Position numbers and translations under genes: made by a program. The notes under the pieces are model-generated. The model saw only the letters and a program-made list of their open reading frames with translations, made no database searches and was not told the origin of the DNA. Positions 1-64,000 of a DNA stretch of 64,000 nt are shown in pieces. How positions within the stretch are numbered: position 1 is the first letter of the stretch; every line of letters starts with the position of its first letter. The DNA lies in the NCBI GenBank assembly GCA_016932385.1, contig JAFGCY010000098.1, positions 1 through 64,000 of the forward strand. The letters run 5' to 3'. The DNA comes from a bacterium (GTDB taxonomy: Bacteria; 4484-113; JAFGCY01).

Positions 1-206
1 GCGAGCGGAGACGCTCGCGCTGCCCCACTTTGGCCTATGGCCTGTCACGGTCCACGCAGGCGTGGACCCTACAGCTCAGCCCGCATCAATCCTGGTCCCT
101 GGTCCCTAGTGCCTTGCTTCCCTTGAACCTTCGCCCTTGAACCTTGAACCTAATGGCGGCCGGGACGGCCGCCCTACCGGAAGGCAGGGCGCACAGCCGT
201 GCGCCC
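1..206. repeat. Palindrome-rich intergenic mosaic
   Basis: This gene-free left edge consists largely of perfect inverted repeats and short direct repeats. Inverted repeats: 1-18 (7-bp arms, GAGA loop), 49-68 (9-bp arms, AG loop), 155-173 (7-bp arms, 5-base loop) and 187-206 (8-bp arms, 4-base loop). Between them are tandem copies of TGGTCCC and three copies of CCTTGAA. No hairpin is followed by a convincing T tract, so these look more like REP-type intergenic repeats than terminators, although any of them could stop transcription from the cytochrome gene that ends at 220. No coding potential is evident. Confidence 0.6.
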
Positions 207-219
207 CTACGATATGCGT

Positions 220-1635
220 CTACTCCGGTTCTGTTTCCGCCGGTGCTTCTGCCTCGACATGCCCACTCGGCGGTTCGTTGATGTCGATACCCATGCGTTC
301 GGCGGCTTCCTCGGCTGTGCTCATATTGCCGCCGTGGTAGATCTGCATTACGTAGCGCGGCCACTCATCCTTGAACGCGGTGGAGTTGAGCTCGTCGTGG
401 CAGCGTACGCAATACTCGTAAGTATGCGATACGACCGGCGGGTCGGGCGGGGCGGTGGTGCCCTTGGGCGCATCCCAGAGGTGCGCCTCGTCGATGTTCG
501 AGTGGCAAACCACGCAGTTCATCGCCGCCAGCTCGTCCATGTTCGGGTCGTAGACCACATGGCAGGGCATGCAGTCCGGGTTGTAGAGCTGATTCTTTTC
601 CTCGAGCGTTTCCAGCGCGTGGCTGTGGCGCGAGGCGGCGTAGGTCTCGTACTGCAGCTCGTGGCAGCCCCAGCACGACTCGGGCGGCAGGTAGAGCTGC
701 TCGATGTCCGTTTTCATCGCCGAGAAGAACTTCTCCTTGAGCTGCGGCCGGTAGCGGCTCGACAGATAGCCCACCACGCGTTCGGCCTCGGGCAGTTCGT
801 CTTTGAGCGCCAACGAGGTGCCGGCGACGGTGAACCCGCCCGGCGCGGGATCGATGTTGATGATGCCCAGGTAGCGCCCCAGGTCCCAGTTGTTGAGCGT
901 CGGCGGTTCGGGGACGAAGTCCCAGTTCGCCGTGGCCTTGTTGCGGCAGCCGGCCAGAAACAGGTCGGCGCTGGTCTCATAGCGGCTGATCATGTCGCGG
1001 ATCCAGGTGCGCTCGCCTTCGAAGCAGAGGATTACGATGTCGGCGTCCTGCCGGAGCTGCGGCAGCAGGCTGTCGAGCGCGGCCTCGGGATCGCTGAAGC
1101 CGGTGCCGTCCTCCAGCTCGAAGGTGACGGCCTCGGGCTGGCTGACGCCGGTGATCGCCACGTCGGCGCCGGCGATCTCCACGGTCACACTGGGCGTCGC
1201 CCAGGGTTGGCCGCCGACTTCGAGGTTGGCGCTGAAGCAGGGGAATTCAGCCAGCTCGGTCAGGCGGGCGATGCCCGCCGCGCCGTGCTGCGCCTCGCGC
1301 ACGCCGAGCTGCATCGCGTCGTAGTGCGCAATATTGAGGATATTCACCACCGCTTCGGCCTTGAACAGCTGGAACTCGCCGGCGTCGGCGACGACGTGCG
1401 CGCCCTCGATGGCCAACAGGGGCTGCTGCTCGCGCAGTTTGTCGATCTGGTGCACGCGGCGTGCCAGACCGCCCAGCTGGTGGGCGCTGCAGCCGCAGGT
1501 CTCCAGGTAGCCGCTCGTATCGTAGTTCCAGACGATCGTGAACGGTTCGTTGGGCGCGGGCTGCGAGCAGGTGTTGGCGACGAAGACCACCAGCGCCAGC
1601 GCGAGGACGGCCAGCAGGACTAACAGGCGTTGCAT
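220..1635 (-). CDS. Exported phosphoesterase-like protein with tetrahaem cytochrome c domain
   Basis: A 471-residue protein with an N-terminal hydrophobic export segment (about 1-22) and a cysteine at 23 that could be a non-ideal lipobox. Residues about 35-300 resemble the UshA/5'-nucleotidase-like metallophosphoesterase fold found beside cytochromes; a CGC motif lies at 47-49, but I do not see the usual metal ligands DxHG or GNHE, so phosphoesterase activity is doubtful. The C-terminal part has four CxxCH haem motifs at 321, 355, 374 and 409. The protein should therefore be an extracytoplasmic electron carrier or redox enzyme. It lies 8 bp after the RidA gene with AGGAG in front of its ATG, so it is probably the second gene of that operon. 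Confidence 0.85.
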   Translation of the reverse strand: MQRLLVLLAVLALALVVFVANTCSQPAPNEPFTIVWNYDTSGYLETCGCSAHQLGGLARRVHQIDKLREQQPLLAIEGAHVVADAGEFQLFKAEAVVNILNIAHYDAMQLGVREAQHGAAGIARLTELAEFPCFSANLEVGGQPWATPSVTVEIAGADVAITGVSQPEAVTFELEDGTGFSDPEAALDSLLPQLRQDADIVILCFEGERTWIRDMISRYETSADLFLAGCRNKATANWDFVPEPPTLNNWDLGRYLGIINIDPAPGGFTVAGTSLALKDELPEAERVVGYLSSRYRPQLKEKFFSAMKTDIEQLYLPPESCWGCHELQYETYAASRHSHALETLEEKNQLYNPDCMPCHVVYDPNMDELAAMNCVVCHSNIDEAHLWDAPKGTTAPPDPPVVSHTYEYCVRCHDELNSTAFKDEWPRYVMQIYHGGNMSTAEEAAERMGIDINEPPSGHVEAEAPAETEPE

Positions 1636-1643
1636 TTCGGCTC

Positions 1644-2159
1644 CTAGCGGATCGAGAAGGTGTAGTCGATCATGACCGGAACGTTCAGCGGCAGGGCTAC
1701 GGCACCGGAGACGACGCGCGTATGTTTGCCGTCGTCACCGAAGATGTTGACCAGCATGTCGGAACAGCCGTTGATCACCTGCGGGTGGGCATAGAAGTCC
1801 GGCGTGGAGGCGACGGCTCCGCGGACGCGCACCACCTCGATGATGCGGTCCAGGTTGCCGTCCAGCGCCACGTTGGCCCAGCCCAGCGCGTTTAGCGTAC
1901 AGATCTGCGCGCAGGTGACGGCTTCCTCCATGCTGACCTCGGCGCCGAGCTTGCCGGTGGTGTAGGGTGCTCCGTCCTGCAACGGGATCATGCCGGAAAG
2001 GTAGAGCATGCCGTTGACGACGGGCAGGTGGATGGCCCAGTCCGCCGGGCTGGATACGCTGCCCAGGTTGACGATCTTATAGGGCAGGTAATTAGCCACG
2101 GGCGGGGCGGGCTCGGGCAGGCTCAGGCCGAGTTGCGCAATGCGTTCTGCAATACCCAT
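1644..2159 (-). CDS. RidA/YjgF-family protein
   Basis: A 171-residue member of the RidA (YjgF/YER057c/UK114) family, whose characterised members hydrolyse reactive enamines/imines from PLP enzymes and form trimers. The N-terminal stretch (GLSLPEPAPPVANY) is typical of the longer RidA-like subgroup that starts with an extra helix, and the family-typical LSGMIP segment lies near residue 55. The length suits that subgroup. There is no Shine-Dalgarno site. TACAAT ends 7 bases before ATG, within an extended -10 (TGGTACAAT), so the mRNA is probably leaderless. It is likely co-transcribed with the downstream cytochrome gene; a functional link is not evident. Confidence 0.88.
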   Translation of the reverse strand: MGIAERIAQLGLSLPEPAPPVANYLPYKIVNLGSVSSPADWAIHLPVVNGMLYLSGMIPLQDGAPYTTGKLGAEVSMEEAVTCAQICTLNALGWANVALDGNLDRIIEVVRVRGAVASTPDFYAHPQVINGCSDMLVNIFGDDGKHTRVVSGAVALPLNVPVMIDYTFSIR

Positions 2160-2166
2160 GGCAGTG

Positions 2167-2172
2167 ATTGTA
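2167..2172 (-). promoter_or_regulatory. -10 box of leaderless RidA promoter
   Basis: TACAAT on the minus strand, preceded by TGG (extended -10), ends 7 bases before the ATG of the RidA gene. Transcription should start one base before or at the start codon. No recognisable -35 hexamer. Confidence 0.6.
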
Positions 2173-2193
2173 CCACCGCCGGTCAGCCCGTTC

Positions 2194-3324
2194 TCAGTCG
2201 CGCGGCGTTTCCTGGATGTCCGGCGGGCCGCCGCCGCTGATCAGGTCCAGCGCGGGAACCTCGATGCCCGGCTCCTCGCGCCGGAACACGAAGATGCCCA
2301 GGATCACCTTGAGCGCCGCCGCGGCCGGCACCGCGACGAGTAGCCCGGCGATGCCGCCCAGCGTGCCGCCGATCAGCATCGCGATGATCACCGTCAGCGG
2401 GTGCAGGTCCATCGTGTTGCCCATCCAGCGCGGCGCCAGCCAGTAGTTCTCGAACAGCTGGATCGCCAGGAAGAACACGCAAATCCACAGGAACTTGTAA
2501 GGATCGGTGGCCAGCACGATCAGCGCGATCGGGAAGAACGCCAGCCATGGGCCCAAGACCGGAATGAACTCGCCGGCGAAGGCCACCAGGCCGAACAGCA
2601 GGGCGTAGTCAATGCCGAAGGCCAACAGCACCAGCGTGACGGTGATGCCGACGAACAGCGCCAGCAGCACGCGGCTGTAGATATAGCTGCCCAGGCTGCG
2701 GTTGACCGCGGTCATGGCGCGGTCGACGTCGGACTGCCAGTGCTGGGCAAAGCAGCCGATCAGCGCCCGGCGCAGGCGCTGGCTGTCCAAGAGCAAGTAC
2801 AAAGTCATCAGCGGCACGATCAGCACCGCGGCCAGGAACGCCGCCGTACCGGACACGAACGTCTGCGTGTAGGTGAAGACGCTGCTGGCGATATCGGGCA
2901 GGCGCCGCTCGATCTCGGAGGTGAACTCGGTGAAGTAATCGGCGATCACCAGCTCGCGGCCGGGCAGGATCTGCCAGCGCATCTCATAGCTGCTGGCGTC
3001 CAGCCGCGCCAGCAGGTCCGGTACGTGGGCGACGAGGTCCTGGACCTGGTTGACGATCACCGGCAGGATCAGCCCGAACAGCCCGAACAGGATGCAGAGG
3101 AACGCCAGGAATACCGTCCAGACCGCGGCCGGCCGCGGCCACTTTTTGTGCAGCCGCTCGATCGGCCAGGACAGGAAGTAGGCCAACAAGCCTGAGATGG
3201 CGACCAGGAAGGCCACCCAGCGCAGGTGGTACAGCGCATAGACCAGCACCAGCGCGGCGATTACCGCCAGCGCTGCCGTGAAGTAGCGCCGAAATACGTG
3301 CGTTACCGGCTCCTGTGCCGACAT
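2194..3324 (-). CDS. AI-2E family transporter (PerM-like)
   Basis: A 376-residue polytopic membrane protein of the AI-2E/PerM family. Hydrophobic segments cluster near the N-terminus (about 20-45 and 60-95), followed by a soluble stretch (about 95-150) and further helices to about 350, the usual family layout. Family members export quorum signals or act as cation/proton antiporters, so the substrate here is unknown. Two consecutive ATG codons are possible starts. A TAGAAT -10 box ends 7 bases before the second one, so I choose the second (MSAQEPV) as a leaderless start. The end lies 34 bp before the RidA gene, which has its own promoter. Confidence 0.88.
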   Translation of the reverse strand: MSAQEPVTHVFRRYFTAALAVIAALVLVYALYHLRWVAFLVAISGLLAYFLSWPIERLHKKWPRPAAVWTVFLAFLCILFGLFGLILPVIVNQVQDLVAHVPDLLARLDASSYEMRWQILPGRELVIADYFTEFTSEIERRLPDIASSVFTYTQTFVSGTAAFLAAVLIVPLMTLYLLLDSQRLRRALIGCFAQHWQSDVDRAMTAVNRSLGSYIYSRVLLALFVGITVTLVLLAFGIDYALLFGLVAFAGEFIPVLGPWLAFFPIALIVLATDPYKFLWICVFFLAIQLFENYWLAPRWMGNTMDLHPLTVIIAMLIGGTLGGIAGLLVAVPAAAALKVILGIFVFRREEPGIEVPALDLISGGGPPDIQETPRD

Positions 3325-3331
3325 CATGTCT

Positions 3332-3337
3332 ATTCTA
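3332..3337 (-). promoter_or_regulatory. -10 box of leaderless AI-2E transporter promoter
   Basis: TAGAAT on the minus strand ends 7 bases before the second of two adjacent ATG codons; no Shine-Dalgarno fits between. Confidence 0.55.
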
Positions 3338-3375
3338 CGCGAAGATTCCGCTCTACGCGACGATTCCGCCGGTTG

Positions 3376-3912
3376 CTATTCCGGCCACTCGCCGTTCTCG
3401 GGCTTGACCTTGGGGATTGTATAGACCTCGACGGTATTGCCCATCGGATCGAGCACCGGGAAGCTCCAGTAGTTGTCCAGGCAGAACATCGGCTTCGCGG
3501 CGAACGTCGGCACGCCGGCGTTGATCAAGGCCTGGACGGTGGCGGCGAAATCCTCCTCGGGGATCAGCACCGACCAACTGGGTACTTCCAACTCGCCGCC
3601 CGGCCAGCCCGGCTGGCTGGCGTATTTATCCGGCACCGGCAGGGTGTTCTCCGCCCGGAAAAACATGAACTCGATATCGCCGAACGCGTAGCACAACCAG
3701 CCCATCTCCGGCTCGTTCATGTAGTTCGTTTCTTGCATGCCCAACAGGTCCGTATAGAACCCGCGCATCGCCTCGACGTCGTTGCACAGCAGGTAAAAGA
3801 ACCTGACTTCCACCTCGGGCTGCTTCGCAGTGGCTTCATCCGCCATCGCCATCCTCCCAACCAGGGTTACTAGTAATATTGACGCAATCAGAACTCTGAA
3901 TATTACGCGCAT
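3376..3912 (-). CDS. Secreted VOC-family (glyoxalase/dioxygenase-like) protein
   Basis: A 178-residue protein with a signal peptide (about 1-24, ending near AMA|DE) and a single vicinal-oxygen-chelate fold domain: an N-terminal FFYLLCNDVEAMRGFYTDLLG half and a C-terminal half ending VLDPMGNTVEVY. VOC proteins bind a metal through a few His/Glu residues. The final GNTVEVY supplies the usual Glu, but the other ligands are not clear, so it could be a binding protein rather than an enzyme. Export of a VOC protein is uncommon. The start is the ATG preceded at 5 bases by GGGAG; an earlier in-frame ATG lacks a ribosome site and would bury the signal peptide. Confidence 0.8.
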   Translation of the reverse strand: MRVIFRVLIASILLVTLVGRMAMADEATAKQPEVEVRFFYLLCNDVEAMRGFYTDLLGMQETNYMNEPEMGWLCYAFGDIEFMFFRAENTLPVPDKYASQPGWPGGELEVPSWSVLIPEEDFAATVQALINAGVPTFAAKPMFCLDNYWSFPVLDPMGNTVEVYTIPKVKPENGEWPE

Positions 3913-3973
3913 ATTAACTCCCATGCCATACATGTGTTAAGCATAACAAAGACTGCGCACAGCGTCAAGTATC

Positions 3974-4708
3974 TCAAGGCGAAGTAGATGTAGCATCCGC
4001 GGAATGTGGTGTATCCTGCGCGTCGCCCGGTGTGATCCGCGCGGCCAACACCAGGAAGTACGCGCCGGCGGCGCAGGCGATGGCCAGCCAGATCACGCCC
4101 CAGACGACGGATGGAATTAACGTCAGTTGCGACAGCACTCGGGCGTCGGACGGCAGATACGAGCGCGCCAGCGTGTCACTGAAAATGTCCATCGGCACAT
4201 ACATCATGCTGACCAGGCCGACCAGTTTGAGGATCAGGTCGCAGGTGTCCTCGCTGAGCTTGATGCCGGCCCAGATCAGCGCGGCGCCCGTCAGCAGCGT
4301 GAAACCGAAGCCGAAGCTGAGGAGCGGCCGGATCCAGATCAGCATGACCACGAGCAGCAGGCTGCCCAGGATGATACACAGCGTCTTGTCCCAGTGCGTG
4401 CGCACCGCCAGGAGCAGGATCGCGCCGCCCCAGAGCAGGCTGCCCAGGTAGCCCGCCGAGGCCACCAGGATCAGGTTGCCGCCCTGGGTGTAGCAGACGC
4501 CGCCCTCCATCGCGACTAGCTCGATGTGGTGCACGCGCCCGCCGGTCAGGACCGCCATCAACCCGTGGCTGAGTTCGTGGAAAAACACGACGAGGATCTT
4601 CAGCGGATAGACCGGCCAATAGTTCCATAAAAAGCCGATCACGATCAGCATGCCGATCAGCGTCAAGAGCTGCTTGAAATTCGTCCGCGTCGGGCGGCGC
4701 TTGGCCAT
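3974..4708 (-). CDS. M50B-type membrane metalloprotease
   Basis: A 244-residue integral membrane protein with an HELSH zinc motif at 44-48 in the first conserved helix region, followed by AGYLGSLLWG near 85-94 and a PMDIFSD segment near 172-178. This is the arrangement of the M50B-like family (bacterial relatives of site-2 proteases). At least six hydrophobic segments are visible. The C-terminal tail (from about 225) is polar and Ser/Thr/Asp-rich. It lacks PDZ domains, so it is not a classical RseP. The substrate is unknown. No Shine-Dalgarno site; a weak -10-like TAAGCT ends 6 bases before ATG. Confidence 0.85.
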   Translation of the reverse strand: MAKRRPTRTNFKQLLTLIGMLIVIGFLWNYWPVYPLKILVVFFHELSHGLMAVLTGGRVHHIELVAMEGGVCYTQGGNLILVASAGYLGSLLWGGAILLLAVRTHWDKTLCIILGSLLLVVMLIWIRPLLSFGFGFTLLTGAALIWAGIKLSEDTCDLILKLVGLVSMMYVPMDIFSDTLARSYLPSDARVLSQLTLIPSVVWGVIWLAIACAAGAYFLVLAARITPGDAQDTPHSADATSTSP

Positions 4709-4714
4709 GGCGCA

Positions 4715-4720
4715 AGCTTA
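4715..4720 (-). promoter_or_regulatory. Possible -10 box of M50 protease gene
   Basis: TAAGCT fits TAnnnT and ends 6 bases before ATG, the same geometry as other leaderless starts here, but the hexamer is weak. Confidence 0.35.
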
Positions 4721-4759
4721 GCACCCGCCGGGGCTTGGCTCAATCGTGGCCGGATCCGG

Positions 4760-7567
4760 TTAATCGGGCGGCGGCACTCCGGCGTTGCCTAGCAACCGGT
4801 ATCCACCGAGTTTGCCGGCATTGGTCGTGCTGTTCCACGAGTAGATCTGCAGGTAGTACGTGCCCGCGTCCAACACAATCTCGATGTTCTCGTCGTCCGT
4901 GGTACTAGTGCTCGAGGCCAGTGCCGTTGAATAATCACCCGAGGCGTACAGCCGCATATCGATGTCGCAGACGGCGTCGAACAAATCCAGGAAGAAGTTG
5001 ACTTCCTGCTCCGAACTCAGCGTAAAGCGGAACCAGTCGTCCGGATCCCCGAACGGTCCTTCATCTTCGGGGATTGGCCCGACCTGGCCCCAGTAGTTGA
5101 CGAAGTTGAACGCCGGCAGGATATCGGCGGCGGAGGCGTCGGCGGCGGTGTTGGCCTCATCCTGGTCGTTGTTGGGCTCGCTTTCGCTGTCCGCCGAGCC
5201 CGTGACGGTTATCGTGCGCGTGGTAGTGTCCGTCCGCGGCGGATCATAGGTATCCGTCACGGTCAAACGCACCTGGAAAGTGCCGGTCATGAAGTACTCG
5301 GCATAGGCCAGCTTCGGGTCGGTGCTGGTCGAGGTTTTCGTTAAGTCGACGATACCGTTGCCGTCGAAATCCCATTCATACTGGGTAATTGCTCCGGTAC
5401 TGGCCGAGGCGTCGAGATCGACCAGCAACGGGCGATTGCCGCTGCTCGGCACGGCGGTGAAACTCGCGACCGGTCCGTCACCGAACGCCGTAATCGTGAC
5501 CGTATCTTCGTCGGTCAGGTCTTCATTGTCAGTGACGCGGACCTTGGCCTGGTAAACGCCGGCGATGGTGTAGTTGTGCGAGGTGGTCGGCGTCGTGCCC
5601 GTATTCTGGTCATAGGTGCCGTCGCCGTCGAAATCCCACTCGTACTTGACCAGCGGGAAGCCGTCCGGGTCGCTGCTGCCGCTGGCATCGAAACTGACGT
5701 TGACCGGGATATCGCCCGAGGTCGGCGTCGCCGAGATATCCGCGATCGGCGGCTGTCCGGTGTAGGTTTCCAGTTCATACTCGGCGGATTCCAGATCTTC
5801 GTTGTGGACGTAGATCTCCCAGTAATAGGTTCCGGCGGCGGCGAACTCGTAGGTCATCAGCTCGTTGTCGGAAGTCGAGGTCGCGCTGTCGATCTGCGTG
5901 GTGCCGTCGGTGTCGAACAGGTGCATGTCCAGGTCCGAATCGGCGTGCCGGTGGTACATCTGGAAGTTCACCCAGCCCGGGGCCGGAACATTGACGATGT
6001 ACCAGTCATGGAAATCGCCGTCATAGCCGTCGATGCCGCAATGGCCGTACCAATGCTGAGTCTCGAGGCCCGGCCAGGTGTTGCCGGTGGCGTAGGTATC
6101 GTTGTCCTCGGTTTCGTGGTAGATCTTGACCTCTACCTCGGCCGTATCGGTCGCATCGTCGTCGTCGGTGACGCGCACCACGGCGTTGAACAGGCCACCG
6201 GAGTTATAGGTGTGTGTTTTCGTCGACGTACTGCTGGCTGAGTCATAAACACCGTCGCCATCCCAGTCCCATTCGTACAGCTCGATCGTGCCATCTGTAT
6301 CGGTCGAGCCGCTGGCATCGAACAGCACGCTCGTGCCTTTTGGACCCTTGTCCGGCGACGCCGTCAGGTCCGCGACCGGCGGTTCGTTGGTTGTTTCCGG
6401 GGTGACCTTGATTGTCACTGAATCGGTATCGCTGACGTTAAGGTTGTCGAAGACCCGCACGGCCGCATTGAAGGTGCCGAGGCTGGCATAGGTATGCTCG
6501 GTGGTCAGCGTGGTGCCGGTGTCCGTCTCATACGTGCCGTTGCCGTCGAAGTCCCATTCCACCAGGGTGATGCTGCCGTCGGGATCGAAACTGGTACTGG
6601 CGTCGAAGCTGACGGCCTGGCCCACTTCGATGTTGGTCGGATTGGCCGTCAGATGCGCTTCCGGCGGTTCGTTGGACGGATCGTTGACCGTGATCGTGGT
6701 GACCTTGGTCGTCAGGCCGCCGCGGTCGTCGATCAGCTTCATCTTGGCGTCGTAGGTTCCCGCGGCGCTGTAGTTATGCGAAACGATCCCCAGGCCGGAG
6801 GTGGAATCCTCATAGAAGTTGTTGCCGTCCAGGTCGTATTCGACGATGACGATGTGGCCGTCCAGGTCCGTGCTGGCCGAGCTGTCGAACTCGACGTCGA
6901 GCGGGAAGTCGCCGATGGTCTTGTCGGCGGTGAACACGCCCCGCGGCGGGATGTTGGCGCCGATCCGCACCCAATCGAGCACGGGATTGCCGGTGCCGGT
7001 CAGCACGACGGCGATATACAGCTCGCCGGCCGGGCCGATCATCGCGCCCAGGTTCGGCACCGCTACCGTGCCGTCTTCCGCTTGCGTGTACCACATCCAC
7101 ATTTCGTCGTCCATGTAGCCGACGCCGACGTAGATATCGGACAGGTTGGCCGGCGCGGTGCTCCAGCCCAGGCACAGTTCTTCCGCGTCGGCGTAATCGT
7201 CCAGCGTGAACGTGTAGATGGCATACGCCAGGTCGCTTGTGCTCATGTTACTCGGCGGCTGCCAGGTCGGGCTGAACTGCGCGCCGGTGCCGGTGTCCTC
7301 GACTTGCTGTCCCATGGTATCGCTGTAGAGCGCGCCGTCCGCCACACGGTCGGCGATCTCGTAGGAGACCAGCTTGCTGAGTTCGGCCGGAGTCGGCAAA
7401 CCGAAGGGATTGTCCGGGGTCCCGTCCTGGGGCTGCACCTCCGGAGTCGCGGTCGCGCCCGGCGATTCCGGCAGATACCCGCTAGTGGCGCAAGCTGCCA
7501 GCAATGACATGAGCGACAGGCCTGCCAGCAAGACCAGATTCGCGAAGATAGCACGGCCACGGTACAT
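4760..7567 (-). CDS. Large lipoprotein with five PKD and two PPC domains
   Basis: A 935-residue surface lipoprotein with lipobox LLAAC at about 22-26. After a roughly 170-residue N-terminal domain there are three PKD domains, recognised by PxA...FDAS...DGxI..YEWDFDGdG motifs, then a PPC (bacterial pre-peptidase C-terminal) domain with an ExEDND opening and a WY.I core. Two more PKD domains follow, then a second PPC domain opening with SEPNND. No peptidase domain is present, so it is probably a structural or binding protein on the cell surface. The start is supported by AGGAGG 5 bases before ATG. Its architecture is related to, but distinct from, the dockerin-bearing lipoproteins at 26-36.6 kb. 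Confidence 0.9.
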   Translation of the reverse strand: MYRGRAIFANLVLLAGLSLMSLLAACATSGYLPESPGATATPEVQPQDGTPDNPFGLPTPAELSKLVSYEIADRVADGALYSDTMGQQVEDTGTGAQFSPTWQPPSNMSTSDLAYAIYTFTLDDYADAEELCLGWSTAPANLSDIYVGVGYMDDEMWMWYTQAEDGTVAVPNLGAMIGPAGELYIAVVLTGTGNPVLDWVRIGANIPPRGVFTADKTIGDFPLDVEFDSSASTDLDGHIVIVEYDLDGNNFYEDSTSGLGIVSHNYSAAGTYDAKMKLIDDRGGLTTKVTTITVNDPSNEPPEAHLTANPTNIEVGQAVSFDASTSFDPDGSITLVEWDFDGNGTYETDTGTTLTTEHTYASLGTFNAAVRVFDNLNVSDTDSVTIKVTPETTNEPPVADLTASPDKGPKGTSVLFDASGSTDTDGTIELYEWDWDGDGVYDSASSTSTKTHTYNSGGLFNAVVRVTDDDDATDTAEVEVKIYHETEDNDTYATGNTWPGLETQHWYGHCGIDGYDGDFHDWYIVNVPAPGWVNFQMYHRHADSDLDMHLFDTDGTTQIDSATSTSDNELMTYEFAAAGTYYWEIYVHNEDLESAEYELETYTGQPPIADISATPTSGDIPVNVSFDASGSSDPDGFPLVKYEWDFDGDGTYDQNTGTTPTTSHNYTIAGVYQAKVRVTDNEDLTDEDTVTITAFGDGPVASFTAVPSSGNRPLLVDLDASASTGAITQYEWDFDGNGIVDLTKTSTSTDPKLAYAEYFMTGTFQVRLTVTDTYDPPRTDTTTRTITVTGSADSESEPNNDQDEANTAADASAADILPAFNFVNYWGQVGPIPEDEGPFGDPDDWFRFTLSSEQEVNFFLDLFDAVCDIDMRLYASGDYSTALASSTSTTDDENIEIVLDAGTYYLQIYSWNSTTNAGKLGGYRLLGNAGVPPPD

Positions 7568-7744
7568 CGGACCCTCCTGGGCTGCCGCGCAATTTGCTCC
7601 CGACCCGCGGCACCACCACAGCGATTATACCGTCATATTGTGATGCGCTTCACGGACAAAATGTAGCGCGGGTACAGGCTTGCCGCGGCTTTGTCTGGAA
7701 TGCGCCGGTTATGCCATTCGGGTGGCGAAAGGTTGCCGTTTGGG

Positions 7745-8344
7745 TTAGTCGTACTCCCAGTAAGCGCGGGTCTGGCCGCTTTTACAGCGCGCGCAGCCGC
7801 GAGCGATCGCCACGAATGATGAAAGCTGGCGGTAGTAGTACGGCGTCCGGCTGAGATCAACCCACCGCGTTTCGGCCCAGTCCGTCTTGACTTCGAAGGC
7901 GTCTTCCTTCTGGCGCACGCGGATCCATTGCTCCTCGCTGTCGCCGGGCAGCGCCCAGCGCACGTGGTAGCCCAGGGGCAGCTCGATCGACTGCGTACCT
8001 TCGCCGGCCGCCTCGTAGCCGTAATAGAAGGGCTGCTGCATCGCGTAGTCCAGGTCCAGGTAGAGCAGGCCGCCCGAGACCTCCCAGACGAGCATCGGGC
8101 CTTCCTCGGTGATGTACTCGCCGTCGCCGAGCGGGCCCATCCCGCTGACGAACAACTCGCCGCTGGGCCGCGCCAGCCCGTCTAAGTAGATTTTCCCCGC
8201 GAAGCAGCAGCGTTTCTGGCCGTAATAATCGTCGTAATAGCTGATGTGCCGCGTGGGGGTCGAGTTGCCGCCGCCACAGGCTGCAAGGATAGGCAGGACC
8301 GCTGCAATGACAAAAATAATAACAACGAAGCTCTTACAACGCAT
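7745..8344 (-). CDS. Hypothetical lipoprotein
   Basis: A 199-residue protein with a clear lipoprotein signal (MRCKSF..., lipobox ILAAC followed by Gly). The mature part is Tyr/Trp-rich and ends with a Cys-containing tail (ARGCARCKSGQ). I do not recognise a family. The start is the ATG 3 bases after GGGAGGTC; an upstream in-frame ATG would add 13 residues and lacks a ribosome site. A TACAAT -10 box lies about 45 bases upstream, so this gene has a normal leader. The 177 bp between this gene and the PKD lipoprotein downstream hold nothing I can identify. Confidence 0.72.
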   Translation of the reverse strand: MRCKSFVVIIFVIAAVLPILAACGGGNSTPTRHISYYDDYYGQKRCCFAGKIYLDGLARPSGELFVSGMGPLGDGEYITEEGPMLVWEVSGGLLYLDLDYAMQQPFYYGYEAAGEGTQSIELPLGYHVRWALPGDSEEQWIRVRQKEDAFEVKTDWAETRWVDLSRTPYYYRQLSSFVAIARGCARCKSGQTRAYWEYD

Positions 8345-8507
8345 GGTGACCTCCCAGAGCCACATGCAGCATATGTTGATCACTACATTGTACTGCGCGT
8401 TTGTGCTGATTGCAGCAATTACCCGCGATAAACCACGTTTCTCGGTTATTGGACGTGCGGAACGTGCCGTTTTGTTTTAGAGCAGCGGACTTCCGGCCGG
8501 CAATCGG

Positions 8508-8957
8508 TCAGATCTTCTTGAACAGCTTGGCCAGGTAACGGTGCACATTGTGCGGGAAGCCGATCTTGGGCATGAACAGCAACGGGCAGCCGCTGACCGG
8601 CTCCATGTTGTGCTCCAGCGCCAATTGCTCGGTGTCGTCATTGAACGCTTCCAGGACCAGCCAAACATGCTTGATGCCGGCGAGGGCGACGTCCTCCAGC
8701 GCCTTGGGCGTCTTCTCGGTGCTGAGGATGATGATCGCGCTGTCCGCCGCCGGGCTGATCTCCACGGCCGAACGTACCGCCGGCAGGTCGCCGATCCATT
8801 CGGCGCTGGGATGCACCGGAATAAAGGCGGCATCGCGTCTGAAGTTCTTCAACTCCTCGAGCAGCGCAGCCGCGAAGCCCTTGCCGGTGCGCTTGAGCCC
8901 GTAATACGCCACGCGCTTCATGTTGTTGAGGAATTGATCCTGGTTCTTCGTGCCCAT
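8508..8957 (-). CDS. CoA-binding domain protein
   Basis: A 149-residue single-domain protein of the CoA-binding family (Rossmann-like, as in YccU and succinyl-CoA ligase alpha N-termini). The strand-turn VAYYGLKRTGKG near residues 16-27 and the VWLVLEAFND segment fit the fold. Family members are small cytosolic proteins of unclear role. GCxLLF near the C-terminus matches the typical GCPLLF end. A TAGAAT -10 box lies 21 bases upstream and AAGGCG may serve as ribosome site. It is divergent from the first 5'-nucleotidase gene. Confidence 0.78.
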   Translation of the reverse strand: MGTKNQDQFLNNMKRVAYYGLKRTGKGFAAALLEELKNFRRDAAFIPVHPSAEWIGDLPAVRSAVEISPAADSAIIILSTEKTPKALEDVALAGIKHVWLVLEAFNDDTEQLALEHNMEPVSGCPLLFMPKIGFPHNVHRYLAKLFKKI

Positions 8958-9007
8958 ATGTTCGCCTTGACCGCATCTATTCTAGCGCACATGGCATCCA
9001 AGTAACA

Positions 9008-9037
9008 TTGACCGGCTGGTCCGGCGTTGGGTATGAT
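9008..9037 (+). promoter_or_regulatory. Sigma-70-type promoter of the 5'-nucleotidase pair
   Basis: TTGACC, an 18-base spacer, then TATGAT, placed about 29 bases before the ATG at 9067, which has GGGAGG in front of it. This is the best -35/-10 pair in the window. Confidence 0.65.
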
Positions 9038-9066
9038 ACGGGAACGCACCGTTGGGAGGATTGGCT

Positions 9067-10602
9067 ATGTGCAGACTTGCCGCGCTGTGCTTGGTTGGAA
9101 TACTATTGGCGTGCAGTGCCGCCCGGGCCCAGGACGAACCCGCGCCGGAAGTTCTTAAACTGGGGATTATTCACACCAACGACATCCACGGGCACGTGCT
9201 GCCCTTTGACTTCGAAGGCAGGGAAGACTGGGGCGGTGCCGCGCGACTGGCGGCCGCGATCGCCGCAGTGCGCGCGGACCCGGAGTACGAATGGCTGTTG
9301 CTCGACGCGGGTGACGCCTGCCCGGGCATGCCGATCAGCGACGAGCAACGCTGGCTGCCGGTGCTGGACTGCATGAATACGATCGGTTACGACGCGATGT
9401 GCACGGGCAACGGCGAGTTCAGCTGGGGCCTGGCCCAGGCACGCGAATACCTCGCCGCCGCGCGGTTCCCCGTCCTCTGCGCCAACATTGCGGTGGCGGA
9501 GAGCGGCGCGCCGGCCTTTCCGCCTTATGCCGTTTTCCAGCGCGGGCCGTACCGGATCGGGGTGATCGGCCTGGTCCGCGAGTCGTTTACCCAGGACCTC
9601 TATTACAAGCTGGGCGACCAGGTCAGCTTCTGCCCGGTCGAGCCGGTCGCCATTGCGCTGGGCTACTACCTGCACTGGATCGGCTGCGACATCATCGTCG
9701 CGGTGACGCACCAGGGCCTGATCTACGACCTGCAATTGGCCCAGACCGTACCCGAGCTGAACGTGATCGTCGGTGGCCACAGCCATACGTTTATGGAGAA
9801 ACCGGAGCGGGTCGGTAACGCGATCGTGACGCAGGACGGCGAGTGGGCGAAGTCGCTGGGCGTGCTCAAGCTGGAGTTCGCCCGTCCGAATTCCACCGCG
9901 CCGTTCGCCCTGACCGCTTACAGCGAGGAGTTCATTCCCTTGGGGCCGGACCGGCCGGCGGATGCGCAAATCGCGGAGTTGGTCGAAGCTTACCGGCAGC
10001 AGTTCGAACAGGCGATGAGCGAAGTGGTCTGCACCAACGCGCGCGCGGTGGCCGTCGACAGCGTGCGCTACGAGGAGAACGCCTTCGCCGACCAGGTCGC
10101 CGACGCGCTTTTGGAAATCTCCGGCGCGGACTGCGTGCTGTTCACCGGCGGCAACTTCCAGGCCGCACTGTCGGCGGGAGAAGTGACGCTTGGCGATATC
10201 TGTACGGCGCTGCCGCTCGACCACCCGTTGCTCAGGGTCGAAGTCAGCGGAGCGAAGCTGCGCGAGATGCTGGCGTGGGCCGGTACGCAGTGCGGCCGCG
10301 CCTTCCCGCAGGTCGCCGGGATGCGCCTGTACTACATCGACGGACAGCTGGTCGATGCCAAGGTGGGCGGCCAAACACTGGATGACGAGGCTGTCTACAC
10401 GGTGCTGCTGATCGACTATCTGGCCTGTAATGTCGCCGAGTTTCCGCTGATAGAGGACCCGCTCGGACCCGCCGCGACCGGGCTCAAGCAGCGCACGGCC
10501 TTCATCGACTGGGCGCGGCAACGGCAGGTCCTGGAGATGGCCACCGACGGGCGGGTCGTCTTCGAGTGGGAGGAGATCGACCCTTATGAGCCGGCGGAAT
10601 AG
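9067..10602 (+). CDS. UshA-type 5'-nucleotidase paralogue with damaged active site
   Basis: A 511-residue exported protein with a signal peptide ending near ARA|QDE (a C at 17 makes a lipoprotein alternative possible). The N-terminal calcineurin-like domain has NDIHGH near 38-43, LLLDAGD, THQG and GGHSHT; the C-terminal 5'-nucleotidase domain has TGGNFQAAL and DHPLL. The motif that should read GNHEFDxG is GNGEFSWG (114-121): the histidine of the catalytic Asn-His dyad is glycine and the Asp is serine. The enzyme may therefore be weak or inactive on nucleotides. Start chosen at ATG after GGGAGG. A close paralogue with the intact motif follows 68 bp downstream. Confidence 0.88.
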   Translation: MCRLAALCLVGILLACSAARAQDEPAPEVLKLGIIHTNDIHGHVLPFDFEGREDWGGAARLAAAIAAVRADPEYEWLLLDAGDACPGMPISDEQRWLPVLDCMNTIGYDAMCTGNGEFSWGLAQAREYLAAARFPVLCANIAVAESGAPAFPPYAVFQRGPYRIGVIGLVRESFTQDLYYKLGDQVSFCPVEPVAIALGYYLHWIGCDIIVAVTHQGLIYDLQLAQTVPELNVIVGGHSHTFMEKPERVGNAIVTQDGEWAKSLGVLKLEFARPNSTAPFALTAYSEEFIPLGPDRPADAQIAELVEAYRQQFEQAMSEVVCTNARAVAVDSVRYEENAFADQVADALLEISGADCVLFTGGNFQAALSAGEVTLGDICTALPLDHPLLRVEVSGAKLREMLAWAGTQCGRAFPQVAGMRLYYIDGQLVDAKVGGQTLDDEAVYTVLLIDYLACNVAEFPLIEDPLGPAATGLKQRTAFIDWARQRQVLEMATDGRVVFEWEEIDPYEPAE

Positions 10603-10670
10603 GCTCGGGCGAGTTGAATTGATCCTCAAGCTGCTATGATGATTCCGGCGTTCCAGCCAGGAGGAATACG

Positions 10671-12356
10671 ATGCGCAGATTGATGCTTGCCGTTCTGTTT
10701 TTGCTTTTAGCGCTGTCCGCGGTTCACGCCCAGGACGAGCCCCAGCCCGAGCTGGAGATCCTGAAGCTGGGGATCATCCACACCAACGACACCCACGGGC
10801 ACTTGGAGCCGTTCAAGAACTGGGACACCGGCGAGGACAACTGGGGCGGGGTGGCCAAGCGCCGCGTCGCGATCCAGCGCGCCCGGGCCGATACCGACTA
10901 CTACTGGTTGGTGCTGGACGCCGGCGACGTCTTCCAGGGCACGCCGATCAGCAACCTGCTGACGGGCTTTTTGGATCTGGAATGCATGAACCAGATGGGT
11001 TACGACGCGATGTGCCTGGGCAACCACGAGTTCGACTTCGGCTATGAGTTGCTGCGCGGGCGCTTCAACGACGTCAACTTCGACATGCTCTGCGCCAACG
11101 TGATCGACCGCGAGCGCGGCGTGCCGGTCGCCAAGCCGTATACAATCCTCCGGCGCGGCGACTACCGCATCGGCATCATCGGCCTGACCACCGAGACACT
11201 GTTGAACGAGACGCACCCCTCCGCGCAGAAGAGCGTGGTGGCCTACCCGGCGCAGGCCGTCGCCAGCAGCCTGGCCAAGTACCTGCGCAGTGCGGGTTGC
11301 GACATCGTAATCGCGCTGGCGCATGAGGGCATCAACCGCGACCGCGCAATGGCCCAGGCCGTGCCGGAGCTGGACGTGATCGTCGGCGGGCATACACATA
11401 CCGTACTGACCGAGCCGGAGGTTTACGGCAACGTCGTCGTGACCCAGGACGGCGAATGGGGCAAGACGCTCGGCGTGCTGAAGCTGACGTTCATCCGCCC
11501 GGTGGGCGATCCGGACGCACGCTTCGAGCTGGCCGAGGCCAGCGAGGAGTTCGTGCCCCTGGGGCCCGATGCGCCTGAGGACGACGGGCTGGTGGCGTTC
11601 ATCGCCGACTACCAGCGGCGCTTCGAGGCCGAGATGGGCAAATTCGTCTGCGTCAGCGGCCAGGACTTCCCCGACGCCGAGGTCCGCTTGGCGGAGTGCG
11701 CGCTGGCCGACCTGATCTGCGACGCGATGCTGGGCCAGGTTGACGCGGACTGCGCGCTGTTCAACGGCGGCAACTTCCGTGCGCCGCTCTATGCGGGCGA
11801 CGTGAATTTCGGCGACCTGTATGCCGTGCTGCCCTATGACAACTTCATGATGAACGTGCCGCTGACGGGCGTTGAGCTGCGGGACGTGCTCAGCTACGCC
11901 GGCCAGCAGTACGGCGACGGCGGCTTCCCGCAAGTCGGCGGGATGAGCGTGGTCTACGTCGACATGCAGCTGGCGGGCTGCTTCATCGGCGAGAACGCGC
12001 CGACGGAATTCCAGATCACCTGGCACGGTGATACGCCGGTGGCGATCCCGATGGACGACTACGCCCAGGTGATCCTCGGCGAGACCGGCGAGATGACCTA
12101 TACGGTCAGCCCCGATGCGCCCTGGCATGTGCTCGACGACACGCGCGAGTACCGGCTGCTGACCAACGACTTCCTGGCGACGGGCGGCGACGGTTTTCCG
12201 CTGCACGAGGACCCCTACGGCGCGGGCTATACGGGACTGGAGCAGCGCGCGACGTTCGCCCTGTGGGCCAGCCAGCAGCGCGAGCTGACGAAGGAGACCG
12301 ACGGCCGCGTGCAGTTTATCTGGGAGAACCTGGAGAACCCGGGCTTGCGGGATTAA
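10671..12356 (+). CDS. UshA-type 5'-nucleotidase / 2',3'-cyclic phosphodiesterase-like protein
   Basis: A 561-residue exported metallophosphoesterase with a signal peptide cleaved near VHA|QDE. The metal and catalytic motifs are complete: NDTHGH, LDAGDVFQG, GNHEFDFG (117-124), AHEG and GGHTHT; the C-terminal 5'-nucleotidase domain contains NGGNFRAPL and LPYDNFM. It should hydrolyse nucleotides or related phosphoesters outside the cytoplasm. AGGAGG lies 5 bases before ATG. TATGAT at 10635-10640 (with TTGAAT 15 bases upstream of it) may give it its own promoter. It probably arose by tandem duplication with the preceding gene, the partner that kept the active site. Confidence 0.9.
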   Translation: MRRLMLAVLFLLLALSAVHAQDEPQPELEILKLGIIHTNDTHGHLEPFKNWDTGEDNWGGVAKRRVAIQRARADTDYYWLVLDAGDVFQGTPISNLLTGFLDLECMNQMGYDAMCLGNHEFDFGYELLRGRFNDVNFDMLCANVIDRERGVPVAKPYTILRRGDYRIGIIGLTTETLLNETHPSAQKSVVAYPAQAVASSLAKYLRSAGCDIVIALAHEGINRDRAMAQAVPELDVIVGGHTHTVLTEPEVYGNVVVTQDGEWGKTLGVLKLTFIRPVGDPDARFELAEASEEFVPLGPDAPEDDGLVAFIADYQRRFEAEMGKFVCVSGQDFPDAEVRLAECALADLICDAMLGQVDADCALFNGGNFRAPLYAGDVNFGDLYAVLPYDNFMMNVPLTGVELRDVLSYAGQQYGDGGFPQVGGMSVVYVDMQLAGCFIGENAPTEFQITWHGDTPVAIPMDDYAQVILGETGEMTYTVSPDAPWHVLDDTREYRLLTNDFLATGGDGFPLHEDPYGAGYTGLEQRATFALWASQQRELTKETDGRVQFIWENLENPGLRD

Positions 12357-12664
12357 CTTAAGTCAACAGCCGCGCGGGTTGCGCAGCTTTCGCTGATCGA
12401 CTTGCCTCCGCTAGCCAGAGTTGAATTAGCGAGCGGACAGCTGAGCTAACGGTGAGTTGCATCAGGCTGCAGTCGACTGCTCGCAGGCTGGGGACTTGAG
12501 TGCGATTGGCTGAGCGGTTGGTTCGGTCACGTTGTGAAGGTGGGGTTAACTAGAGCTTGCTTAGTTGATGAGTGCCTGCTCAGTGTAAGCCCATGGTATA
12601 CTTGCTATATTGCCTAGGTTGTTTGAAGGTTCGATTTTTGTTTTTAAAGTAGGTGGGAACGTAA
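12357..12664. other. Intergenic region at the GC-to-AT transition
   Basis: About 308 bp without a gene. Composition falls from GC-rich to AT-rich across it. TATACT and TATATT near 12596-12611 are possible -10 boxes, and AGGTGGGAA lies just before the next ATG. No repeat or attachment site flanking the island was found by eye. Confidence 0.5.
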
Positions 12665-13057
12665 ATGGATGCTAGCTACGATTCAATGCAAAACCTAAGC
12701 GATGAGTTGCTTGTGCTCAATAAAGATCTTAAGGCGATTAATGGTGATTCGTATGCGACAAGCGAACTCAGACAAGCCCCAGGATTCGTAAGTGATGATT
12801 ATGTCTTATTTCTGTTTGCGGTGCTCGGATCATTTGTTGGCAGCGCTCTCGACGAAATCATAATGAGTCAGACAAAAAAAGCTGTTACACTTGCAACGAC
12901 AAGGCTCAAGCAGTTCTGTGAAATTATTAGACGTCGGAAGTCTGACGGAGTTGATACATATATCCCGCTGGAGATCCAGACTAAAGTCCACTTTAGAACC
13001 GAGGAAGATGATTTAACAGTTATCTATATTGAATTCTACAGTATCAAGTTTGGATGA
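12665..13057 (+). CDS. Small membrane protein, first gene of AT-rich island
   Basis: A 130-residue protein with a polar N-terminus (1-43), one hydrophobic segment (about 45-62, YVLFLFAVLGSFVGSAL), then a basic helix and a beta-rich C-terminus. I do not recognise the family. AGGTGGG precedes the ATG at 7 bases. Its reading frame ends where a second frame, overlapping by 29 bp, continues with compatible composition to 13211, so the true protein may be about 180 residues with a frameshift near 13030-13050. Codon use is AT-rich, unlike the flanking genes, suggesting transfer. Confidence 0.6.
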   Translation: MDASYDSMQNLSDELLVLNKDLKAINGDSYATSELRQAPGFVSDDYVLFLFAVLGSFVGSALDEIIMSQTKKAVTLATTRLKQFCEIIRRRKSDGVDTYIPLEIQTKVHFRTEEDDLTVIYIEFYSIKFG

Positions 13058-13211
13058 AAAGCTCTGTCGCAATTTCTGGGAACTGATTCCCGAGGAGATC
13101 GAGCACCATATCAGCGTAGACTACATAAGTAAGAGTGTTCAGAATAGTTCAAAGCACGTTGCGTTGTATTATAGTCTACGAAAAACTGGTCACTTTACCT
13201 TAAACGAATAG
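13029..13211 (+). CDS. Possible frameshifted C-terminus of the preceding membrane protein
   Basis: A 60-codon frame, shifted by one relative to the preceding gene and overlapping its end. It has no ribosome site of its own and would start at TTG. The sequence (SSLDEKLCRNFW...) reads as a natural continuation of the upstream protein, so I infer one ancestral gene broken by a one-base change or a programmed shift. It stops one base before the next ATG. It could instead be a tiny independent coupled gene, but I think this less likely. Confidence 0.4.
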   Translation: MNSTVSSLDEKLCRNFWELIPEEIEHHISVDYISKSVQNSSKHVALYYSLRKTGHFTLNE

Positions 13212-13212
13212 T

Positions 13213-13980
13213 ATGTGTATGTCACAAAAACCTGTTAATTACTATATAAAGCGCGATAATTTAACTAATCCAATTGTAAATAAGCTGTTTGCCGAGGCAG
13301 ATTACTGTCAGTCAGTGTTGACAATTGCTAACTCAGCATTGAATACTGTTCCCTTTCTACAGATAGATACAGATCTATACACACTGATATCTCGATCATT
13401 GCAGCGCGAGTTTAACTTGAAACTCCTTAGTTATACAGAGACTCAGCAAATTGTATTGGCCGCTCGTGTTGCATTGATAAACCACACCGGAGATAAAACT
13501 GTGTATATTAATCCAATTGAGATTCTTCCACCACCGGATAAACTTGATCATTGGATTGGACGAGCAGATGGTATATATTATATGGGATATATGTTTGCTT
13601 CGATCGCATGTTGTGATAGAGCAATTGAGATGAGTAGCGTGGCGGATAAAGCATGGGCTTATAAGGGCAGGGCGCTAGCTTTTTTGGGTATGCAGTTTTG
13701 CCGTGAGTCTATGCATAAGACACATTGCATCTACGAGAACCTTATACAGCCAGCGAAGTTAATGGAAGACGCGATTGCCTGTTTTGATCAGGCAATTCAG
13801 CTGAATCCCAAAAACTGCGATGCTATTTACGACAAGGGAAGCTGTCTAATTGAGATGGGGCGGCCGGGTCGAGATTTTAAGAAGGTGGATGAGGCAATTC
13901 AGTGCTTTGAGCGCGTTCTGAGGATTGAACCGGAACACAATAACGCCAAAACGGCGCTAGATATGTGTAGGGAGAAATAA
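13213..13980 (+). CDS. TPR-repeat protein
   Basis: A 255-residue protein whose second half contains tetratricopeptide repeats: a degenerate one around 118-155, then clearer ones at about 186-220 (AIACFDQAIQLNPKNCDAIY) and 221-252 (AIQCFERVLRIEPEH). The first 115 residues match nothing I recognise. TPRs usually mediate protein-protein contacts, so this is a plausible adaptor between its neighbours. No signal peptide. The ATG follows the preceding stop by one base and the next gene starts 5 bp downstream, so the genes are almost certainly co-transcribed. AT-rich like the rest of the island. Confidence 0.7.
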   Translation: MCMSQKPVNYYIKRDNLTNPIVNKLFAEADYCQSVLTIANSALNTVPFLQIDTDLYTLISRSLQREFNLKLLSYTETQQIVLAARVALINHTGDKTVYINPIEILPPPDKLDHWIGRADGIYYMGYMFASIACCDRAIEMSSVADKAWAYKGRALAFLGMQFCRESMHKTHCIYENLIQPAKLMEDAIACFDQAIQLNPKNCDAIYDKGSCLIEMGRPGRDFKKVDEAIQCFERVLRIEPEHNNAKTALDMCREK

Positions 13981-13985
13981 TACGA

Positions 13986-14963
13986 ATGAAGGCCAACTAT
14001 GGACCAACAGGCTATCTTGAATATCTCAAGAAGCTTCAAGACACCAGGAGCAATCCTTCAAATGTGATTGAGGCTTGGTTGGCAGTCAAAGATATCGGGG
14101 GAAGATTCGCAGAATTATTCGAAGAAGGTATTAAGAATAGGGATTTTAGAAGTGGTATTACTACTGCGGAACAGAGCTTTCAAGAGATTGTTGATGGTAT
14201 TAAAGAGCCTCTAAGAAGTGAAGTAAAGGCTAATCTGGCACTGGGAGAACTGCAACTTGAAGGTGTCAATGCGATAATGAAGGATTGCATAGAACCATAT
14301 TTTGGTAATGTGATTATTGTTAATTTTGGATTAACTCATTATATATATTTAACTATTAAGCTGTTGATGGGAATGACAGCTACATTCCCAAATTACGATA
14401 AGTTGGTCGATAATAGAAATGTAAAATTAGAATCAATAATGGATGCTATTAGTGTTGCCAATTATATGCGACAGATTATATATAAATATAGAAACAGGAA
14501 ACCAATTAGACTTGATGAATACCAAGAAGACCTGAAGAATATATTGAGAGATGAGAGATTGCATTTATTGATGAGTCTCTATGATTATGCTATAAAGTAC
14601 GTAGTAGCTCACGAATTAGGTCATTACTTAATCAAGATTAAAAATATTAGGCTTTCTAGCCTAGAGCAGAAGGAGTATGAAGCTGATAGAATTGGATTTA
14701 CACTACTAATCAACATTGTGTTGAAGGAAAAGAATGATATCGAGCTAACCAAAGCTCTAACTAGTATAATAGTTGTCATCCAGGCTCTCGAGTTTATTGA
14801 ATTAAAGGATAAATACAGCCACTCTCATCCTTGTGCGGAGGACAGAATTAACAAATTAAAAGCGGAATTTGAATTCAACAATGAATACATGGCCATGGGG
14901 AATGCAATGATGAAAGCAATGAGAATGATCCGAGATGAGCTTAAGAGAAAATCTGGCGGATAG
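13986..14963 (+). CDS. HExxH metallopeptidase of AT-rich island
   Basis: A 325-residue protein with a zinc-peptidase signature VVAHELGHYL (His209, Glu210, His213) and, about 18 residues later, EYEADRIGF, whose Glu is in the position of the third zinc ligand of M48-type gluzincins. There is no signal peptide and no strong set of transmembrane helices, so it is probably cytosolic, unlike HtpX. The N-terminal 190 residues are helical and unassigned. It is the last gene of the island and closely follows the TPR gene. The substrate is unknown; a role in stress response or defence is only inference from context. Confidence 0.75.
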   Translation: MKANYGPTGYLEYLKKLQDTRSNPSNVIEAWLAVKDIGGRFAELFEEGIKNRDFRSGITTAEQSFQEIVDGIKEPLRSEVKANLALGELQLEGVNAIMKDCIEPYFGNVIIVNFGLTHYIYLTIKLLMGMTATFPNYDKLVDNRNVKLESIMDAISVANYMRQIIYKYRNRKPIRLDEYQEDLKNILRDERLHLLMSLYDYAIKYVVAHELGHYLIKIKNIRLSSLEQKEYEADRIGFTLLINIVLKEKNDIELTKALTSIIVVIQALEFIELKDKYSHSHPCAEDRINKLKAEFEFNNEYMAMGNAMMKAMRMIRDELKRKSGG

Positions 14964-15164
14964 TAATCGGACTCAAAAAGGACGTCAACCAGTGCAACGA
15001 TGCTTGTTAAAATGATTTAAATCCTAACCTTTTACTTATCAATCGGGTACTGGCGGAGAAAAAAAACTGGAGATTGAACAAGGAGTAACAGCAAGAAGCT
15101 TGCTACAATGAGGTTTCAACTTGTGGCTGGCTAAAAAGATGCAGTAACACCCCGAATCTGCTAC

Positions 15165-15170
15165 TACAAT
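15165..15170 (+). promoter_or_regulatory. -10 box of leaderless GDDxY-repeat protein gene
   Basis: TACAAT in a CTACTACAAT context ends 6 bases before ATG. The same decamer and spacing recur before the paralogue at 19921. Confidence 0.65.
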
Positions 15171-15176
15171 ATTTCC

Positions 15177-17348
15177 ATGCATACACGTCACGCTTTCGCG
15201 GTCTTCGCCGTTGGTCTCGCCATGTTGCTTTCCACCGGCTTTGCCTATGCCGACGTTACGCCCGACGACCTGGGCGAGGGCAGCGCGCTGTTCTGGCAAG
15301 CGCTCGACGAGATGGGGCTGGACTACCGGGACGTCCGGTTCGATCTTACCGATTTCGGCTTCTACAACCAGGACAAATACATCCCGCACCTGCTGACGGC
15401 GTACCTGGACAATCCCTGGAAGGTCAGCCCGTATACGCACTGCTTCACCGACAGCCTGGTGGGCCAGCAGCCTTCGCTGGCCAATACGCTGACCAGCGTC
15501 CAGGGGCGGATTGACCAGGGCGTGCGCATTACGCTGATCGGCGACCCGCTGGCGGAGTACATGGCCAAGGTGGAGGAGTACGGCGTCGACAACCTGGCGA
15601 TCGCGCTGGCCGAGCTGAACAGCCGGGATTACACGGAGTTCATCGACGAGGACTACCGAAGCCTGCCCGAGGACGTGCGCGATGCGGCGGCGCTGTTCTG
15701 TTTCGCCGTGGATGACGTGCAGGAACTGCGCTGGGGGGCGCTCAGCGATCCGGTGATGAACTACAACTACGACCCGGACTGGGTTTTCGATAAATGCGTG
15801 GACTGGGCGCTGGAGCTGCCCGACGAGAAGGAGGACGAGAGCGACCGCGAATCCGCGGTGCTGATCGAGTACCTGCTCGACAATGTGGACTTCCAACGGC
15901 TGAACACGGGAGCCACGCTGCTGGCGGCCTGCGTGGAGCGGATGGAGCTGATGCTGGCGGAGCACGATGCCGCCGGCGACGATTTTTGCTATAGCGTCGA
16001 TACGATCTACGGTGACCTGGTGCTCTCCGGCGCCGCTGACGACGACTACCCGGGGGACTACCAGCACGTGCTGATTCTCGACACGGGCGGCAACGACCAT
16101 TACAGCGAGGCGGGCAGCACGCGGCACTGGTGGCATCCGGTGTCGGTGGTGATCGACCTGGGCGGCGACGATGTCTACCGCAACCTGGCGGAGGCCGACT
16201 ACCGTCTGCGCGTCTATTACGACGAGGACCACCCGGATTACACCGGCGCGGAGTACCATTACAGCCGCGTGCCGGCCTTCGGCGCGGGCGTGCTGGGCTA
16301 CGGGATGCTGCTGGACGCCGCGGGCGACGATGTCTACGACAGCCAGTTCATCGGCCAGGGCTGCGGCATCTTCGGCACCGGCATGCTGGTCGACCGCGCC
16401 GGCGACGACGAATACATCGGCGTGACCTCGGTGCAGGGCAGCGGCTGGTTCGGCACCGGCGTGCTGATCGACAACCAAGGCGACGACCACTACGAGCTCT
16501 ACCGCTATGGCCAGGGCTTCGGCTTCACCGGCGGGGTGGGGCTGTTGCTGGACTGCGACGGCACGGACACCTACATCGCCAATAACGAAGACATCGTCTA
16601 CGACTCCGTGCACAGCCCGGTGATCAACCTGAACCTGGCCCAGGGCTTCGGCTACGGCCGCCGCGACGACTACGGCGAGGGCCACAGCTGGGGCGGCGGG
16701 GTCGGGATGCTGATCGACGCGGGCACGGGTGACGACACCTATGATTGCGGCATCTACGCGCTGGGCAGTAGCTACTGGGCGGCGGTCGGCATCCTGCGCG
16801 ACTATGGCGGCAACGACCGCTACATGAGCGCGCATTACACGCTGGCCGCGCCGCCGCATTACTCCTGCGGCGTGTTCATCGACGACCAAGGCGACGACGT
16901 GTACTACGGCTACCTGCGCCAGACGCTGGGCCACGGGCGCGACTGGAGCCTGGGCTGGTTCGAGGACGGCGGCGGCGACGACTGGTACCAGGCCGGCCAC
17001 CAGAGCCTCGGCCAGGGCGACGTCAACAGCATCGGCGTGTTCTGGGACAAGGGCGGCGACGATATCTACCTGCTGCACGGCCCGGGCTTCGGCCAGACTA
17101 CCACGGCGGACTCCAGCGTCGTGCGCACCGGCGCGCCGGGCTCGATCCGCTGGTACCAGTTCTGCCTGGGGCTGTTCATCGACGGCGGCGGGTACGACCA
17201 GTACTTCGTCGTGCCCGAGGAGCTGCCGTTCACCGGTGACATCGATGATTTGGAACCGAGCACGATTGCCGCCAACGGTACGGTCTGGCACTGCGGCGAC
17301 AGCATCGACGCGCCCAACAGCCACAGCGTGGGCATCGACGCGGAGTAA
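15177..17348 (+). CDS. Secreted GDDxY-repeat protein, copy 1
   Basis: A 723-residue exported protein with a signal peptide cleaved near AYA|DV. Residues about 27-290 form a helical N-terminal domain shared with its paralogue. From about 295 to the end are roughly a dozen repeats of about 23-26 residues with the pattern GxLIDxxGDDxYxx...QGxGxFG, consistent with a right-handed beta-solenoid in which the DD turn could bind calcium. No catalytic motif is visible. I know of no assigned function for this architecture. No Shine-Dalgarno site; the mRNA is probably leaderless. The 15 bases from ATG are identical to those of the paralogue. Weak imperfect inverted repeat follows the stop at about 17360-17382. 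Confidence 0.8.
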   Translation: MHTRHAFAVFAVGLAMLLSTGFAYADVTPDDLGEGSALFWQALDEMGLDYRDVRFDLTDFGFYNQDKYIPHLLTAYLDNPWKVSPYTHCFTDSLVGQQPSLANTLTSVQGRIDQGVRITLIGDPLAEYMAKVEEYGVDNLAIALAELNSRDYTEFIDEDYRSLPEDVRDAAALFCFAVDDVQELRWGALSDPVMNYNYDPDWVFDKCVDWALELPDEKEDESDRESAVLIEYLLDNVDFQRLNTGATLLAACVERMELMLAEHDAAGDDFCYSVDTIYGDLVLSGAADDDYPGDYQHVLILDTGGNDHYSEAGSTRHWWHPVSVVIDLGGDDVYRNLAEADYRLRVYYDEDHPDYTGAEYHYSRVPAFGAGVLGYGMLLDAAGDDVYDSQFIGQGCGIFGTGMLVDRAGDDEYIGVTSVQGSGWFGTGVLIDNQGDDHYELYRYGQGFGFTGGVGLLLDCDGTDTYIANNEDIVYDSVHSPVINLNLAQGFGYGRRDDYGEGHSWGGGVGMLIDAGTGDDTYDCGIYALGSSYWAAVGILRDYGGNDRYMSAHYTLAAPPHYSCGVFIDDQGDDVYYGYLRQTLGHGRDWSLGWFEDGGGDDWYQAGHQSLGQGDVNSIGVFWDKGGDDIYLLHGPGFGQTTTADSSVVRTGAPGSIRWYQFCLGLFIDGGGYDQYFVVPEELPFTGDIDDLEPSTIAANGTVWHCGDSIDAPNSHSVGIDAE

Positions 17349-17539
17349 TTGCACGTACAACAGCCCCGCTTAGCCGGGACTGCTGACCTCCGCCTCGCAG
17401 TTCCTGGCGGATTGAGGATAATATTTCCGTTGGGCGTAAAAAACTGCTTACCTGATTTGTCTTATTAGTTAAACGTGATACGTCCGGTTTGACGCGCATG
17501 ATTATAAATATTCGCGGCATGCCAAAAGGTGGTTAGGTT

Positions 17540-19258
17540 ATGGTGAGGATTGGGATTATCATCGCGGTGGCCTGCCTGCTGCTGGTAAGTTGCGGCGGTA
17601 GTGCCAGCAACACTGCTGCGCCGGTTGATCCGCCGGCGGCAGCCCTGGCCGAGCTGGACAGCCTGGCGTGCCCCGCCGATGTGGACCCCGAGCTGTGGGC
17701 CGGGCTGAAATCCACTTTGCGCGCCACCCTCGTCGATGCCAATCTCGACCGCGCGGCCTCCGACGTGGCCCAGTCCGCGCTGAGCCGCGTCGAGGACCTG
17801 GCGGTGACGGGCGTGGAGGGCGGCACGGCCCGGCTGAACTGGTCGTATCGCAACCAGGGCGACTACAACCAGGACGGCGAGGTGGGCGTCGCCGACCTGA
17901 CGCCGATCGGCCAGAACTGGCAGGCCAAGGCGAGCGACGCAACCTGGCCCAAGTCCTGCGTGGCCGACGGCAACGCCGACGGGCTGGTCTCGGTCAACGA
18001 CATCACGCCGATCGGCCAGTGCTGGCTGCGCACGGTGCGCGGCTACCGCATCCAGACCAGCTTGACACCCGAGGTGGAGGACAGCTGGGTGGATAGCGAT
18101 CCCGTACCGCTGAGCACCGGCGTCAAACCCGCGGGCGGCGGATACATCGAGTTCACCTACGATTTACACCCGATTGCGGACGGCACCTATCTGCGCGTAT
18201 TGCCGTACTGCGACGGCGTGCTGGGGATCGCCAGCAATGCGATCCAGTACTGCGGGCTCAAGCCCGATGCGGTCACGCAGTTGACCGCCAGCCAGGGCAC
18301 GGTGATCGGCAGCGTGGAGCTGAGCTGGCAGGCCGGCAACGGCGAGCTGGACTATCTCATTGAGCGCGCTCAGGCCGAGGAGGGCCCGTATACGCAGATC
18401 GGCACGGTCGCCAATCCGGTGACCGTCTTAAGCGATAACGACGTGGCCAGCGGCACCCACTACTGGTACCGCGTGATTGCCCAGCGCGGCGCGGACCAAT
18501 CGGAGCCGTCGGCGGCGACGGAGGGCTGGCCGGTTCTGCGCGATTGGTTCCACACCTGGGGCGGCCCCAACCGCGATCTGGTCAACGGGATGGACATTGG
18601 TCCGGACGGGCGGATATACCTGGCCGGCGAGGCCTACGTCGACGGCGGTCACGGCTGGTGCGCGACGGTCGCTTGCTACAACCTGAACGGGCAGCTGGAA
18701 TGGGTCCGGCAGCTGGAGGGCTCCGAGGACGATGAACTGTACGATGTGCTGGCTATCCCCGAAGGGCACGTTTACGCCTGCGGCTATACGCGCAACGGCA
18801 CGGAAGATGGCATGGCCATGCTCCTGGTGGAGTTGACGAGCACGGGCGAGATCCAGCATGAGTTTATCTGGGGGGACGGCCTGGGCGGAACGGCCTATGC
18901 ACTGGCGGCGGCCGGCGACGGCAACATCCTGCTTCTCGGCGATGGCGACGTGGATGGTTCAGACCAGCACGTCGTGTTGTTCAAGCTCGATCCCGACTGC
19001 AACCTGCTGTGGGGCAAAGGCTGGGGAGGTAACAAGACGCAGAGCGGGTACGACGTGGCGGTCGACGGCTCGGGCGATATCTACATCGGCGGCTACCTTT
19101 ACGATGACAGCAGCACGATTCACATGTTGATGCTGAAGCTGGGTTCCGACGGCAGTCCGCTGCTGCAAAAAGCCTTTACCTTCGGCGGGCCGCGGCTTAA
19201 AGGTATCGACGTGGATGGCTTCGGCAATATCTACCTAGCCGGCTTCTACAGTGGTTGA
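17540..19258 (+). CDS. Lipoprotein with dockerin-like module, FnIII-like and beta-propeller repeats, cut by TGA
   Basis: A 572-residue lipoprotein (lipobox LLVSC) with two dockerin-like calcium loops, GDYNQDGEVGVADLTPIGQ near 107 and DGNADGLVSVNDITPIGQ near 143. A fibronectin-III-like domain follows (about 245-320), then SBBP-like beta-propeller blades (NIYLAG, DIYIGGY, HVYACGY). Translation stops at TGA in the middle of a blade, and the same frame stays open for another 166 codons with matching content. I infer a nonsense mutation (for example TGG to TGA), though readthrough is possible. AGGTGG precedes the ATG. The loops match those in the lipoproteins at 26-36.6 kb. Confidence 0.75.
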   Translation: MVRIGIIIAVACLLLVSCGGSASNTAAPVDPPAAALAELDSLACPADVDPELWAGLKSTLRATLVDANLDRAASDVAQSALSRVEDLAVTGVEGGTARLNWSYRNQGDYNQDGEVGVADLTPIGQNWQAKASDATWPKSCVADGNADGLVSVNDITPIGQCWLRTVRGYRIQTSLTPEVEDSWVDSDPVPLSTGVKPAGGGYIEFTYDLHPIADGTYLRVLPYCDGVLGIASNAIQYCGLKPDAVTQLTASQGTVIGSVELSWQAGNGELDYLIERAQAEEGPYTQIGTVANPVTVLSDNDVASGTHYWYRVIAQRGADQSEPSAATEGWPVLRDWFHTWGGPNRDLVNGMDIGPDGRIYLAGEAYVDGGHGWCATVACYNLNGQLEWVRQLEGSEDDELYDVLAIPEGHVYACGYTRNGTEDGMAMLLVELTSTGEIQHEFIWGDGLGGTAYALAAAGDGNILLLGDGDVDGSDQHVVLFKLDPDCNLLWGKGWGGNKTQSGYDVAVDGSGDIYIGGYLYDDSSTIHMLMLKLGSDGSPLLQKAFTFGGPRLKGIDVDGFGNIYLAGFYSG

Positions 19259-19306
19259 GGCGGCCTATCGGACACGGTTGTCCTGGGATTAAATGCGGCG
19301 GGAGAG

Positions 19307-19756
19307 TTGAATTGGAGTTACCGGTGGGACCTGGCCGGCTGGGATATGGGCACGTCGGTGGTGGTCAATCCGGACGGCAATGCCTGGTTCTTGTGTGAGG
19401 GGGGTGTCAACGGTTCATTTCTCCTGGAAATCGCGCCGGATGGCACGCAGGTCGCGCAACATCGGTTGTTTTCTGATAGTAGTATCGAGGCTAATTCACT
19501 TATCTATCACCAAGGCGCTTTGTATATCACCGGCGAAAGCACGGCCGCTAGCGCTGACTGGCAGGTCTGTGCGCCGACAATGGTAGGCCAATCGGGCTCA
19601 ATGGAGGATGCGACCGGCACCTGGGTCAATGTGACCGAGCCGCTGGTGGCGATGGAGTACACCTGGATCACGCCGGAGGGAGTGGTCGACGACGGCAACG
19701 GCACCAGCGAGTTCTTCCTGTCCAGCACCGAACTGCCACTGCCGGCAGCGGAGTAA
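19307..19756 (+). pseudogene. In-frame 3' part of the interrupted propeller lipoprotein
   Basis: This 149-codon segment is in the same frame as the preceding lipoprotein gene and continues its beta-propeller (TSVVVNPDGNAWFL, GALYITG). The open frame actually resumes right after the TGA at 19256-19258. The possible TTG start has no ribosome site, so independent expression is unlikely. The C-terminal 40 residues are acidic and end the original protein. Confidence 0.65.
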
Positions 19757-19866
19757 GGTCCCCCGCCGGGCCGCGTCGAGGTCATTATAAGCAGATATAC
19801 GTGGCACGGGCGGCCCGCCTGTGACCAAATGGAACCTCGGTGCGGCTGGTTGAGTTTCTAATGTGG

Positions 19867-19888
19867 CAGCCCCGCCCAGGCGGGGCTG
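19867..19888. repeat. Perfect 10-bp inverted repeat upstream of copy 2
   Basis: Arms CAGCCCCGCC and GGCGGGGCTG with a CA loop, about 20 bases upstream of the -10 box of the second repeat-protein gene. There is no T tract. It could end the upstream transcript or bind a regulator; it resembles the GC-rich palindromes at the left window edge. Confidence 0.5.
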
Positions 19889-19907
19889 TGGGCATGACAA
19901 CAACTAC

Positions 19908-19913
19908 TACAAT
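19908..19913 (+). promoter_or_regulatory. -10 box of leaderless GDDxY-repeat protein gene, copy 2
   Basis: TACAAT in CTACTACAAT ends 7 bases before the ATG at 19921; it supports that ATG over an in-frame start 81 bases upstream. Confidence 0.65.
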
Positions 19914-19920
19914 TACACGC

Positions 19921-22017
19921 ATGCATACACGTCACATCGCGCTGATCGTTGCTGTTATCGCCATCGCCCTGCTGGGCACTTCCGCGCGCACCGAAGTGCT
20001 GCTTCCCGAGCAGGCGGAGCTGTTCGAACGGGCGCTGGCCCAGGCGGGGCTTGAGATGTCCGACGTCCGGATCGACCCCGCCGACCTGGCGGTCTGGGGC
20101 GGGGACAAGTACCGCCTGCCGCTGATTTCGGCCTATATGGACGATCCCTGGAAGATCAGCTCGTACACGCGCAGCCAGACCGACGGCCTGCTCAACCGCC
20201 AGGACGATCTCGCCACCTTGCTCGTCAGCTGCCACAAACAGACCGGGCATGCGGTGCGGCTGGGCCTGGTCGGCGACGCGCTGGAGCCGTACAAGCTGCG
20301 CGCCGCGGAGTTGGGCGAGGACGCGCTGGCCGTGGCGTTAAGCGAGCTGACCGGCCAGGATCCAGCGTCCTACCACGACACCGATATGCACCTGACCGGC
20401 TACGACGGCCTGCCGCCGGCGGTGCGCGACGCTGCGGCGGTGTTCCTGTTCGCGGTGCCGGATGTGCTCGCGTACCGCGAGCTGGGACTGACCGAGCCGG
20501 TCCTGAAGCTCGGCCTGGATCCCCAGGCGGTCTATACGGAAGTGCTGGACTACCTGCTCAACGACGGCGAGGAGCAGGATGACGCGCTGGAGAAAGTGCT
20601 GCTCCTCGAAAGCCTGATGGACCACGTCGACTGGGCGGCGCTGAACACGGGCGCGACGCTGGCGACGGTTGCCGCGCAGGGCTTGCGCGACGCGCTGACC
20701 GCTGCGGACGTCGATCTCGGCGATGGCGCATTCCACTTCGCCGCGGATACCCCGCTGGGCCGCGTCGTGCTGGCGGGCAGTGATGACGACGACTACCCGG
20801 CGGACGACTACCTGTTGATCCTGGATCTGGCCGGCGCGGAGAGCTACGAGAACTGCGCCGCCAACCGCGACTACCACCATCCGCTCAGCGTCACGGTCGA
20901 CCTGGGCGGCCTGGACAGCTACTTCAACGAAGAACAGGCGCCGGGGGCTTTCGGCGCCGGCCTGTTCGGTTACGGCCTGCTGATCGACACTGCGGGGGAC
21001 GACTGGTACGCCGCCGGCAGCATCGCCTACGGCGTGGGCATCTTCGGCTCGGGCCTCTTAGCCGACGGCGCCGGCAACGACGCCTACCACGCCAAGCAGC
21101 TGGCCCAGGGCGCCGGCATCTTCGGCACCGGCCTCATGATCGACAACGACGGGGACGACTACTACATCGTAGATGTCTACGGTCAGGGCTATGGCTACAC
21201 GATGGGCTGCGGCCTGCTGCTCGACGGTAAAGGAAACGACCAGTACATCGGCAGCGAGGCGGGCGAGCCCAACGGAGGGCCGTTCGGCGCCGAGCGCTAC
21301 ATCCACTTCGCCCAGGGCGCGGCTTACGGCCGGCGCGACGATTACGGCACGGGCCACAGCTGGGCCGGCGGGGTGGGGATGCTGGTCGACGGCGGCGGCG
21401 ACGACGAGTACCACTGCGAAGTCTACGGCCAGGGCACAGGCTACTGGTACGCGTTGGGCATCCTGGTCGACAAGGGTGGCGACGATTACCACCACGCCGG
21501 CTGGTACAGCCTCGGCTCTAGCCCGCACATGGCCGTCGGCGTGTTCCAGGACGACGGGGGCGACGATTTCTATGCGCTCAAGCAGATGCAAAGCATCGGT
21601 AACGGCCGCGATTTCTCGGTCGGCTGGTTCGAGGATTCCGCCGGCAACGACCACTACCAGGGCGGGATCATGACGCTCGGCGTCGGCGATATCAACGGCA
21701 TTGGCGTGTTCTGGGACAAGGCCGGCGACGACGTCTACCTGACCAAAGGGCCGAGCCTGGGCCAGAGCCGGATCGAAAGCGCCGGCAGCCTGCGCGACGT
21801 GATGCTGACGCTCGGATTGTTCGTCGACGGCGGCGGCGCTGACACCTATCTGACAATCAACGACGAAGTCAATCCGACGGGCCAGCGCCAGCCGCTGATC
21901 GACGACTGGAGCAACCTGGAGCCGCATCCGATCGCCGCCGACGGCACGTGCTGGACGCGCGAGACGGACCAAAACCAAGTCCCCGGCGCCGTCGGCGTGG
22001 GGATCGACGCGGAGTAG
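19921..22017 (+). CDS. Secreted GDDxY-repeat protein, copy 2
   Basis: A 698-residue paralogue of the protein at 15177, with signal peptide MHTRHIALIV... cleaved near about 24. The N-terminal domain (to about 290) and the repeats align along their whole length, for example IDTAGDDWY, VDGGGDDEYH and the conserved pair GRRDDYG and GHSW. Both end in VGIDAE, a shared C-terminal tail that might be a sorting or processing signal. No enzyme motif is visible. The start is set by the shared promoter element and by the signal peptide. The two copies flank the broken propeller lipoprotein, suggesting a local duplication around a surface-protein locus. Confidence 0.8.
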   Translation: MHTRHIALIVAVIAIALLGTSARTEVLLPEQAELFERALAQAGLEMSDVRIDPADLAVWGGDKYRLPLISAYMDDPWKISSYTRSQTDGLLNRQDDLATLLVSCHKQTGHAVRLGLVGDALEPYKLRAAELGEDALAVALSELTGQDPASYHDTDMHLTGYDGLPPAVRDAAAVFLFAVPDVLAYRELGLTEPVLKLGLDPQAVYTEVLDYLLNDGEEQDDALEKVLLLESLMDHVDWAALNTGATLATVAAQGLRDALTAADVDLGDGAFHFAADTPLGRVVLAGSDDDDYPADDYLLILDLAGAESYENCAANRDYHHPLSVTVDLGGLDSYFNEEQAPGAFGAGLFGYGLLIDTAGDDWYAAGSIAYGVGIFGSGLLADGAGNDAYHAKQLAQGAGIFGTGLMIDNDGDDYYIVDVYGQGYGYTMGCGLLLDGKGNDQYIGSEAGEPNGGPFGAERYIHFAQGAAYGRRDDYGTGHSWAGGVGMLVDGGGDDEYHCEVYGQGTGYWYALGILVDKGGDDYHHAGWYSLGSSPHMAVGVFQDDGGDDFYALKQMQSIGNGRDFSVGWFEDSAGNDHYQGGIMTLGVGDINGIGVFWDKAGDDVYLTKGPSLGQSRIESAGSLRDVMLTLGLFVDGGGADTYLTINDEVNPTGQRQPLIDDWSNLEPHPIAADGTCWTRETDQNQVPGAVGVGIDAE

Positions 22018-22523
22018 AAACAGACCTCCGTACCAATGCTGTGGGAGTATGACTTCCGCCGGAGAAAAACGGGCTGAACGCCGCTGAAATCAGCGGATCA
22101 GAACGAGTGAATTGATGGTGATTATCGGCGCGGATTGCGTCGCCGCAGCGGGTTGGATCAGACCGAAAATCCAAGCCGCCAGCCTTCCAATCGGAGCCGA
22201 AACCGGCGGAAATCGTGCCGAAAACCACGATATTTGGGCATTGGGCGCGCCTTAGTATTCCCATCCGCCGGGTTACGCAGTAAGATAGACACCTGTTCGG
22301 CAGAGGCTGGTTCCTTGCTCGAACCGAAAGCGGCGCTGACCACGAAAACGGTGCCGTTTAGTTACTGTGAGCGTACGGGCGCTTAAAGGGCTAGGGTAAT
22401 GGTGCAATGAGAAATATCCTTGCACTAAATGTTCTGAGAGCCGGCGGGTTACGCGGCCGCGTGACCCCATGTAATCCTTGCTCGTTTAAGACGGTTTTCC
22501 CTTTCGCCGGAGGTACTCCTTAG
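22018..22523. other. Long leader region before the sodium-pump operon
   Basis: About 500 bp with no convincing gene. Small inverted repeats are present: 22081-22096 (6-bp arms, AAAT loop), 22346-22359 (6-bp arms, TG loop) and 22402-22425 (6-bp arms, 12-base loop). The string GGGTTACGC occurs twice (about 22270 and 22447). I recognise no riboswitch class. An AGGT-free stretch ends with GGAGG before the next ATG. It may hold the operon promoter and an untranslated leader. Confidence 0.45.
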
Positions 22524-22760
22524 ATGGTTCAGGACGGTCTTACGCTTGCGCTGGTTGGCATGTCCGTGGTGTATGTGTTTTTAACGCTATTGGTGGTCAT
22601 CATCTCAGTGACTGCGCGGATTTTGAAGATGCATACGGACGCGGAACTGGCGGCAATCGAGGCCGACGCGATCCGGCGTCCGGGGCTTAGCCGGCAGAAG
22701 ATCGTGGCGGTGATTTCCGCCGCGCTGGCCCTGCATCGGGCGCGCCGGCGGGGAATGTAA
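22524..22760 (+). CDS. Sodium-pumping decarboxylase gamma-like subunit (OadG family)
   Basis: A 78-residue protein with one N-terminal transmembrane helix (about 7-32) and a short basic cytoplasmic tail, the layout of OadG/MmdD small subunits, which hold the carboxyltransferase and beta subunits together at the membrane. It is first in a three-gene operon with the biotin-bearing alpha and the membrane beta subunit, which supports the call more than its sequence does. GGAGG lies about 9 bases before ATG. It is at the short end of the family and lacks the His/Pro-rich tail of classical OadG. Confidence 0.72.
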   Translation: MVQDGLTLALVGMSVVYVFLTLLVVIISVTARILKMHTDAELAAIEADAIRRPGLSRQKIVAVISAALALHRARRRGM

Positions 22761-22809
22761 CCGGCCTGGGCTGGACATGTAATTTTGAGCTCCAAAGCAG
22801 GAGTTGATT

Positions 22810-24603
22810 GTGAAAAAGATACTGTTTCAGGACACGTCCTTTCGGGACGGCTTTCAGTCTGTCTTCGGCGCCCGAGCGTTGACCGAGGACTTCATTCCGG
22901 CGGTCGAAGCGGCCAAAGACGCCGGCATCTACCACTTCGAGGCCGGCGGCGGGGCGCGGTTCCAGAGCTTGTTCCTGTACTGCGGCGAGTCGGCGTTCGA
23001 TATGATGGACTCCTTCCGGAAAGCAGTCGGCCCCGATGTCAACCTGCAGACGCTGGCCCGCGGCATCAACGTCGTGGCGCTCTCGGCGCAGCCCAAGGAC
23101 ATGATCAATCTACACGCGCAGATGTTCGCCAAGCACGGCATCAGCCACATCCGCAACTTCGATGCCCTGAACGACGTGCGCAACCTGGTCTACTCGGGCA
23201 AGTGCATCGTCGAGGCCGGGTTGCACCACCAGGTCGTGGTCACGATGATGGAACTGCCGCCGGGCTGCACGGGTTCGCACGATGCGGAGTACTACGTCAG
23301 CGTGCTTAAGCAGATCCTCGATTCGGGTCTGCCCTATCACTCGGTTTGCTTCAAGGATGCCTCCGGCACCAGCAACCCGACCAAGTTCCACGACACGGTC
23401 AAGGGCGCGCGCAAGCTGTTGGGCGACGACACGATCATCTGGTGCCACACGCACGAGACCGCCGGCGTTGGCGTGACGCAATACCGGGCGGCGATTGAAG
23501 CCGGCTGCGACGGCATCTGCGTGGCCCGTGCGCCGATCTCCGGCGGCACGGCCCAGCCGGATCTTTTGTCCGTCTGGCATGCGCTCAAGGGCACCGAGTA
23601 CACGCTGGATATCGACGTCAACAAGATCCTCGAGGCCAACGCGGTGGCGAAGGAATGCTTCAAGGACTACTACTTCCCGCCGGAGGCGCAGAAGGTTTCC
23701 AGCGAGGTGATCCTCTCGCCGATGCCCGGCGGCGCGCTGACCGCCAACACGATGATGATGCGCGACACGGGCACGCTGCACCTCTACCCGCAGGTGATCG
23801 AGGCGATGAGCGAGTGCGTGGCCAAAGGCGGCTTCGGCACGTCCGTGACGCCGGTCAGCCAGTTCTACTTCCAGCAGGCCTACGCCAACGTGACCCAGGG
23901 CCCCTGGACGAAGATCACCGACGGCTACGGCAAGATGGTCCTCGGCTATTTCGGCCGCACCCCGACCGAGCCCGATCCCGAGGTGATCAAGATCGCCGAG
24001 GAGCAGATGGGCATGCCGCGGTTTACCGGCGATCCGCTGGAGATCCTCGATCCGGGCATCCCCAAAGCCAAGAAGATCCTTGAGGAAGAGGGCCTGCCGG
24101 TAACCGACGAGAATATCTTCATCGTCGGCGCGCTGGCGACGCCGGGCGGCAACAAGGGCCTGGACTTCCTCAAGGGCAACAAGGACATCCGCGTGCGCAA
24201 GGTGTCCGAGAACGGCGAAGAGCCGGCGGCGGCCCCGGCAGCGGCTCCGGCGGCGGGTGTACCGGCGGCCGGGCCTAACGGCAAGTACCGGGTGACGGTC
24301 GACGGCCAGGCTTACGAAGTGATGGTGGAGGAGACCAGCGGCGCGGTGGTGGCCGTCCAGGAACCCAAGCCGTCGGCCGCGCCGGGTGGCGGCACGGAAG
24401 TCCGCGCCAAGGTGCCGGGCAATGTGCTCAGCATCAAGGTCACCGCCGGCCAGGCGGTGAAGAAGGGCGATACGCTGTTGATCCTGGAAGCGATGAAGAT
24501 GGAAACCTCGGTCCCGGCTCCGGCGGACGGCAAGGTGGCGGCGATCAACGTCAACCCGGGCCAGATCGTCAAGGCCGGCGACCTGCTGATCACGATGTCC
24601 TAG
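22810..24603 (+). CDS. Biotin-dependent carboxyltransferase/decarboxylase alpha subunit (OadA-like)
   Basis: A 597-residue protein with an HMGL-type carboxyltransferase domain (about 1-280), a PYC/OADA-type middle domain (to about 450), an Ala/Pro linker (about 470-490) and a C-terminal biotinyl domain with EAMKME near 560. Key residues of the transferase are visible: DTSFRD at 8-13, the carboxyl-accepting Lys in CFKDASG near 181, and the metal-binding CHTHETAG near 212. The motifs differ clearly from standard OadA (DTTLRDAHQS, CIKDMAG), so the substrate could be oxaloacetate or another 2-oxo acid. The start is GTG at 6 bases from AGGAG; the TTG two codons earlier overlaps that spacing. Confidence 0.85.
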
Positions 24604-24617
24604 TACAGAGCGAGTAC

Positions 24618-25898
24618 ATGAAATTACTGAAGTTAGTGGGGATTGCGGCGGCGCTGGCGTTCGTGGCGGTGGCCGTCGCCTGGGCCGCCCAGTCGCCGGA
24701 GGGCGGCCGGCTGCCCAGCACCGGGGTTGTGATCCAGGAGTTCCTGAAGAGCACCGGGATCTACGAGTTCTTCATGCCGGCCAACGGGCACTGGCAGAAC
24801 GGCATCGGGCGGGTGATCATGATCGCCGTCGGCATGCTGCTGCTCTGGCTGGCGATCAAGAAGAAATTCGAACCGCTCCTGCTGGTGCCGATCGGCTTCG
24901 GCTGTATCCTGACCAACATTCCGCTGGCCGGTATCAGCGACGAGGGCGGGATCCTGCACCTGATCTACCAGGTCGGCATTCTGCCGCCGGGTATTTTCCC
25001 GCTGTTGATCTTTATGGGCGTCGGCGCGATGACCGACTTTGGCCCGATGATCGCCAATCCGCGCACGGCGCTGTTGGGCGCGGCGGCGCAGTTCGGCATC
25101 TTCACCACGCTGATCGGCTCGCTGTTGCTGACCCAGTGGGTGCCGGGCATCAACTTCGATCTCAAGGACGCCGCGGCAATCGGCATCATCGGCGGCGCCG
25201 ACGGCCCGACCTCGATCTTCCTGGCGGGCCAGCTCTCGCCGGAACTACTCGGCGCGATCGCCGTCGCGGCCTACAGCTACATGGCGCTGGTGCCGGTGAT
25301 CCAGCCGCCGATCATGCGCTGGCTGACGACGGAGAACGAGCGCAAGATCCGCATGGAGCAACTGCGTTACGTCAGCCGGCTGGAGAAAATCCTCTTTCCG
25401 CTGAGCACGCTGGTACTCTGCATCCTGCTTTTGCCCTCGGCGGCGCCATTGATCGGCATGTTCATGCTGGGCAACCTGATGCGCGAGTGCGGGGTGGTCG
25501 AACGGCTGTCGCACGTGGCGCAGAACGCGCTGATCAACATCGTGACGATCTTCCTCGGACTGGGCGTCGGCACCAAGCTGGCCGCCGACAAATTCCTCAA
25601 CGTGGAGACGCTGGGCATCCTGGTGATGGGCGTGCTGGCCTTCATGATCGGTACGGCCGGTGGCGTGCTGATGGCCAAGCTGATGAACGTCTTCTCCAAG
25701 GACAAGATCAATCCGCTGATCGGCTCCGCCGGCGTGTCCGCCGTGCCGATGGCGGCGCGCGTCTCCCAGGTCGAGGGCGCCAAGGCCGACCCCGAGAACG
25801 TGCTGATCATGCACGCGATGGGGCCCAACGTGGCCGGCGTGATCGGCTCGGCCGTCGCCGCGGGTGTCCTGCTGACGCTGAAAGACATTTTGAGCTAG
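24618..25898 (+). CDS. oadB: Sodium-translocating decarboxylase beta subunit
   Basis: A 426-residue polytopic membrane protein of the OadB/MmdB/GcdB family, which decarboxylates carboxybiotin on the alpha subunit and pumps Na+ outward. The diagnostic GADGPTSIF segment lies near residues 192-200, with PPIMRWLTT after it and the typical [14 protein letters not shown] and [14 protein letters not shown] motifs near the C-terminus. There are about ten hydrophobic segments. The N-terminus carries an extra hydrophobic stretch and a polar loop. The gene follows the alpha gene by 14 bp. A 6-bp inverted repeat at 25929-25943 lies downstream but has no T tract. Confidence 0.9.
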
Positions 25899-26010
25899 TC
25901 TAGGGCCAAACGGCGCGAAAGGAAAATTCGGCTTAAAAAGCCGCAGCGCTGTGAATATCGCCGCCGCTTCGGGTAAGCTACGCGGTAGGATTTTTATCGG
26001 AGGTAGTGAA

Positions 26011-29000
26011 ATGGCGTTTCACTATCGAGTTGTTTACCTCTTTTCGCTGCTGCTTCTGGTTCCGGTACTTAACGCGTGTGGAGGAAAAAGCCACGCGGAA
26101 CTACTCGAACTCACCGATCGCGGCATTTCGGGCTTCAATATCGTTGCCTCGGCGCCACCCGGCCAATCGCAAGACCCATCTCCCACATATACGCTAGAAA
26201 TCGGGGAGCAGGCCGGCATAATTCGGGCCGAGATCGTCCTGCAGGCGGCCCAGCCGGTCGCCGAAGCCTTCTGCGAGCTGTCCTACGATGCTTCTAGCTA
26301 TTCGCCGGCGGCGGTGGAATTCACCGGCGAACTGGCCGGCGCGGACCAACAACTAGACAGCCTGATCTCCCTGGACGTGCTCTCGCGGGCCGGCGTCGTC
26401 TACCTGGGGCAGGTCATCACCTCCGCGGCACAGGCCGGCAGCTTCCAGGGCACGGCGCGGCTGGCCCGCGTGGAGTTCCGGCCCGAACCGTTCGCGGCCC
26501 GGCAAGCCAGTACTCCGCCCGAGGCCGCTACGGCGACGGGCTTGGATTGGGATGTGGAAAACAAAGTGCTGTCCTGGGGTTACCACCTGCCGGGGGATTA
26601 CAACCAGGACGGGCTGGTCTCGGTGCACGACCTGACGCCACTGGGCGTGCATTTCCAGGAGGCCGGGCCCTTCGATTCCCACTCGGCGCTATCCGTGATC
26701 GACGGCAACAGCGACGGCCTGATTACGGTCAACGACATCACGCCGATCGGCCAGCATTTCAATCGCAGTATCGAAGGCTACCGGATTTTCGCGACGGAAA
26801 ACGCGGCCGAGGTGCCGGAGCGCGAGGTTTCGGACGTGGCCATGCTGGAGTTCCTTCCGCTGGAGGCCGCCGTGGGCGACCGGATCACGGAGCGGCTGTG
26901 GTTCGAGCGGGCTTACCCGGATCTCGATCCCGAACTGAAGGTCTGGGTCGTACCGGTCGGCGACGGGGAGGACGGCCTGGCCAGTTGGCCGCAGCAGCCG
27001 GGCCTGGCGCAGTGGCAGACCCACAATGTCACCAGTTTCGCCGGCTGCCCGGGGGGGCTGGCCAACGATCTGGCGATCGTCGGCGCGCTGCCGGCCGTGG
27101 CCTACACGGACCATTACAACGACAAGCTCTGCTATCAACGGGCCACGCTCGTCGATGGCTCCGCCTGGACCGCCGAAACGGTGGTCGCGGCCAATCTGGC
27201 CTGTTCGTTCGTCTCACTCAACGTCGTCGAGGGCCATCCCGCGATCGCCTATACCGACCTGACGGCCGGGCAGCTGAAGTTCGTCCGCGCCCAGAACGCG
27301 CAGGGTACCGCTTGGGATACACCGGTCGTCATCGATGACGAAGCGGCGATGACCAGCGGCACGCCGCTGTATTATCCCGAGCTGCTGGTCGTCAACGGCT
27401 ATCCGGCGATCGGCTATCTCGATTACTACGCCCGCGAGATCCGTTACCGCGCGGCGCTGGACACCGCCGGGACCTCCTGGGACACCATCATCAAGGTCGC
27501 GACGTTCGCCACGCCGAATACGCCGCTGGAAACGGGCTGCTCCTTCGCGCTGATCGGCGGGCTGCCCGCCGTCGCCTGGTCCGACAGCCAGGGCACGGCG
27601 GTGAGGTTTGCCCGGGCGGCCAATGCCGCCGGATCGACCTGGGGCGGCCCTGTCACCGTCGACGGCTCGGCCAACGTTGGTTCCAACCTGTCGCTGTTCG
27701 AGGTCGACGGCCGGCCGGCTGTCGCCTACCGGGCCGGACTGACGCTCCGCTACTGCCTGGCCGGCGACGCGGCCGGGACAAGCTGGGATGCGCCGGTCCT
27801 GGCGGTCGGCGATGTCGGCACGGGAAACTTCCTCAATCCGTCATTGTGTGTGAACCGCGGAAAGCCGGCGCTGGCCTTTTACCAGGAAGATCCGCAGACC
27901 GGCAACGGCTTTCTTGGTTATACGACCGCGCTCGATGCCCTGGGTAGCAAGTGGGCCTCGCCGCTGGCGATCGACGGCAGCTCGGCATCCATCGATTGCG
28001 GCTACTGCCCGAACCTGCTCAACAGCGGCATGCTGCCCGCGGTCAGCTACTGCAACGTGACCGACGGCGAGCTGTGGTACGCCGTCAGCGTCGATATCTT
28101 CAACCAGCCGCCGGTGGCGGCGCTGACGGCGTCGGTGAGTCAGGCCAAGCCCGGCAGTCCGGTGGAGTTCAGCGCGACGACCAGCGCCGATCCCGATGGC
28201 GAGATCGTGCTCTACGAATGGGACTGGGACAGCGACAATGTCTACGACGAAGCCAGCGGCGTGAATCCCGTCGTCGCGCATGCCTTCGCAGCAACGGGCA
28301 CCTTTACGCCGCGAGTCCGCGTCTGGGACAACGCCGGCGGTACGGACCTGGCTTCGACGACAGTCGCGGTGGTGGAGAACCAGCGGCCGGTGGCCGACCT
28401 GGTGATCAATCCCGCTCGGGGGACGGCGCCGTTCCTCGTCAGCTTCGACGCCTCGGGCAGCAGCGACAACGACGGCACGATCGTGATGTACGAGTGGGAC
28501 TGGGACGGCGACGGGATCTTCGAGCACGAGACCGGCAACAGCCCGTACTGGAGTTGGACCTACGAGCACGAGGGCGAGCTGTATCCGGCCGTCAAGGTGA
28601 TCGACAACGACGGCGGCTTCGACACGAAAATGGTCTGCTGCGCCGGCAACATCGGCCCGGTGGCGGTCGCCCAGGCGACGCCCTCCAGCGGCACGGCCCC
28701 CTTCGACGTGAAACTGACCTGCTCGGGCAGCTATGACTCCGACGGCACGATCACCGAAGTCTGGTGGGACGTACTCGACGACGGCGTGAGCGAATACCAC
28801 GGCTACAACCTGAACACCTGGACGACCAAGTTACTCTGGAACGGCGCGGTGAAGATCCGGCTAAGGGTAATGGACAACGAGGGCGCTTACGGGTCGATGG
28901 TTGTAACGGTGAACGTGACCGGCGGCTGGCATATCACGACCATCGACAGCGCCGGCGATGTCGGCATGTACAATTCCGTCGCCGTAATCAACGGCCGGCC

Positions 29001-29997
29001 GGCGGTCTCCTATTACGATCAGACCAACCGGTACCTCAAATTCGTGCGCGCCGCGGATGCCAAGGGCTACAGCTGGCCGACGCCAATGAGCCTCGGTGTG
29101 ATCGCCGATGTTTCCACGCCGACGTGTTACGGCACCTCGCTGGCCTGGATCAACGGCTCGCGGCCGGCGATCGCTTTCCACGGCGAAAAGTTCAGCACCT
29201 GGAACGACGCCTACGTGCTGGGCAACGACGCCAACGGCACGTCCTGGGGCTCGTTCGTCGCCTTGCCCGACGGAGGGAACTCCTGTCCCAGCCTGGCTGT
29301 AATCGCCGGCAATCCGGCGATCGGTTCGGTCAACGCCAACACCTATTTCGCCCGTGCCAGCGGCGCGACCGGAGCTTCCGGCACCTGGCCGGCGGAGTCG
29401 ACGATCGAGAGCTCCGCGCCGCCCTACGGCTGCCAGCTGATCCAGGTCAACGGCAATCCGGCGCTGGTCTACTGCCATCGCGTGTCCAGCCCCTACGACG
29501 AGCAGGTCAGTTACGTGCGGGCGCTCGATGCCGTCGGCGACAGCTGGAGTACGCCGGTGCGCCTGGACACCGGCAACGACTCGGTCGACGACATTACAAT
29601 CGCGATCATCAACGGCCAGCCGGCGGTTGCCTACGTCGTGTCGGATAAAAACGACGGCTGGGAGCTGCGCTACATCCGCGCCAACGATAACAACGGCGCC
29701 AGCTGGCCGGCGGCCAGCAAGTTCATCGAGACCGACATCCGCGACAGCGGCTCGCTCACCGAAATCAGCGGCCGGCCGGCGATCGCCTATGTCACCTGCA
29801 GCGGCAATGTGCTGAAATTCGTCCGGGCGAGCGATTCCACCGGCGCGGCCTGGCCAGCGCCGATGGTCGTCGACAACACCGACGAGAACATGGGCTGGGG
29901 CGTGTCCCACTGCCGGATGGTGGAACTCGGCGGCAAGCCGGGCATCAGCTACGTCCACGAGAAGAACATGGACCTCAAGTTCGCTGTTTGGGAATAG
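26011..29997 (+). CDS. Giant surface lipoprotein: cohesin-like, dockerin-like, PKD and repeat domains
   Basis: A 1328-residue lipoprotein with lipobox LNAC. Residues about 45-165 resemble a cohesin-type beta sandwich (AEIVLQ...CELSYD...GTARLARVEF). Two dockerin-like calcium loops follow, GDYNQDGLVSVHDLTPLG near 195 and DGNSDGLITVNDITPIG near 231. A block of about 55-residue repeats (NGxPAIAYxD...LKFVRAxDAxG..W) runs to about 690, then three PKD domains (about 699-970), then a second block of the same repeats. It is probably a surface adhesin or structural protein. GGAGG lies 7 bases before ATG; an upstream in-frame start would destroy the signal peptide. Paralogous to the next gene. Confidence 0.88.
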   Translation: MAFHYRVVYLFSLLLLVPVLNACGGKSHAELLELTDRGISGFNIVASAPPGQSQDPSPTYTLEIGEQAGIIRAEIVLQAAQPVAEAFCELSYDASSYSPAAVEFTGELAGADQQLDSLISLDVLSRAGVVYLGQVITSAAQAGSFQGTARLARVEFRPEPFAARQASTPPEAATATGLDWDVENKVLSWGYHLPGDYNQDGLVSVHDLTPLGVHFQEAGPFDSHSALSVIDGNSDGLITVNDITPIGQHFNRSIEGYRIFATENAAEVPEREVSDVAMLEFLPLEAAVGDRITERLWFERAYPDLDPELKVWVVPVGDGEDGLASWPQQPGLAQWQTHNVTSFAGCPGGLANDLAIVGALPAVAYTDHYNDKLCYQRATLVDGSAWTAETVVAANLACSFVSLNVVEGHPAIAYTDLTAGQLKFVRAQNAQGTAWDTPVVIDDEAAMTSGTPLYYPELLVVNGYPAIGYLDYYAREIRYRAALDTAGTSWDTIIKVATFATPNTPLETGCSFALIGGLPAVAWSDSQGTAVRFARAANAAGSTWGGPVTVDGSANVGSNLSLFEVDGRPAVAYRAGLTLRYCLAGDAAGTSWDAPVLAVGDVGTGNFLNPSLCVNRGKPALAFYQEDPQTGNGFLGYTTALDALGSKWASPLAIDGSSASIDCGYCPNLLNSGMLPAVSYCNVTDGELWYAVSVDIFNQPPVAALTASVSQAKPGSPVEFSATTSADPDGEIVLYEWDWDSDNVYDEASGVNPVVAHAFAATGTFTPRVRVWDNAGGTDLASTTVAVVENQRPVADLVINPARGTAPFLVSFDASGSSDNDGTIVMYEWDWDGDGIFEHETGNSPYWSWTYEHEGELYPAVKVIDNDGGFDTKMVCCAGNIGPVAVAQATPSSGTAPFDVKLTCSGSYDSDGTITEVWWDVLDDGVSEYHGYNLNTWTTKLLWNGAVKIRLRVMDNEGAYGSMVVTVNVTGGWHITTIDSAGDVGMYNSVAVINGRPAVSYYDQTNRYLKFVRAADAKGYSWPTPMSLGVIADVSTPTCYGTSLAWINGSRPAIAFHGEKFSTWNDAYVLGNDANGTSWGSFVALPDGGNSCPSLAVIAGNPAIGSVNANTYFARASGATGASGTWPAESTIESSAPPYGCQLIQVNGNPALVYCHRVSSPYDEQVSYVRALDAVGDSWSTPVRLDTGNDSVDDITIAIINGQPAVAYVVSDKNDGWELRYIRANDNNGASWPAASKFIETDIRDSGSLTEISGRPAIAYVTCSGNVLKFVRASDSTGAAWPAPMVVDNTDENMGWGVSHCRMVELGGKPGISYVHEKNMDLKFAVWE

Positions 29998-30068
29998 GGC
30001 TTGGAATTGGCTAAAACCACGACTCAGCGGGTAACCTAGCTGGTATAAACAGGTGCTGGGAGCAGGAT

Positions 30069-33000
30069 ATGCACGTATTCGCGGTGAAGCTGAGGTTTAC
30101 TGGTATCAGCCTCTTGCTTGGTGGGTTGTTGATCAGCGGTTGCGGCGGCGGTGCGCAAACGCTGCCGCTGGCGGCGCCGGCCGCGGACGGCTTCGGCCTG
30201 GTTCTCGATCCCGACCCGCAATTGGGGGAATTGCCGGCGACGGCGCTGGAACTGAAAGTTGCGGCAGCGGCGGACCAAGCCGTTGTCAGCGTCCAGGCCA
30301 CCGGCACCGCGTCCTTGAAATACTTTTACGGCAGTGTGAATTACGATCCGGCCTGCTATACGCCCGTCGCGGTCGAGCATCGGCCGGTGCTGGGCGGCGA
30401 GGCCGGTGACCTGTTGACATTGGATATCTCCGACGCGGCCGGCGTGGTCGAGCTGGGCCAGCTGGTCGCCCATCCCGATCGCGCGCCGGGTTACACCGGC
30501 ACGGCGACACTGGTGGAGATCGCTTTCGATTGCCGGCCCTTCACGCCGCGCGCGGCCAGCGCGCCCCCGCAGACCGCGGCCTCGGCCACGCGCCTGAACT
30601 GGGATCCCGAGCAGAAGCAGCTCTCCTGGGGGTACTACTGCCAGGGCGACTATAACCAGGACGGGCTGGTGTCCGTCCACGATCTCACGCCACTCGGCGT
30701 CCACTATCTCGAAGAGGGTCCGTTCGACGAGGACTCGGCCCTGGCGGTGGTCGACGGTAACTCCGACGGCCTGGTGACCGTCAACGACATCACGCCGATC
30801 GGCCAGAATTTCAGCTGCAACGTCGAGGGCTATGTGGTGTTCGCCGATGGCGATCCGGGCCAGCTGCCGCCGGCCAATGACTCGCCCGCGACGGTTGACC
30901 CGTACGATTACGTTCCCTTCTCCGCGGCCACCGGCGACAAGCAAGTCGAGCGGCTGGGCTTCGCCCGCGACTATCCAGAGCTGTCGCCCGACGTCATCGT
31001 CTGGGTGCGCCCGGTGGGGGAGGATTTATTCGGCACCCCCAGCTGGCCGCAGATTCCCGGCCTGGGCATCTGGCAGGTTACCAACATTTCCAGCTTCGCC
31101 ACCGCGCCCGGCGGTCCGGACAACACGCTGCTGGAGGTCGACGGGCTTCCCGCGGTCTGCTATCGCTCCACCTCGCCGGCCCAACTGGTCTACCAGCGCG
31201 CGCTCGACCCGGTCGGCAATCAGTGGGGCAGTGAGGTGGTCGTGGACGCCGGCGGCGATCAGGGCCATTTCTGCTCGATGCGGATCGTGGCCGGCAATCC
31301 GGCGATCGCCTATTACGATTGGTCGGCCCAGGACCTGAAATACTGCCGCGCTAACGACGCGCTCGGCACCACCTGGGCCCTGCCGGTGACCATCGCGTCC
31401 ACCGGCAACGTGGGCTACAACTGCAAGCTGATCGTGGCCAACGGCAATCCCGCGATCGCCTACCAGGACCTGACGGACTACTCCGTGAAATTCGTCCGCG
31501 CCAGTAACGGCGTTGGCAGTTCCTGGAATGCACCGGTGACAGTCGCCAATAACGGAGCGCCGCTGCCGCCGGGTACGGGCACGTACATCTCGGCCGCGTT
31601 GGTCGGCGTGAATCCGGCGATCGCCTACTTCGACAACAACTCCGGCGACCTGCACTTCATCCGCGCCGGCGATGTCAACGGCCAGACCTGGGGCAGTTAC
31701 GTCAAGGCCAGCCAGTCCGTCGGAGACAGCGGCCGCTACTGTTCGTTGTTCATGGTCGACGGGCGGCCGGCGCTGGCCTATCTGGACGACGGCGCGCTGG
31801 CCTATGTCCGCGCCGCCGACGCGCCGGGCAACGCCTGGGGCGCGGAGATCACCATCGACAGCGGCCCGTTTAACGCCGCGGGCGCCCTGGGCCCGAGCCT
31901 GTGCGTCAACAACGGCAAGCCGGCGCTCAGCTACTACTCCGGCACGACGGCGCACGACCTGATGTACGCGCGCGCGGTCGATGCCGCAGGCGCCAACTGG
32001 GCCGCGCCCTACAGCCTCGACGGGCCGGACCAGGTCGGCTCCTGGAGCTGCCTGACCAACATCGGCACCAATCCCGCGATCAGCTATTACGACGAGACCA
32101 ACGACGACCTGAAGTTCGCGATCCTGGTCAACGCCAACAACCAGGCGCCGACGGCCCAGCTGGCGGTAGATAAAGCGAATGCCAAGGTTGGCCAGCACTT
32201 CGAGTTCAACGCGTCCGCCAGCACCGACGGCGACGGCGCGATCGTGCTTTACGAATGGGACTGGGAGGACGACGGTGTCTTCGAGCAGTCCAGCGGCACC
32301 GATCCGATCGCGGTCCATGGTTACGAAACCGCTGGCGCTTACACGCCCCACGTGCGCGTGACCGATAACGACGGCGGCCAGTCGTCCGCCTCCGTGGCGG
32401 TCGTGGTCGCGCCGAACGAGCCGCCGGAGGCCGGCCTGACCGCCACGCCGACGCGCGGCAATCCGCCGTTCACGATCAGCTTCGATGCCTCGGGCAGTTA
32501 CGATCCCGACGGCACGATCATTAATCACGAGTGGGACGGCGACGGCGACGGCCACTGGGACGCCGCCACGGACAACGTGCCGTACTGGAGCTGGGTGTGC
32601 ACCGAGCCCGGCGAGTTCGAGGCCCGAGTCCGGGTCACCGACGACAGCGGCGACTTCGGTTTCGACACCGTGCTGTACAGCGGCAACGTCGGGCCGATCG
32701 CGATCGGCACGGCCACGCCGGACACCGGCAGCGCCCCCTTCAGCGTGACCTTCGATTCAACCGGCAGCCATGACCCCGACGGCTCGATCGATTCCTCGTC
32801 CTGGGACATTCACGATGACGGCACGATCGAGCACACCGCATCAGGCGTCGGCACCTGGACGACGACGATGATCTGGGCCGGCGCGGTCAAGGTCCGGCTG
32901 CGCGTCCAGGACAACGAGGGCCTGACCGGCTCGATGCTGCTCACGGTCAACAGCACCGGCGGCTGGCACCTTTCCACGCTGGACAGCGACGACGATGTGG

Positions 33001-34034
33001 GCTGGTACAACTCGCTGGCGCTCTGCAACGGCAAGCCCGGCGTCAGCTATTTTGACTACACGAACGGTGCCTTGAAATACATCCGCGCGCAGGACGCTTA
33101 CGGTTATGCCTGGTACCAGTCGCAGAGCCTCGGCACGATTGTCGACACGGCGAGCTACGCCTGCTATGGCACTTCGCTGGCCTGGGTCAACGGCACGCGC
33201 GCGGCGATCGTCCAAAGCGGCTATCACCCGAGCTATCCCAACCGCCATTACCTGCTGGCCAGCAACGTCGACGGCAACGCCTGGAACCCGTTCACCGCGA
33301 TCACATCCGGCGTCGGCGCCAAACCGGACCTGCAGGTCGTCAACGGCAATCCCGCCTATGTGGCCTACGACGGCTACGATCTGACGATTACCCGCGCCAG
33401 CGATACCACCGGCACGGCCTGGAATACGCCGGTGACGATTGCGTCGAGTGTCGGCTACTGGTCCAGCAGCACATGTGCGCTGGCGATTGTCGGCGGCAAT
33501 CCGGCGGTGGCCTACTGCCAGGCCAACGGCAACATGAGCCTGTGGTATGTGCGCTGCGGCGGTCCCTACGGCGTTGACTGGACCACTCCGGTACTGATCG
33601 ACGACGTCGGCGATCCCGGCGAGACGGTTGCCCTGGCGATGGTCAACGGGCGGCCGGCGGTCGCCTATGTCGCGACGGAGAGCGGTGGCGGCGGTTTCGA
33701 GATCCGTTACAAGCGCGCTGGTGATGACACGGGCTCGATCTGGCCCAGCGGTTATGTGTCGGTACTGACCGACGGCCGCGAGGTGGCCGGCCTGGGTATC
33801 GTCAACGGCAATCCGGCGATCGGCGGGCGCACTTGTACGAACGCCAACGTGGTGTACCTGCGGGCCGGCGACGCCAACGGCAACACCTGGCCGGCGGCGA
33901 CGGTGGTGGACAACAGCGACGCCAACCTCGGTTACGGCTCCCACCAGTGCGACATGCTCGTGATCAACGATCATCCGGCGATCAGCTACTGCCACAGCGT
34001 GGATTCGGCATTGAAATACGCAGTCTGGGAATAG
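30069..34034 (+). CDS. Giant surface lipoprotein, paralogue of the preceding gene
   Basis: A 1321-residue lipoprotein with lipobox ISGC and the same order of parts as its neighbour. The cohesin-like domain has FYGSVNYDPACYTPVAV and GTATLVEIAF. The dockerin-like loops are near 194 and 229. A block of VRAxDAxG..W repeats follows, then three PKD domains from about 690 (YEWDWEDDG, EWDGDGDG), then a second repeat block ending LKYAVWE. Both paralogues end in the same residues. GGGAGCAGGA precedes the ATG and TATAAA about 30 bases upstream may be its -10 box, so it could be expressed separately from the upstream copy. Confidence 0.88.
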   Translation: MHVFAVKLRFTGISLLLGGLLISGCGGGAQTLPLAAPAADGFGLVLDPDPQLGELPATALELKVAAAADQAVVSVQATGTASLKYFYGSVNYDPACYTPVAVEHRPVLGGEAGDLLTLDISDAAGVVELGQLVAHPDRAPGYTGTATLVEIAFDCRPFTPRAASAPPQTAASATRLNWDPEQKQLSWGYYCQGDYNQDGLVSVHDLTPLGVHYLEEGPFDEDSALAVVDGNSDGLVTVNDITPIGQNFSCNVEGYVVFADGDPGQLPPANDSPATVDPYDYVPFSAATGDKQVERLGFARDYPELSPDVIVWVRPVGEDLFGTPSWPQIPGLGIWQVTNISSFATAPGGPDNTLLEVDGLPAVCYRSTSPAQLVYQRALDPVGNQWGSEVVVDAGGDQGHFCSMRIVAGNPAIAYYDWSAQDLKYCRANDALGTTWALPVTIASTGNVGYNCKLIVANGNPAIAYQDLTDYSVKFVRASNGVGSSWNAPVTVANNGAPLPPGTGTYISAALVGVNPAIAYFDNNSGDLHFIRAGDVNGQTWGSYVKASQSVGDSGRYCSLFMVDGRPALAYLDDGALAYVRAADAPGNAWGAEITIDSGPFNAAGALGPSLCVNNGKPALSYYSGTTAHDLMYARAVDAAGANWAAPYSLDGPDQVGSWSCLTNIGTNPAISYYDETNDDLKFAILVNANNQAPTAQLAVDKANAKVGQHFEFNASASTDGDGAIVLYEWDWEDDGVFEQSSGTDPIAVHGYETAGAYTPHVRVTDNDGGQSSASVAVVVAPNEPPEAGLTATPTRGNPPFTISFDASGSYDPDGTIINHEWDGDGDGHWDAATDNVPYWSWVCTEPGEFEARVRVTDDSGDFGFDTVLYSGNVGPIAIGTATPDTGSAPFSVTFDSTGSHDPDGSIDSSSWDIHDDGTIEHTASGVGTWTTTMIWAGAVKVRLRVQDNEGLTGSMLLTVNSTGGWHLSTLDSDDDVGWYNSLALCNGKPGVSYFDYTNGALKYIRAQDAYGYAWYQSQSLGTIVDTASYACYGTSLAWVNGTRAAIVQSGYHPSYPNRHYLLASNVDGNAWNPFTAITSGVGAKPDLQVVNGNPAYVAYDGYDLTITRASDTTGTAWNTPVTIASSVGYWSSSTCALAIVGGNPAVAYCQANGNMSLWYVRCGGPYGVDWTTPVLIDDVGDPGETVALAMVNGRPAVAYVATESGGGGFEIRYKRAGDDTGSIWPSGYVSVLTDGREVAGLGIVNGNPAIGGRTCTNANVVYLRAGDANGNTWPAATVVDNSDANLGYGSHQCDMLVINDHPAISYCHSVDSALKYAVWE

Positions 34035-34052
34035 CGCCGCGGGCAGGACGAA

Positions 34053-34086
34053 GCCGGCGGGTGGAGTCAGGTTCCACACCGCCGGC
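34053..34086. terminator. Strong hairpin between convergent genes
   Basis: Stem of 8 bp (GCCGGCGG/CCGCCGGC) plus 5 bp (GTGGA/TCCAC) separated by one bulged base, lying between two convergent lipoprotein genes. No clear T tract on either side, so it is a candidate bidirectional or Rho-assisted terminator. Confidence 0.45.
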
Positions 34087-34127
34087 AGCATCCCCAGGGC
34101 AGTCCCCGGCAGGTCTGCGCTCAGTAA

Positions 34128-36572
34128 TTAAGGTGGAGGTGGTTCGTCGTACTGTGTGCCCGTGATTGCATACTCATCTCCCAGCGGTACCGTGATCGGC
34201 CCGAAGACCGCCAGGTCGTTGTCGCCGCCGTCCCAGGCCGTCACCTCACGGATGACCATCACCCAGTATTCGCCCGCGGTCAATTCGATGAAGTTGAGGA
34301 CTTGCGGCACCCCGTCCAAGGGCGCCCCGGTCGTGTGCGTGTCCAGCGGCACATCGCCGATGTCCGTGGCCGCGAAATCGTAGAGGCGGACCTCGGTGGG
34401 CATGTCGGTTGTCGCAAACCCGCCCGTGTTGATCGTTACCGCTACGCTCAGCGTATGCGTATCTTCCGGGCCGATATTAATGGTTACCGCCGCTGAATCG
34501 GTGGCCGGCGGCGTGCCGTCATCGGTGACGCGCAGCTGGGCGGTCGTGTTCCAGACCGGTGCATGATCGTAGACATGCGTCGCTGTCGGCGTGGTGCCGT
34601 AATCCTCCCAGCCGGCGCCCTCGCCGAAATCGAACTCGTATTTCACAATGGTTCCGTCCAGATCGAAGCTGGCGCTGGCATCGAATTCGACCGTCAACGG
34701 GGGCAGCTCGGCGCTGGTCGGATTGGCGGCCAGGATTGCACTTGGCGGCAGGCCCGAAGTTATCAGCCGTACCTCGCGCGCCCAGTATTTCTCGGCCGGA
34801 TCCAGCGCGGCGTTCCATAACAAGTCTGCGTTGATGAGGACGAAGTCACTCGGCAGCAAGCTTGATGGTACTAGATCGCTGTCGTCTTCACCAACGAAGT
34901 TGGAATCCTCGGAGACGAGGACGGACAGCTCGTCAAGGTGTATCCAGTTGTTGTAAAGATCGCGAGTGTGGACGGCGGTCAGGTCCAGTACTCCGCTCGC
35001 TTCGTTCCACTCGGCGATCCGCCCGTAGACCTGGCGCGAATTTGGCTGGCCGTAATTGTCTCGATCAACCAGGCGCTCCAGCCGCCGGTCGGAGGTCGCC
35101 AGCCACTCCGCGTCCGCCAGTTGCGCCTCGTCGGCGTACTCCTGTCCGGCGTCGTCGTCGCCGTCGTTGTCCATGCTGACGACGGAATCCAGGTGGTTCA
35201 ATCGGACAGTCGTTTCGACTGGATCGCCGATGTCCTGCTGGGTCGTGGTGACGGTGGTGAAGTACCCGCCATCGGGATTCTCGCTCAGCTCGATCGCGAT
35301 CGCCAGGTCGGTGATGTCCGTATCGTCGCGCAGGCGGAACGGAATGACCGTGGTCTCGTGCTCGATGGCGATCGGCGGGGCCGCGGAGCTGTACTTGTCG
35401 CCCTTGGGCGCGCCGCTGTCCAACTCGAAGGTCGGTGCGTACATCACCAGCAGGGCCAGCGCCTGGTCGTGCGGCAGTTCATAGAAATTCGCGGTCGGGG
35501 TGTTCTCGCCGGCGGAGGTGCCGATGGCCGCCAGGTTGGGGATATCGCCCGGGGCGATCCGCCGCAGGATCTCGAACGGATCGACGACCTTCATATAACA
35601 GCGGCCGCTGTCTTCCAACGGACCGAACTCGCCGCTGCCGTCCAGGTCGAACAGGGTCAAGCCGTCGATCGCCAGCTGCACCCGTAGGTCAGGCGTATCA
35701 GGCAGAGCCGTCTTGAGGCTTTCGATGCCGCTGCGGCCAGTGGGATCTACCGGTGCCACCGACCACTCGTCCAACAAGTCGGCATCCAATTCAACCACAT
35801 ACTTCGGTGGCAGCTTGTCGCGGAAGATCGCATCCTCGCGCCGGATCGTAGCCAATGCGCCGATCGGGGAGGGCTCGACAACGCCGTTGCGGTAAACGTT
35901 GTAGCCAAAAATTCGCCCGCCGAAGTTCTGGCCAATCGGCGTGATGTCGACGACGTTCACTTCGCCGTCGTGGTTACCGTCAACCCAGTACAGCGTGTCG
36001 TCGAAGCTGCCTTCGTAGGCGATGCCGAAGTTCTGGCCGATCGGCGTCAGGTCGTTGACGCTGACCAGGCTGTCAAAGTTGTAATCGCCGTTGTTGTTTT
36101 CCGTCCATTCCAGGCGGACGCGCCCGCCGCCCAGATCGATGACCGCCAGGTCCAGCACGGCACTCCGGAAAACGTTGGGCGGCCCGTTGACGGTGCGTTC
36201 TCCGGCGACCGTTCGCAGCACAACGGAGACCGGGTTACCTGTGTAACCGTCAACGGGCCGAATGCCGATCTCCGGCCCAGCCGGCGCATTGCCGACGATG
36301 TGGATGATGTGGTCATCCCCCTCCCATTCTTCTCTGCCGACCACACGCGCCACGGGTATCGCCAACCGGATGAATTGCCCTTCAGCCGGAATGGCGCTGA
36401 ATGTCAGGCGATAGCTGTATGGATCCAAGAGCGTCAGGCTGATGCCGTCGGTGCTGGAATCGTCGATCGGCTCCAACTCGAAGCCGTCTGTCCGCGACGG
36501 GTCCAAGGTTTGCCCGCCGCATCCGGCTGCCAGCAGCAGCACCAACAGGATTGCGCCGAATCGGTATCTCAT
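34128..36572 (-). CDS. Lipoprotein with dockerin-like module and PKD domain
   Basis: An 814-residue lipoprotein (lipobox LAAGC). A beta-rich N-terminal domain (about 30-150) is followed by two dockerin-like calcium loops, GDYNFDSLVSVNDLTPIG near 161 and DGNHDGEVNVVDITPIG near 200. A long middle region is not recognised; one PKD domain (FDASASFDLDGTIVKYEFD) lies in the C-terminal third. The start follows GGGAGGAG by 8 bases, and that site lies inside the last codons of the upstream regulator gene, 2 bp apart, so the two are translationally coupled. That pairing of a transcription factor with a surface lipoprotein is unusual. Confidence 0.85.
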   Translation of the reverse strand: MRYRFGAILLVLLLAAGCGGQTLDPSRTDGFELEPIDDSSTDGISLTLLDPYSYRLTFSAIPAEGQFIRLAIPVARVVGREEWEGDDHIIHIVGNAPAGPEIGIRPVDGYTGNPVSVVLRTVAGERTVNGPPNVFRSAVLDLAVIDLGGGRVRLEWTENNNGDYNFDSLVSVNDLTPIGQNFGIAYEGSFDDTLYWVDGNHDGEVNVVDITPIGQNFGGRIFGYNVYRNGVVEPSPIGALATIRREDAIFRDKLPPKYVVELDADLLDEWSVAPVDPTGRSGIESLKTALPDTPDLRVQLAIDGLTLFDLDGSGEFGPLEDSGRCYMKVVDPFEILRRIAPGDIPNLAAIGTSAGENTPTANFYELPHDQALALLVMYAPTFELDSGAPKGDKYSSAAPPIAIEHETTVIPFRLRDDTDITDLAIAIELSENPDGGYFTTVTTTQQDIGDPVETTVRLNHLDSVVSMDNDGDDDAGQEYADEAQLADAEWLATSDRRLERLVDRDNYGQPNSRQVYGRIAEWNEASGVLDLTAVHTRDLYNNWIHLDELSVLVSEDSNFVGEDDSDLVPSSLLPSDFVLINADLLWNAALDPAEKYWAREVRLITSGLPPSAILAANPTSAELPPLTVEFDASASFDLDGTIVKYEFDFGEGAGWEDYGTTPTATHVYDHAPVWNTTAQLRVTDDGTPPATDSAAVTINIGPEDTHTLSVAVTINTGGFATTDMPTEVRLYDFAATDIGDVPLDTHTTGAPLDGVPQVLNFIELTAGEYWVMVIREVTAWDGGDNDLAVFGPITVPLGDEYAITGTQYDEPPPP

Positions 36573-36574
36573 CT

Positions 36575-38104
36575 CTATAACTCCTCCCATGATTTCGCGC
36601 CGGAGTCCAACAGCTTTGGATCATCGATGCAATCCCTGATCAGATTGCAAAGGATCTTTACCCCTTCCTCGATCTCGCTCTCGCTGGACCGCGAATAGGC
36701 CAGGCGCAGGGCCGCCGTATCCTTACGCGAAGGCAGGCAGAACGGCGCCGGCAGGAAATCGACTCCCAATTCGCGGCTCATCGACAACAGCGGGACGGAA
36801 AGGACCTTAGGCGGTAGCTTCACCCAGATCGTAAACCCTCCCTTGGGACGATGGAAACTGCAACCCGCTGGCAGGTGCTCATCAAGCACCCGGCACATCG
36901 TATCGCGTCGTTTCCGGTATTCCTTATTGGTCTTGCGCAGGTGTTTGATGAAGTGCCCGCGCACGATGAACTCATATAACAGGGCCTGTTGAAAGTAGGC
37001 TTCGCTGGATTCCGCCCCCAGTTTCGCGTAAACCAGCGTCAAGGCAAACGGCGACGGCGCGCAGATCCAGCCGATCCGCAGGCCGGGCAGCAGGCACTTG
37101 CTGAACGTGCCGATGTAGATCACATAGCCGCCCGCATCCAGCGTCTTCAGCGGCGGCGGCGTGGGGCCGTCGAAGCCCAGCCAGCGCGCCCAGTCATCCT
37201 CGATGATCGGCACGCGGAAACGGATCGCCAAGCGCAGCAGGTGTTCGCGCCGCGCGGTCGACATACAGATACCGGTGGGGTTGTGGAAGGTCGGAACGGT
37301 GATTACGGCCTTGATGTTGTCGCGGGTCAGGACCGTGCCCAGGTAATCAGTGTCCATGCCCTCGTCGTCGACCGGAATCGGCACGTATTCGATGCCCTTG
37401 GCGATCAACAGGTTCATGATGCCGGTGTAGGTCGGTGATTCGATGGCGACCTTCTGGCCGGGCTTGAGCAGGCGGTCCAGTACCAGGGTCAGCGCTCGCT
37501 GGAAGCCGCCGGTCAGCAGGATGTCGTTCTCCGTCTCCGCCATCGGAATGCCGTTGAGCGCCATCTCCTTCTCCAGGTGGTCGATCATCGGCAGGTAGCC
37601 CTGCGGGTGACCGACATCGAAGAAGAACTCCTTGGGGTACCACAGCATGTTCGTGGTGACCTGCTTGATGCGCGCGAAGGGGAATAGCCCGGGGTCCGGG
37701 CTGGCCATCGTGAATTTGATCAGCTTGCCGGCCTTGCTCTTGCTGGGGGGGACGAGGAAAAAGTCGCTGTTGAAGCCGTAGGGCTCCCAGCGCATCGGCG
37801 GCTGGTTCTCGATGCTGGTTTCCATTTCGTCGCGCGTGCCGAGATTGCTGCCGATGACGACGGAGGGCAGGGGGGTGACATACGTGCCGCTGCCGTGCCG
37901 GGTTTCGATGATGTTCTCGGCCGACAGGTTCTCGTACGCCGTATGCACGGTCTTGCGCGACACGTCGAGTTGCTTGGCGAGTTCGCGCACGCTGGGAAGC
38001 TTTTCCCCCGGAGCCAGCAGGCCGTCGCGAACGAGTTTGATCACCTGGCGGCGGATCTGGTCCTGGATCGGCTCTTTGCTGCTTCTGTCGATATGTATGA
38101 TCAT
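36575..38104 (-). CDS. MocR-type regulator (GntR helix-turn-helix plus aminotransferase domain)
   Basis: A 509-residue MocR/PdxR-family transcription factor. An N-terminal GntR winged helix (about 10-75: EPIQDQIRRQVIKLV, LPSVRELAKQLDVSRKTVH) is joined to a class-I aminotransferase-fold domain that binds PLP; the Schiff-base lysine is in GTFSKCLLPGLRIGW. Such regulators control PLP- or amino-acid-linked genes, often the divergent neighbour. Here the divergent gene encodes a PLP-dependent cysteine-desulfurase-like enzyme. The TAG stop overlaps the ribosome site of the following lipoprotein. No clear leaderless box or Shine-Dalgarno site is seen at the ATG. Confidence 0.9.
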   Translation of the reverse strand: MIIHIDRSSKEPIQDQIRRQVIKLVRDGLLAPGEKLPSVRELAKQLDVSRKTVHTAYENLSAENIIETRHGSGTYVTPLPSVVIGSNLGTRDEMETSIENQPPMRWEPYGFNSDFFLVPPSKSKAGKLIKFTMASPDPGLFPFARIKQVTTNMLWYPKEFFFDVGHPQGYLPMIDHLEKEMALNGIPMAETENDILLTGGFQRALTLVLDRLLKPGQKVAIESPTYTGIMNLLIAKGIEYVPIPVDDEGMDTDYLGTVLTRDNIKAVITVPTFHNPTGICMSTARREHLLRLAIRFRVPIIEDDWARWLGFDGPTPPPLKTLDAGGYVIYIGTFSKCLLPGLRIGWICAPSPFALTLVYAKLGAESSEAYFQQALLYEFIVRGHFIKHLRKTNKEYRKRRDTMCRVLDEHLPAGCSFHRPKGGFTIWVKLPPKVLSVPLLSMSRELGVDFLPAPFCLPSRKDTAALRLAYSRSSESEIEEGVKILCNLIRDCIDDPKLLDSGAKSWEEL

Positions 38105-38720
38105 GTCCGTCTAGCTCAAGTATGCCATAGCCGGAGATCAAAGTGTGGGACATTAGGCTGTCAATCTCAGGTGACACTATTCAGCCGGTAATTCTTGGTC
38201 AGGTCAGCCCGATAGCTCGTTTTACAGACTAGCTCTACGCAAAATGGTTGCAGGTCACCGGCGCGATTCTTTATCTCGCTGGTAGTGTCACTTGCAGGTT
38301 CCGTGAATCAGCTGGTTTGGGGTGACATATTTGCGCTGCCGGCATTGACGGAACGCCGGGCAGCGCGGCTGTTGCCTGCCCGCGTGCGGGTGTCACGACC
38401 GCCGTATTTCACTGCCGGTTGTTTCTCGTGTCAGTAACGGTGGTCTCTAAACGGAAGGATAACCTATATTCTATCGCCCTTTAACTTTGAAACTGGCTTC
38501 TCATGTAATGATTAACGCAAGCGTGTCGGCTTGTCTACAAGCGATTTATCTGAGACCGGAACAACTGTAGCAGATAGGATGAATCGTGTAACTGGCCTAC
38601 AGCGGTGAAGAATGCCACCCTTAACTTGATCGGCGGAAGTATGGGCGATATGTGCAATCCGTAGGTTCTTGGTCCCTTGCTTCGAGACTACACGATCGCC
38701 CAGACTCGCCAGACGGATCT
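38105..38720. promoter_or_regulatory. Structured divergent regulatory region with GTGACA repeats
   Basis: About 616 bp without a convincing gene between a MocR regulator and the desulfurase-like cassette. It has a 9-bp inverted pair, GTGACACTA at 38171-38179 and TAGTGTCAC at 38283-38291, and further half-sites GTGACA at 38322 and TGTCAC at 38391. A strong hairpin spans 38333-38366 (8+3 bp stem with one bulge) and a smaller one 38379-38390 (CCCGC/GCGGG). TATATT near 38466 may be a -10 box. These are plausible operator sites for the MocR protein or another regulator; their role is inference. Confidence 0.45.
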
Positions 38721-39866
38721 ATGAGTAACAGGCGGAATCAAGTTTACTTGAATAATGCGGCAAGTTCATGGCCGCGTGCGCCCGGTGTTGTGGATGCAGT
38801 CACCGCAACGATGAGCGCCCCGCCTAGTCACCCAGGCCGGGCTGTGTCCACATCCGTGGATGTGATTACGGAATGCCGCCAACGGCTGGCCGCGCTGTTG
38901 CATGCCGGCGATCCCACCCGCATCGTCCTGACCACCCATGCAACCCAGTCCCTGAATTTCGCCGTTCTAGGCCTGGGGCTTGCTGCCGGCGATCTCGTGG
39001 TGACGACGGTTACCGAGCACAATTCAGTCCTGCGGCCGTTGCAGCACCTGGCCGATCGCGTCGGCATCCGGATCGCCTATGTTCCGTTGGACGAAGAGGG
39101 CGCGCTGGATCAAAAGGTGTATCAGGAGCTTCTGGATGACAAGCCCCGGCTGGTGGCGGTGAACCATGCCAGCAACGTGACCGGCCGCGTCAATCCGGTG
39201 GCACCCCTGTTCGACTGGGCTAAGCAAGCTGGTGCGATCACGTTGCTCGATGCTTCCCAGTCAATGGGGCTGATTCCGGTCGACGTCAGTGAATTGCAGG
39301 CTGATCTGGTGGCGATCACTGGGCACAAAGGCCTACATGGGCCGACGGGTACCGGTGCGCTATTCGTCGCCGCCGACGTGGAACTGGAGCAGGTCTTCGT
39401 TGGCGGAACGGGCGTGCGTAGCGATCTGGTCCGGCATCCGGCGGATATGCCGGTCAGGCACGAGGCTGGTACCTACGACATGCCGGCGTTTGCCGGCCTG
39501 GCCGCGGCGTTGCGCTGGGTGGAATCGCGCGAACCGGAGTACTGCGCGCGGGAGCAGGAGCTGGGGCGGCATCTACGGGCAGGCTTGCAGGCCCTTTCCG
39601 GTGTAACGCTGTTTGACGCGCAGGCGGATGTTGAGCGCACGGCGATCGCCTCGTTCCGTATCGGCGGCTGGACGGTCGAGGAAGCCGGTTTCGCGCTGAA
39701 TGCAAGCTATGGGATCGATTGCCGCACCGGTTTGCACTGCGCGCCGTTGATCCACCAGGCGATTGGCAGCGCACCGGACGGAACTATCCGGTTCAGCGCA
39801 TCCGGGTTTAACACAGCCGACGACATTGAGCAGGCCCTGGCGGCGGTGAGGCATTTGGCATCGTGA
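38721..39866 (+). CDS. Cysteine-desulfurase-like PLP enzyme (class V aminotransferase)
   Basis: A 381-residue PLP enzyme of the class V aminotransferase fold, closest in motifs to the cysteine desulfurase family that opens with VYLNNAASSWP. The PLP lysine is in ITGHKGLHGPTG and the pattern RTGLHCAPLIH near the C-terminus places a cysteine where SufS-type desulfurases and selenocysteine lyases carry the catalytic one. It may mobilise sulfur or selenium from cysteine. I chose ATG (MSNRRNQVYLNN) as start because upstream residues do not match the family; a GTG 69 bases earlier is possible. Its TGA overlaps the GTG of the next gene, so the two are coupled. Confidence 0.85.
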   Translation: MSNRRNQVYLNNAASSWPRAPGVVDAVTATMSAPPSHPGRAVSTSVDVITECRQRLAALLHAGDPTRIVLTTHATQSLNFAVLGLGLAAGDLVVTTVTEHNSVLRPLQHLADRVGIRIAYVPLDEEGALDQKVYQELLDDKPRLVAVNHASNVTGRVNPVAPLFDWAKQAGAITLLDASQSMGLIPVDVSELQADLVAITGHKGLHGPTGTGALFVAADVELEQVFVGGTGVRSDLVRHPADMPVRHEAGTYDMPAFAGLAAALRWVESREPEYCAREQELGRHLRAGLQALSGVTLFDAQADVERTAIASFRIGGWTVEEAGFALNASYGIDCRTGLHCAPLIHQAIGSAPDGTIRFSASGFNTADDIEQALAAVRHLAS

Positions 39867-40192
39867 AGATCATCGATATCAAAAAGGTTGAGGATTGCTT
39901 TGACGGCAGCAGTGTGTTCAGCTACTGGTTTGACAGCCAGTGGACCGAAGCAGCGATCGGTGGACTGAGCGCCTTGGGCCGGTTGGAGTACTTCGCCGAC
40001 TTTCCGCGGCCGTTATTTAGGCTGACTACACCGGAGGGCCTGCACGTCAAGGGCGTAAAGGGCGAGGATAACTGCCGCGTGATTTATCCCCAGAGCAATC
40101 GAGCGGAGATCAGACAGGCATTTGAGCGGCATTTCGCCGCCCGTCAGCAGAACAAACCAGGAGGTGATCAAAAATCGGCTACTCAGAAGTAA
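39863..40192 (+). CDS. Small conserved-looking protein, second in desulfurase cassette
   Basis: A 109-residue cytosolic protein starting at GTG, overlapping the desulfurase stop by 4 bp. It contains two cysteines, in VEDCFDGSS and EDNCRVIYP, an aromatic-rich centre (LGRLEYFADFPRPLFR) and a charged helical tail. I do not recognise a named family. In sulfur-relay operons a small partner of this kind often accepts persulfide sulfur from the desulfurase; the conserved-looking Cys in DNCRVIYP could do so, but that is inference from position only. No membrane segment or signal peptide. Confidence 0.65.
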   Translation: MKIIDIKKVEDCFDGSSVFSYWFDSQWTEAAIGGLSALGRLEYFADFPRPLFRLTTPEGLHVKGVKGEDNCRVIYPQSNRAEIRQAFERHFAARQQNKPGGDQKSATQK

Positions 40193-40224
40193 TGTGCAGT
40201 CTTAATACCTAGCGGAGGATCAGC

Positions 40225-40416
40225 ATGGGAGCAAAAATCGTTAAATTGTGGGAGTTTGTGGCCTCAAAAGCGGACCTACAAACCAAAATGCGCGTTGCAG
40301 TGAAAAGCGGCATACCGTCAGCGACCGCCGCGAGCGCGGATGACTCACCTGAAAACATCACGAAAATGAAGGATGCGATTAAGGAAATCATGGGCGAAAC
40401 CGCGCCAAATGTCTAG
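40225..40416 (+). CDS. 63-residue protein of desulfurase/V4R cassette
   Basis: A 63-residue protein with GGAGG 7 bases before ATG, in the same direction and closely spaced with its neighbours. It is basic in the first half, acidic and helical in the second (SPENITKMKDAIKEIMG), and has no cysteine or membrane segment. I do not recognise it. It could be a small regulatory subunit or, less likely, a peptide substrate modified by the cassette; the lack of Cys and a hydrophobic core argue against a typical modified-peptide precursor. Confidence 0.6.
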   Translation: MGAKIVKLWEFVASKADLQTKMRVAVKSGIPSATAASADDSPENITKMKDAIKEIMGETAPNV

Positions 40417-40464
40417 CGGCGTACATACACTTAGGTTTACAACAAGGACCACAAGGAGTTGAGT

Positions 40465-41001
40465 ATGGCTGTTATAAAGAAAACGGAGATTGAACTGGTT
40501 CACAAGTTCAATTCTCAAACCTGCCGTCACACGCTGAATGGACACACTTCAGTCTTGCACTGCCATCATTATGCAACGTTGTACAGCCGGCTGGCGGACG
40601 ATTGCGGCATGCTGGACGGCCGGAAACTGTTATTCGAATGCGCCGAGGATTCGTTCCTGGAAGTCCTGTGCTCCTATTACGCGGAGCAGGGTATCGACTC
40701 CATCGAAGACCGCATCGCGATCGCTGAGCAGTATTACGCCGTGACAGGCCTGGGCAAGATGAATATTAAATGCGCCGGCGCTGAGTCCGGCGAGGTCGAG
40801 TTGCTGCACAGCCATGTTGACGAGGGCTGGATCAAGAAATGGGGCAAGCGGGATTCCGCCGTCAACTTCATTACCTGCGGCTATATCGCCGCCGTGTTCA
40901 GTGCGGTGTTCGATCACCCGGCGCGTTCCTACACCGTTGCCGAGTTTGCCAGTCTGGTCAAAGGTGACGAACGCTCTCGCTTCAACGTCGTGCTCGCTTA
41001 G
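40465..41001 (+). CDS. V4R-like domain protein 1 (His/Cys-rich)
   Basis: A 178-residue protein. The C-terminal part (FITCGYIAAVFSAVF ... SLVKGDERSRFNVV) resembles the end of V4R (4-vinyl reductase type) small-molecule-binding domains, which usually finish with a Cys-containing helix and a KGD..CRF strand. The N-terminus is rich in possible metal ligands: CRHTLNGHTSVLHCHHY (about residues 17-33). I infer a metal- or tetrapyrrole-type ligand-binding sensor or carrier. The start is the ATG 6 bases after AGGAG. It lies 20 bp before a second V4R-like gene, and both are probably co-transcribed with the desulfurase. Confidence 0.6.
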   Translation: MAVIKKTEIELVHKFNSQTCRHTLNGHTSVLHCHHYATLYSRLADDCGMLDGRKLLFECAEDSFLEVLCSYYAEQGIDSIEDRIAIAEQYYAVTGLGKMNIKCAGAESGEVELLHSHVDEGWIKKWGKRDSAVNFITCGYIAAVFSAVFDHPARSYTVAEFASLVKGDERSRFNVVLA

Positions 41002-41021
41002 GGAATTCAAGGAGAATAACT

Positions 41022-41627
41022 ATGGCTATTGATCGAAAAAAAGTGATTGCTGACATGGCAAAGGTTGAAGTGCTCGGCAATGCGGATGGACTGATTCCCG
41101 GCTTCAACGTGTTTGTCACCCAATTACCGGCGGCATTCTGGAACAGGTTTGCCGAGCGGCTGACCCGACAGGTCAGCGAAGATCTGCTGGAAGCGGCCGA
41201 GTGGCTGCTGGTCAACGCGGCGCACGAGTGCGGCTACCACACGGGCTACGGCATTATCACCTCCGAGGAATGGAAGGCCATCGTCGGTCCCATGGTGGAG
41301 AAGGTGCCGGATGACATCCTGCACGGTGCCTTTGCTGTCTTCACCGCCTGGGGTTGGGCCAAGAGCGAAGTTATCGAGCTGGTGCCCAACGAGCGGATGG
41401 TGGTGCGCGCGTATGACTACTACGAGTCGGACGTCGTATCCTACGGCGCGTCAACCAAGTTCAGCGCTTACATGATTCGCGGTGTCTGCGCCGCCTTCAT
41501 GGATCTGGCCTACGGTGGCGACTACGATCCGACGGGCGAGACCGGTTTGCGTACCTTCCAGTGCCAGCAAACCAAAGGTATCGAATGCGGCGACGAGTAC
41601 GGAGAATTTGTTATCACGCGGGCGTAA
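41022..41627 (+). CDS. V4R-like domain protein 2
   Basis: A 201-residue protein that ends with a helix containing RGVCAAF and the strand QTKGIECGDEYGEFVI, similar in layout to V4R domains and to the preceding gene product. A HECGYHTGYG segment near residues 67-76 holds clustered His and Cys that could bind a metal. No transmembrane helix or signal peptide. AGGAG precedes the ATG at 9 bases. It is the last gene before a hairpin terminator. The pair may form a heterodimer, since V4R domains are often dimeric, but that is inference. Confidence 0.6.
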   Translation: MAIDRKKVIADMAKVEVLGNADGLIPGFNVFVTQLPAAFWNRFAERLTRQVSEDLLEAAEWLLVNAAHECGYHTGYGIITSEEWKAIVGPMVEKVPDDILHGAFAVFTAWGWAKSEVIELVPNERMVVRAYDYYESDVVSYGASTKFSAYMIRGVCAAFMDLAYGGDYDPTGETGLRTFQCQQTKGIECGDEYGEFVITRA

Positions 41628-41654
41628 CAGCCTGGCAAAAGAAATTTAATCAAG

Positions 41655-41701
41655 AGCTGCCTGCCGACAGCGAACGCAGTTAAGCTGACGGTCGGGCAGC
41701 T
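41655..41701. terminator. Long imperfect hairpin between convergent operons
   Basis: Outer arms AGCTGCC (41655-41661) and GGCAGCT (41695-41701) pair perfectly, with partial pairing inside. It lies between the end of the V4R cassette and the end of the minus-strand polysaccharide gene, so it may terminate both. T-rich sequence after it on the plus strand is weak (TTCGCTTTAG). Confidence 0.5.
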
Positions 41702-41713
41702 TCGCTTTAGCTG

Positions 41714-43702
41714 CTATTTGCCGGCGACGAGGATCCAGCCCGCGTGGGCCAGGCCCAGTTCGCCCATGGCGTTGAACATCGGGGCGAGTTGCTTCAAGCG
41801 CCGGCGGCCGGTCGTCGTGATCACAACCACGGCCTGGGCCTCCAGCATGCGCGGGTCGTAGAGCGCGGCCTCGCCGATGCCGCTGGCCGCGAACAGCCGG
41901 TTGGCGTCCAGCTTGGTGCCGAGATCGTCCCGGTTCGCCGCGCTGAGTACCGCGTCCGCCTGGTTGGAGCCGGTCGCGCCGACCAGCGCGATCTTACCCG
42001 GGGAGTTGTTAAGCAGCTTGGCCAGCACCAGGTTCAAGCGCCGCGCCTCGACCTCGTCGGCGGGCCGGCCGTCGCCGTCCACCACGGCCAGTAGCGGGGC
42101 GCCGTGGCGGCCCATCAGCGAGCCGGCGTCGCGCACGTCGGTGTCAAGAATACGGCCGGCGACCAACAGCGCCGCCGTCAGCAGCAGCGCGAACAGGATC
42201 GAGACGAACGCCGCCGTCATGAGGCGCGGGCTGGCGGGCTTGTAATTGGGCCGGCCGGCATCGAGGATTACGATCGGCGAAACATCGGATTCCTTTTGTA
42301 AGGCGATCTGCTGGCGCTCGGCATAGAGCGAGCCCAGCACCTGGGTGCCGATGTTGATATCGCCGCTGGCCTGATTGACGGCGTTCTGCGTCTCCGGCGA
42401 CAGCTCTAACAGCTCCTCGTAACGGCCCATGCCCTGGTGCGCCGAGGCGATTTGGGCATCGAGCTGGTGGATGCTTTCGTCCAGCAGTTCCGCCAGCTGG
42501 CTTTTTCGCGAATCGATCGTCTGCTTGAGCAGAACGATGTCCGGGTGCTGCTCGGTCTTGGTCAGCAATTCCTCTTGTAATTTGCGCTCGGCGTTGAGGA
42601 TCGCCTGGGCCTGTTCCAGTTCGACCGGGCGGTCGACGGTCTCCGAGCTGTAATAACCGGTGAACGGCGCGTCGGTGTCCAGCTGGTCGCGCAGGTGTTG
42701 GACCTGCGCCTTTTCCGTGTAGAGCGCCGTGGCGCGGTTCTGGAATGTGAGATACGAGTCGGCTACGTAGGACGACTCGCCGCTGGCCAGCAGGTGCTTC
42801 TGGTCGCTGAGCAGCGCGGTCAGCTCCTCGCGATGGCCCTTGATCTCGGACTCGACCTCGGCGATGCGCTGATCGAGGTAGACCAGCATCTCGCTGGAAT
42901 TCTGCTGCTTGTTTTCGACGTCGCGCGCGATGTAATACTCCATCATCGTGTTGACGATCCGCGCCGCCAGGCCGGGGTGCAGCTCGTCGCACTTGATGCC
43001 GATCGTATTGGAACGTACGCCGACGCGCATGATCGTCAGCGAGTCGCGTAACAACGCGGCCGCCAGTTCGGGCTCGGTCAGCTTGAGCCGCCAGCGCTGG
43101 GCCTGGTCCGGCGTGAAGCCGGTCAGGGCGATGCTCAAGCCCTCGGTGGCTAGCACCTCGCCCACGGGCTTGGTATCGACGGTCTTGCCGTCGACCTGCA
43201 GCGCATAGCCGCCCTGGCCGTCGACCTCGACCACCAGCTGACGCTTGGCCATCCGGTCGTAGTTGAGGTCGAGGGACAGCGTGGCCGGGTAGTCCAGCTT
43301 GCCGTAATCGAGCGGGCGCTTGGTGCGGAAGATGAAGGCCAGGACGCGGCCGAGCTGGTAACCGAGCGGGTTGGGCTGCCAGGCCGGTACGGGCTTGCAC
43401 TGCAGGAACAGCGTGTCCACGGCGTGCTGGCGCACTACCTGCGATTCCAGCACGGCGAGTTCGTCCTCGACGTTATCGCTGGTCAGCATCGCCATCGGGC
43501 TCAGCGCGGCGACCCGCGGCTGCGAGCCGACCCGGGCCGTGGTTCGCGCGGAGTAGACCGGCGGTTGCCAGACCTGCGTGATACCCATGATCAGGGCGAG
43601 GATCACGAACAGGCTGAACCCGCGCCAGCCGTACCACCGGATGTATTGGATCACCCCTGTACTCCGCCTGCTGCTTCCCATCGTCTTAAACGCCGCCTCC
43701 AT
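41714..43702 (-). CDS. Wzz/Wzc-type polysaccharide chain-length protein with degenerate kinase domain
   Basis: A 662-residue inner-membrane protein with transmembrane helices near residues 29-47 and about 490-515, a large periplasmic coiled-coil region between them (WzzB/GNVR-type, with heptad-like stretches about 265-450) and a C-terminal cytoplasmic domain of about 140 residues. That domain sits where Wzc-like proteins carry a BY-kinase, but the Walker A region reads ALVGATGSNQAD, without the GK[ST], and no Tyr-rich tail is present, so kinase activity is probably lost. It controls polymer length or export in the cluster. TATAAT lies about 29 bases upstream; the start could be this ATG or the one seven codons later. 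Confidence 0.8.
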   Translation of the reverse strand: MEAAFKTMGSSRRSTGVIQYIRWYGWRGFSLFVILALIMGITQVWQPPVYSARTTARVGSQPRVAALSPMAMLTSDNVEDELAVLESQVVRQHAVDTLFLQCKPVPAWQPNPLGYQLGRVLAFIFRTKRPLDYGKLDYPATLSLDLNYDRMAKRQLVVEVDGQGGYALQVDGKTVDTKPVGEVLATEGLSIALTGFTPDQAQRWRLKLTEPELAAALLRDSLTIMRVGVRSNTIGIKCDELHPGLAARIVNTMMEYYIARDVENKQQNSSEMLVYLDQRIAEVESEIKGHREELTALLSDQKHLLASGESSYVADSYLTFQNRATALYTEKAQVQHLRDQLDTDAPFTGYYSSETVDRPVELEQAQAILNAERKLQEELLTKTEQHPDIVLLKQTIDSRKSQLAELLDESIHQLDAQIASAHQGMGRYEELLELSPETQNAVNQASGDINIGTQVLGSLYAERQQIALQKESDVSPIVILDAGRPNYKPASPRLMTAAFVSILFALLLTAALLVAGRILDTDVRDAGSLMGRHGAPLLAVVDGDGRPADEVEARRLNLVLAKLLNNSPGKIALVGATGSNQADAVLSAANRDDLGTKLDANRLFAASGIGEAALYDPRMLEAQAVVVITTTGRRRLKQLAPMFNAMGELGLAHAGWILVAGK

Positions 43703-43731
43703 ACCCGTCGGTCAACGGGCCTCAAGCGGGG

Positions 43732-43737
43732 ATTATA
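43732..43737 (-). promoter_or_regulatory. -10 box upstream of Wzz-like gene
   Basis: TATAAT on the minus strand, 29 bases before the first ATG of the Wzz-like gene; lies in the 54-bp gap after the flippase gene, giving a separate promoter with a short leader. Confidence 0.5.
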
Positions 43738-43756
43738 GCGTTTGTAGCCGGTGATT

Positions 43757-45238
43757 TTAAGCCGCGGGCCGGCGCGAGCGCCTCAGGAAAATATCGCGCA
43801 GGAAATCCAGCTGCTGGCGGAACAGCGGCGGGCCCAGGCGCAGGACCAGGATCGCGGTCAGCGCGTAGACCAGGATGTAGCCCAGCGTATAGACCGCCGC
43901 CATGATCAGGCCGTGCGGGGCCGGCAGGCGCCAGTGAATCACGACCAGCACGGCGATCGGCAGGGCGATGGCCAGCGGCTGGTACCAGGGGAAATCCCAG
44001 CGGTAATGGCGCTGCGCCCCGATGTAGGTGGATACGCAATAAATGATGTAGGTCGCCAGCGCGGCGATCGCTGCGCCGGTCTCCGCCATGAACGGGATCA
44101 GGGCGAAGTTCAGGCCGACGTTGATCAGCCCCGCCCACAGCGTGTACCAGGTCAAGGCCTGCGTTTTCTGCGAGAACTCGAACGACTTGATCAACAGCGG
44201 GTGCAGCTGGGCCAGTGCCAGGGCCGGCACCAGGTAGACGATCAGGTCCGCCGCCGCGGCATACCTGGGATCGAACAGCGCGCCGATCAGGGCCTCGCGC
44301 AGCAGGTAGAGCGTCAAGCCCAGGCCGGTGATGATCGTGATCAGCACGGCCGAGGTCAGGTGCAGCACGCGCATCGCGGCGGCCTCGCCCTCGCGCTCGA
44401 AGACGCGGTAGCTGACCGGTACGAACGCCATCGTCAGCGGCCGCGCGCCCATTTCCAAAAGCATCCGCGCCAGCTGGTTGGCCGGCGAGAAGATGCCGAC
44501 GGCGGCGGTGCCCTTGAGCAGGCCGAGGATCAGCCGTCCCGCCGAATTCATCAGCATGCTGCCCGTGTTGACCATCGCCAGCGGCAGGCCGTAGTCGAGC
44601 ACGGGCTTGACCGCCCGCCAGGAGAAGCTGTCGCGGCTGAAGGCGATGCTCTCGCGCAGGCGGGTGATGGACCAGACCAGCGCGACGCCGATGGAAACAG
44701 ACTGGGTGATCAGCAGGATCCGGCCCGTGCGTTCGACCTGGGTCAACAGCAGGATCCCGAGCAGCAGGCGCCCGAAGGAGATGGTCAGCAGCGTGATCAA
44801 CCAGTCGCCCGGGCGGCGCTGCGTGCGAAACAGCCATTGCGCCAGGCTGAGGGTGCCCATCGGAATGACCAGCGCGTAGACGAGCCAGGGCAGGGCGGCG
44901 TCCTGGTGGAACAGCGCCATGCCGGCGGATGCCAGCGTGGTTACTACCAGCAGCACCACCATGGTTACGAGGTAGGTTGCCAGCAGCTGGCCGAGGTACT
45001 TGGGACGCTCGCTGGGTTCCAGGGCCGGATACTGGCGGATCAGCGTGAAGTTGATCCAGCCGATCGCGATGCCGGCGACGACCTCCGCCGCGGCCAGGGC
45101 CACGAAGTAATAGCCGTACTGGTCGGGCGTCAGCAGGCGCGAGAAGTAATAAAACGCGGCCAGTCCGGCCCCGGCCTGGCCGATCGAGGCCAGCATGTAG
45201 ATCAGCGTTTCCCGGCCGAGCCCGCGGATCTCGCTCAC
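43757..45238 (-). CDS. Polysaccharide flippase (Wzx/MOP family)
   Basis: A 493-residue protein with about 12-14 transmembrane helices and the layout of polysaccharide exporters of the MOP superfamily: an N-terminal half starting with IYMLASIGQAGAGLAAFYYFSRLLTP and a second half with GLINVGLNFALIP. It should flip lipid-linked oligosaccharide units across the inner membrane for the neighbouring ligase or polymerase. Its ATG overlaps the stop of the acetyltransferase gene by 4 bp, so the two are coupled. Confidence 0.88.
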   Translation of the reverse strand: MSEIRGLGRETLIYMLASIGQAGAGLAAFYYFSRLLTPDQYGYYFVALAAAEVVAGIAIGWINFTLIRQYPALEPSERPKYLGQLLATYLVTMVVLLVVTTLASAGMALFHQDAALPWLVYALVIPMGTLSLAQWLFRTQRRPGDWLITLLTISFGRLLLGILLLTQVERTGRILLITQSVSIGVALVWSITRLRESIAFSRDSFSWRAVKPVLDYGLPLAMVNTGSMLMNSAGRLILGLLKGTAAVGIFSPANQLARMLLEMGARPLTMAFVPVSYRVFEREGEAAAMRVLHLTSAVLITIITGLGLTLYLLREALIGALFDPRYAAAADLIVYLVPALALAQLHPLLIKSFEFSQKTQALTWYTLWAGLINVGLNFALIPFMAETGAAIAALATYIIYCVSTYIGAQRHYRWDFPWYQPLAIALPIAVLVVIHWRLPAPHGLIMAAVYTLGYILVYALTAILVLRLGPPLFRQQLDFLRDIFLRRSRRPAA

Positions 45239-45831
45239 GAGTTGAGCTCCCGGACGACCTGGGCCGGCTGGCCGGCGCAGATTGTGCCGGCGGGCAGGTC
45301 CGAAGTGACCACGCTGCCGGCGCCGATGATCACGTCGTCGCCGATCGTCACGCCCTTGAGGATGATCACGTTCTGGCCGGTCCAGACGCGGTTGCCGATG
45401 ATCACGGGCCGCGGTTCGTCGCGGTCGCCGGCGGCGCGCCGGGCGGCGTCGGCCACGTGGCCGTTTGCGTCGACGATCGTCGTGCCGGCGGCGGTATAGC
45501 AGTCCTCGCCCAGCTGGACGCGCTGGCGGGCGTGGATCGTCGTGCCGTTTAAGCGGCAGCGCGCGCCGATCTCGATCACGGCGCCCTCGGCGTCGGTGAA
45601 CAGTTTGGTCGCGCCGGTGATCTGCGTATGGTAGCCGAAATCGCGGCTGCGCAGGATCACGCCGTCATTGAGGACGATCCGGCCGGCGAAGCACTGGATG
45701 CGCGCGCGGCCCTGGGCGCGGACACCGCGTCCCAGCTCCAGGCCCTGCCACCGCAGTTCCAATGAGTAGCAGCGGTCGGCGATGGCCTGGTGCCATCCGA
45801 TCAGCTTGCGGATCACCCGGTTCATTGGCAT
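45235..45831 (-). CDS. Left-handed beta-helix acyltransferase
   Basis: A 198-residue hexapeptide-repeat acyltransferase (maltose/galactoside O-acetyltransferase-like). Imperfect [LIV]GxxxxI repeats run from about 75 to 185, ending with the diagnostic GDDVIIGAGSVVTSDLPAGTICAGQPAQVVRE. It probably acetylates a sugar of the surface polysaccharide. Trp and Arg near the N-terminus (WHQAI, LRWQGLEL) resemble other polysaccharide acetyltransferases. Two in-frame ATGs two codons apart are possible starts; neither has an obvious ribosome site. Confidence 0.82.
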   Translation of the reverse strand: MPMNRVIRKLIGWHQAIADRCYSLELRWQGLELGRGVRAQGRARIQCFAGRIVLNDGVILRSRDFGYHTQITGATKLFTDAEGAVIEIGARCRLNGTTIHARQRVQLGEDCYTAAGTTIVDANGHVADAARRAAGDRDEPRPVIIGNRVWTGQNVIILKGVTIGDDVIIGAGSVVTSDLPAGTICAGQPAQVVRELNS

Positions 45832-45872
45832 AAGTACACCGTTTCGGCAGCAATACTAGCACAACCGGCTGT

Positions 45873-47042
45873 TCAGACGCCGAGCACCTGCGAGCGGCGT
45901 TGGCGTACGGCGGCCGCGATCACTTCCGCGTATTTCTCCGCGACCGATTCGATCGAGTAGCGCTCGCGCACCAGCCGGCTGGCGGTCAGGCCGCGCTCGG
46001 CCAGCTGGACCTCGGGCAGGGCCACCAGCTTGGTCAGGCCCGTCACCAAGCCGTTGATCGTTGTCGGTGGAACGGTGATCGCGCCCAGCTCGTTGCCGAC
46101 GCTGACCGCCGCGCCGCAGGCGGTGACTACCACGGGCCGGCCCACGCTGGACGCTTCCAGCAGCGCGTTGGGGAACGACTCGGTCCGGCTGGGAATAATC
46201 ACGGCGTCGCTGGCCGCCATCCACTCCTGCGGTCGGTCGGTTGGCTTCAACAACCGGAGGCGGCCCGGCAGCTGCTGGGCGACCTTCGCGATACGTTCGG
46301 CGGTTTCCGCGCTCTGCACCAGCCCGGTGTTGACCCAAACGATGTTGTAGCGCTGCAGTTGCTCGGGAATCCTGAGCAGGGCTTCCGCCAGCAGGTCCTG
46401 GCCCTTGTTCTCGTGGACACGGTTCGGCGTATAAATAATAAAGGCATCCGGGGGCAGGCCCAGCGCATCGCGCAGCCGGTGACGGTCGTCGTAGGGCACA
46501 TAGGCGAACCGCCCGGTGTCGACGCCGTTGGGGACGACGCGGTAGCGGCTCGGCGGGATCGTATACGCGCCGCGCACGGCATCGGCGCCGGCCTGGGAGT
46601 TGGCGATCAGCACGTCGGCCCAGTGGCTGATCAGCCCCTCGGTGGCCTGAAGCTGCCAGGGGATGCCGACGCGGGCAATACGGATCAACCGCGCGACATT
46701 CTTCAGCCGGTAGGTGGCCAGCAGGTTGAACAGGTTGACGCCCTGGTACATGCTCAGTACGGCGTCGACCTTTTCCTCGACAATGATTCTGCGCAGGCCT
46801 CTGATCAGGCCGGGGCAGATTTTGCCACGCTTGGGCGTCACGAACGTCCTCACGCCGTGGTCGCGCAGTTCGTCCCCTACGCGGCCCGCGTCGATGTAGG
46901 TGGCCAGCAGCGGCTGGATGCGCTGGCGGTCGAGCTTCAGGCAGAGATTGCGGGCCATCCGCTCGGCGCCGCCCGCGCTGAGCTGGCCTTCCGGGTCGAC
47001 GGTCGGCGCGATAATCAGCAGCTTGAGCGGGCCAAACGGCAC
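45873..47042 (-). CDS. Glycosyltransferase family 4
   Basis: A 389-residue GT-B glycosyltransferase. The N-terminal half has the GGAERMARNLCLKL donor-side motif of GT4 and VPNGVD near the domain junction; the C-terminal half has YTPNRVHENKGQDLLAEAL and the E-x7-E signature in ESFPNALLE. It transfers a sugar from a nucleotide-sugar to the growing polysaccharide. The start is GTG: TATAAT ends exactly 7 bases before it, while longer frames upstream would run through the promoter. Divergent from the CapK-like gene across 74 bp. Confidence 0.88.
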   Translation of the reverse strand: MPFGPLKLLIIAPTVDPEGQLSAGGAERMARNLCLKLDRQRIQPLLATYIDAGRVGDELRDHGVRTFVTPKRGKICPGLIRGLRRIIVEEKVDAVLSMYQGVNLFNLLATYRLKNVARLIRIARVGIPWQLQATEGLISHWADVLIANSQAGADAVRGAYTIPPSRYRVVPNGVDTGRFAYVPYDDRHRLRDALGLPPDAFIIYTPNRVHENKGQDLLAEALLRIPEQLQRYNIVWVNTGLVQSAETAERIAKVAQQLPGRLRLLKPTDRPQEWMAASDAVIIPSRTESFPNALLEASSVGRPVVVTACGAAVSVGNELGAITVPPTTINGLVTGLTKLVALPEVQLAERGLTASRLVRERYSIESVAEKYAEVIAAAVRQRRSQVLGV

Positions 47043-47049
47043 GGCGAGC

Positions 47050-47055
47050 ATTATA
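47050..47055 (-). promoter_or_regulatory. -10 box of leaderless glycosyltransferase promoter
   Basis: Perfect TATAAT on the minus strand, ending 7 bases before GTG. It decides the start of the glycosyltransferase. Confidence 0.65.
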
Positions 47056-47116
47056 GCCCGGCCAGGGTTATCCGCGAACACCAAGTTGCAGCGCAAAGCG
47101 TAAAATAAGCTCGATA

Positions 47117-48454
47117 GTGAAACGCGAAATCATCAAGGCGAAGTACTGGTGGCGCTGTTGTTGCGACAGCGCGTTTGGCTGGGGGGCGGCTTGGTGCCGC
47201 GACGGCTTCTTGCTGGCTCGGCCCGACTACGAAGCCCGGGCCCGGGAACGGCTGATCGTGTTGCTGGATGGCTTTAAGCGCCTGGGACTCTGCACCGAGC
47301 CGGAATATGCAGCCTTTGCCAAGTCCGTAGCTAGCGAACAGCTGAGCCACCTGCCCGTACTGGACAAGCCCGGTCTGCAAAAGCTGTTTCCGCGGCTCCA
47401 GGAGAACTACAAGCACCGCGCGGACGTGTACCCGAACGCCACCGGCGGCTCGACCGGCGAGCCCGTCAGTTACCTGCGCAGCAAGTTGCAGGACAACGCG
47501 GGCGGCGGCGCGTCCTACGAGATGTTCAAGCTGTTGGGCTGGCGGCCGGGGATGCTGAGGGTCAGCCTCTGGGGCAGCGAGCGCGATATCGGGCGGGCGG
47601 AAAAGCGCAAGGGCTGGTGGAAGTCACTGCTGGACGACACCACGCTGGTCGGGGCCTACGCGCCGGACGAGGAAGTCTTCCGCCGGTTCGTCGACACGAT
47701 CGAAGCGCGGCCCGGCTGCGCGGTCTACGGCTTTACCTCGCTGTTGGCCGAGTGCGCGCGCGTGATGGTCAAGAACGGCTGGCAGCTGGCGCCGGGTGCC
47801 GTCGGCACCGCCTGGGTCGGCGCGGAAGCCGTTTCGGATGCGCAGCGCGAGGTGTTCTACCGCGCGTTCGGTGTCCGTCTGCGCGACCATTACGGCAGCC
47901 GCGAGTGTTCCACGATCGCCGCCGAATGCGACCACCGTACACGGCACATCAACCCGCGCTACCTGGTCGAGGCGGTTGACCACGCGACGCGCCGGGTACT
48001 GCCCGCCGGCGAGGTTGGCAGCCTGTTGGTCACCGACCTGTTCAACGAAGTCACCCCGCTGATCCGTTATGAGATCGGCGACCTGGGGAGCGTGGACTGG
48101 GGTGACTGTCCCTGCGGCCGGAGCGGCTTTTGCCTGACTGAACTCACCGGCCGCACCGCGGGCCTGTTCGAGCTTGAGTCCGGCCGCAAGGTCAGCGCGC
48201 TGTTCTTCAACCACCTGCTCAAGGAGTTCCCGACCGTGCTGCAGTTCCAGGTGCTGCGCGACGGGCTGGCCGAATTCCGCGTCGCCTACACGGGCGAGGC
48301 GCTTTCCGCGGATGAGCAGGCACGCCTGGAGTCGGTCGTCAGCCACCTGCTGGAAGGCGCGCGCGTGACGGCCGTATACATGGAGCAGTTGGATCGCAGC
48401 GCTTCGGGCAAGCTGATGCAGTACCGCGACCTGCGGGATGAAGCGGAAGGCTAG
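47117..48454 (+). CDS. CapK/PaaK-like adenylate-forming enzyme
   Basis: A 445-residue protein of the phenylacetate-CoA ligase/CapK group of the AMP-forming superfamily. The nucleotide-binding ATGGSTGEP motif lies near residue 112, with WVGAEAVSD, HYGSRECS and the hinge region YEIGDLG. Cysteines in GDCPCGRSGFC may bind a metal, as in CapK-like proteins. In polysaccharide clusters such enzymes are thought to activate a carboxylate for transfer to sugars; the substrate is unknown. It starts with GTG; TAAAAT ends 10 bases upstream, giving an almost leaderless mRNA. Its stop shares CTAG with the stop of the convergent ligase gene. Confidence 0.85.
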   Translation: MKREIIKAKYWWRCCCDSAFGWGAAWCRDGFLLARPDYEARARERLIVLLDGFKRLGLCTEPEYAAFAKSVASEQLSHLPVLDKPGLQKLFPRLQENYKHRADVYPNATGGSTGEPVSYLRSKLQDNAGGGASYEMFKLLGWRPGMLRVSLWGSERDIGRAEKRKGWWKSLLDDTTLVGAYAPDEEVFRRFVDTIEARPGCAVYGFTSLLAECARVMVKNGWQLAPGAVGTAWVGAEAVSDAQREVFYRAFGVRLRDHYGSRECSTIAAECDHRTRHINPRYLVEAVDHATRRVLPAGEVGSLLVTDLFNEVTPLIRYEIGDLGSVDWGDCPCGRSGFCLTELTGRTAGLFELESGRKVSALFFNHLLKEFPTVLQFQVLRDGLAEFRVAYTGEALSADEQARLESVVSHLLEGARVTAVYMEQLDRSASGKLMQYRDLRDEAEG

Positions 48455-49881
48455 AAGCTGAGCACCGTCTGTTCCGGTTCGACGAGCTCGCCGATGTGCG
48501 CGCGGCCGTTGTTCGCCACAAGCGCCGTATCGCCGAGTTTGCCCGCGCCGATCATCAGCGCCAGCAACAGCAGGATGGAGTTGGTCGCCAGCATCCACCA
48601 GATCAGGCAGGTCCAGACGAGAAGCGCCAGCGCCAACGGGCATTTGAAGCGCGAGAACTGCCAGACGGCGATGCCGATGAAGGCCAGCACCGCCCCCAGC
48701 GCGAACAGGCCGCCCTGCATCACCATGTACAGGTAGCCGTTGTCGACGGTGTAGTACGACTCCTCGCTCCAAGCGCTGCCGCCGCGCGCACCGAAGACGA
48801 TCGAGCTGCGCGCCGTGCGGAAGCTGGGCTTGATACCGGTCAGCCAGCCCTGCTGGCGGTCGATGTCGTCGATCACGCGCGACCAGATCGTAATCCGCCC
48901 CTCGCGGCCGCTGGAGACCAGGTTCGACGGGTCCAACAGGTCGATGCCGTAGGCGTGGCGCACGTATAGCGCGGTCAGCAGGCCGACCAGCACCACCGCC
49001 AGCAGCGCGGGCGTGATGGCCAGCAGGCCCCGCCGGGCGGGCAGGCCCCGCTCGCGGGCGTTCCTCAGCGCCCAGGCCACATACAGGGTCAGGTAGACCA
49101 TCAGCGCGGTGACGATGCCGCCGCGGCTGAAGCTGCCCAGCACCATGAACAGGCAGGCCAGCGCCAGGGCGAAGTACGCCCCGCGGCGCCAGGTCCACTG
49201 CCGGATCCACAGCGCCGTGTACCAGGCGATCGCGCCGGCAGTCATGAACAGCACGGCGAACAGGGTGCGCTCCAGGATCAGCGGCATCGGCAGCAGCACA
49301 AACGCCTCGAATTTGCCGAACGACAGCGCCGAGCTTTCGCCGAACACGGTGCGGTAGGCGGTGATCCAGTCGCGGTAGCCGTCCATCCAGAACAGCGCGA
49401 TCAGTACCGCGACAGAGATATTCACCAGTGCCAGTACCACCATCGTCCGGCGCAACTTGCGCCAATCGTAGCCCGCGACGATCCCCGCGCCGAACATCAA
49501 CAGCGGATAGAGCTGGCCCTTGACCTCGTTGAGCTGTGAAAACGAGCTGGCCTGCTGGCAAAAGAATGCCGCCGCGGCCAGCAACAGCGCCACCTGCCAT
49601 AGTGCGCCCGGCGCCGTGAAACGCTTGCGCCAGACTGGGTCGGCGATGATGCGCCAGAGGCCGATCGCGAGAATCAGCCCGGCCAGCGCGTCGCGCCAGG
49701 GTACCGGCGGCAGGCTGACGCCGGCTAAAAGCGGCAGAAACTCGACGCTGAACATGCGGATGAACAGGTCGTGGAACAGGAAGACGAGGTAGGTGGAGAC
49801 CAGCACGTCGCGCAGCCGCGTCCAGGCCAGGGCGTGCGCCCAGCCGTTGCTGGCATCCGGCGGCTGCTTCCGTTTCTCCAC
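48451..49881 (-). CDS. O-antigen ligase/polymerase-like membrane protein
   Basis: A 476-residue membrane protein with about 11-12 helices and the Wzy_C-type core: FSRGGIVTALMVYLTLY followed by a large periplasmic loop (about 330-400). It should ligate or polymerise undecaprenyl-linked glycans delivered by the flippase. TAGAAT ends exactly 7 bases before GTG (VEKRKQPPD), so I place the start there rather than at an in-frame ATG 42 bases upstream, which would lie before the promoter. Convergent with the CapK-like gene, overlapping by 4 bp. Confidence 0.85.
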   Translation of the reverse strand: MEKRKQPPDASNGWAHALAWTRLRDVLVSTYLVFLFHDLFIRMFSVEFLPLLAGVSLPPVPWRDALAGLILAIGLWRIIADPVWRKRFTAPGALWQVALLLAAAAFFCQQASSFSQLNEVKGQLYPLLMFGAGIVAGYDWRKLRRTMVVLALVNISVAVLIALFWMDGYRDWITAYRTVFGESSALSFGKFEAFVLLPMPLILERTLFAVLFMTAGAIAWYTALWIRQWTWRRGAYFALALACLFMVLGSFSRGGIVTALMVYLTLYVAWALRNARERGLPARRGLLAITPALLAVVLVGLLTALYVRHAYGIDLLDPSNLVSSGREGRITIWSRVIDDIDRQQGWLTGIKPSFRTARSSIVFGARGGSAWSEESYYTVDNGYLYMVMQGGLFALGAVLAFIGIAVWQFSRFKCPLALALLVWTCLIWWMLATNSILLLLALMIGAGKLGDTALVANNGRAHIGELVEPEQTVLSF

Positions 49882-49888
49882 CGCGCAT

Positions 49889-49894
49889 ATTCTA
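49889..49894 (-). promoter_or_regulatory. -10 box of leaderless O-antigen ligase promoter
   Basis: TAGAAT on the minus strand ends 7 bases before GTG; lies 50 bp from the divergent leaderless promoter of the B12-binding gene. Confidence 0.6.
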
Positions 49895-49943
49895 GCGCCA
49901 GCCGCGCCGCTGGCGGCGGACATGACAAACAGGGCCGCGGTGT

Positions 49944-49949
49944 TACAAT
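49944..49949 (+). promoter_or_regulatory. -10 box of leaderless B12-binding gene
   Basis: TACAAT preceded by TGT (extended -10) ends 8 bases before ATG. Confidence 0.6.
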
Positions 49950-49957
49950 TCTCCGTT

Positions 49958-50386
49958 ATGATTACGACCGGGGCGACCTACCGAGTGATTGTGGCCAAGC
50001 CGGGCCTGGACGGCCACGACCGCGGCGCGCGCGTCGTGGCGCGGGCCCTGCGCGACGACGGCTTCGAAGTGATCTACACCGGCCTGCACCAGACGCCGGA
50101 GATGATCGTCAACGCCTGCATCCAGGAGGATCCCGACGCGCTGTTACTGTCGATCCTCTCGGGCGCGCACATGGCGCTGATCCCGCGCGTGCTGGGCGCG
50201 CTCCGCGACGCCGGCCTGGGCGATACACCGGTGCTGGCGGGCGGCATCATTCCCGACGAGGATGCGAAAAACCTGCTGGCGCTGGGCGTCAAGCGCGTGA
50301 TGGGACCGGGCACGGACACGCACGACATCGCCGAGGTTGTCCGCGGATTGGCGGCCGAGCGCCGCGCCAAGCTGGAGCCGAAATAA
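49958..50386 (+). CDS. Stand-alone B12-binding domain (methylmalonyl-CoA mutase C-terminal type)
   Basis: A 142-residue protein consisting only of the cobalamin-binding domain of methylmalonyl-CoA mutase type. The signature DGHDRGARVVARAL near residues 17-30 contains the DxHxxG variant DGHDRG that contributes the lower-axial His; LSGAHM and LAGGIIP follow in the expected order. The catalytic domain is not in this window, so it presumably pairs with a separately encoded subunit. The next gene overlaps the stop (TAATG). Probably leaderless. Confidence 0.85.
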   Translation: MITTGATYRVIVAKPGLDGHDRGARVVARALRDDGFEVIYTGLHQTPEMIVNACIQEDPDALLLSILSGAHMALIPRVLGALRDAGLGDTPVLAGGIIPDEDAKNLLALGVKRVMGPGTDTHDIAEVVRGLAAERRAKLEPK

Positions 50387-50625
50387 TGGGCAGGATCGCG
50401 ATCGAAGTGCCCGACCTGGGCATGCAAACCGAAGAAATCAAGTTCGGCCTCTGGCTGAAGGCGGCCGGCGAACGGATCACCGCCGGTGAGGACCTGTTCG
50501 AGGTCGAGGCCGACAAGGCGACGGTGGTCTGCGAGGCGCCGGCCGACGGCGTGCTGGCGGAGTTGGTGGTTCAAGACGGCCCGGTCAGGACGGGCGAAGT
50601 GATAGGGTATCTCGATGCTGGATAA
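50386..50625 (+). CDS. Stand-alone lipoyl/biotinyl domain protein
   Basis: A 79-residue protein comprising a single lipoyl-type beta barrel, as at the N-terminus of 2-oxo acid dehydrogenase E2 proteins: IEVPDLGMQTEEIKFGLWL opening, the modified-lysine hairpin FEVEADKATVV (Lys near 45) and the C-terminal half with GVLAELVV and GEVIGYLD. The DKA context favours lipoate over biotin (which prefers MKM). It has no catalytic domain. It overlaps the preceding B12 gene by one base and the serS start by 11 bases, so it is translated as part of that operon. The partner enzyme is unknown. Confidence 0.8.
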   Translation: MGRIAIEVPDLGMQTEEIKFGLWLKAAGERITAGEDLFEVEADKATVVCEAPADGVLAELVVQDGPVRTGEVIGYLDAG

Positions 50626-51961
50626 GAAGTGGCTGCGCGACAATCCGGAGGAGGCCAGGCAGCGCTTGGCCCAGCGCGGCGCGGCGTTCGCGGCTCAGGT
50701 CGACGAGTTCGTCGCCAATGACGAAACGCGCCGCAAGACGCAGGTGGAGCTAGACCAGCTCAAGAACGAAAGCAACGCCGCCTCGAAACAGATTGGCGCG
50801 TTAATGAAAGAAGGTAAAACGCCCGAAGCTGATCGCGCCAAAGATGATGTAAGAAAGCTAAAACTGCGGATAGCCGAACTCGACGAGATCTTTTCCGGCT
50901 GTGATGAGCGGGAGCGCGAGCTCTTGCTGACCATGCCTAACGTGACGCATCCATCCGTGCCGGAAGGTGGCGAGGACCAGGCCAAGCTGATCGGCACGAC
51001 CGGCGAGCCGCGGCGGTTCGACTTCGCGCCGCTCGACCATGTCGCCCTGTGCCAGCGGCTGGAGCTGGTCAACTTCGAGGCCGGCACGCGGCTGGCGGGC
51101 GGCGGCTTTCCGGTGATGGCGGGGCAAGGCGCCCTGCTGCAGCGCGCGCTGATCAACTTCATGCTGGACCTGCACGTCGGCGAGCACGGCTACACCGAGA
51201 TGCGGCCGCCGTTCATCGTGCATCCGCGCTGCCCGTTGGGTACCGGCCAGCTGCCCAAGTTCGGCTCGGAAATGTACCATGTCTACATCGAGGGCGCGCC
51301 GGCGCCGGATGACGCCGCGGCGGGCCCGCACTACTACCTGATCCCGACGGCCGAGGTGCCGGTCTGCAACCTCTACCGCGACACGATTCTCGAAGCACCC
51401 GTGCTACCCGTCAAGGTCTGCGCCTACAGCCCCTGCTGGCGCGTTGAGGCCGGCAGCTATGGCAAGGAAGCCCGCGGCCTGACGCGCGTCCACCAGTTCG
51501 AGAAGGTCGAACTGGTGCGCTTCGCCGATCCGGCCACGAGCTGGGACGAGTTGGAGGAGATGACCAGTGAGGCCGAGCGCGTACTGGAACGCCTGGGCTT
51601 GGCCTTCCGGCGGATCGTGCTGCCGACCGGCGATATGGCCTTCGGCTCGGCCAAGACCTACGACGTCGAGGTGTATTGCCCGGCCGAGCAGAAGTGGCGC
51701 GAGGTCAGCTCGGCCTCCAACACCACCGACTACCAGGCGCGCCGGATGAACATGCGCTATCGCCCGGCCAAGGGCGACAAGCCGGTCTTCCCGCACATCC
51801 TGAACGCCTCGGGCGTGGCCCTGCCGCGCCTGGTGATCGCGCTGATCGAGACGCACCAGACCGCCGACGGCACGGTGCGCCTGCCCGAAGTGCTGCACAA
51901 GTACATGCCGGAAGGCCTGACCGAACTTAAGCCGCCCGTGGGTGGCGTGCCCTTTGTCTGA
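50615..51961 (+). CDS. serS: Seryl-tRNA synthetase
   Basis: A 448-residue class II aminoacyl-tRNA synthetase that charges tRNA-Ser. The N-terminal antiparallel coiled-coil arm (about 25-110) is followed by the catalytic domain with GTGQLPKFGSEMYH, motif 2 around WRVEAGSYGKEARGLTRVHQF and motif 3 near LNASGVALPRLVIALIE. The motif 3 ending differs slightly from the common GLAxxRxLxAILEN. Length is normal. The ATG lies inside the end of the lipoyl gene, so translation is coupled; no separate promoter is visible. Confidence 0.95.
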   Translation: MLDKKWLRDNPEEARQRLAQRGAAFAAQVDEFVANDETRRKTQVELDQLKNESNAASKQIGALMKEGKTPEADRAKDDVRKLKLRIAELDEIFSGCDERERELLLTMPNVTHPSVPEGGEDQAKLIGTTGEPRRFDFAPLDHVALCQRLELVNFEAGTRLAGGGFPVMAGQGALLQRALINFMLDLHVGEHGYTEMRPPFIVHPRCPLGTGQLPKFGSEMYHVYIEGAPAPDDAAAGPHYYLIPTAEVPVCNLYRDTILEAPVLPVKVCAYSPCWRVEAGSYGKEARGLTRVHQFEKVELVRFADPATSWDELEEMTSEAERVLERLGLAFRRIVLPTGDMAFGSAKTYDVEVYCPAEQKWREVSSASNTTDYQARRMNMRYRPAKGDKPVFPHILNASGVALPRLVIALIETHQTADGTVRLPEVLHKYMPEGLTELKPPVGGVPFV

Positions 51962-51986
51962 TGCAGCGGTGAATTGATTTAGGCCT

Positions 51987-53117
51987 ATGACACGCCCGTC
52001 GTATCGAGTAACGAGACTGGACTACGATCTGCCGCCGGATCGCATCGCGCAGCACCCAGCCTCCGAGCGTACGGCCTCGCGGATGATCTACGTCAACGTG
52101 CCCGAGTACCGTTTCGAGGACCTCTACTTCGACGAGTTGCCGTATCTGCTGTCGCCGGAGACGCTGATCGTGCTGAACGACTCCAAGGTGATCCCGGCGC
52201 GCATCCTGGGCAAGCGGCCGGTTAACGAGGAGGGGCAGGGCGGCGGCCGGGTCGAGGTGCTGTTCCACCGCTACATGGGCGAGGGCGTCAGCGAGGCGGT
52301 GGTTGGCAGCTCGGCCAGCCTGGCCGAGGAGGAGGTCGTGCTGCTGCCCGGCGGCTGGACCTGCGAGCTTTTGGAGAAGAAGCAGCTCGGCACGACCAAG
52401 GTCTGCTACCTGCGGCCCGACGGCGAGGTGGCCGACCTGGACGAGCTGATGTCCTACCTCAACCAGCACGGCATCACCCCGTTGCCGCCGTACATCGCGC
52501 GCGAAGAGCAAGACCAGGACCTGACCTCGCGGCTGGCGGTCAAGGACCGCGAGCGCTACCAGACGGTCTACGCGCGTCATCCCGGCTCCGTCGCCGCGCC
52601 GACGGCGGGCCTGCACTTCGACGAGCCGCTGCTCGCCAAACTGAGCGGCCAGCACATGCTGCGCTCCGTGACGCTGCACGTCGGCCTGGGCACCTTCGCG
52701 CCAATCCGCGCCATCGACCTGGCCGAGCACCGCATGCACACCGAGGCGTTCAGCGTCTATCCGGACTTCGCCGGCGAGTACTTCTCGCGGTTGAAGCAGG
52801 GCCTGCCGATCCTGGCCGTCGGCACCACCAGCCTGCGCGTGCTGCATTCGCTGCGCGAGGGGGTGCATGACGTTTCGCAGGCCGAGGGGCCGATCCACGG
52901 CATTACCGACGCCTTCATTTACCCCGGCCGCGACACGAAGGCCGCCGACATGCTGCTGACGAATTTCCACCTGCCGCGCAGCACTCTGCTGGCGCTGGTC
53001 TACTCCTTCGGCGGCGAAACGCTGATGCGCAAGGTCTACGAGCACGCCGTGGAGGGGGACTACCGCTTCTTCAGCTACGGCGACTGCATGCTGATCGACC
53101 GGCGGAAATCGACATGA
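51987..53117 (+). CDS. queA: tRNA queuosine biosynthesis S-adenosylmethionine ribosyltransferase-isomerase
   Basis: A 376-residue QueA, which transfers the ribosyl part of SAM to preQ1 in tRNA to form epoxyqueuosine. Family motifs are clear: YDLPPDRIAQHPASERTASRM at the N-terminus, LNDSKVIPARILGKR, HPGSVAAPTAGLHFD and TNFHLPRSTLL near the C-terminus. It has an insertion near residues 75-105 rich in Glu and Gly. It follows serS by 25 bp and is probably in the same operon. It is the last GC-rich gene before the second AT-rich patch. Confidence 0.94.
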   Translation: MTRPSYRVTRLDYDLPPDRIAQHPASERTASRMIYVNVPEYRFEDLYFDELPYLLSPETLIVLNDSKVIPARILGKRPVNEEGQGGGRVEVLFHRYMGEGVSEAVVGSSASLAEEEVVLLPGGWTCELLEKKQLGTTKVCYLRPDGEVADLDELMSYLNQHGITPLPPYIAREEQDQDLTSRLAVKDRERYQTVYARHPGSVAAPTAGLHFDEPLLAKLSGQHMLRSVTLHVGLGTFAPIRAIDLAEHRMHTEAFSVYPDFAGEYFSRLKQGLPILAVGTTSLRVLHSLREGVHDVSQAEGPIHGITDAFIYPGRDTKAADMLLTNFHLPRSTLLALVYSFGGETLMRKVYEHAVEGDYRFFSYGDCMLIDRRKST

Positions 53118-53193
53118 TAACAGAGGTCGAACTAGTAGCTGTGAGATAGAAATGGAAGCATTAGGTAGTCCTAGCCGTGCCCGATGCCTCGTA

Positions 53194-53199
53194 TATAAT
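53194..53199 (+). promoter_or_regulatory. -10 box of leaderless nucleotidyltransferase gene
   Basis: Perfect TATAAT ending 7 bases before GTG at 53207; it decides the start codon. Confidence 0.65.
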
Positions 53200-53206
53200 A
53201 TATCTT

Positions 53207-54301
53207 GTGATTGGTGTGTTATTAATCGGTGGGTTAGGTACACGTCTTAGACCCCTGTCCGACGCGATACCCAAAAGCCTGCTACCGATATGTGACAAAG
53301 CTCTATTGGACTACCAAGTAGCACAATTACTCAATGCCGGTGTCGAACGTATCGTATTGGCGGCTGGCGTTTACGCGGATGCGCTAAAGAAATATATAGC
53401 TGCAGAATTTAAGCACGTAGACATGATTGTAGTGGAAGAGCAAACACCGCTGGGAACAGCCGGGGCATTACGAAACTGTCAGCATATTCTGAAGAACAAG
53501 GAGTTTGTTGTACTAAATGCAGATATTGTTAGCGAGATCAACATATCATCGGCTTATAATTATCATCAGAAAAGGGGATATATAGCGACTCTCTGTGGAA
53601 TTCCGGTCCAAGATCCTTCGCGGTATGGCCTGTTTGTATGTGATAAGCCAATAAATAATATCAACCCGGAGCTATTGCTAGATGACAAACATAAAGACAC
53701 GTCGAGCGCGGAACCAGAGTGGCCTTTAATCAGTGGCTTTATCGAAAAACCGAAGTACGATGTTGGTCCAGGACCACATTTCATTAACGCAGGCTGCTAT
53801 GTAATGGACAGCCGTATCTTCGACTATATTCAGCCAGATCGTCCCGTGAGTTTTGAATACGAAGTGTATCCACAAATAATTAAGAGTGGATCTAAGCTAG
53901 GATTCTATCCTCATTGGGGATTGTGGTACGACATTGGGACTTATCAGAGTTATTATCAAGTAAACTTTGCGATATTGAATCGCTTGATTAATCATGACAC
54001 AATCCATAATATGCCGTATAATGATGCAATATTGGATTCTGTAAACTCTGTGTATTTTCATTCATCTGTTGATATAACTGCTGCAAAGCAGACAATTGAA
54101 GAAGCGATTATTATGCGCGACACACACATAGCTGAAAACTGCAATCTGAAAAACAGCTTGGTTATGCCCGGCGCATCCATTGGTACTGAGGTTAGAATTG
54201 CTAATGCGATTATTGGTCCGGACGTTGAAGTTCCGGCATATAGTACAATAGAAAATCAAGTGCTGGTGCAGGATTCGGAGCCTTTATTCTTCGGCATCTA
54301 A
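53207..54301 (+). CDS. Sugar-nucleotide pyrophosphorylase (intact motif, AT-rich copy)
   Basis: A 364-residue nucleotidyltransferase. The N-terminal signature LLIGGLGTRLRPLSDAIPK (about 5-23) holds the catalytic Arg and Lys; NAD, the EKP segment and the GPGPHFINAGCY acceptor loop follow. A left-handed beta-helix C-terminal domain begins near 285. It should make an NDP-sugar, probably for polysaccharide or glycan synthesis. The start is GTG, set by the TATAAT 7 bases before it and by the family's usual N-terminus; longer frames add residues with no counterpart. Codon use is AT-rich. A GC-rich homologue with a broken signature lies 2.3 kb downstream. Confidence 0.88.
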   Translation: MIGVLLIGGLGTRLRPLSDAIPKSLLPICDKALLDYQVAQLLNAGVERIVLAAGVYADALKKYIAAEFKHVDMIVVEEQTPLGTAGALRNCQHILKNKEFVVLNADIVSEINISSAYNYHQKRGYIATLCGIPVQDPSRYGLFVCDKPINNINPELLLDDKHKDTSSAEPEWPLISGFIEKPKYDVGPGPHFINAGCYVMDSRIFDYIQPDRPVSFEYEVYPQIIKSGSKLGFYPHWGLWYDIGTYQSYYQVNFAILNRLINHDTIHNMPYNDAILDSVNSVYFHSSVDITAAKQTIEEAIIMRDTHIAENCNLKNSLVMPGASIGTEVRIANAIIGPDVEVPAYSTIENQVLVQDSEPLFFGI

Positions 54302-54321
54302 TGACGACAATTTGAGCTACG

Positions 54322-55629
54322 GTGACTAACATGTGGAGATTGATTATTAGTATACTGCAACTCACCACCGAGCCGCAGACGACACAAGAAAGCATTTCGC
54401 TTACATTATTCGAGCGCATTAGCAATCTAATCAAAACAGAGGGTTTTGTTGTTGGCATCAGTACTGGATTAATTGTGGCTGGTATCCTATATATATTTTC
54501 AATACTACCAAAATTACTTAATTACCTATGGTTGGTCAGAAGAAAAAGACTTGTAACAAAACGCAAGTCACAAGTATTACCCAAGTACTCATATCAGTGG
54601 CTAATCGATTACTACGCGAAGAAGGATCGAATTAACGACCTGTATGTGTTGGAATGTAAAACTAAACGTAGGTACCTACCGTTCTTAACGAGAAAAGAAT
54701 GGCATTGCGGGTCCTTTCAGGAAAGCGAGTTAATCAGATTGAGTGAAACAGCTCCTTACTCCACAAAGAGCATTAATAATTCTCTATTAAGGAAGAAATC
54801 CAATTACATGGATCTTGATTGGAAAGGAGAAGTTTGGAATGAGGAGATAATGTGTGTACACAGAATACGCGATGGGTTAACACCCAGAATTGAGCTTTGC
54901 ATTGCAAGCTATTATCAATTCCTATCGGCATGCGGGGCTCTAGAGGAAGAAACATATTCAGTAATAGATAATCCGAGGAGGATAGCAAGGCTAAGAAATC
55001 AATATGCATCGTCGCTGGACGAGTTGATTCGATGTGGATTGGGTGCGCATGGTTTTGGGATGCAGGTGGCCTTTGTATATGCGAATCAAAACGAGAAGAA
55101 TATGATTCTTATTCAGCGGCGCGAGTTGGCAGTATCTATCTACGGTGGAGCAAGAGCTGTAGTACCGATGTTCGGATGTCAACCACACAAAGATAGATCG
55201 AAGGTCAGTATGTCATTAAAACATAATTTTCTTCGAGAGTATTATGAAGAGCTATATGGCGCTGACGAGATGATTAGAACAAATCAAGAGTACTTAAGTT
55301 ACTCGTGGTTTTACAATGAAGAGCCAGTAAGTGAGTTAATAAGACTCATAGATACAGGAGAAGCCAATATAACCATTCTTGGCTTTGGTTATGATGCGTT
55401 AAACTGCGAATGTGATATTGCGGTGCTCGTATATATTGCTAATAAGGATTTTATAAATAATCAAATTCGTACAATGAAGAGAAACTGGGAAATAGAAAAG
55501 ATTGAATCCGTTATGTTGTTTTCAGAGGAACTAGATAATATGCTATACAATCTGGAATTTCAGCCAGGAAGCGCATTTGCCATTGCTGAAGCTCGTAAGC
55601 ATCTGCTTTCAATAGGGAAAAATCAATAG
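54322..55629 (+). CDS. Membrane-anchored Nudix-like protein
   Basis: A 435-residue protein with one transmembrane helix (about 40-66) followed by a basic stop-transfer segment (RRKRLVTKRK) and a large cytoplasmic part. The segment LREYYEELYG near 303-312 matches the REuxEExGu core of a Nudix box, but the upstream GxxxxxE element is not present in its usual place, so hydrolase activity is uncertain. I recognise no other domain. The start may be this GTG or the ATG three codons later. It lies 20 bp after the intact nucleotidyltransferase gene and 4 bp before the methyltransferase gene, all AT-rich and probably co-transcribed. Confidence 0.68.
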   Translation: MTNMWRLIISILQLTTEPQTTQESISLTLFERISNLIKTEGFVVGISTGLIVAGILYIFSILPKLLNYLWLVRRKRLVTKRKSQVLPKYSYQWLIDYYAKKDRINDLYVLECKTKRRYLPFLTRKEWHCGSFQESELIRLSETAPYSTKSINNSLLRKKSNYMDLDWKGEVWNEEIMCVHRIRDGLTPRIELCIASYYQFLSACGALEEETYSVIDNPRRIARLRNQYASSLDELIRCGLGAHGFGMQVAFVYANQNEKNMILIQRRELAVSIYGGARAVVPMFGCQPHKDRSKVSMSLKHNFLREYYEELYGADEMIRTNQEYLSYSWFYNEEPVSELIRLIDTGEANITILGFGYDALNCECDIAVLVYIANKDFINNQIRTMKRNWEIEKIESVMLFSEELDNMLYNLEFQPGSAFAIAEARKHLLSIGKNQ

Positions 55630-55633
55630 AGAT

Positions 55634-56443
55634 ATGATTAAGTGTCCAATATGTGGCTTTAGCAAGTATTTGGTTGTATATGAGTTAGACTATGGTATTG
55701 TTGTTCAATGCGGAAAATGTGAACTTGTATACGGAGCCAACTTGAGACTAGATGATTATTTGAAATGCAGCTACAACGAGGCATATTATAAGAAGAGAAA
55801 GACAAAGGATAATGCTGGCTATTGGGATTATTTTGGTATCGAAAGAGAAGACAGAAAAAAGATTGCATATTCTCATCTACAGATTCTGAAAAGCTATGGG
55901 TTTCGAAAGAAAAGAATTCTAGATGTTGGATGCGGTGGAGGGTATTTTATAGAGCTTGCGCAGAAAGATAATTTCGAGGCGTATGGTATTGATGCTTCTG
56001 AGTATGCGATAAGCAAAGCTAAAAGCCACGGGATTAAAAACATAATGCAACTAGACGTATTAGAATTTCTAACATCAATGAATACTGGACTGTTTGATGC
56101 TATTTGTATGTTTGACTTTATTGAGCACGTTCCTAATCCATGTGAAATTGTTAAGTGCTCATTGAATAAAATGAAATGCGGAGGTATTATAATGATGATA
56201 ACACCTAGATATGACAGTGCGTATGCAAATGGATTAGATGATGAATATATGCATTACGGAAGAGATCATATTTTATATCTGACAGAAAATAGCCTGAGAC
56301 TAATGATAAGCAAGGCTACTAATTGTAAGTTTAGTATTTGTAATGTAAAAGAAGCTGTGAAGAACACAGAAGGTATCAATAGCTGGGCATATAAATATTA
56401 TTCAGAAAAAAGGGATAAGCTATTAGTCACTATTTTCAAGTGA
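55634..56443 (+). CDS. Class I SAM methyltransferase with N-terminal zinc ribbon
   Basis: A 269-residue methyltransferase. An N-terminal Cys4 ribbon (C4, C7, C26, C29) precedes the SAM-binding Rossmann fold with ILDVGCGGGYFIEL (about 94-107), YGIDASEYAI (motif II) and AICMFDFIEHV (motif IV). This two-part layout is common in methyltransferases acting on sugars or natural products in surface-polysaccharide loci. It lies in the AT-rich patch, just after the Nudix-like gene. The 115 bp after it are purine-rich and hold nothing else. Confidence 0.85.
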   Translation: MIKCPICGFSKYLVVYELDYGIVVQCGKCELVYGANLRLDDYLKCSYNEAYYKKRKTKDNAGYWDYFGIEREDRKKIAYSHLQILKSYGFRKKRILDVGCGGGYFIELAQKDNFEAYGIDASEYAISKAKSHGIKNIMQLDVLEFLTSMNTGLFDAICMFDFIEHVPNPCEIVKCSLNKMKCGGIIMMITPRYDSAYANGLDDEYMHYGRDHILYLTENSLRLMISKATNCKFSICNVKEAVKNTEGINSWAYKYYSEKRDKLLVTIFK

Positions 56444-56558
56444 TACCGGGTAGAAGAAAGGAATATTGCGGTACATAGGATAGGCAAAGTAGTAGATAGA
56501 AAGAGATGAGCAGGATCAATAGGTAGAAATTGGTAGGCTAAAATAGGATTAGCACAAT

Positions 56559-57593
56559 ATGAAGGCCCTGATCTACATCGACAGCCGGGCCGGCGGGTTG
56601 TTCCCGTTGGCCAAGGACGTATCGCGCGCGCTGTTGCCGGTCTGCGACCGCGAGTTGCTGCACTACCAGATCATGCAAGTCGCGCGCGCCGGCATCAGCC
56701 AGATCGTGCTGGCCGCCGGCTTTCGCGTCGACCAGCTGCGCGACTTCATCCGCTACTATTCCGGCGGGCTGGAGTTCGGCTTCGTGCTGGAACAGGACCA
56801 CTGGGCCGACGGCGGCGCGCTTTGTGCCGCGCGCGAAATGCTCGACGGCGACAGCGCTGCCGTGATCGACGGCGGGGTGCTGAGTGACATCGACTTGGCG
56901 GCGGCGCGCGCTGCGCATGAGCGGTCGGGACGGCCGGCGACGATCGTCACCGTCGGCACGGAGGACCCGGCCGGTCGCGGCCTGATCAAGACGCGCGACG
57001 GCACGGTGCTGGAATTAACTGGCTCCGACGAAGCGGGGCCCGGACCGCACCGGATCAACGCGGGCATCTGCCTGCTGGAGCCCCAGGCCTACCAGGACCT
57101 GCCGGAGGACCCGGAGCTGAGCCTGGAGGCCGGCCTGCTGCCGCGGTTGATCGCGGAGCATACCGAGCTGACCCATCACGCCCACGAGGGGCTGTGGGTG
57201 GACACCGCGGGCCTGGAGGACTACCTGCAGGCCAACTTTGCGCTCTTGGCGCGGCGCTACACCGGCACGGATGATTGGCTGTGGGGCGAGCGCCGTGATT
57301 GCGCCGTGTTCAAGGACCTGGTCTACCTCAGCAAGCAGCTCGTGCTGGGCAAGGGCGTCGACCTGTTCCACCGCGTGATCCTGATGCGCGACGTGCGCGT
57401 CGGCGACGGCTGCCGGCTACAAAACTGCCTGGTGCTGCCCGAGGCGCGGATCGGCTCCGGCTGCGACCTGCAGAACTGCATCGTCGGCCCGGGCGTGGAG
57501 GTCGGCGACGACCAGCAGGTGGCCAACAAGGTGCTGGTGCGCGGCGAGGATGACACTCCCTTCTTCCCGACGGTCCAGGCGCTCACCTACTGA
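56559..57593 (+). CDS. Degenerate sugar nucleotidyltransferase paralogue
   Basis: A 344-residue homologue of the nucleotidyltransferase at 53207. The N-terminal signature is broken: where an active enzyme has GGxGTRLxPxTxxxPK this one reads SRAGGLFPLAKDVSR, so both the catalytic Arg and Lys are missing. Downstream structural motifs survive: LLPVCDRELLHYQI, AAGF, GPGPHRINAGICLLE and the beta-helix C-terminus with LMRDVRVGDG. It is therefore probably a non-catalytic, regulatory or scaffold partner, as in heteromeric GDP-mannose pyrophosphorylase and eIF2B. GC-rich codon use. AGGA 11 bases before ATG is a weak ribosome site. Confidence 0.85.
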   Translation: MKALIYIDSRAGGLFPLAKDVSRALLPVCDRELLHYQIMQVARAGISQIVLAAGFRVDQLRDFIRYYSGGLEFGFVLEQDHWADGGALCAAREMLDGDSAAVIDGGVLSDIDLAAARAAHERSGRPATIVTVGTEDPAGRGLIKTRDGTVLELTGSDEAGPGPHRINAGICLLEPQAYQDLPEDPELSLEAGLLPRLIAEHTELTHHAHEGLWVDTAGLEDYLQANFALLARRYTGTDDWLWGERRDCAVFKDLVYLSKQLVLGKGVDLFHRVILMRDVRVGDGCRLQNCLVLPEARIGSGCDLQNCIVGPGVEVGDDQQVANKVLVRGEDDTPFFPTVQALTY

Positions 57594-57595
57594 CG

Positions 57596-58984
57596 CTAAT
57601 CCGGGATCGCGATCGGCGGCGGGCCGCCCGCGAACGGGCTGAGCGGATCGTCGGCCGCGGCGGGCTGGACCGGCCTCAGCGGCTCGATCCCCAGCGGCGT
57701 CTGCGCGGTCGGCAGCGGGTCCAGGCTGAACTCGCGCAGCTCGTTGGTTAAAAGCGGCTGGCTGCCGCTGGTATCGAGCACCTGGCGGTTGACCAGCACG
57801 CGCCGGCCGTTCAGCTGGTCCTCAACGGAGAGGTACAGCGTGTTGTCGTCGGGGTTCCAGAGGCGCAGCTTGGCCAGGCCGTCGCTGCTCGCCGCCCACA
57901 GTTCCCAGCGCACCCGGTCGCCGGACGGGCGCTGCAGCGTATAGAACAGCACTCCGCCGCCGGCGGCGAACGGCAGCCCCGCCGGCAGGTGGTCCTCGAC
58001 GAGCGTCAGCGTGCGGCTCTTGGTGTCCAGCGTGACCAGCCGGAACAGCCCATTGTGGTTCGGCCGCTGGACCGGGCCCAGGCAGTCGGGCAAAAACTGC
58101 ACCGTCGCCAGCCGGTCCTTTTCAACCCAGGCCAAGGGCGGCGCCCAGGCGAAGACGGTATAACTGACGTGGTAAGCGCTGGTCAGCAGGGTGAGCGACG
58201 GCAGCTTCGGCGAGGGCGCGGACACGAAATAGGTCAGCGCGGCGTCCGCCGGCAGCACCGGCTCGTAGCTGATCGTATAGCCCGCCGTGCGCGTCGTGAC
58301 GTCGCCGGCGGCGAACAGGCCGTTTAGGTCCGCTTCCCAGCGGACGGCGCTGAGCGTCAGCCGCTGCGCCCCGCCGGCCCAGTCGATCGACTCGGCCAGC
58401 AGGCCGTTATCCAGCTGCAGCGCCTTCAGGGGCCGCGCGATCACGGTATCGTCGTCGGTAAGCCCCAGCGGCCAGAGCCGCGTCTCCTCGCTGCAGGGAT
58501 AGCTGGCGTTACCCGTGGCGTGATAAAGGCTGAGCGGCGCCTGGGTGTAATCCGTTTCCTCCGCCTGGTTCAACAGCAGGGCCAGCCAGGCCTGGTGCGA
58601 GGGGCTGGCATAGATCGCCAGCGCGGCGGTGCTGTCCGGCAGCTCGATCCGCTGGGCGCTGCCGGAGTGCGGCACGCTGATCAGCATCTGTGCGTCGGGC
58701 TGGCCGTTTAGGCGGCTGTTGTAGTCGCGGAGCCTGAGGATGATCTCCGGTTGCGCGGAGCCTGGTTCGTTGTGATAGAGCGCCTGGCGGATATCGTAGC
58801 CGTCGGGGCAGGTGGCACGCCTGGCGCTGATCACCTGGGCGGCGGGATTCAGCCAGGGTGATGCCGGCTCTCTGCTGGTCAGGTCCACCGGCGGGGGCGC
58901 CGTGTTCCGCTCCGGTTGTTCCTGGGGGCAGCCTGTAGCGATCAGGCCGAGGAGGATCAACGCGACAATCGCCGGTAATCTCAT
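57596..58984 (-). CDS. Hypothetical lipoprotein
   Basis: A 462-residue lipoprotein (lipobox LIATGC near 14-19) with a Pro-rich linker after the cysteine. The rest is beta-rich with repeated Trp and Leu but I recognise no named domain; spacing of strands hints at a beta-propeller (inference). The C-terminal tail is Pro-rich. TATGCT ends 6 bases before ATG and TG precedes it, so the mRNA is probably leaderless. It ends 2 bp from the end of the degenerate nucleotidyltransferase and is divergent from the glycosyltransferase by only 36 bp. Confidence 0.78.
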   Translation of the reverse strand: MRLPAIVALILLGLIATGCPQEQPERNTAPPPVDLTSREPASPWLNPAAQVISARRATCPDGYDIRQALYHNEPGSAQPEIILRLRDYNSRLNGQPDAQMLISVPHSGSAQRIELPDSTAALAIYASPSHQAWLALLLNQAEETDYTQAPLSLYHATGNASYPCSEETRLWPLGLTDDDTVIARPLKALQLDNGLLAESIDWAGGAQRLTLSAVRWEADLNGLFAAGDVTTRTAGYTISYEPVLPADAALTYFVSAPSPKLPSLTLLTSAYHVSYTVFAWAPPLAWVEKDRLATVQFLPDCLGPVQRPNHNGLFRLVTLDTKSRTLTLVEDHLPAGLPFAAGGGVLFYTLQRPSGDRVRWELWAASSDGLAKLRLWNPDDNTLYLSVEDQLNGRRVLVNRQVLDTSGSQPLLTNELREFSLDPLPTAQTPLGIEPLRPVQPAAADDPLSPFAGGPPPIAIPD

Positions 58985-58990
58985 GGAATC

Positions 58991-58996
58991 AGCATA
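58991..58996 (-). promoter_or_regulatory. -10 box of leaderless lipoprotein gene
   Basis: TATGCT on the minus strand, with TGC before it, ends 6 bases before ATG. Confidence 0.5.
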
Positions 58997-59006
58997 GCAT
59001 GGCGGC

Positions 59007-59012
59007 TATAAT
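59007..59012 (+). promoter_or_regulatory. -10 box of leaderless glycosyltransferase
   Basis: TATAAT ends 8 bases before the GTG at 59021. Confidence 0.6.
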
Positions 59013-59020
59013 CGCAGGCG

Positions 59021-60220
59021 GTGCGAGTCGGAATATCAGGACTGGCGGTCGGACACCCGACGGGGCTGGGCCGGCTCAGCCGGACGTACCTGCTGGCCCT
59101 CGCCGAGGCCGCCGGCGACTGGGAACTCCACGTCTACTTCCGCAACCGGCGGCAGTACGAGCACTTAAGCGACGAACTGGCCGGCGGCACGGGCGAGGTG
59201 CCCGCGAACATCCAGCCGCATTACCCGCCCGTGCCGGGGCTGAACCGGCTGCTGCTGGAGGAGTTCGACCTGCCGCGGCAGTTCGGCCGGCTGGCGCTGG
59301 ACGCCTATCTCGGCTGCGACTTCACCCTGCCGCGCCGGCAACTCGCCGCGCGCGAACTGGTGGTGCTGCCGGACCTGCTGCCCTTCACCCAGCCGGCTAC
59401 CGTCGGCTGGCGGGCGCGGTTGCTCTACCGCGCCGGCATCCGCCGCAGCATCGGCCGCCGCGCCGTGCTGCTGTGCATCTCGCCGCATACCAAGGACGCG
59501 CTGGACCGGCTGTTCCCCGGCCACGGCTGCGAAACGCCGGTGATCATGCCGGCCATCAGCCCGCGGCTTTTAGCGCTGGCCCAGAGCCAGCCCGGCGTGG
59601 ACCTGCCGCTGCAGGTGCGCGGCAGCCTGCACGCCGTGACCTCGCCGGGGCGGTTCCTGCTCAGCGTCGGCGTACTAGGCCCGCGCAAGAACACCGAGTT
59701 GCTGGCGCACCTGTTCCAGCGGCTGGTGCTGGAGGGGGAGTACCACGGCTCGCTGGTGCTGGCCGGCGGCGACGGCTCGTTCCACACCGCGCCGGACGAG
59801 CGGCGCCTGGCGTTCACCACCGTCCAGCCGCTGCCCGCTCAGGAGCGCGACCGGACGCCCGCGATCTACGACCTGGGGCGGGTCAGCGACCACGATCTCA
59901 GCCGGCTCTACCGCGACGCCGACCTGCTCGTCAGCCTGTCCACCGAGGAGGGCTTCGGCTACCCGGTGATCGAGGCGCTGGCCCACGGCACGCCCGCGCT
60001 GGTCACGGCCGGCTCGTCGATGGCCGGCATCGCGCCGGGCGGCGTCGCCGCGACGGAGCTGGAACCGGCGCGCTGCTATGAGCGGCTGGTGTCGGCGCTC
60101 AACGCCCTGCCGCTGCTGCGCCAGGAGGCGGCCGGGATCTTGAGCGAGGACTACTCCAGTGAGCGGCTGGGGCGCCAGCTGCGCGCCGCGGTCGCCGGCG
60201 AGCCGATCCCGCCGCGATGA
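59021..60220 (+). CDS. Glycosyltransferase (GT4-like)
   Basis: A 399-residue GT-B glycosyltransferase starting at GTG with MRVGISGLAVGHPTGLGR, a typical family 4 opening. The C-terminal domain has FLLSVGVLGPRKNTELL (nucleotide-sugar binding) and the E-x7-E motif in EEGFGYPVIE, followed by GTPALVT. It is not beside the main polysaccharide cluster, so its acceptor is unknown. There is no ribosome site; TATAAT 8 bases before GTG suggests a leaderless mRNA. Confidence 0.86.
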   Translation: MRVGISGLAVGHPTGLGRLSRTYLLALAEAAGDWELHVYFRNRRQYEHLSDELAGGTGEVPANIQPHYPPVPGLNRLLLEEFDLPRQFGRLALDAYLGCDFTLPRRQLAARELVVLPDLLPFTQPATVGWRARLLYRAGIRRSIGRRAVLLCISPHTKDALDRLFPGHGCETPVIMPAISPRLLALAQSQPGVDLPLQVRGSLHAVTSPGRFLLSVGVLGPRKNTELLAHLFQRLVLEGEYHGSLVLAGGDGSFHTAPDERRLAFTTVQPLPAQERDRTPAIYDLGRVSDHDLSRLYRDADLLVSLSTEEGFGYPVIEALAHGTPALVTAGSSMAGIAPGGVAATELEPARCYERLVSALNALPLLRQEAAGILSEDYSSERLGRQLRAAVAGEPIPPR

Positions 60221-60260
60221 TGTAACATCTAGCCGGTTCATTACGTCTAGGCAGAAGATC

Positions 60261-61898
60261 ATGAGAACAATCGGATTCATCGCCGTCGCTTGTGTGTTCC
60301 TGCTGGCGGGCTGCCCGCAGGATCAGAACACCGCGTCCGGTGCGGGCCGGCCCGTAGCCGCGCCCGTGGCTGCCGCGGTGCCGGGCGGCACGCTTAGGCT
60401 CCCGCTGGAAATCGCGCCCGACGATCCGGCGCTGGCCCGCCCCGACCTGGGCAACCAGCAGCTCTGGGCGCTGGCCCGCGCGGTGGAGTTGCCGCTGGTG
60501 CGTGCTTCGATCGACGGCGCAGTCCAGCCCGGGCTGGCCGCCAGCTGGCAGAGCGATGACAGCGGCACGGTCTGGACGTTCACGCTGGACGAGCGCCTGG
60601 CGCAACTGGGCGACGAGTTCAAGGCCAAACCGCCGATCATCACGTCGTGGCTGGCTATTCTGCGCGGAGATGAATCCCCGTTGCAGGCCCAGCTGGGCGA
60701 CCTGGTCGCCGGCGCGGCGGACCTGCGCGACGGCCGCGCGCTGGAACTCAGAGGCATCGAGTACACCTGGCCCGAGCTGACGATTACCCTGACCCGGCCC
60801 AACCGGTTGTTCCCGCTGTGGGTCAGCCAGCCGGGGCTCGGTGATGCCTCGCTGGGGCCGTTCACCTGGGCGGATCACAGCGCCGAACCGGATGCGGACG
60901 GCGTGATCAAGCTCAAGCCGAACCCGGCTTATCCATACGATGCGCCGCTGCTCAGCGAGCTGTGGTTCGTCTGCCAGCCCGACCGCGACCTGCAACTGGA
61001 AATGTACCGCGCCGGCGAGCTGGACACCGCCAACGTGCCGGCGAACCAGGCCGACGGCATCCAAAACGACCCGGCAGTCGGCACCCAGGCCGTGCGGCTC
61101 GACACCGCCGAGGCGCTCCACGTGCTGCTCAACCGCGCGCAGTTCCCCTGGGACGACGTCGAGTTCCAGTCGCGCCTGGGCCTGCGCCAGGCGATGAATT
61201 GGGGGCTCAACCGCCCGATGATCGCCGAGCTCAACGGCTACGAGTTCCAGTCCTGGCCGCATTTCCTGCCGGCCTATTGGCAGGACTATATCGACCCGCA
61301 GCTGGTGCAGCAGCCGCTCTACCCGCTGGCCCCGCAGATCGAGGCCGCGCGCCAGGGCCTGCACGAGGCCGACCTGGACCAGGGCCTGCGCCTGCCGCAG
61401 GGGATGGACCTGTCCTACCTGCCCGAGGAGAACCTGCACGGCCCGGCCCGTGACATCCTCGATTACTGGCGCGAGATCTCGGTCAAGATGATCCCGTTCT
61501 GCGAGCCGCGGTCGGTGTTGTTCTCGCGGATCGAGATCAACGCGCACCAGGCGGTGCTCAAGCGCATCCGGCCCGCCTATCCCGACCCCGACGCGCTGTT
61601 CTATCCCCAGCTGATGAGCACGCTGTCCGGGCTGGGCGGCAACTGGTCGCGGCTCGAGGACGAGTCGCTGGACGCGGCCATCCGTGCGGAGCAGGCCGAG
61701 CAAGACGACATCAGCCGCCGGCTGCAACTGCGCGACCTCAGCCGCGAACTGGAGGAACGGGCGCTGATGATTTTTATCGGCTACGCCACGCCGGTGGTGC
61801 TGATCAGCCCCGAACTGGCGGGCTACCGCCTCACGCCCTACGACTTCGACGCGGCGTTGCCGGCGCAGGATTTCACCGAGCTGGGCTGGCGCGAGTAG
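60261..61898 (+). CDS. Family 5 extracellular solute-binding lipoprotein
   Basis: A 545-residue lipoprotein (lipobox LLAGC) with the SBP_bac_5 fold (oligopeptide/dipeptide ABC transporter binding proteins): AASWQSDDSGTVWTFTLDE, ELTITLTRPNRLFPL and FQSRLGLRQAMNWGLNRPMIAE are characteristic. It would capture a peptide or similar ligand outside the membrane. No permease or ATPase gene is nearby, so it is an orphan in this window. The start ATG follows a roughly 30-base leader after a TAACAT -10 box; the longer upstream frame overlaps the preceding gene and lacks a signal peptide at its start. Its stop abuts that of the convergent phosphoesterase with no base between. Confidence 0.85.
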   Translation: MRTIGFIAVACVFLLAGCPQDQNTASGAGRPVAAPVAAAVPGGTLRLPLEIAPDDPALARPDLGNQQLWALARAVELPLVRASIDGAVQPGLAASWQSDDSGTVWTFTLDERLAQLGDEFKAKPPIITSWLAILRGDESPLQAQLGDLVAGAADLRDGRALELRGIEYTWPELTITLTRPNRLFPLWVSQPGLGDASLGPFTWADHSAEPDADGVIKLKPNPAYPYDAPLLSELWFVCQPDRDLQLEMYRAGELDTANVPANQADGIQNDPAVGTQAVRLDTAEALHVLLNRAQFPWDDVEFQSRLGLRQAMNWGLNRPMIAELNGYEFQSWPHFLPAYWQDYIDPQLVQQPLYPLAPQIEAARQGLHEADLDQGLRLPQGMDLSYLPEENLHGPARDILDYWREISVKMIPFCEPRSVLFSRIEINAHQAVLKRIRPAYPDPDALFYPQLMSTLSGLGGNWSRLEDESLDAAIRAEQAEQDDISRRLQLRDLSRELEERALMIFIGYATPVVLISPELAGYRLTPYDFDAALPAQDFTELGWRE

Positions 61899-63095
61899 CT
61901 AGTCGACCAGCGGGATCTCCAGGGTGTTGGGATCGGGCCGCTTGGTCTTCCAGGCGCCGTACTCGTTCAGGATGTTCGTGATGCGCTTGTAGACCAGTTT
62001 GAGCATCGGGTTGCCGTTGGGGATGCTCTTCTTGTCCACCCGAAAGCCGGCCAGCGTGCCGTCGCAGAACCGCGGCCACCAGCCCGTGTCCTGGATGAAG
62101 TCGTGCAGGCCGCTGGACAGCCGCGCCAGCAGCGGGATCCGGCGGCTGTGCTGCTCCACCATCTGCGCCATGCCCTCGGCCAGCCAGCGGCGCGAGGATT
62201 CCTGCAGCGTCATGCACGAGGGGATCGCCGCCAGCGGATGCGAGGTCGTGTGGATGCAGTCGTTTTCGAAGACCAGCTCGCGCCAAGCGTGCGGATAGCA
62301 GACTGAGGCCGCGGTGGTCAGGTTGGTGATGCCGTCCTGGACGTTGACGCTTTGCGCGTGGATGTGGCCGGAGAGCACCAGCGGCACGCGGTGGTCGGCC
62401 AGCACGCGGCGCAGCTTGCGCGAGCCGCGCGCGCGCCAGGAGGCGAAGAACGGACGCAGGAGGTGCTTCTTGCGCTCGGCCGGCGAGTGCGCCATGATCG
62501 TGTGGTGCACCGCCACCAAGGGCAGGCGCCCGCTGCCGCGCACGTTACTGAGCACGTCGTCGAGCCACAGGCGCTGCGCCTTGCTGACCCAGCCATGGTC
62601 CTGCAGCTTGGTGTTGCCCTTCTCCTGCTTGAGCTGCTTCAGGCTCCAGGTGCTGTCCAGCACGATCAGCACCACGCCGCCGGGCAACTCCACGGCATAC
62701 CGGGTGGAATCGCCGGGCAGGCCGGCCCCGCGGTAGAAGTTGACGAACGCGCGCGTGTCCAGGTGCGGCTCGTCGGGGTAGCTGACGCCCTTGGGCCGCT
62801 TGTGCAGCCGGTCGTGGTTGCCCGCGACGAGGTAGAACGGCATGCGCAGGCGGGCCAGTTCAGCGCGCGCGACCTCGTGGTTGAACAGCTCGCTGTCGCG
62901 CGTCAGGTCGCCCAACACGAGCGCCGCGTCGATGTCGCCGGCGGCGTTGATCGCGTCCACCGTGGCGTGGATCAGCTCGACGCTCAGGCCGTGCAGCTTG
63001 CGGCCCGGATCGATTTCCAGGCGCGGGTCCGGGTCGCCGTAGGGAATGGCGATATGGGGGTCGCCGATCACCGCCAGTTTCAGTTTCGTTGCCAT
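61899..63095 (-). CDS. Calcineurin-like metallophosphoesterase
   Basis: A 398-residue cytosolic metallophosphoesterase. Metal and active-site motifs appear in order: VIGDPHI near 7-13 (D-x-H), ALVLGDLTRDSE (GD), VAGNHDRLHK (GNHD), VAVHHTIMAHSP and LSGHIHAQSV (GHxH). The C-terminal 130 residues (RWLAEGMAQMV...) are an extension I do not recognise. The substrate is unknown; relatives include cyclic-nucleotide phosphodiesterases and DNA nucleases. The start is the ATG 5 bases after GGGAG; a GTG seven codons upstream overlaps that site. Confidence 0.87.
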   Translation of the reverse strand: MATKLKLAVIGDPHIAIPYGDPDPRLEIDPGRKLHGLSVELIHATVDAINAAGDIDAALVLGDLTRDSELFNHEVARAELARLRMPFYLVAGNHDRLHKRPKGVSYPDEPHLDTRAFVNFYRGAGLPGDSTRYAVELPGGVVLIVLDSTWSLKQLKQEKGNTKLQDHGWVSKAQRLWLDDVLSNVRGSGRLPLVAVHHTIMAHSPAERKKHLLRPFFASWRARGSRKLRRVLADHRVPLVLSGHIHAQSVNVQDGITNLTTAASVCYPHAWRELVFENDCIHTTSHPLAAIPSCMTLQESSRRWLAEGMAQMVEQHSRRIPLLARLSSGLHDFIQDTGWWPRFCDGTLAGFRVDKKSIPNGNPMLKLVYKRITNILNEYGAWKTKRPDPNTLEIPLVD

Positions 63096-63163
63096 GGCCG
63101 CTCCCAAATTTAGCACAAAAAGTTGCGAACAAGCCGTTTATACGGTACGTCTATAGTAGTGTT

Positions 63164-63243
63164 GCGCTCATTGTGGCGTAACGCAGCTTACCATCCCCCC
63201 TAACTTGGTAGGGCCCCGGGAGACCGGGGCCTGTTTAGTTTCA
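63164..63243 (+). ncRNA. Candidate small RNA with C-rich loop
   Basis: Between two divergent protein genes there is a plus-strand terminator (63212-63243) that no protein gene can need, so it should end an independent short transcript. TATAGT at 63152-63157 could be its -10 box, giving a start near 63164 and an RNA of about 80 bases. It can fold into a 5' stem partly (TTGCGC near 63162 with GCGTAA), a middle hairpin with 5-bp stem (TACCA 63189-63193, TGGTA 63206-63210) and a 12-base loop containing TCCCCCC, then the terminator. A C-rich loop that could pair with Shine-Dalgarno sites is known from some regulatory RNAs. No known family recognised. Confidence 0.45.
63212..63243 (+). terminator. 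Intrinsic terminator
   Basis: Perfect 8-bp stem GGCCCCGG/CCGGGGCC with a GAGA loop followed by TGTTTAGTTT. It lies on the plus strand between divergent genes. Confidence 0.75.
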
Positions 63244-63290
63244 CGCCACCCGGCGCTCAGGCTTCCCTGGCCGCTGCCGATATACCTCAT

Positions 63291-64000
63291 ATGAGCAAGG
63301 TCAGTTTCACGCGCGCGGCGCTTCTCGGCGCCGTGATGTTGCTGGTGTTCACCGGCGCGGCCGGGGCGGGGGACCGCCGGCAGGTGGTGGTGACCGACAA
63401 GCCGCTATATACCATGCTGCCCAGCGCGGCGGCGGACGCCGGGCTGGATAGCATCGTGCTGTCCGGGCTGGACTACACCGCGGTGGCGCCGCCCGGTGTG
63501 CGCGTGCGTGTAGTCGAGGACGAGCCGTACAGCTATGTCAACGGCAACCGGCAGTGCGTGAAGCCCTACCTGCGCCACGGCCTTAGCCGGCTGACGCTCT
63601 ACGCCACGTCGCCAGCGGGCGGCAGCTACGAGGCGCGGATCAACCTGCGCCAGGAACCCGGCCTGAACGGGCTGAACACGCTTCGGCTATCCTTCGACAC
63701 CGCCGCCAGCTATATATATACGCATTCGCTGCTCGGGGAGGACCAGCGCGGGCAGGTCGCCTATGCATTGGAGGAGATCCGCTCGCCGCTCGGCCTGACC
63801 GATCCCGACGACCGCGACAACCGCCACCGCGAGTACCTGCGCTACTCGGCGGCGGTGATCAACCCACTCGTCTGGCAGGAGCCGGTGGAGGAAGCGCCCG
63901 GCGACGTGCTGGCGCAGGCTGCGCCCGACGCCGTCGCGGAGCCGGCGGCCGTAGAAGAGGGGGATGCCGCGATCATCGACTCCGCCGCCAGCGCCGAGAG
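63291..64000 (+). CDS. Secreted protein of unknown function, cut by window end
   Basis: The frame stays open from ATG to the window edge, 236 complete codons. It begins with a signal peptide (basic MSKVSFTRAA, hydrophobic core, cleavage near AGA|GD). The visible mature part is beta-rich with Tyr/Arg, and from about residue 200 becomes acidic and Ala/Glu/Val-rich, resembling a linker. I recognise no family in the visible part. The start has no clear ribosome site; TATACC lies 4 bases upstream. The protein extends beyond 64000, so its domains cannot be judged. Confidence 0.68.
   Translation, partial: MSKVSFTRAALLGAVMLLVFTGAAGAGDRRQVVVTDKPLYTMLPSAAADAGLDSIVLSGLDYTAVAPPGVRVRVVEDEPYSYVNGNRQCVKPYLRHGLSRLTLYATSPAGGSYEARINLRQEPGLNGLNTLRLSFDTAASYIYTHSLLGEDQRGQVAYALEEIRSPLGLTDPDDRDNRHREYLRYSAAVINPLVWQEPVEEAPGDVLAQAAPDAVAEPAAVEEGDAAIIDSAASAE

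Follow-up and report, generated by a model that had tools for sequence, protein, structure and literature searches.

What do the two related genes in this stretch of DNA encode, and how might their repeat-bearing products work once outside the cytoplasm? The window, meaning the whole 64,000-nucleotide stretch that was analysed (assembly GCA_016932385.1, contig JAFGCY010000098.1), carries both open reading frames on its forward strand, and their products are paralogs, as the original prediction held: 320 of 737 positions are identical in an end-to-end BLASTP alignment (43%, E 3e-178). Neither protein matched a Pfam-A or NCBIfam family at E ≤ 1, and a PDB sequence search with the first protein (P0001) returned nothing below E 0.05. 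For the second gene, ATG 19921 is the most likely start: translation from it begins MHTRH..., as does that of the first protein. The ORF tool lists GTG 19840 instead. The features discussed below are as follows.

15177..17348, + strand: first putatively exported solenoid protein, P0001, 723 aa (ORF and translation; AlphaFold pLDDT 91.2, pTM 0.92)
15177..15254, + strand: apparent export signal at the N terminus of the first protein, roughly residues 1–26, ending ...AYA/DVT (identified by eye; predicted helix 2–20)
15261..15953, + strand: predicted helical N-domain of the first protein, residues 29–259 (AlphaFold of the whole protein; domain alone pLDDT 89.5)
15987..17339, + strand: predicted 12-coil beta-solenoid of the first protein, residues 271–721 (AlphaFold; coil spacing; VIA-align 2 match to 3p4g)
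16662..17027, + strand: candidate working site of the first protein, residues 496–617, with R496, Y533, W534, H561, D589 and N617 (coil-by-register table; residue counts in 125 cores)
17328..17348, + strand: VGIDAE codons and stop of the first protein, the last predicted solenoid strand, 715–721 (pattern search of the own genome, two matches)
19921..22017, + strand: second putatively exported solenoid protein, with ATG 19921 as the probable start (ORF list, paralog alignment, start region)
19978..20757, + strand: helical N-domain region of the second protein (alignment to the first protein)
20758..22014, + strand: putative beta-solenoid of the second protein, conserved site residues also present (BLASTP alignment to the first protein)

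A hydrophobic leader opens both window proteins and, by a simple hydropathy count, 101 of 114 relatives, which is consistent with the predicted export of the pair via an N-terminal signal. Both proteins also end in the common VGIDAE that had been pointed out, and its proposed role as a sorting tail is not supported. The tail pattern tested occurs in only these two genes of the whole assembly and coincides with the last predicted strand, and relatives run on beyond the equivalent point into HEAT domains.

The structure of the first protein, aligned with 77 relatives, was predicted by AlphaFold at a mean pLDDT of 91.2. Helices extend through residue 259 and the strands of a beta-solenoid follow from residue 271 to 721, in agreement with the helical N-terminal domain and solenoid originally proposed. 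A turn of the form D-x-x-G-x-D-x-Y, with D or N before the second D, occurs 12 times in the first protein. The spacing of 23–26 residues originally given for about a dozen repeats was slightly low: normal steps measure 25–28 residues, and three longer coil-to-coil steps span 53, 55, and 45. In the family alignment, the four fixed letters of the turn (D, G, D, and Y) hardly vary in any of the 12 coils (about 77–100% of rows, mostly above 90%), and the repeat is thus not a product of chance. The register of coil 7 is shifted by one residue in that alignment.

The proposed check by structure prediction and Foldseek gave this confident solenoid model and no Foldseek match at E ≤ 0.001, either against the PDB (best E 0.67) or against viral models. 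The closest chain is a second-look result, obtained when VIA-align 2 re-aligned the top 1000 Foldseek chains: 3p4g, region IV of the Marinomonas primoryensis ice-binding adhesin (MpAFP/MpIBP), aligned with Z 16.4 and rmsd 3.2 over 265 residues at 17% identity, and the next row with an rmsd below 5 was Awp1 (Z 9.5). The rows for LpxD, GlmU, and YdcK, with an rmsd near 12, were treated as chance. A PDB search with the A3 family profile returned nothing below E 0.05, its best matches being coiled coils and helical bundles aligned against the N-domain. The N-domain alone had no Foldseek match at E ≤ 0.001 and a best VIA Z of 4.4, an absence that does not prove a new fold. In its modelled form, this is a probable variation on a known fold, the RTX-like solenoid.

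RTX (repeats-in-toxin, HemolysinCabind) proteins form parallel beta-rolls with Ca2+ between the turns of adjacent coils and are exported through type I secretion, guided by a C-terminal signal that is not cleaved; the window proteins have an apparent N-terminal signal. The tandem RTX nonapeptide has the consensus XUXGGXGXD, with known Ca2+ ligands (PMC6891781), and D-x-x-G-[DN]-D-x-Y can be matched to it by taking the second Asp as the Ca2+-binding one. In contrast to RTX, the first Gly is replaced by Asp, and each coil has one Asp turn instead of two. A confident match to RTX, named at the outset as evidence against the prediction, appeared in one half: the predicted fold is RTX-like, but a search of the own genome with the RTX model PF00353 gave nothing at E ≤ 10. 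One relative had a sub-threshold match to the serralysin C-terminal RTX model PF08548 (E 0.047).

Like the window protein, 3p4g is a solenoid with Gly/Asp turns along one side. Its repeat, given in the structural paper as xGTGNDxuxuGGxuxGxux, with IDAGTGNDEIYIK as one peptide, resembles coil 7 of the window protein (LIDAGTGDDTY, residues 512–522), although the repeat is 19–21 residues long in MpAFP region IV and 25–28 in the window protein (PMC3492233). The window protein differs from MpAFP in its large helical N-domain and its fixed, coil-specific residues, and its family in having a HEAT partner. On the grounds of the structural match to 3p4g and the conserved Asp and Gly of the turn, readable against the RTX motif, the turn ladder likely binds calcium. 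The calcium binding originally suggested from the acidic turns is in this way supported indirectly, through the likeness to a Ca2+-dependent RTX-like chain.

The window pair are stand-alone members, duplicated and without a partner domain, of an undescribed family of exported bacterial proteins. When 78 family members were searched at E ≤ 0.1, no Pfam family matched more than one of them and no NCBIfam family more than seven, all of these matches being weak. The P0001 search detected the family in 19 of 60 genomes and the A3 profile search in 31 of 144, comprising all 10 of the own class (own genome counted) and 21 of the 134 outside it. The class belongs to the candidate phylum UBP7_A, in which one report places Planctomycetales bacterium 4484_113 (PMC8276468), and its genomes contain up to six copies. 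Five are present in the own assembly: the window pair, one fused to PDZ (PDZ_2), one fused to HEAT, and one lipoprotein-like. In a tree of 58 rows, from which L050 was left out as too short, the class members form four clades (window type, PDZ, HEAT, and lipoprotein/Ig), and all four are kept across the class. One row, G008 L063, lies outside these clades.

One pattern scan of named genomes gave 275 matching stretches; relatives are encoded in 271 of these, and 80 loci were retained. Family records span about a dozen phylum-level groups, those of the kept relatives being Armatimonadota, Caldisericia, Zixibacteria, Eisenbacteria, Kapaibacterium, Ignavibacteria, Planctomycetota, Myxococcales, WOR-3, TA06, Calditrichaeota, Neomarinimicrobiota, Verrucomicrobia, GN15, and one Calothrix. 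No relative was found in the viral contigs, plasmids, or phage records searched. Topical searches of the open literature listed no paper on this family, and GDDxY led to unrelated papers only; the family, its HEAT coupling, and the coil-specific site described below appeared in none of the papers listed. An early regular expression missed members, and later counts were made with a profile HMM; L097, L099, L101, and L140, not matched by the expression, are absent from A3 and present in the later HMM sets. The N-domain alignment omits six sequences on account of their length, and the near-identical L161 and L165 were left out of A4. Five duplicate contigs (L088, L090, L091, L093, and L111) were excluded from the 125-core residue counts and the HEAT-position count; the first four are still within the 127 core ORFs, where L111 has no core match.

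Besides the generic turn, the solenoid carries residues that are specific to individual coils. Three coils in succession hold W534, H561, and D589 at register -8 relative to the turn Asp, while the other coils have nothing comparably fixed there, and R496 and Y533 lie nearby. Among the 125 non-duplicate cores, Q489 is conserved in 123, R496 in 120, D589 in 120, H561 in 119, Y533 in 118, and N617 in 103, and position 534 is aromatic in 122. The 80 loci were found with a pattern containing YW, which biases the counts for Y533 and W534 upward, whereas R496, H561, and D589 lie outside the pattern; in 18 members outside the class that were chosen without the YW pattern, these three are kept in 16, 17, and 17, respectively. 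The second window protein has the same site residues. Position 588, H in the family, is R in both window proteins. At least one of R496, H561, and D589 is missing from 7 of the 125 cores, three of them fragments. Two or three of these residues are changed together in three members of the lipoprotein/Ig clade, L037 (from the own genome), L043, and L047, and likewise in the distant L084. Owing to these joint changes in some paralogs, we take R496/H561/D589 to be a putative site whose residues are retained or lost jointly.

A second feature of the family is its association with HEAT repeats. A HEAT profile was built from the commonest neighbour gene (28 loci) and searched against all ORFs; seeded in this way, it makes the presence of HEAT genes in the loci a matter of selection, but not their position. 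HEAT repeats are fused behind the solenoid in at least 31 of the 127 core ORFs (L130 and L141, whose core envelopes reach about 905 and 947, were scored as having neither arrangement, and L084 and L041 are weak fused calls). In 28 others a HEAT gene follows on the same strand within two genes downstream, and 68 have neither; the window pair has no HEAT partner alongside. The downstream partners are exported proteins. Outside the cores, 30 HEAT matches were obtained among 1183 genes, 26 of them in the next gene downstream on the same strand, two in the second next gene, one five genes upstream, and one on a locus without a core match. Exactly 4 bp are shared with the core gene by 13 of the 26 next-gene partners. 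All four downstream partners and both fusions tested exceeded the Pfam HEAT_2 cut-off, and one of three class members did so against PF13646 (26.2, 27.4, and 31.6 bits; cut-off 27.7). Whether fused or encoded by the next gene, the partner is an ordinary HEAT repeat protein of the PF13646 HEAT_2 / PF03130 PBS-lyase-like kind. We know of no described pairing of a HEAT protein with a beta-solenoid.

The reading that we prefer, with a probability of roughly 45%, is that the window proteins are stand-alone members of this family in which a Ca2+-clamped solenoid carries a putative ligand-handling site, more likely catalytic than merely binding. As its sequence suggests, the chain would leave the cytoplasm via its N-terminal signal, and outside, after the helical N-domain, the 12 coils would wind into the predicted beta-solenoid. 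One edge would form the ladder of D-x-x-G-[DN]-D-x-Y turns, most likely holding a line of Ca2+ ions in the manner of RTX-like solenoids. The middle coils would present, at the second, glycine-rich type of turn, the fixed R496, Y533/W534, H561, and D589, and then N617, in place of generic sequence. The putative site may act on an extracellular polymer or an envelope component, and in many phyla the core would work with a HEAT-repeat protein, supplied either as a fusion behind it or by the following gene. Neither a substrate, nor an enzyme family, nor a pathway gene in the neighbourhood hints at a reaction; as we read the gene-cluster tables, the neighbours of window-type members are unrelated and have no pathway in common. 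A bolder proposal, which we hold only tentatively and consider rather doubtful, is that of a new exported enzyme class, widespread in uncultured phyla, with an active site of R496, Y533, H561, and D589 (together with W534 and N617) across the rungs of the Ca2+-clamped RTX-like solenoid and a dedicated HEAT subunit, fused or co-translated, that positions the substrate.

The strongest alternative, itself somewhat unlikely, is a non-catalytic binding module, in which a pocket of the Ca2+-stiffened solenoid recognises a glycan, a peptide, or a partner protein, and the attached domains do the rest. Many different domains are attached in relatives, including PDZ, propeller, Ig-like, and dockerin-like domains in addition to HEAT, and the tight link to HEAT proteins, whose usual role is to bind other proteins, fits such a role as well. 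The structural match 3p4g is itself a binding domain (PMC3492233). A set of R, Y, H, and D that is lost jointly in some paralogs is what one would sooner expect of an active site, although a binding site may present the same picture.

Less probable still is a structural envelope element, that is, a rigid Ca2+-dependent spacer or a part of a surface layer, with the coil-specific residues serving only for packing at insertions. The regular predicted solenoid, the multiple copies in genomes of the class, and the N-terminal fusion of Ig and propeller domains would suit such an element, but the specific residues are limited to about five middle coils, mostly in one register, and the end coils have little beyond the generic pattern. 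Moreover, the 22 diverse A1 rows share one set of coils in their alignment, a constancy that a spacer would not require. Relatives include the records of Bacterium HR15, HR21, and Caldiserica, which we take to be hot-spring or warm-habitat lineages. These records speak against an ice-binding protein, a very improbable reading suggested by the best structural match, and the 12-coil family table has no repeated conserved Thr column to compare with the flat array of outward Thr and Asx that forms the ice-binding face of MpAFP (PMC3492233).

The core is absent from Pfam-A and NCBIfam, yet all genomes sampled from the class have it, in several copies each. Were the putative site catalytic, a family of enzymes from mostly uncultured bacteria would have been overlooked.

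The two exported solenoid paralogs flank a third gene:

17540-19756, lipoprotein gene with fn3, dockerin-like and propeller repeats

This gene is interrupted by an in-frame TGA at 19256-19258, past which the frame stays open, and it represents either a pseudogene or an assembly error. Both solenoid genes carry CTACTACAAT or a similar element about ten bases 5' of the ATG, and no Shine-Dalgarno sequence was evident ahead of either of them in the regions inspected (15160-15180 and 19895-19925), so both may be expressed from leaderless transcripts. Downstream, genes at 22804-25898 match the alpha and beta subunits of sodium-pumping decarboxylase, with the curated cut-off passed by the beta subunit only. 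The large exported protein encoded at 25951-29997 contains three PKD stretches and also gives a dockerin-like match, which is weak.

Elsewhere in the same genome, a lipoprotein-type paralog (L037:7630-10755) carries alanine and asparagine, respectively, at the positions of H561 and D589, the candidate working-site residues of the 723-residue solenoid protein P0001, and this paralog is perhaps an inactive form. In three genomes, an apparent recA, called by eye, lies two genes away from the PDZ-type members (L038, L044, and L048).

One relative was found in a cyanobacterium:

L089:5944-8115, solenoid-family relative in Calothrix brevissima NIES-22

In the tree, this relative falls within the window-type clade of the candidate phylum UBP7_A, next to genome G005, whereas its neighboring genes appear, in our impression, cyanobacterial. 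The family member in Calothrix was therefore likely acquired through horizontal transfer.

Follow-up and report, generated by a model that had tools for sequence, protein, structure and literature searches.

What joins a cysteine desulfurase homologue, two small proteins and a pair of V4R proteins in one gene cluster, and what would they do together? The question is raised by positions 36575-41627 of the window, that is, the whole 64,000-nt stretch of DNA analysed here. All six genes of this segment are open frames, and they lie in the order given by the original prediction, in which a MocR-type regulator faced a five-gene cassette whose function was suggested to be sulfur or selenium delivery to a hypothetical metal or tetrapyrrole-type cofactor of the V4R pair. 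The five cassette products are named here CD (the desulfurase homologue), S109, S63, V4R1 and V4R2.

The locus survey was seeded from the V4R pair, with the HCxH motif of V4R1 used in the genome scan, and it gave 80 loci from many phyla. Lack of co-occurrence in other genomes had been set beforehand as the test that could refute the cassette; the complete five-gene set was found at 11 loci (the window counted), which come from six lineages and show two gene orders, and the five genes form a conserved unit. Genes at these loci are separated by a few bases or overlap, and in the window the start of S109 overlaps the stop of CD in a GTGA at 39863, as predicted together with the tight spacing. Divergence co-varied among all five proteins (r 0.75-0.95 for pairwise distances), the maximum of 0.95 being that of CD and S109. 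Of the 17 V4R loci with V4R1 of the HCHH[YF]A type, 12 have CD next to them, against 1 of the 63 others (Fisher p 1e-9). No adjacent CD is present at four loci of this type (L087, L090, L096 and L099), and the desulfurase is therefore not a required partner. Separate modules also occur, namely CD with S109 and S63 with the V4R pair: two genomes carry the CD-S109 pair without V4R, and S109 accompanies V4R without CD at L087, at L090 and at many fused V4R pairs. Searches of plasmid and viral collections gave no matches. A phage or defence system was rejected, as there were no PHROGs matches and the PADLOC matches (SspA/DndA) reflected only the general desulfurase fold. No paper describing V4R with a desulfurase was found in the open PMC literature, in agreement with the prediction that no described system has this gene set.

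The divergent MocR gene (36575..38104, reverse strand) is present as predicted but lies outside the conserved set. Its product has GntR and aminotransferase I/II domains and is PdxR-like at 316 bits against a cut-off of 320. No MocR gene is adjacent to the V4R genes at any of the 80 other loci. The region between MocR and the cassette contains two 12-nt inverted pairs and no direct repeats, and a promoter scan gave results at chance level. MocR was rejected as the cognate regulator on the basis of its absence elsewhere, the lack of direct repeats and the promoter scan.

CD (38721..39866, forward strand; likely 381 aa) is a class-V (SufS-type) PLP cysteine desulfurase homologue. The ATG at 38721 is a more likely start than the GTG at 38652, which gives a longer open frame, and relatives begin at the 38721 position. 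The Pfam family is Aminotran_5 (243 bits, 5e-72). The nearest curated family is TIGR01977, with 345.7 bits against a cut-off of 377; CDs of four other cassettes scored 312-341 bits, and every tested cassette CD fell below the cut-off. Scores with other desulfurase families were far below their cut-offs (SufS 224.6 of 475, NifS 137 of 531, IscS 102 of 643, CsdA 139 of 494). The cysteine at the catalytic position, which the prediction of a desulfurase-like PLP enzyme had pointed out, is present in RTGLHCAPL, as is the lysine of GHKG, and both the catalytic Cys and the PLP Lys are intact in 12 of 12 full-length cassette copies, the window counted. CD is predicted to release sulfur from cysteine. 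Other desulfurase-like genes exist in the genome, so CD is unlikely to be the housekeeping copy.

S109 (39863..40192, forward strand), a 109-aa protein, has 27 members, all encoded beside CD or V4R genes. Two cysteines had been pointed out in the window copy and two are there, but only Cys12 is conserved, and it is the sole residue invariant across the 27 members. No Pfam family matched above chance among these members, and the window copy had no meaningful NCBIfam match. The AlphaFold model (pLDDT 92.4) matched nothing in the PDB better than E 0.047, that match being unrelated, and neither sequence nor fold matched SufE, SufU/IscU, TusA or DsrE. With one invariant cysteine, no Pfam match and no significant PDB fold, S109 is a new protein family. 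Five V4R genomes lacking S109 at the locus yielded no copy in other places either, in a search run without a positive control. We also compared S109 with a second family, small single-Cys proteins encoded 3' of fused V4R pairs; Cys aligned to Cys, but P was only 0.012 and homology is not claimed.

S63 (40225..40416, forward strand), a 63-aa protein, lies directly 5' of V4R1 at 25 loci and probably serves the V4R pair as an adaptor. The window copy matched no Pfam family and gave no meaningful NCBIfam match; S63 too is assigned to a new family. It resembles the C-terminus of a Myxococcota protein at L018/L020 (L061/L062), which is itself weakly MglB/roadblock-like.

V4R1 (40465..41001, forward strand; 178 aa) starts at an ATG preceded by AAGGAG. 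Its AlphaFold model (pLDDT 95.5) has the V4R fold, with the sensor domains of MopR, PoxR and DmpR as best PDB matches (E 7e-10, TM 0.76-0.78) and a further match to MJ1460. V4R2 (41022..41627, forward strand; 201 aa) is homologous to V4R1 by profile comparison (hhalign probability 98.4, E 4.8e-15), while direct BLAST of the two found nothing. With the Pfam V4R family (PF02830, cut-off 31), a relative at L017 (37.6) and the V4R2 of L016 (31.7) scored above the cut-off; the window copies had no match, nor any meaningful NCBIfam match. Structures that are not V4R-like had been named as a refuting result for the last two proteins, and the model of V4R1, with the homology of V4R2 to it, identifies both as V4R. 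The clustered His/Cys noted earlier also held up. In V4R1 (H32-C33-H34-H35) they form a true family motif, HC[HNQ]H. Its invariance is in part a product of the scan, which used the motif, although relatives recovered without using it also carry HCxH. In V4R2 (H68-x-C70) the cysteine, which was not used in finding loci, is present in 79 of 80, and V4R2 is the best conserved cassette member (64-81% identity).

Elsewhere the cassette usually sits beside signalling genes, a context that the original prediction had missed; no signalling gene lies beside the window's own copy. Operon partners among 113 neighbours included response regulators (10), SpoIIE (4), MCP (4) and Hpt (3), and further CheA, hybrid kinases, REC-DUF4388 and FIST. 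This genomic context makes a sensory role likely.

We propose, with a probability of roughly 0.4, that the cassette encodes a cytosolic signalling complex built around the V4R pair, to which CD, as its own desulfurase, supplies sulfur via Cys12 of S109. CD would move the sulfur of cysteine to a persulfide on the RTGLHC cysteine and then to Cys12 of S109, which would be a new type of acceptor in the position that SufE/SufU hold toward SufS. The gene content is naturally read as dedicated sulfur delivery because the catalytic residues of CD are intact and its tightest co-divergence is with a single-Cys partner (r 0.95), and we consider transfer from CD to S109 rather likely. Also in favour of the proposal, an IscS/NifS-type enzyme takes the place of the SufS-type one within the operon of L044. 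The sulfur would next charge the site at which the V4R pair binds its ligand or cofactor, or contribute to building that site, with V4R1 Cys33 (HCxH) and V4R2 Cys70 (HxC) as the likeliest targets. We put forward this onward transfer to the V4R cysteines only tentatively, and they could bind Zn or another metal instead. S63, as the adaptor, would help to pass the state of the site on to the response regulators, chemoreceptors, kinases or phosphatases that the host operons encode.

The conserved His/Cys of both V4R proteins would also fit a pair that holds a metal-sulfur or Fe-S cofactor made by CD and S109, or passes it to a partner enzyme, the signalling neighbours being secondary. At L044, beside the IscS/NifS-type enzyme, S109 is fused to a two-cluster ferredoxin; the operon of L098 includes a gene for a sensory-type Fe-hydrogenase, and CD-bearing lineages seem mostly anaerobic. 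However, V4R1 matches small-molecule sensor domains and not a scaffold, the cassette encodes nothing like the scaffolds or carriers IscU, SufB and NifU, and the recognisable operon partners are mostly signalling proteins, so cofactor assembly is unlikely. If the supply of cysteine or sulfane sulfur were signalled by how fast CD turns over, or by whether S109 carries a persulfide, the V4R pair could read S109 by contact and not be sulfurated. S109 as a shared reporter fits both the CD-S109 pairs and the S109-V4R loci without CD, but this leaves the conserved Cys33 and Cys70 unexplained, and we consider it unlikely too. A TRAPP/roadblock-like complex for scaffolding or positioning, with the desulfurase as a lineage-specific add-on, would agree with the homology of V4R to Bet3/TRAPPC3 (PMC2253512), with the extra ParA-like, TPR and weakly MglB-like proteins of Myxococcota operons, and with the archaeal V4R loci (L049, L064). 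It is improbable, since the similarity to roadblock proteins is weak (E 0.04) and recurrence in six lineages with co-varying divergence is too consistent for a stray add-on.

The prediction had left sulfur and selenium side by side; the sulfur half stands as the natural reading and the selenium half is weakened. CD as a selenocysteine lyase supplying selenium to the V4R pair is favoured by an SclA-like score of 263 bits, by SelD encoded in the window's genome and in G112/G126, and by YedF, which in G112 is encoded about 6.5 kb away from the CD-S109 pair. However, the SclA score is far under its cut-off of 525, and SelD scored above cut-off in only 4 of the 11 cassette genomes, which include that of the window. 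A selenium-specific role is very improbable because no SelD reached the cut-off in the other 7. A SelD-like identity for the neighbour of CD-S109 at L007 was rejected, as it had no Pfam match.

Known systems share parts of this arrangement. The phenol sensors MopR, PoxR and DmpR have the same fold as V4R1 but carry it in one protein with AAA/HTH, whereas here V4R forms a stand-alone, single-domain pair, with no joined sigma-54 AAA and HTH, or a double-V4R fusion without AAA/HTH, and has HCxH. At two C-terminal positions, which fall in the Zn-site region of MopR, cassette-type V4R carries Ser where other members retain Cys. MsvR is a methanogen V4R redox regulator whose activity is controlled by cysteine redox state; it combines V4R and a DNA-binding domain in one protein, and no desulfurase, S109 or S63 is reported for it (PMC3729527). 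SufS-SufE, SufS-SufU and CsdA-CsdE likewise place a class-V desulfurase beside a small conserved-Cys protein, but S109 has no significant match to solved structures, by fold or by sequence, and the cassette has no scaffold genes. The TIGR01977 desulfurases (E. faecalis EF2568 type) are nearest to cassette CDs, at 312-346 bits. The cyanobacterial pap operon slr0144-slr0151 encodes V4R-domain and 2Fe-2S proteins (PMC9880817, PMC4853703), with no reported desulfurase. Membership of this photosynthesis operon was rejected, as HCxH is missing from the other V4R proteins in three cyanobacterial genomes (16-28 bits with the V4R1 profile), which are probably of the pap group. TRAPPC3/Bet3 and the Asgard TRAPPC3-like proteins share the superfamily fold, but they are vesicle-tethering or ligand-binding proteins with no desulfurase or S109 (PMC2253512, PMC10933270).

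It is doubtful, though conceivable, that the cassette represents a widespread class of V4R heterodimer sensors that a dedicated desulfurase and a new, non-SufE acceptor load with sulfur, as persulfide or sulfur-cofactor receptors wired to chemotaxis, two-component and SpoIIE phosphatase pathways. Whatever the mechanism, a cassette kept in at least six lineages and including a confidently modelled protein without any significant PDB fold match makes an obvious target for study. If the proposed sulfur feed is true, four unnamed protein families would be joined in one assayable system, and bacteria would have a new route of sensor loading in which a private desulfurase and a new family of sulfur acceptors feed a V4R pair. 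V4R proteins, from which the eukaryotic trafficking subunit Bet3 is likely descended, would also gain a testable biochemical role.

The five genes of the cassette were tightly spaced on the + strand of the window. CD (likely 38721-39866), a desulfurase-like homologue of the class-V cysteine desulfurases, overlaps the gene for the 109-residue S109 (39863-40192) by a GTGA. The gene for the 63-residue S63 (40225-40416) follows with the ribosome-binding site GGAGG, and the V4R genes V4R1 (40465-41001) and V4R2 (41022-41627) each carry AAGGAG. CD matches Aminotran_5 and scored 345.7 bits with TIGR01977, below the 377 cut-off. The window copies of S109, S63, V4R1 and V4R2 matched no Pfam family and no PHROG, and gave no meaningful NCBIfam match. 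A MocR-type gene (38104-36575, − strand) is divergent from the cassette, and its product, with GntR and aminotransferase domains, is near PdxR (316 bits, cut-off 320). No MocR gene lies beside the other surveyed V4R loci, and the regulator, originally noted as facing the cassette, was dropped from the system after survey of 80 V4R loci.

In a first search of 385 genomes, S109 relatives were found in two other genomes, each directly downstream of a TIGR01977-like desulfurase; these two had no V4R neighbours of S109, and a V4R1 profile search of them gave no match. V4R1 relatives were found in six other genomes. V4R1 and V4R2 were fused in one protein of ~420 residues in four of the five V4R1 loci examined, and the fifth (L016; survey loci carry L numbers) has a 63-residue gene, V4R1 and V4R2 in the window order. 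One CD-S109 pair without V4R (L006, 2795-10763, genome G112) lies ~6.5 kb from the gene for YedF, a protein of selenium metabolism, and from a radical-SAM-like gene.

A five-sequence alignment yielded 80 loci from the genome collection, labeled in their records as Acidobacteriota, Aminicenantes, Spirochaetes, Planctomycetota, KSB1, Syntrophomonadaceae, Synergistaceae, Bacteroidia, Myxococcota, Cyanobacteria, Desulfococcaceae, Heimdallarchaeota and others. The five genes, first noticed together in the window, co-occur in other genomes: they stand together in 11 loci of distinct lineages (Planctomycetota, Spirochaetes, KSB1, Acidobacteriota/Aminicenantes, Syntrophomonadaceae of the Firmicutes and the window's phylum), in the order CD-S109-S63-V4R1-V4R2 in the window, L082-L085 and L097, and S63-V4R1-V4R2-CD-S109 in L080, L094, L095, L098 and L100. 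L076 and L093, both interrupted by a contig end, have four of the five each. At L098 a sensory-type iron-only hydrogenase gene (7395-8825) stands in the operon directly before S63. CD adjoins V4R in 12 of 17 loci with the V4R1 motif HCHH[YF]A (cassette-type loci) versus 1 of 63 others (Fisher p 1.2e-9, uncorrected for kinship). V4R2 is the best conserved member (64-81% identity to the window; CD, 39-60%). The pairwise distances of each of the five proteins track those of the others (r 0.75-0.95, permutation p 5e-4), most closely for CD and S109; because shared ancestry alone yields such correlation, it shows joint inheritance, not contact.

In fold, the AlphaFold model of V4R1 (pLDDT 95.5) is most like the sensor domains of MopR, PoxR and DmpR, followed by Bet3/TRAPPC3 and MJ1460. 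Across the V4R core, V4R2 is a homologue of V4R1, and the V4R-like nature predicted for both proteins was borne out. V4R1 conserves H32-C33-x-H35 (the conservation of these three is in part a product of how the scan was built), D46, H117 and K125; V4R2 conserves C70 (79/80) and H68 (71/80), residues not used for searching. V4R1 of the desulfurase-bearing type is a distinct subtype, since Ser replaces, at two C-terminal positions, the Cys of most others. Archaeal V4R pairs (L064, 9469-11130, a Heimdallarchaeota record; L049, 222-3285, a record titled 'archaeon') are accompanied by S63, a small Cys-containing protein and a 464-residue protein, for which a Pfam search, checked for L049, gave no match. 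Another operon type recurs in Myxococcota and others (L045, L050-L054, L057, L060, L081): TPR and ParA-like genes often come first, followed by a 192-residue weakly MglB-like protein, the fused V4R pair and a small protein in which a single Cys is invariant.

The AlphaFold model of S109 (pLDDT 92.4) shows a strand, Cys12, a strand, a helix, four strands and a helix. S109 had no sequence match to the PDB; a PDB fold search gave nothing better than E 0.047, with no sulfur carrier among the matches listed. Cys12 is the sole residue invariant across 27 members. The S109 family found next to CD is homologous to the one found next to fused V4R pairs (hhalign 99.25%); at 24 further loci the same place is taken by a different ~100-residue protein that also has a single invariant Cys, but its homology to S109 is unproven. 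The L044 operon (Sericytochromatia; region 10510-12797) reads V4R1, V4R2, S109, desulfurase; its S109 homologue carries a C-terminal two-cluster ferredoxin fusion, and the desulfurase is of the other class (IscS 460 bits, NifS 434, TIGR01977 only 165). This replacement argues that the system needs desulfurase activity rather than a particular protein.

Domains among 113 operon neighbours included receiver (10), DUF4388 (5), SpoIIE (4), MCP (4) and Hpt (3). Neighbours at cassette-type loci were REC-DUF4388 (L076, L080, L098), MCP (L097, L099), a CheA hybrid (L099), hybrid kinases (L087, L090), a REC-HD protein (L087), FIST (L090), a sigma-54 response regulator and a kinase (both L100), and Cache-HAMP-SpoIIE (L083 and, closely related to it, L082). 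These signalling neighbours point to a sensory or relay role of the cassette. The window is an exception: no signalling gene adjoins its cassette, which is flanked by lipoprotein-like genes on one side and a polysaccharide cluster on the other. Large lipoprotein-like proteins (30069-36590) contain dockerin-like DxNxDGxVxVxDLTPIGQNF repeats and PKD-like stretches. The window cassette was probably acquired horizontally, because its G+C is 0.53-0.62 versus 0.60-0.66 in the flanks and V4R1 had no match in nine other genomes of the phylum.

The original prediction proposed delivery of sulfur or selenium to a cofactor bound by the V4R pair. SelD was above cut-off in only 4 of 11 cassette genomes tested; since many of the assemblies could lack parts of the genome, the count makes a selenium role less likely, but some cassette genomes may have one. 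Outside the window (contig C41, 6064-6963), the window's own genome encodes a SelD that passes the cut-off; its gene has one in-frame TGA, and the protein probably contains selenocysteine. For sulfur, CD would most likely load Cys12 of S109. We infer all steps downstream of CD: sulfur from S109 may condition the V4R1/V4R2 site, and signalling partners may read the state of this site via S63.

V4R sensors and desulfurases are each of a known kind, and no description of a conserved V4R and desulfurase system with S109 and S63 was found in the open literature, to which the search was confined. The novelty claimed here is that of a system joining V4R and desulfurase with the new families S109 and S63; the function given for this system is a proposal.
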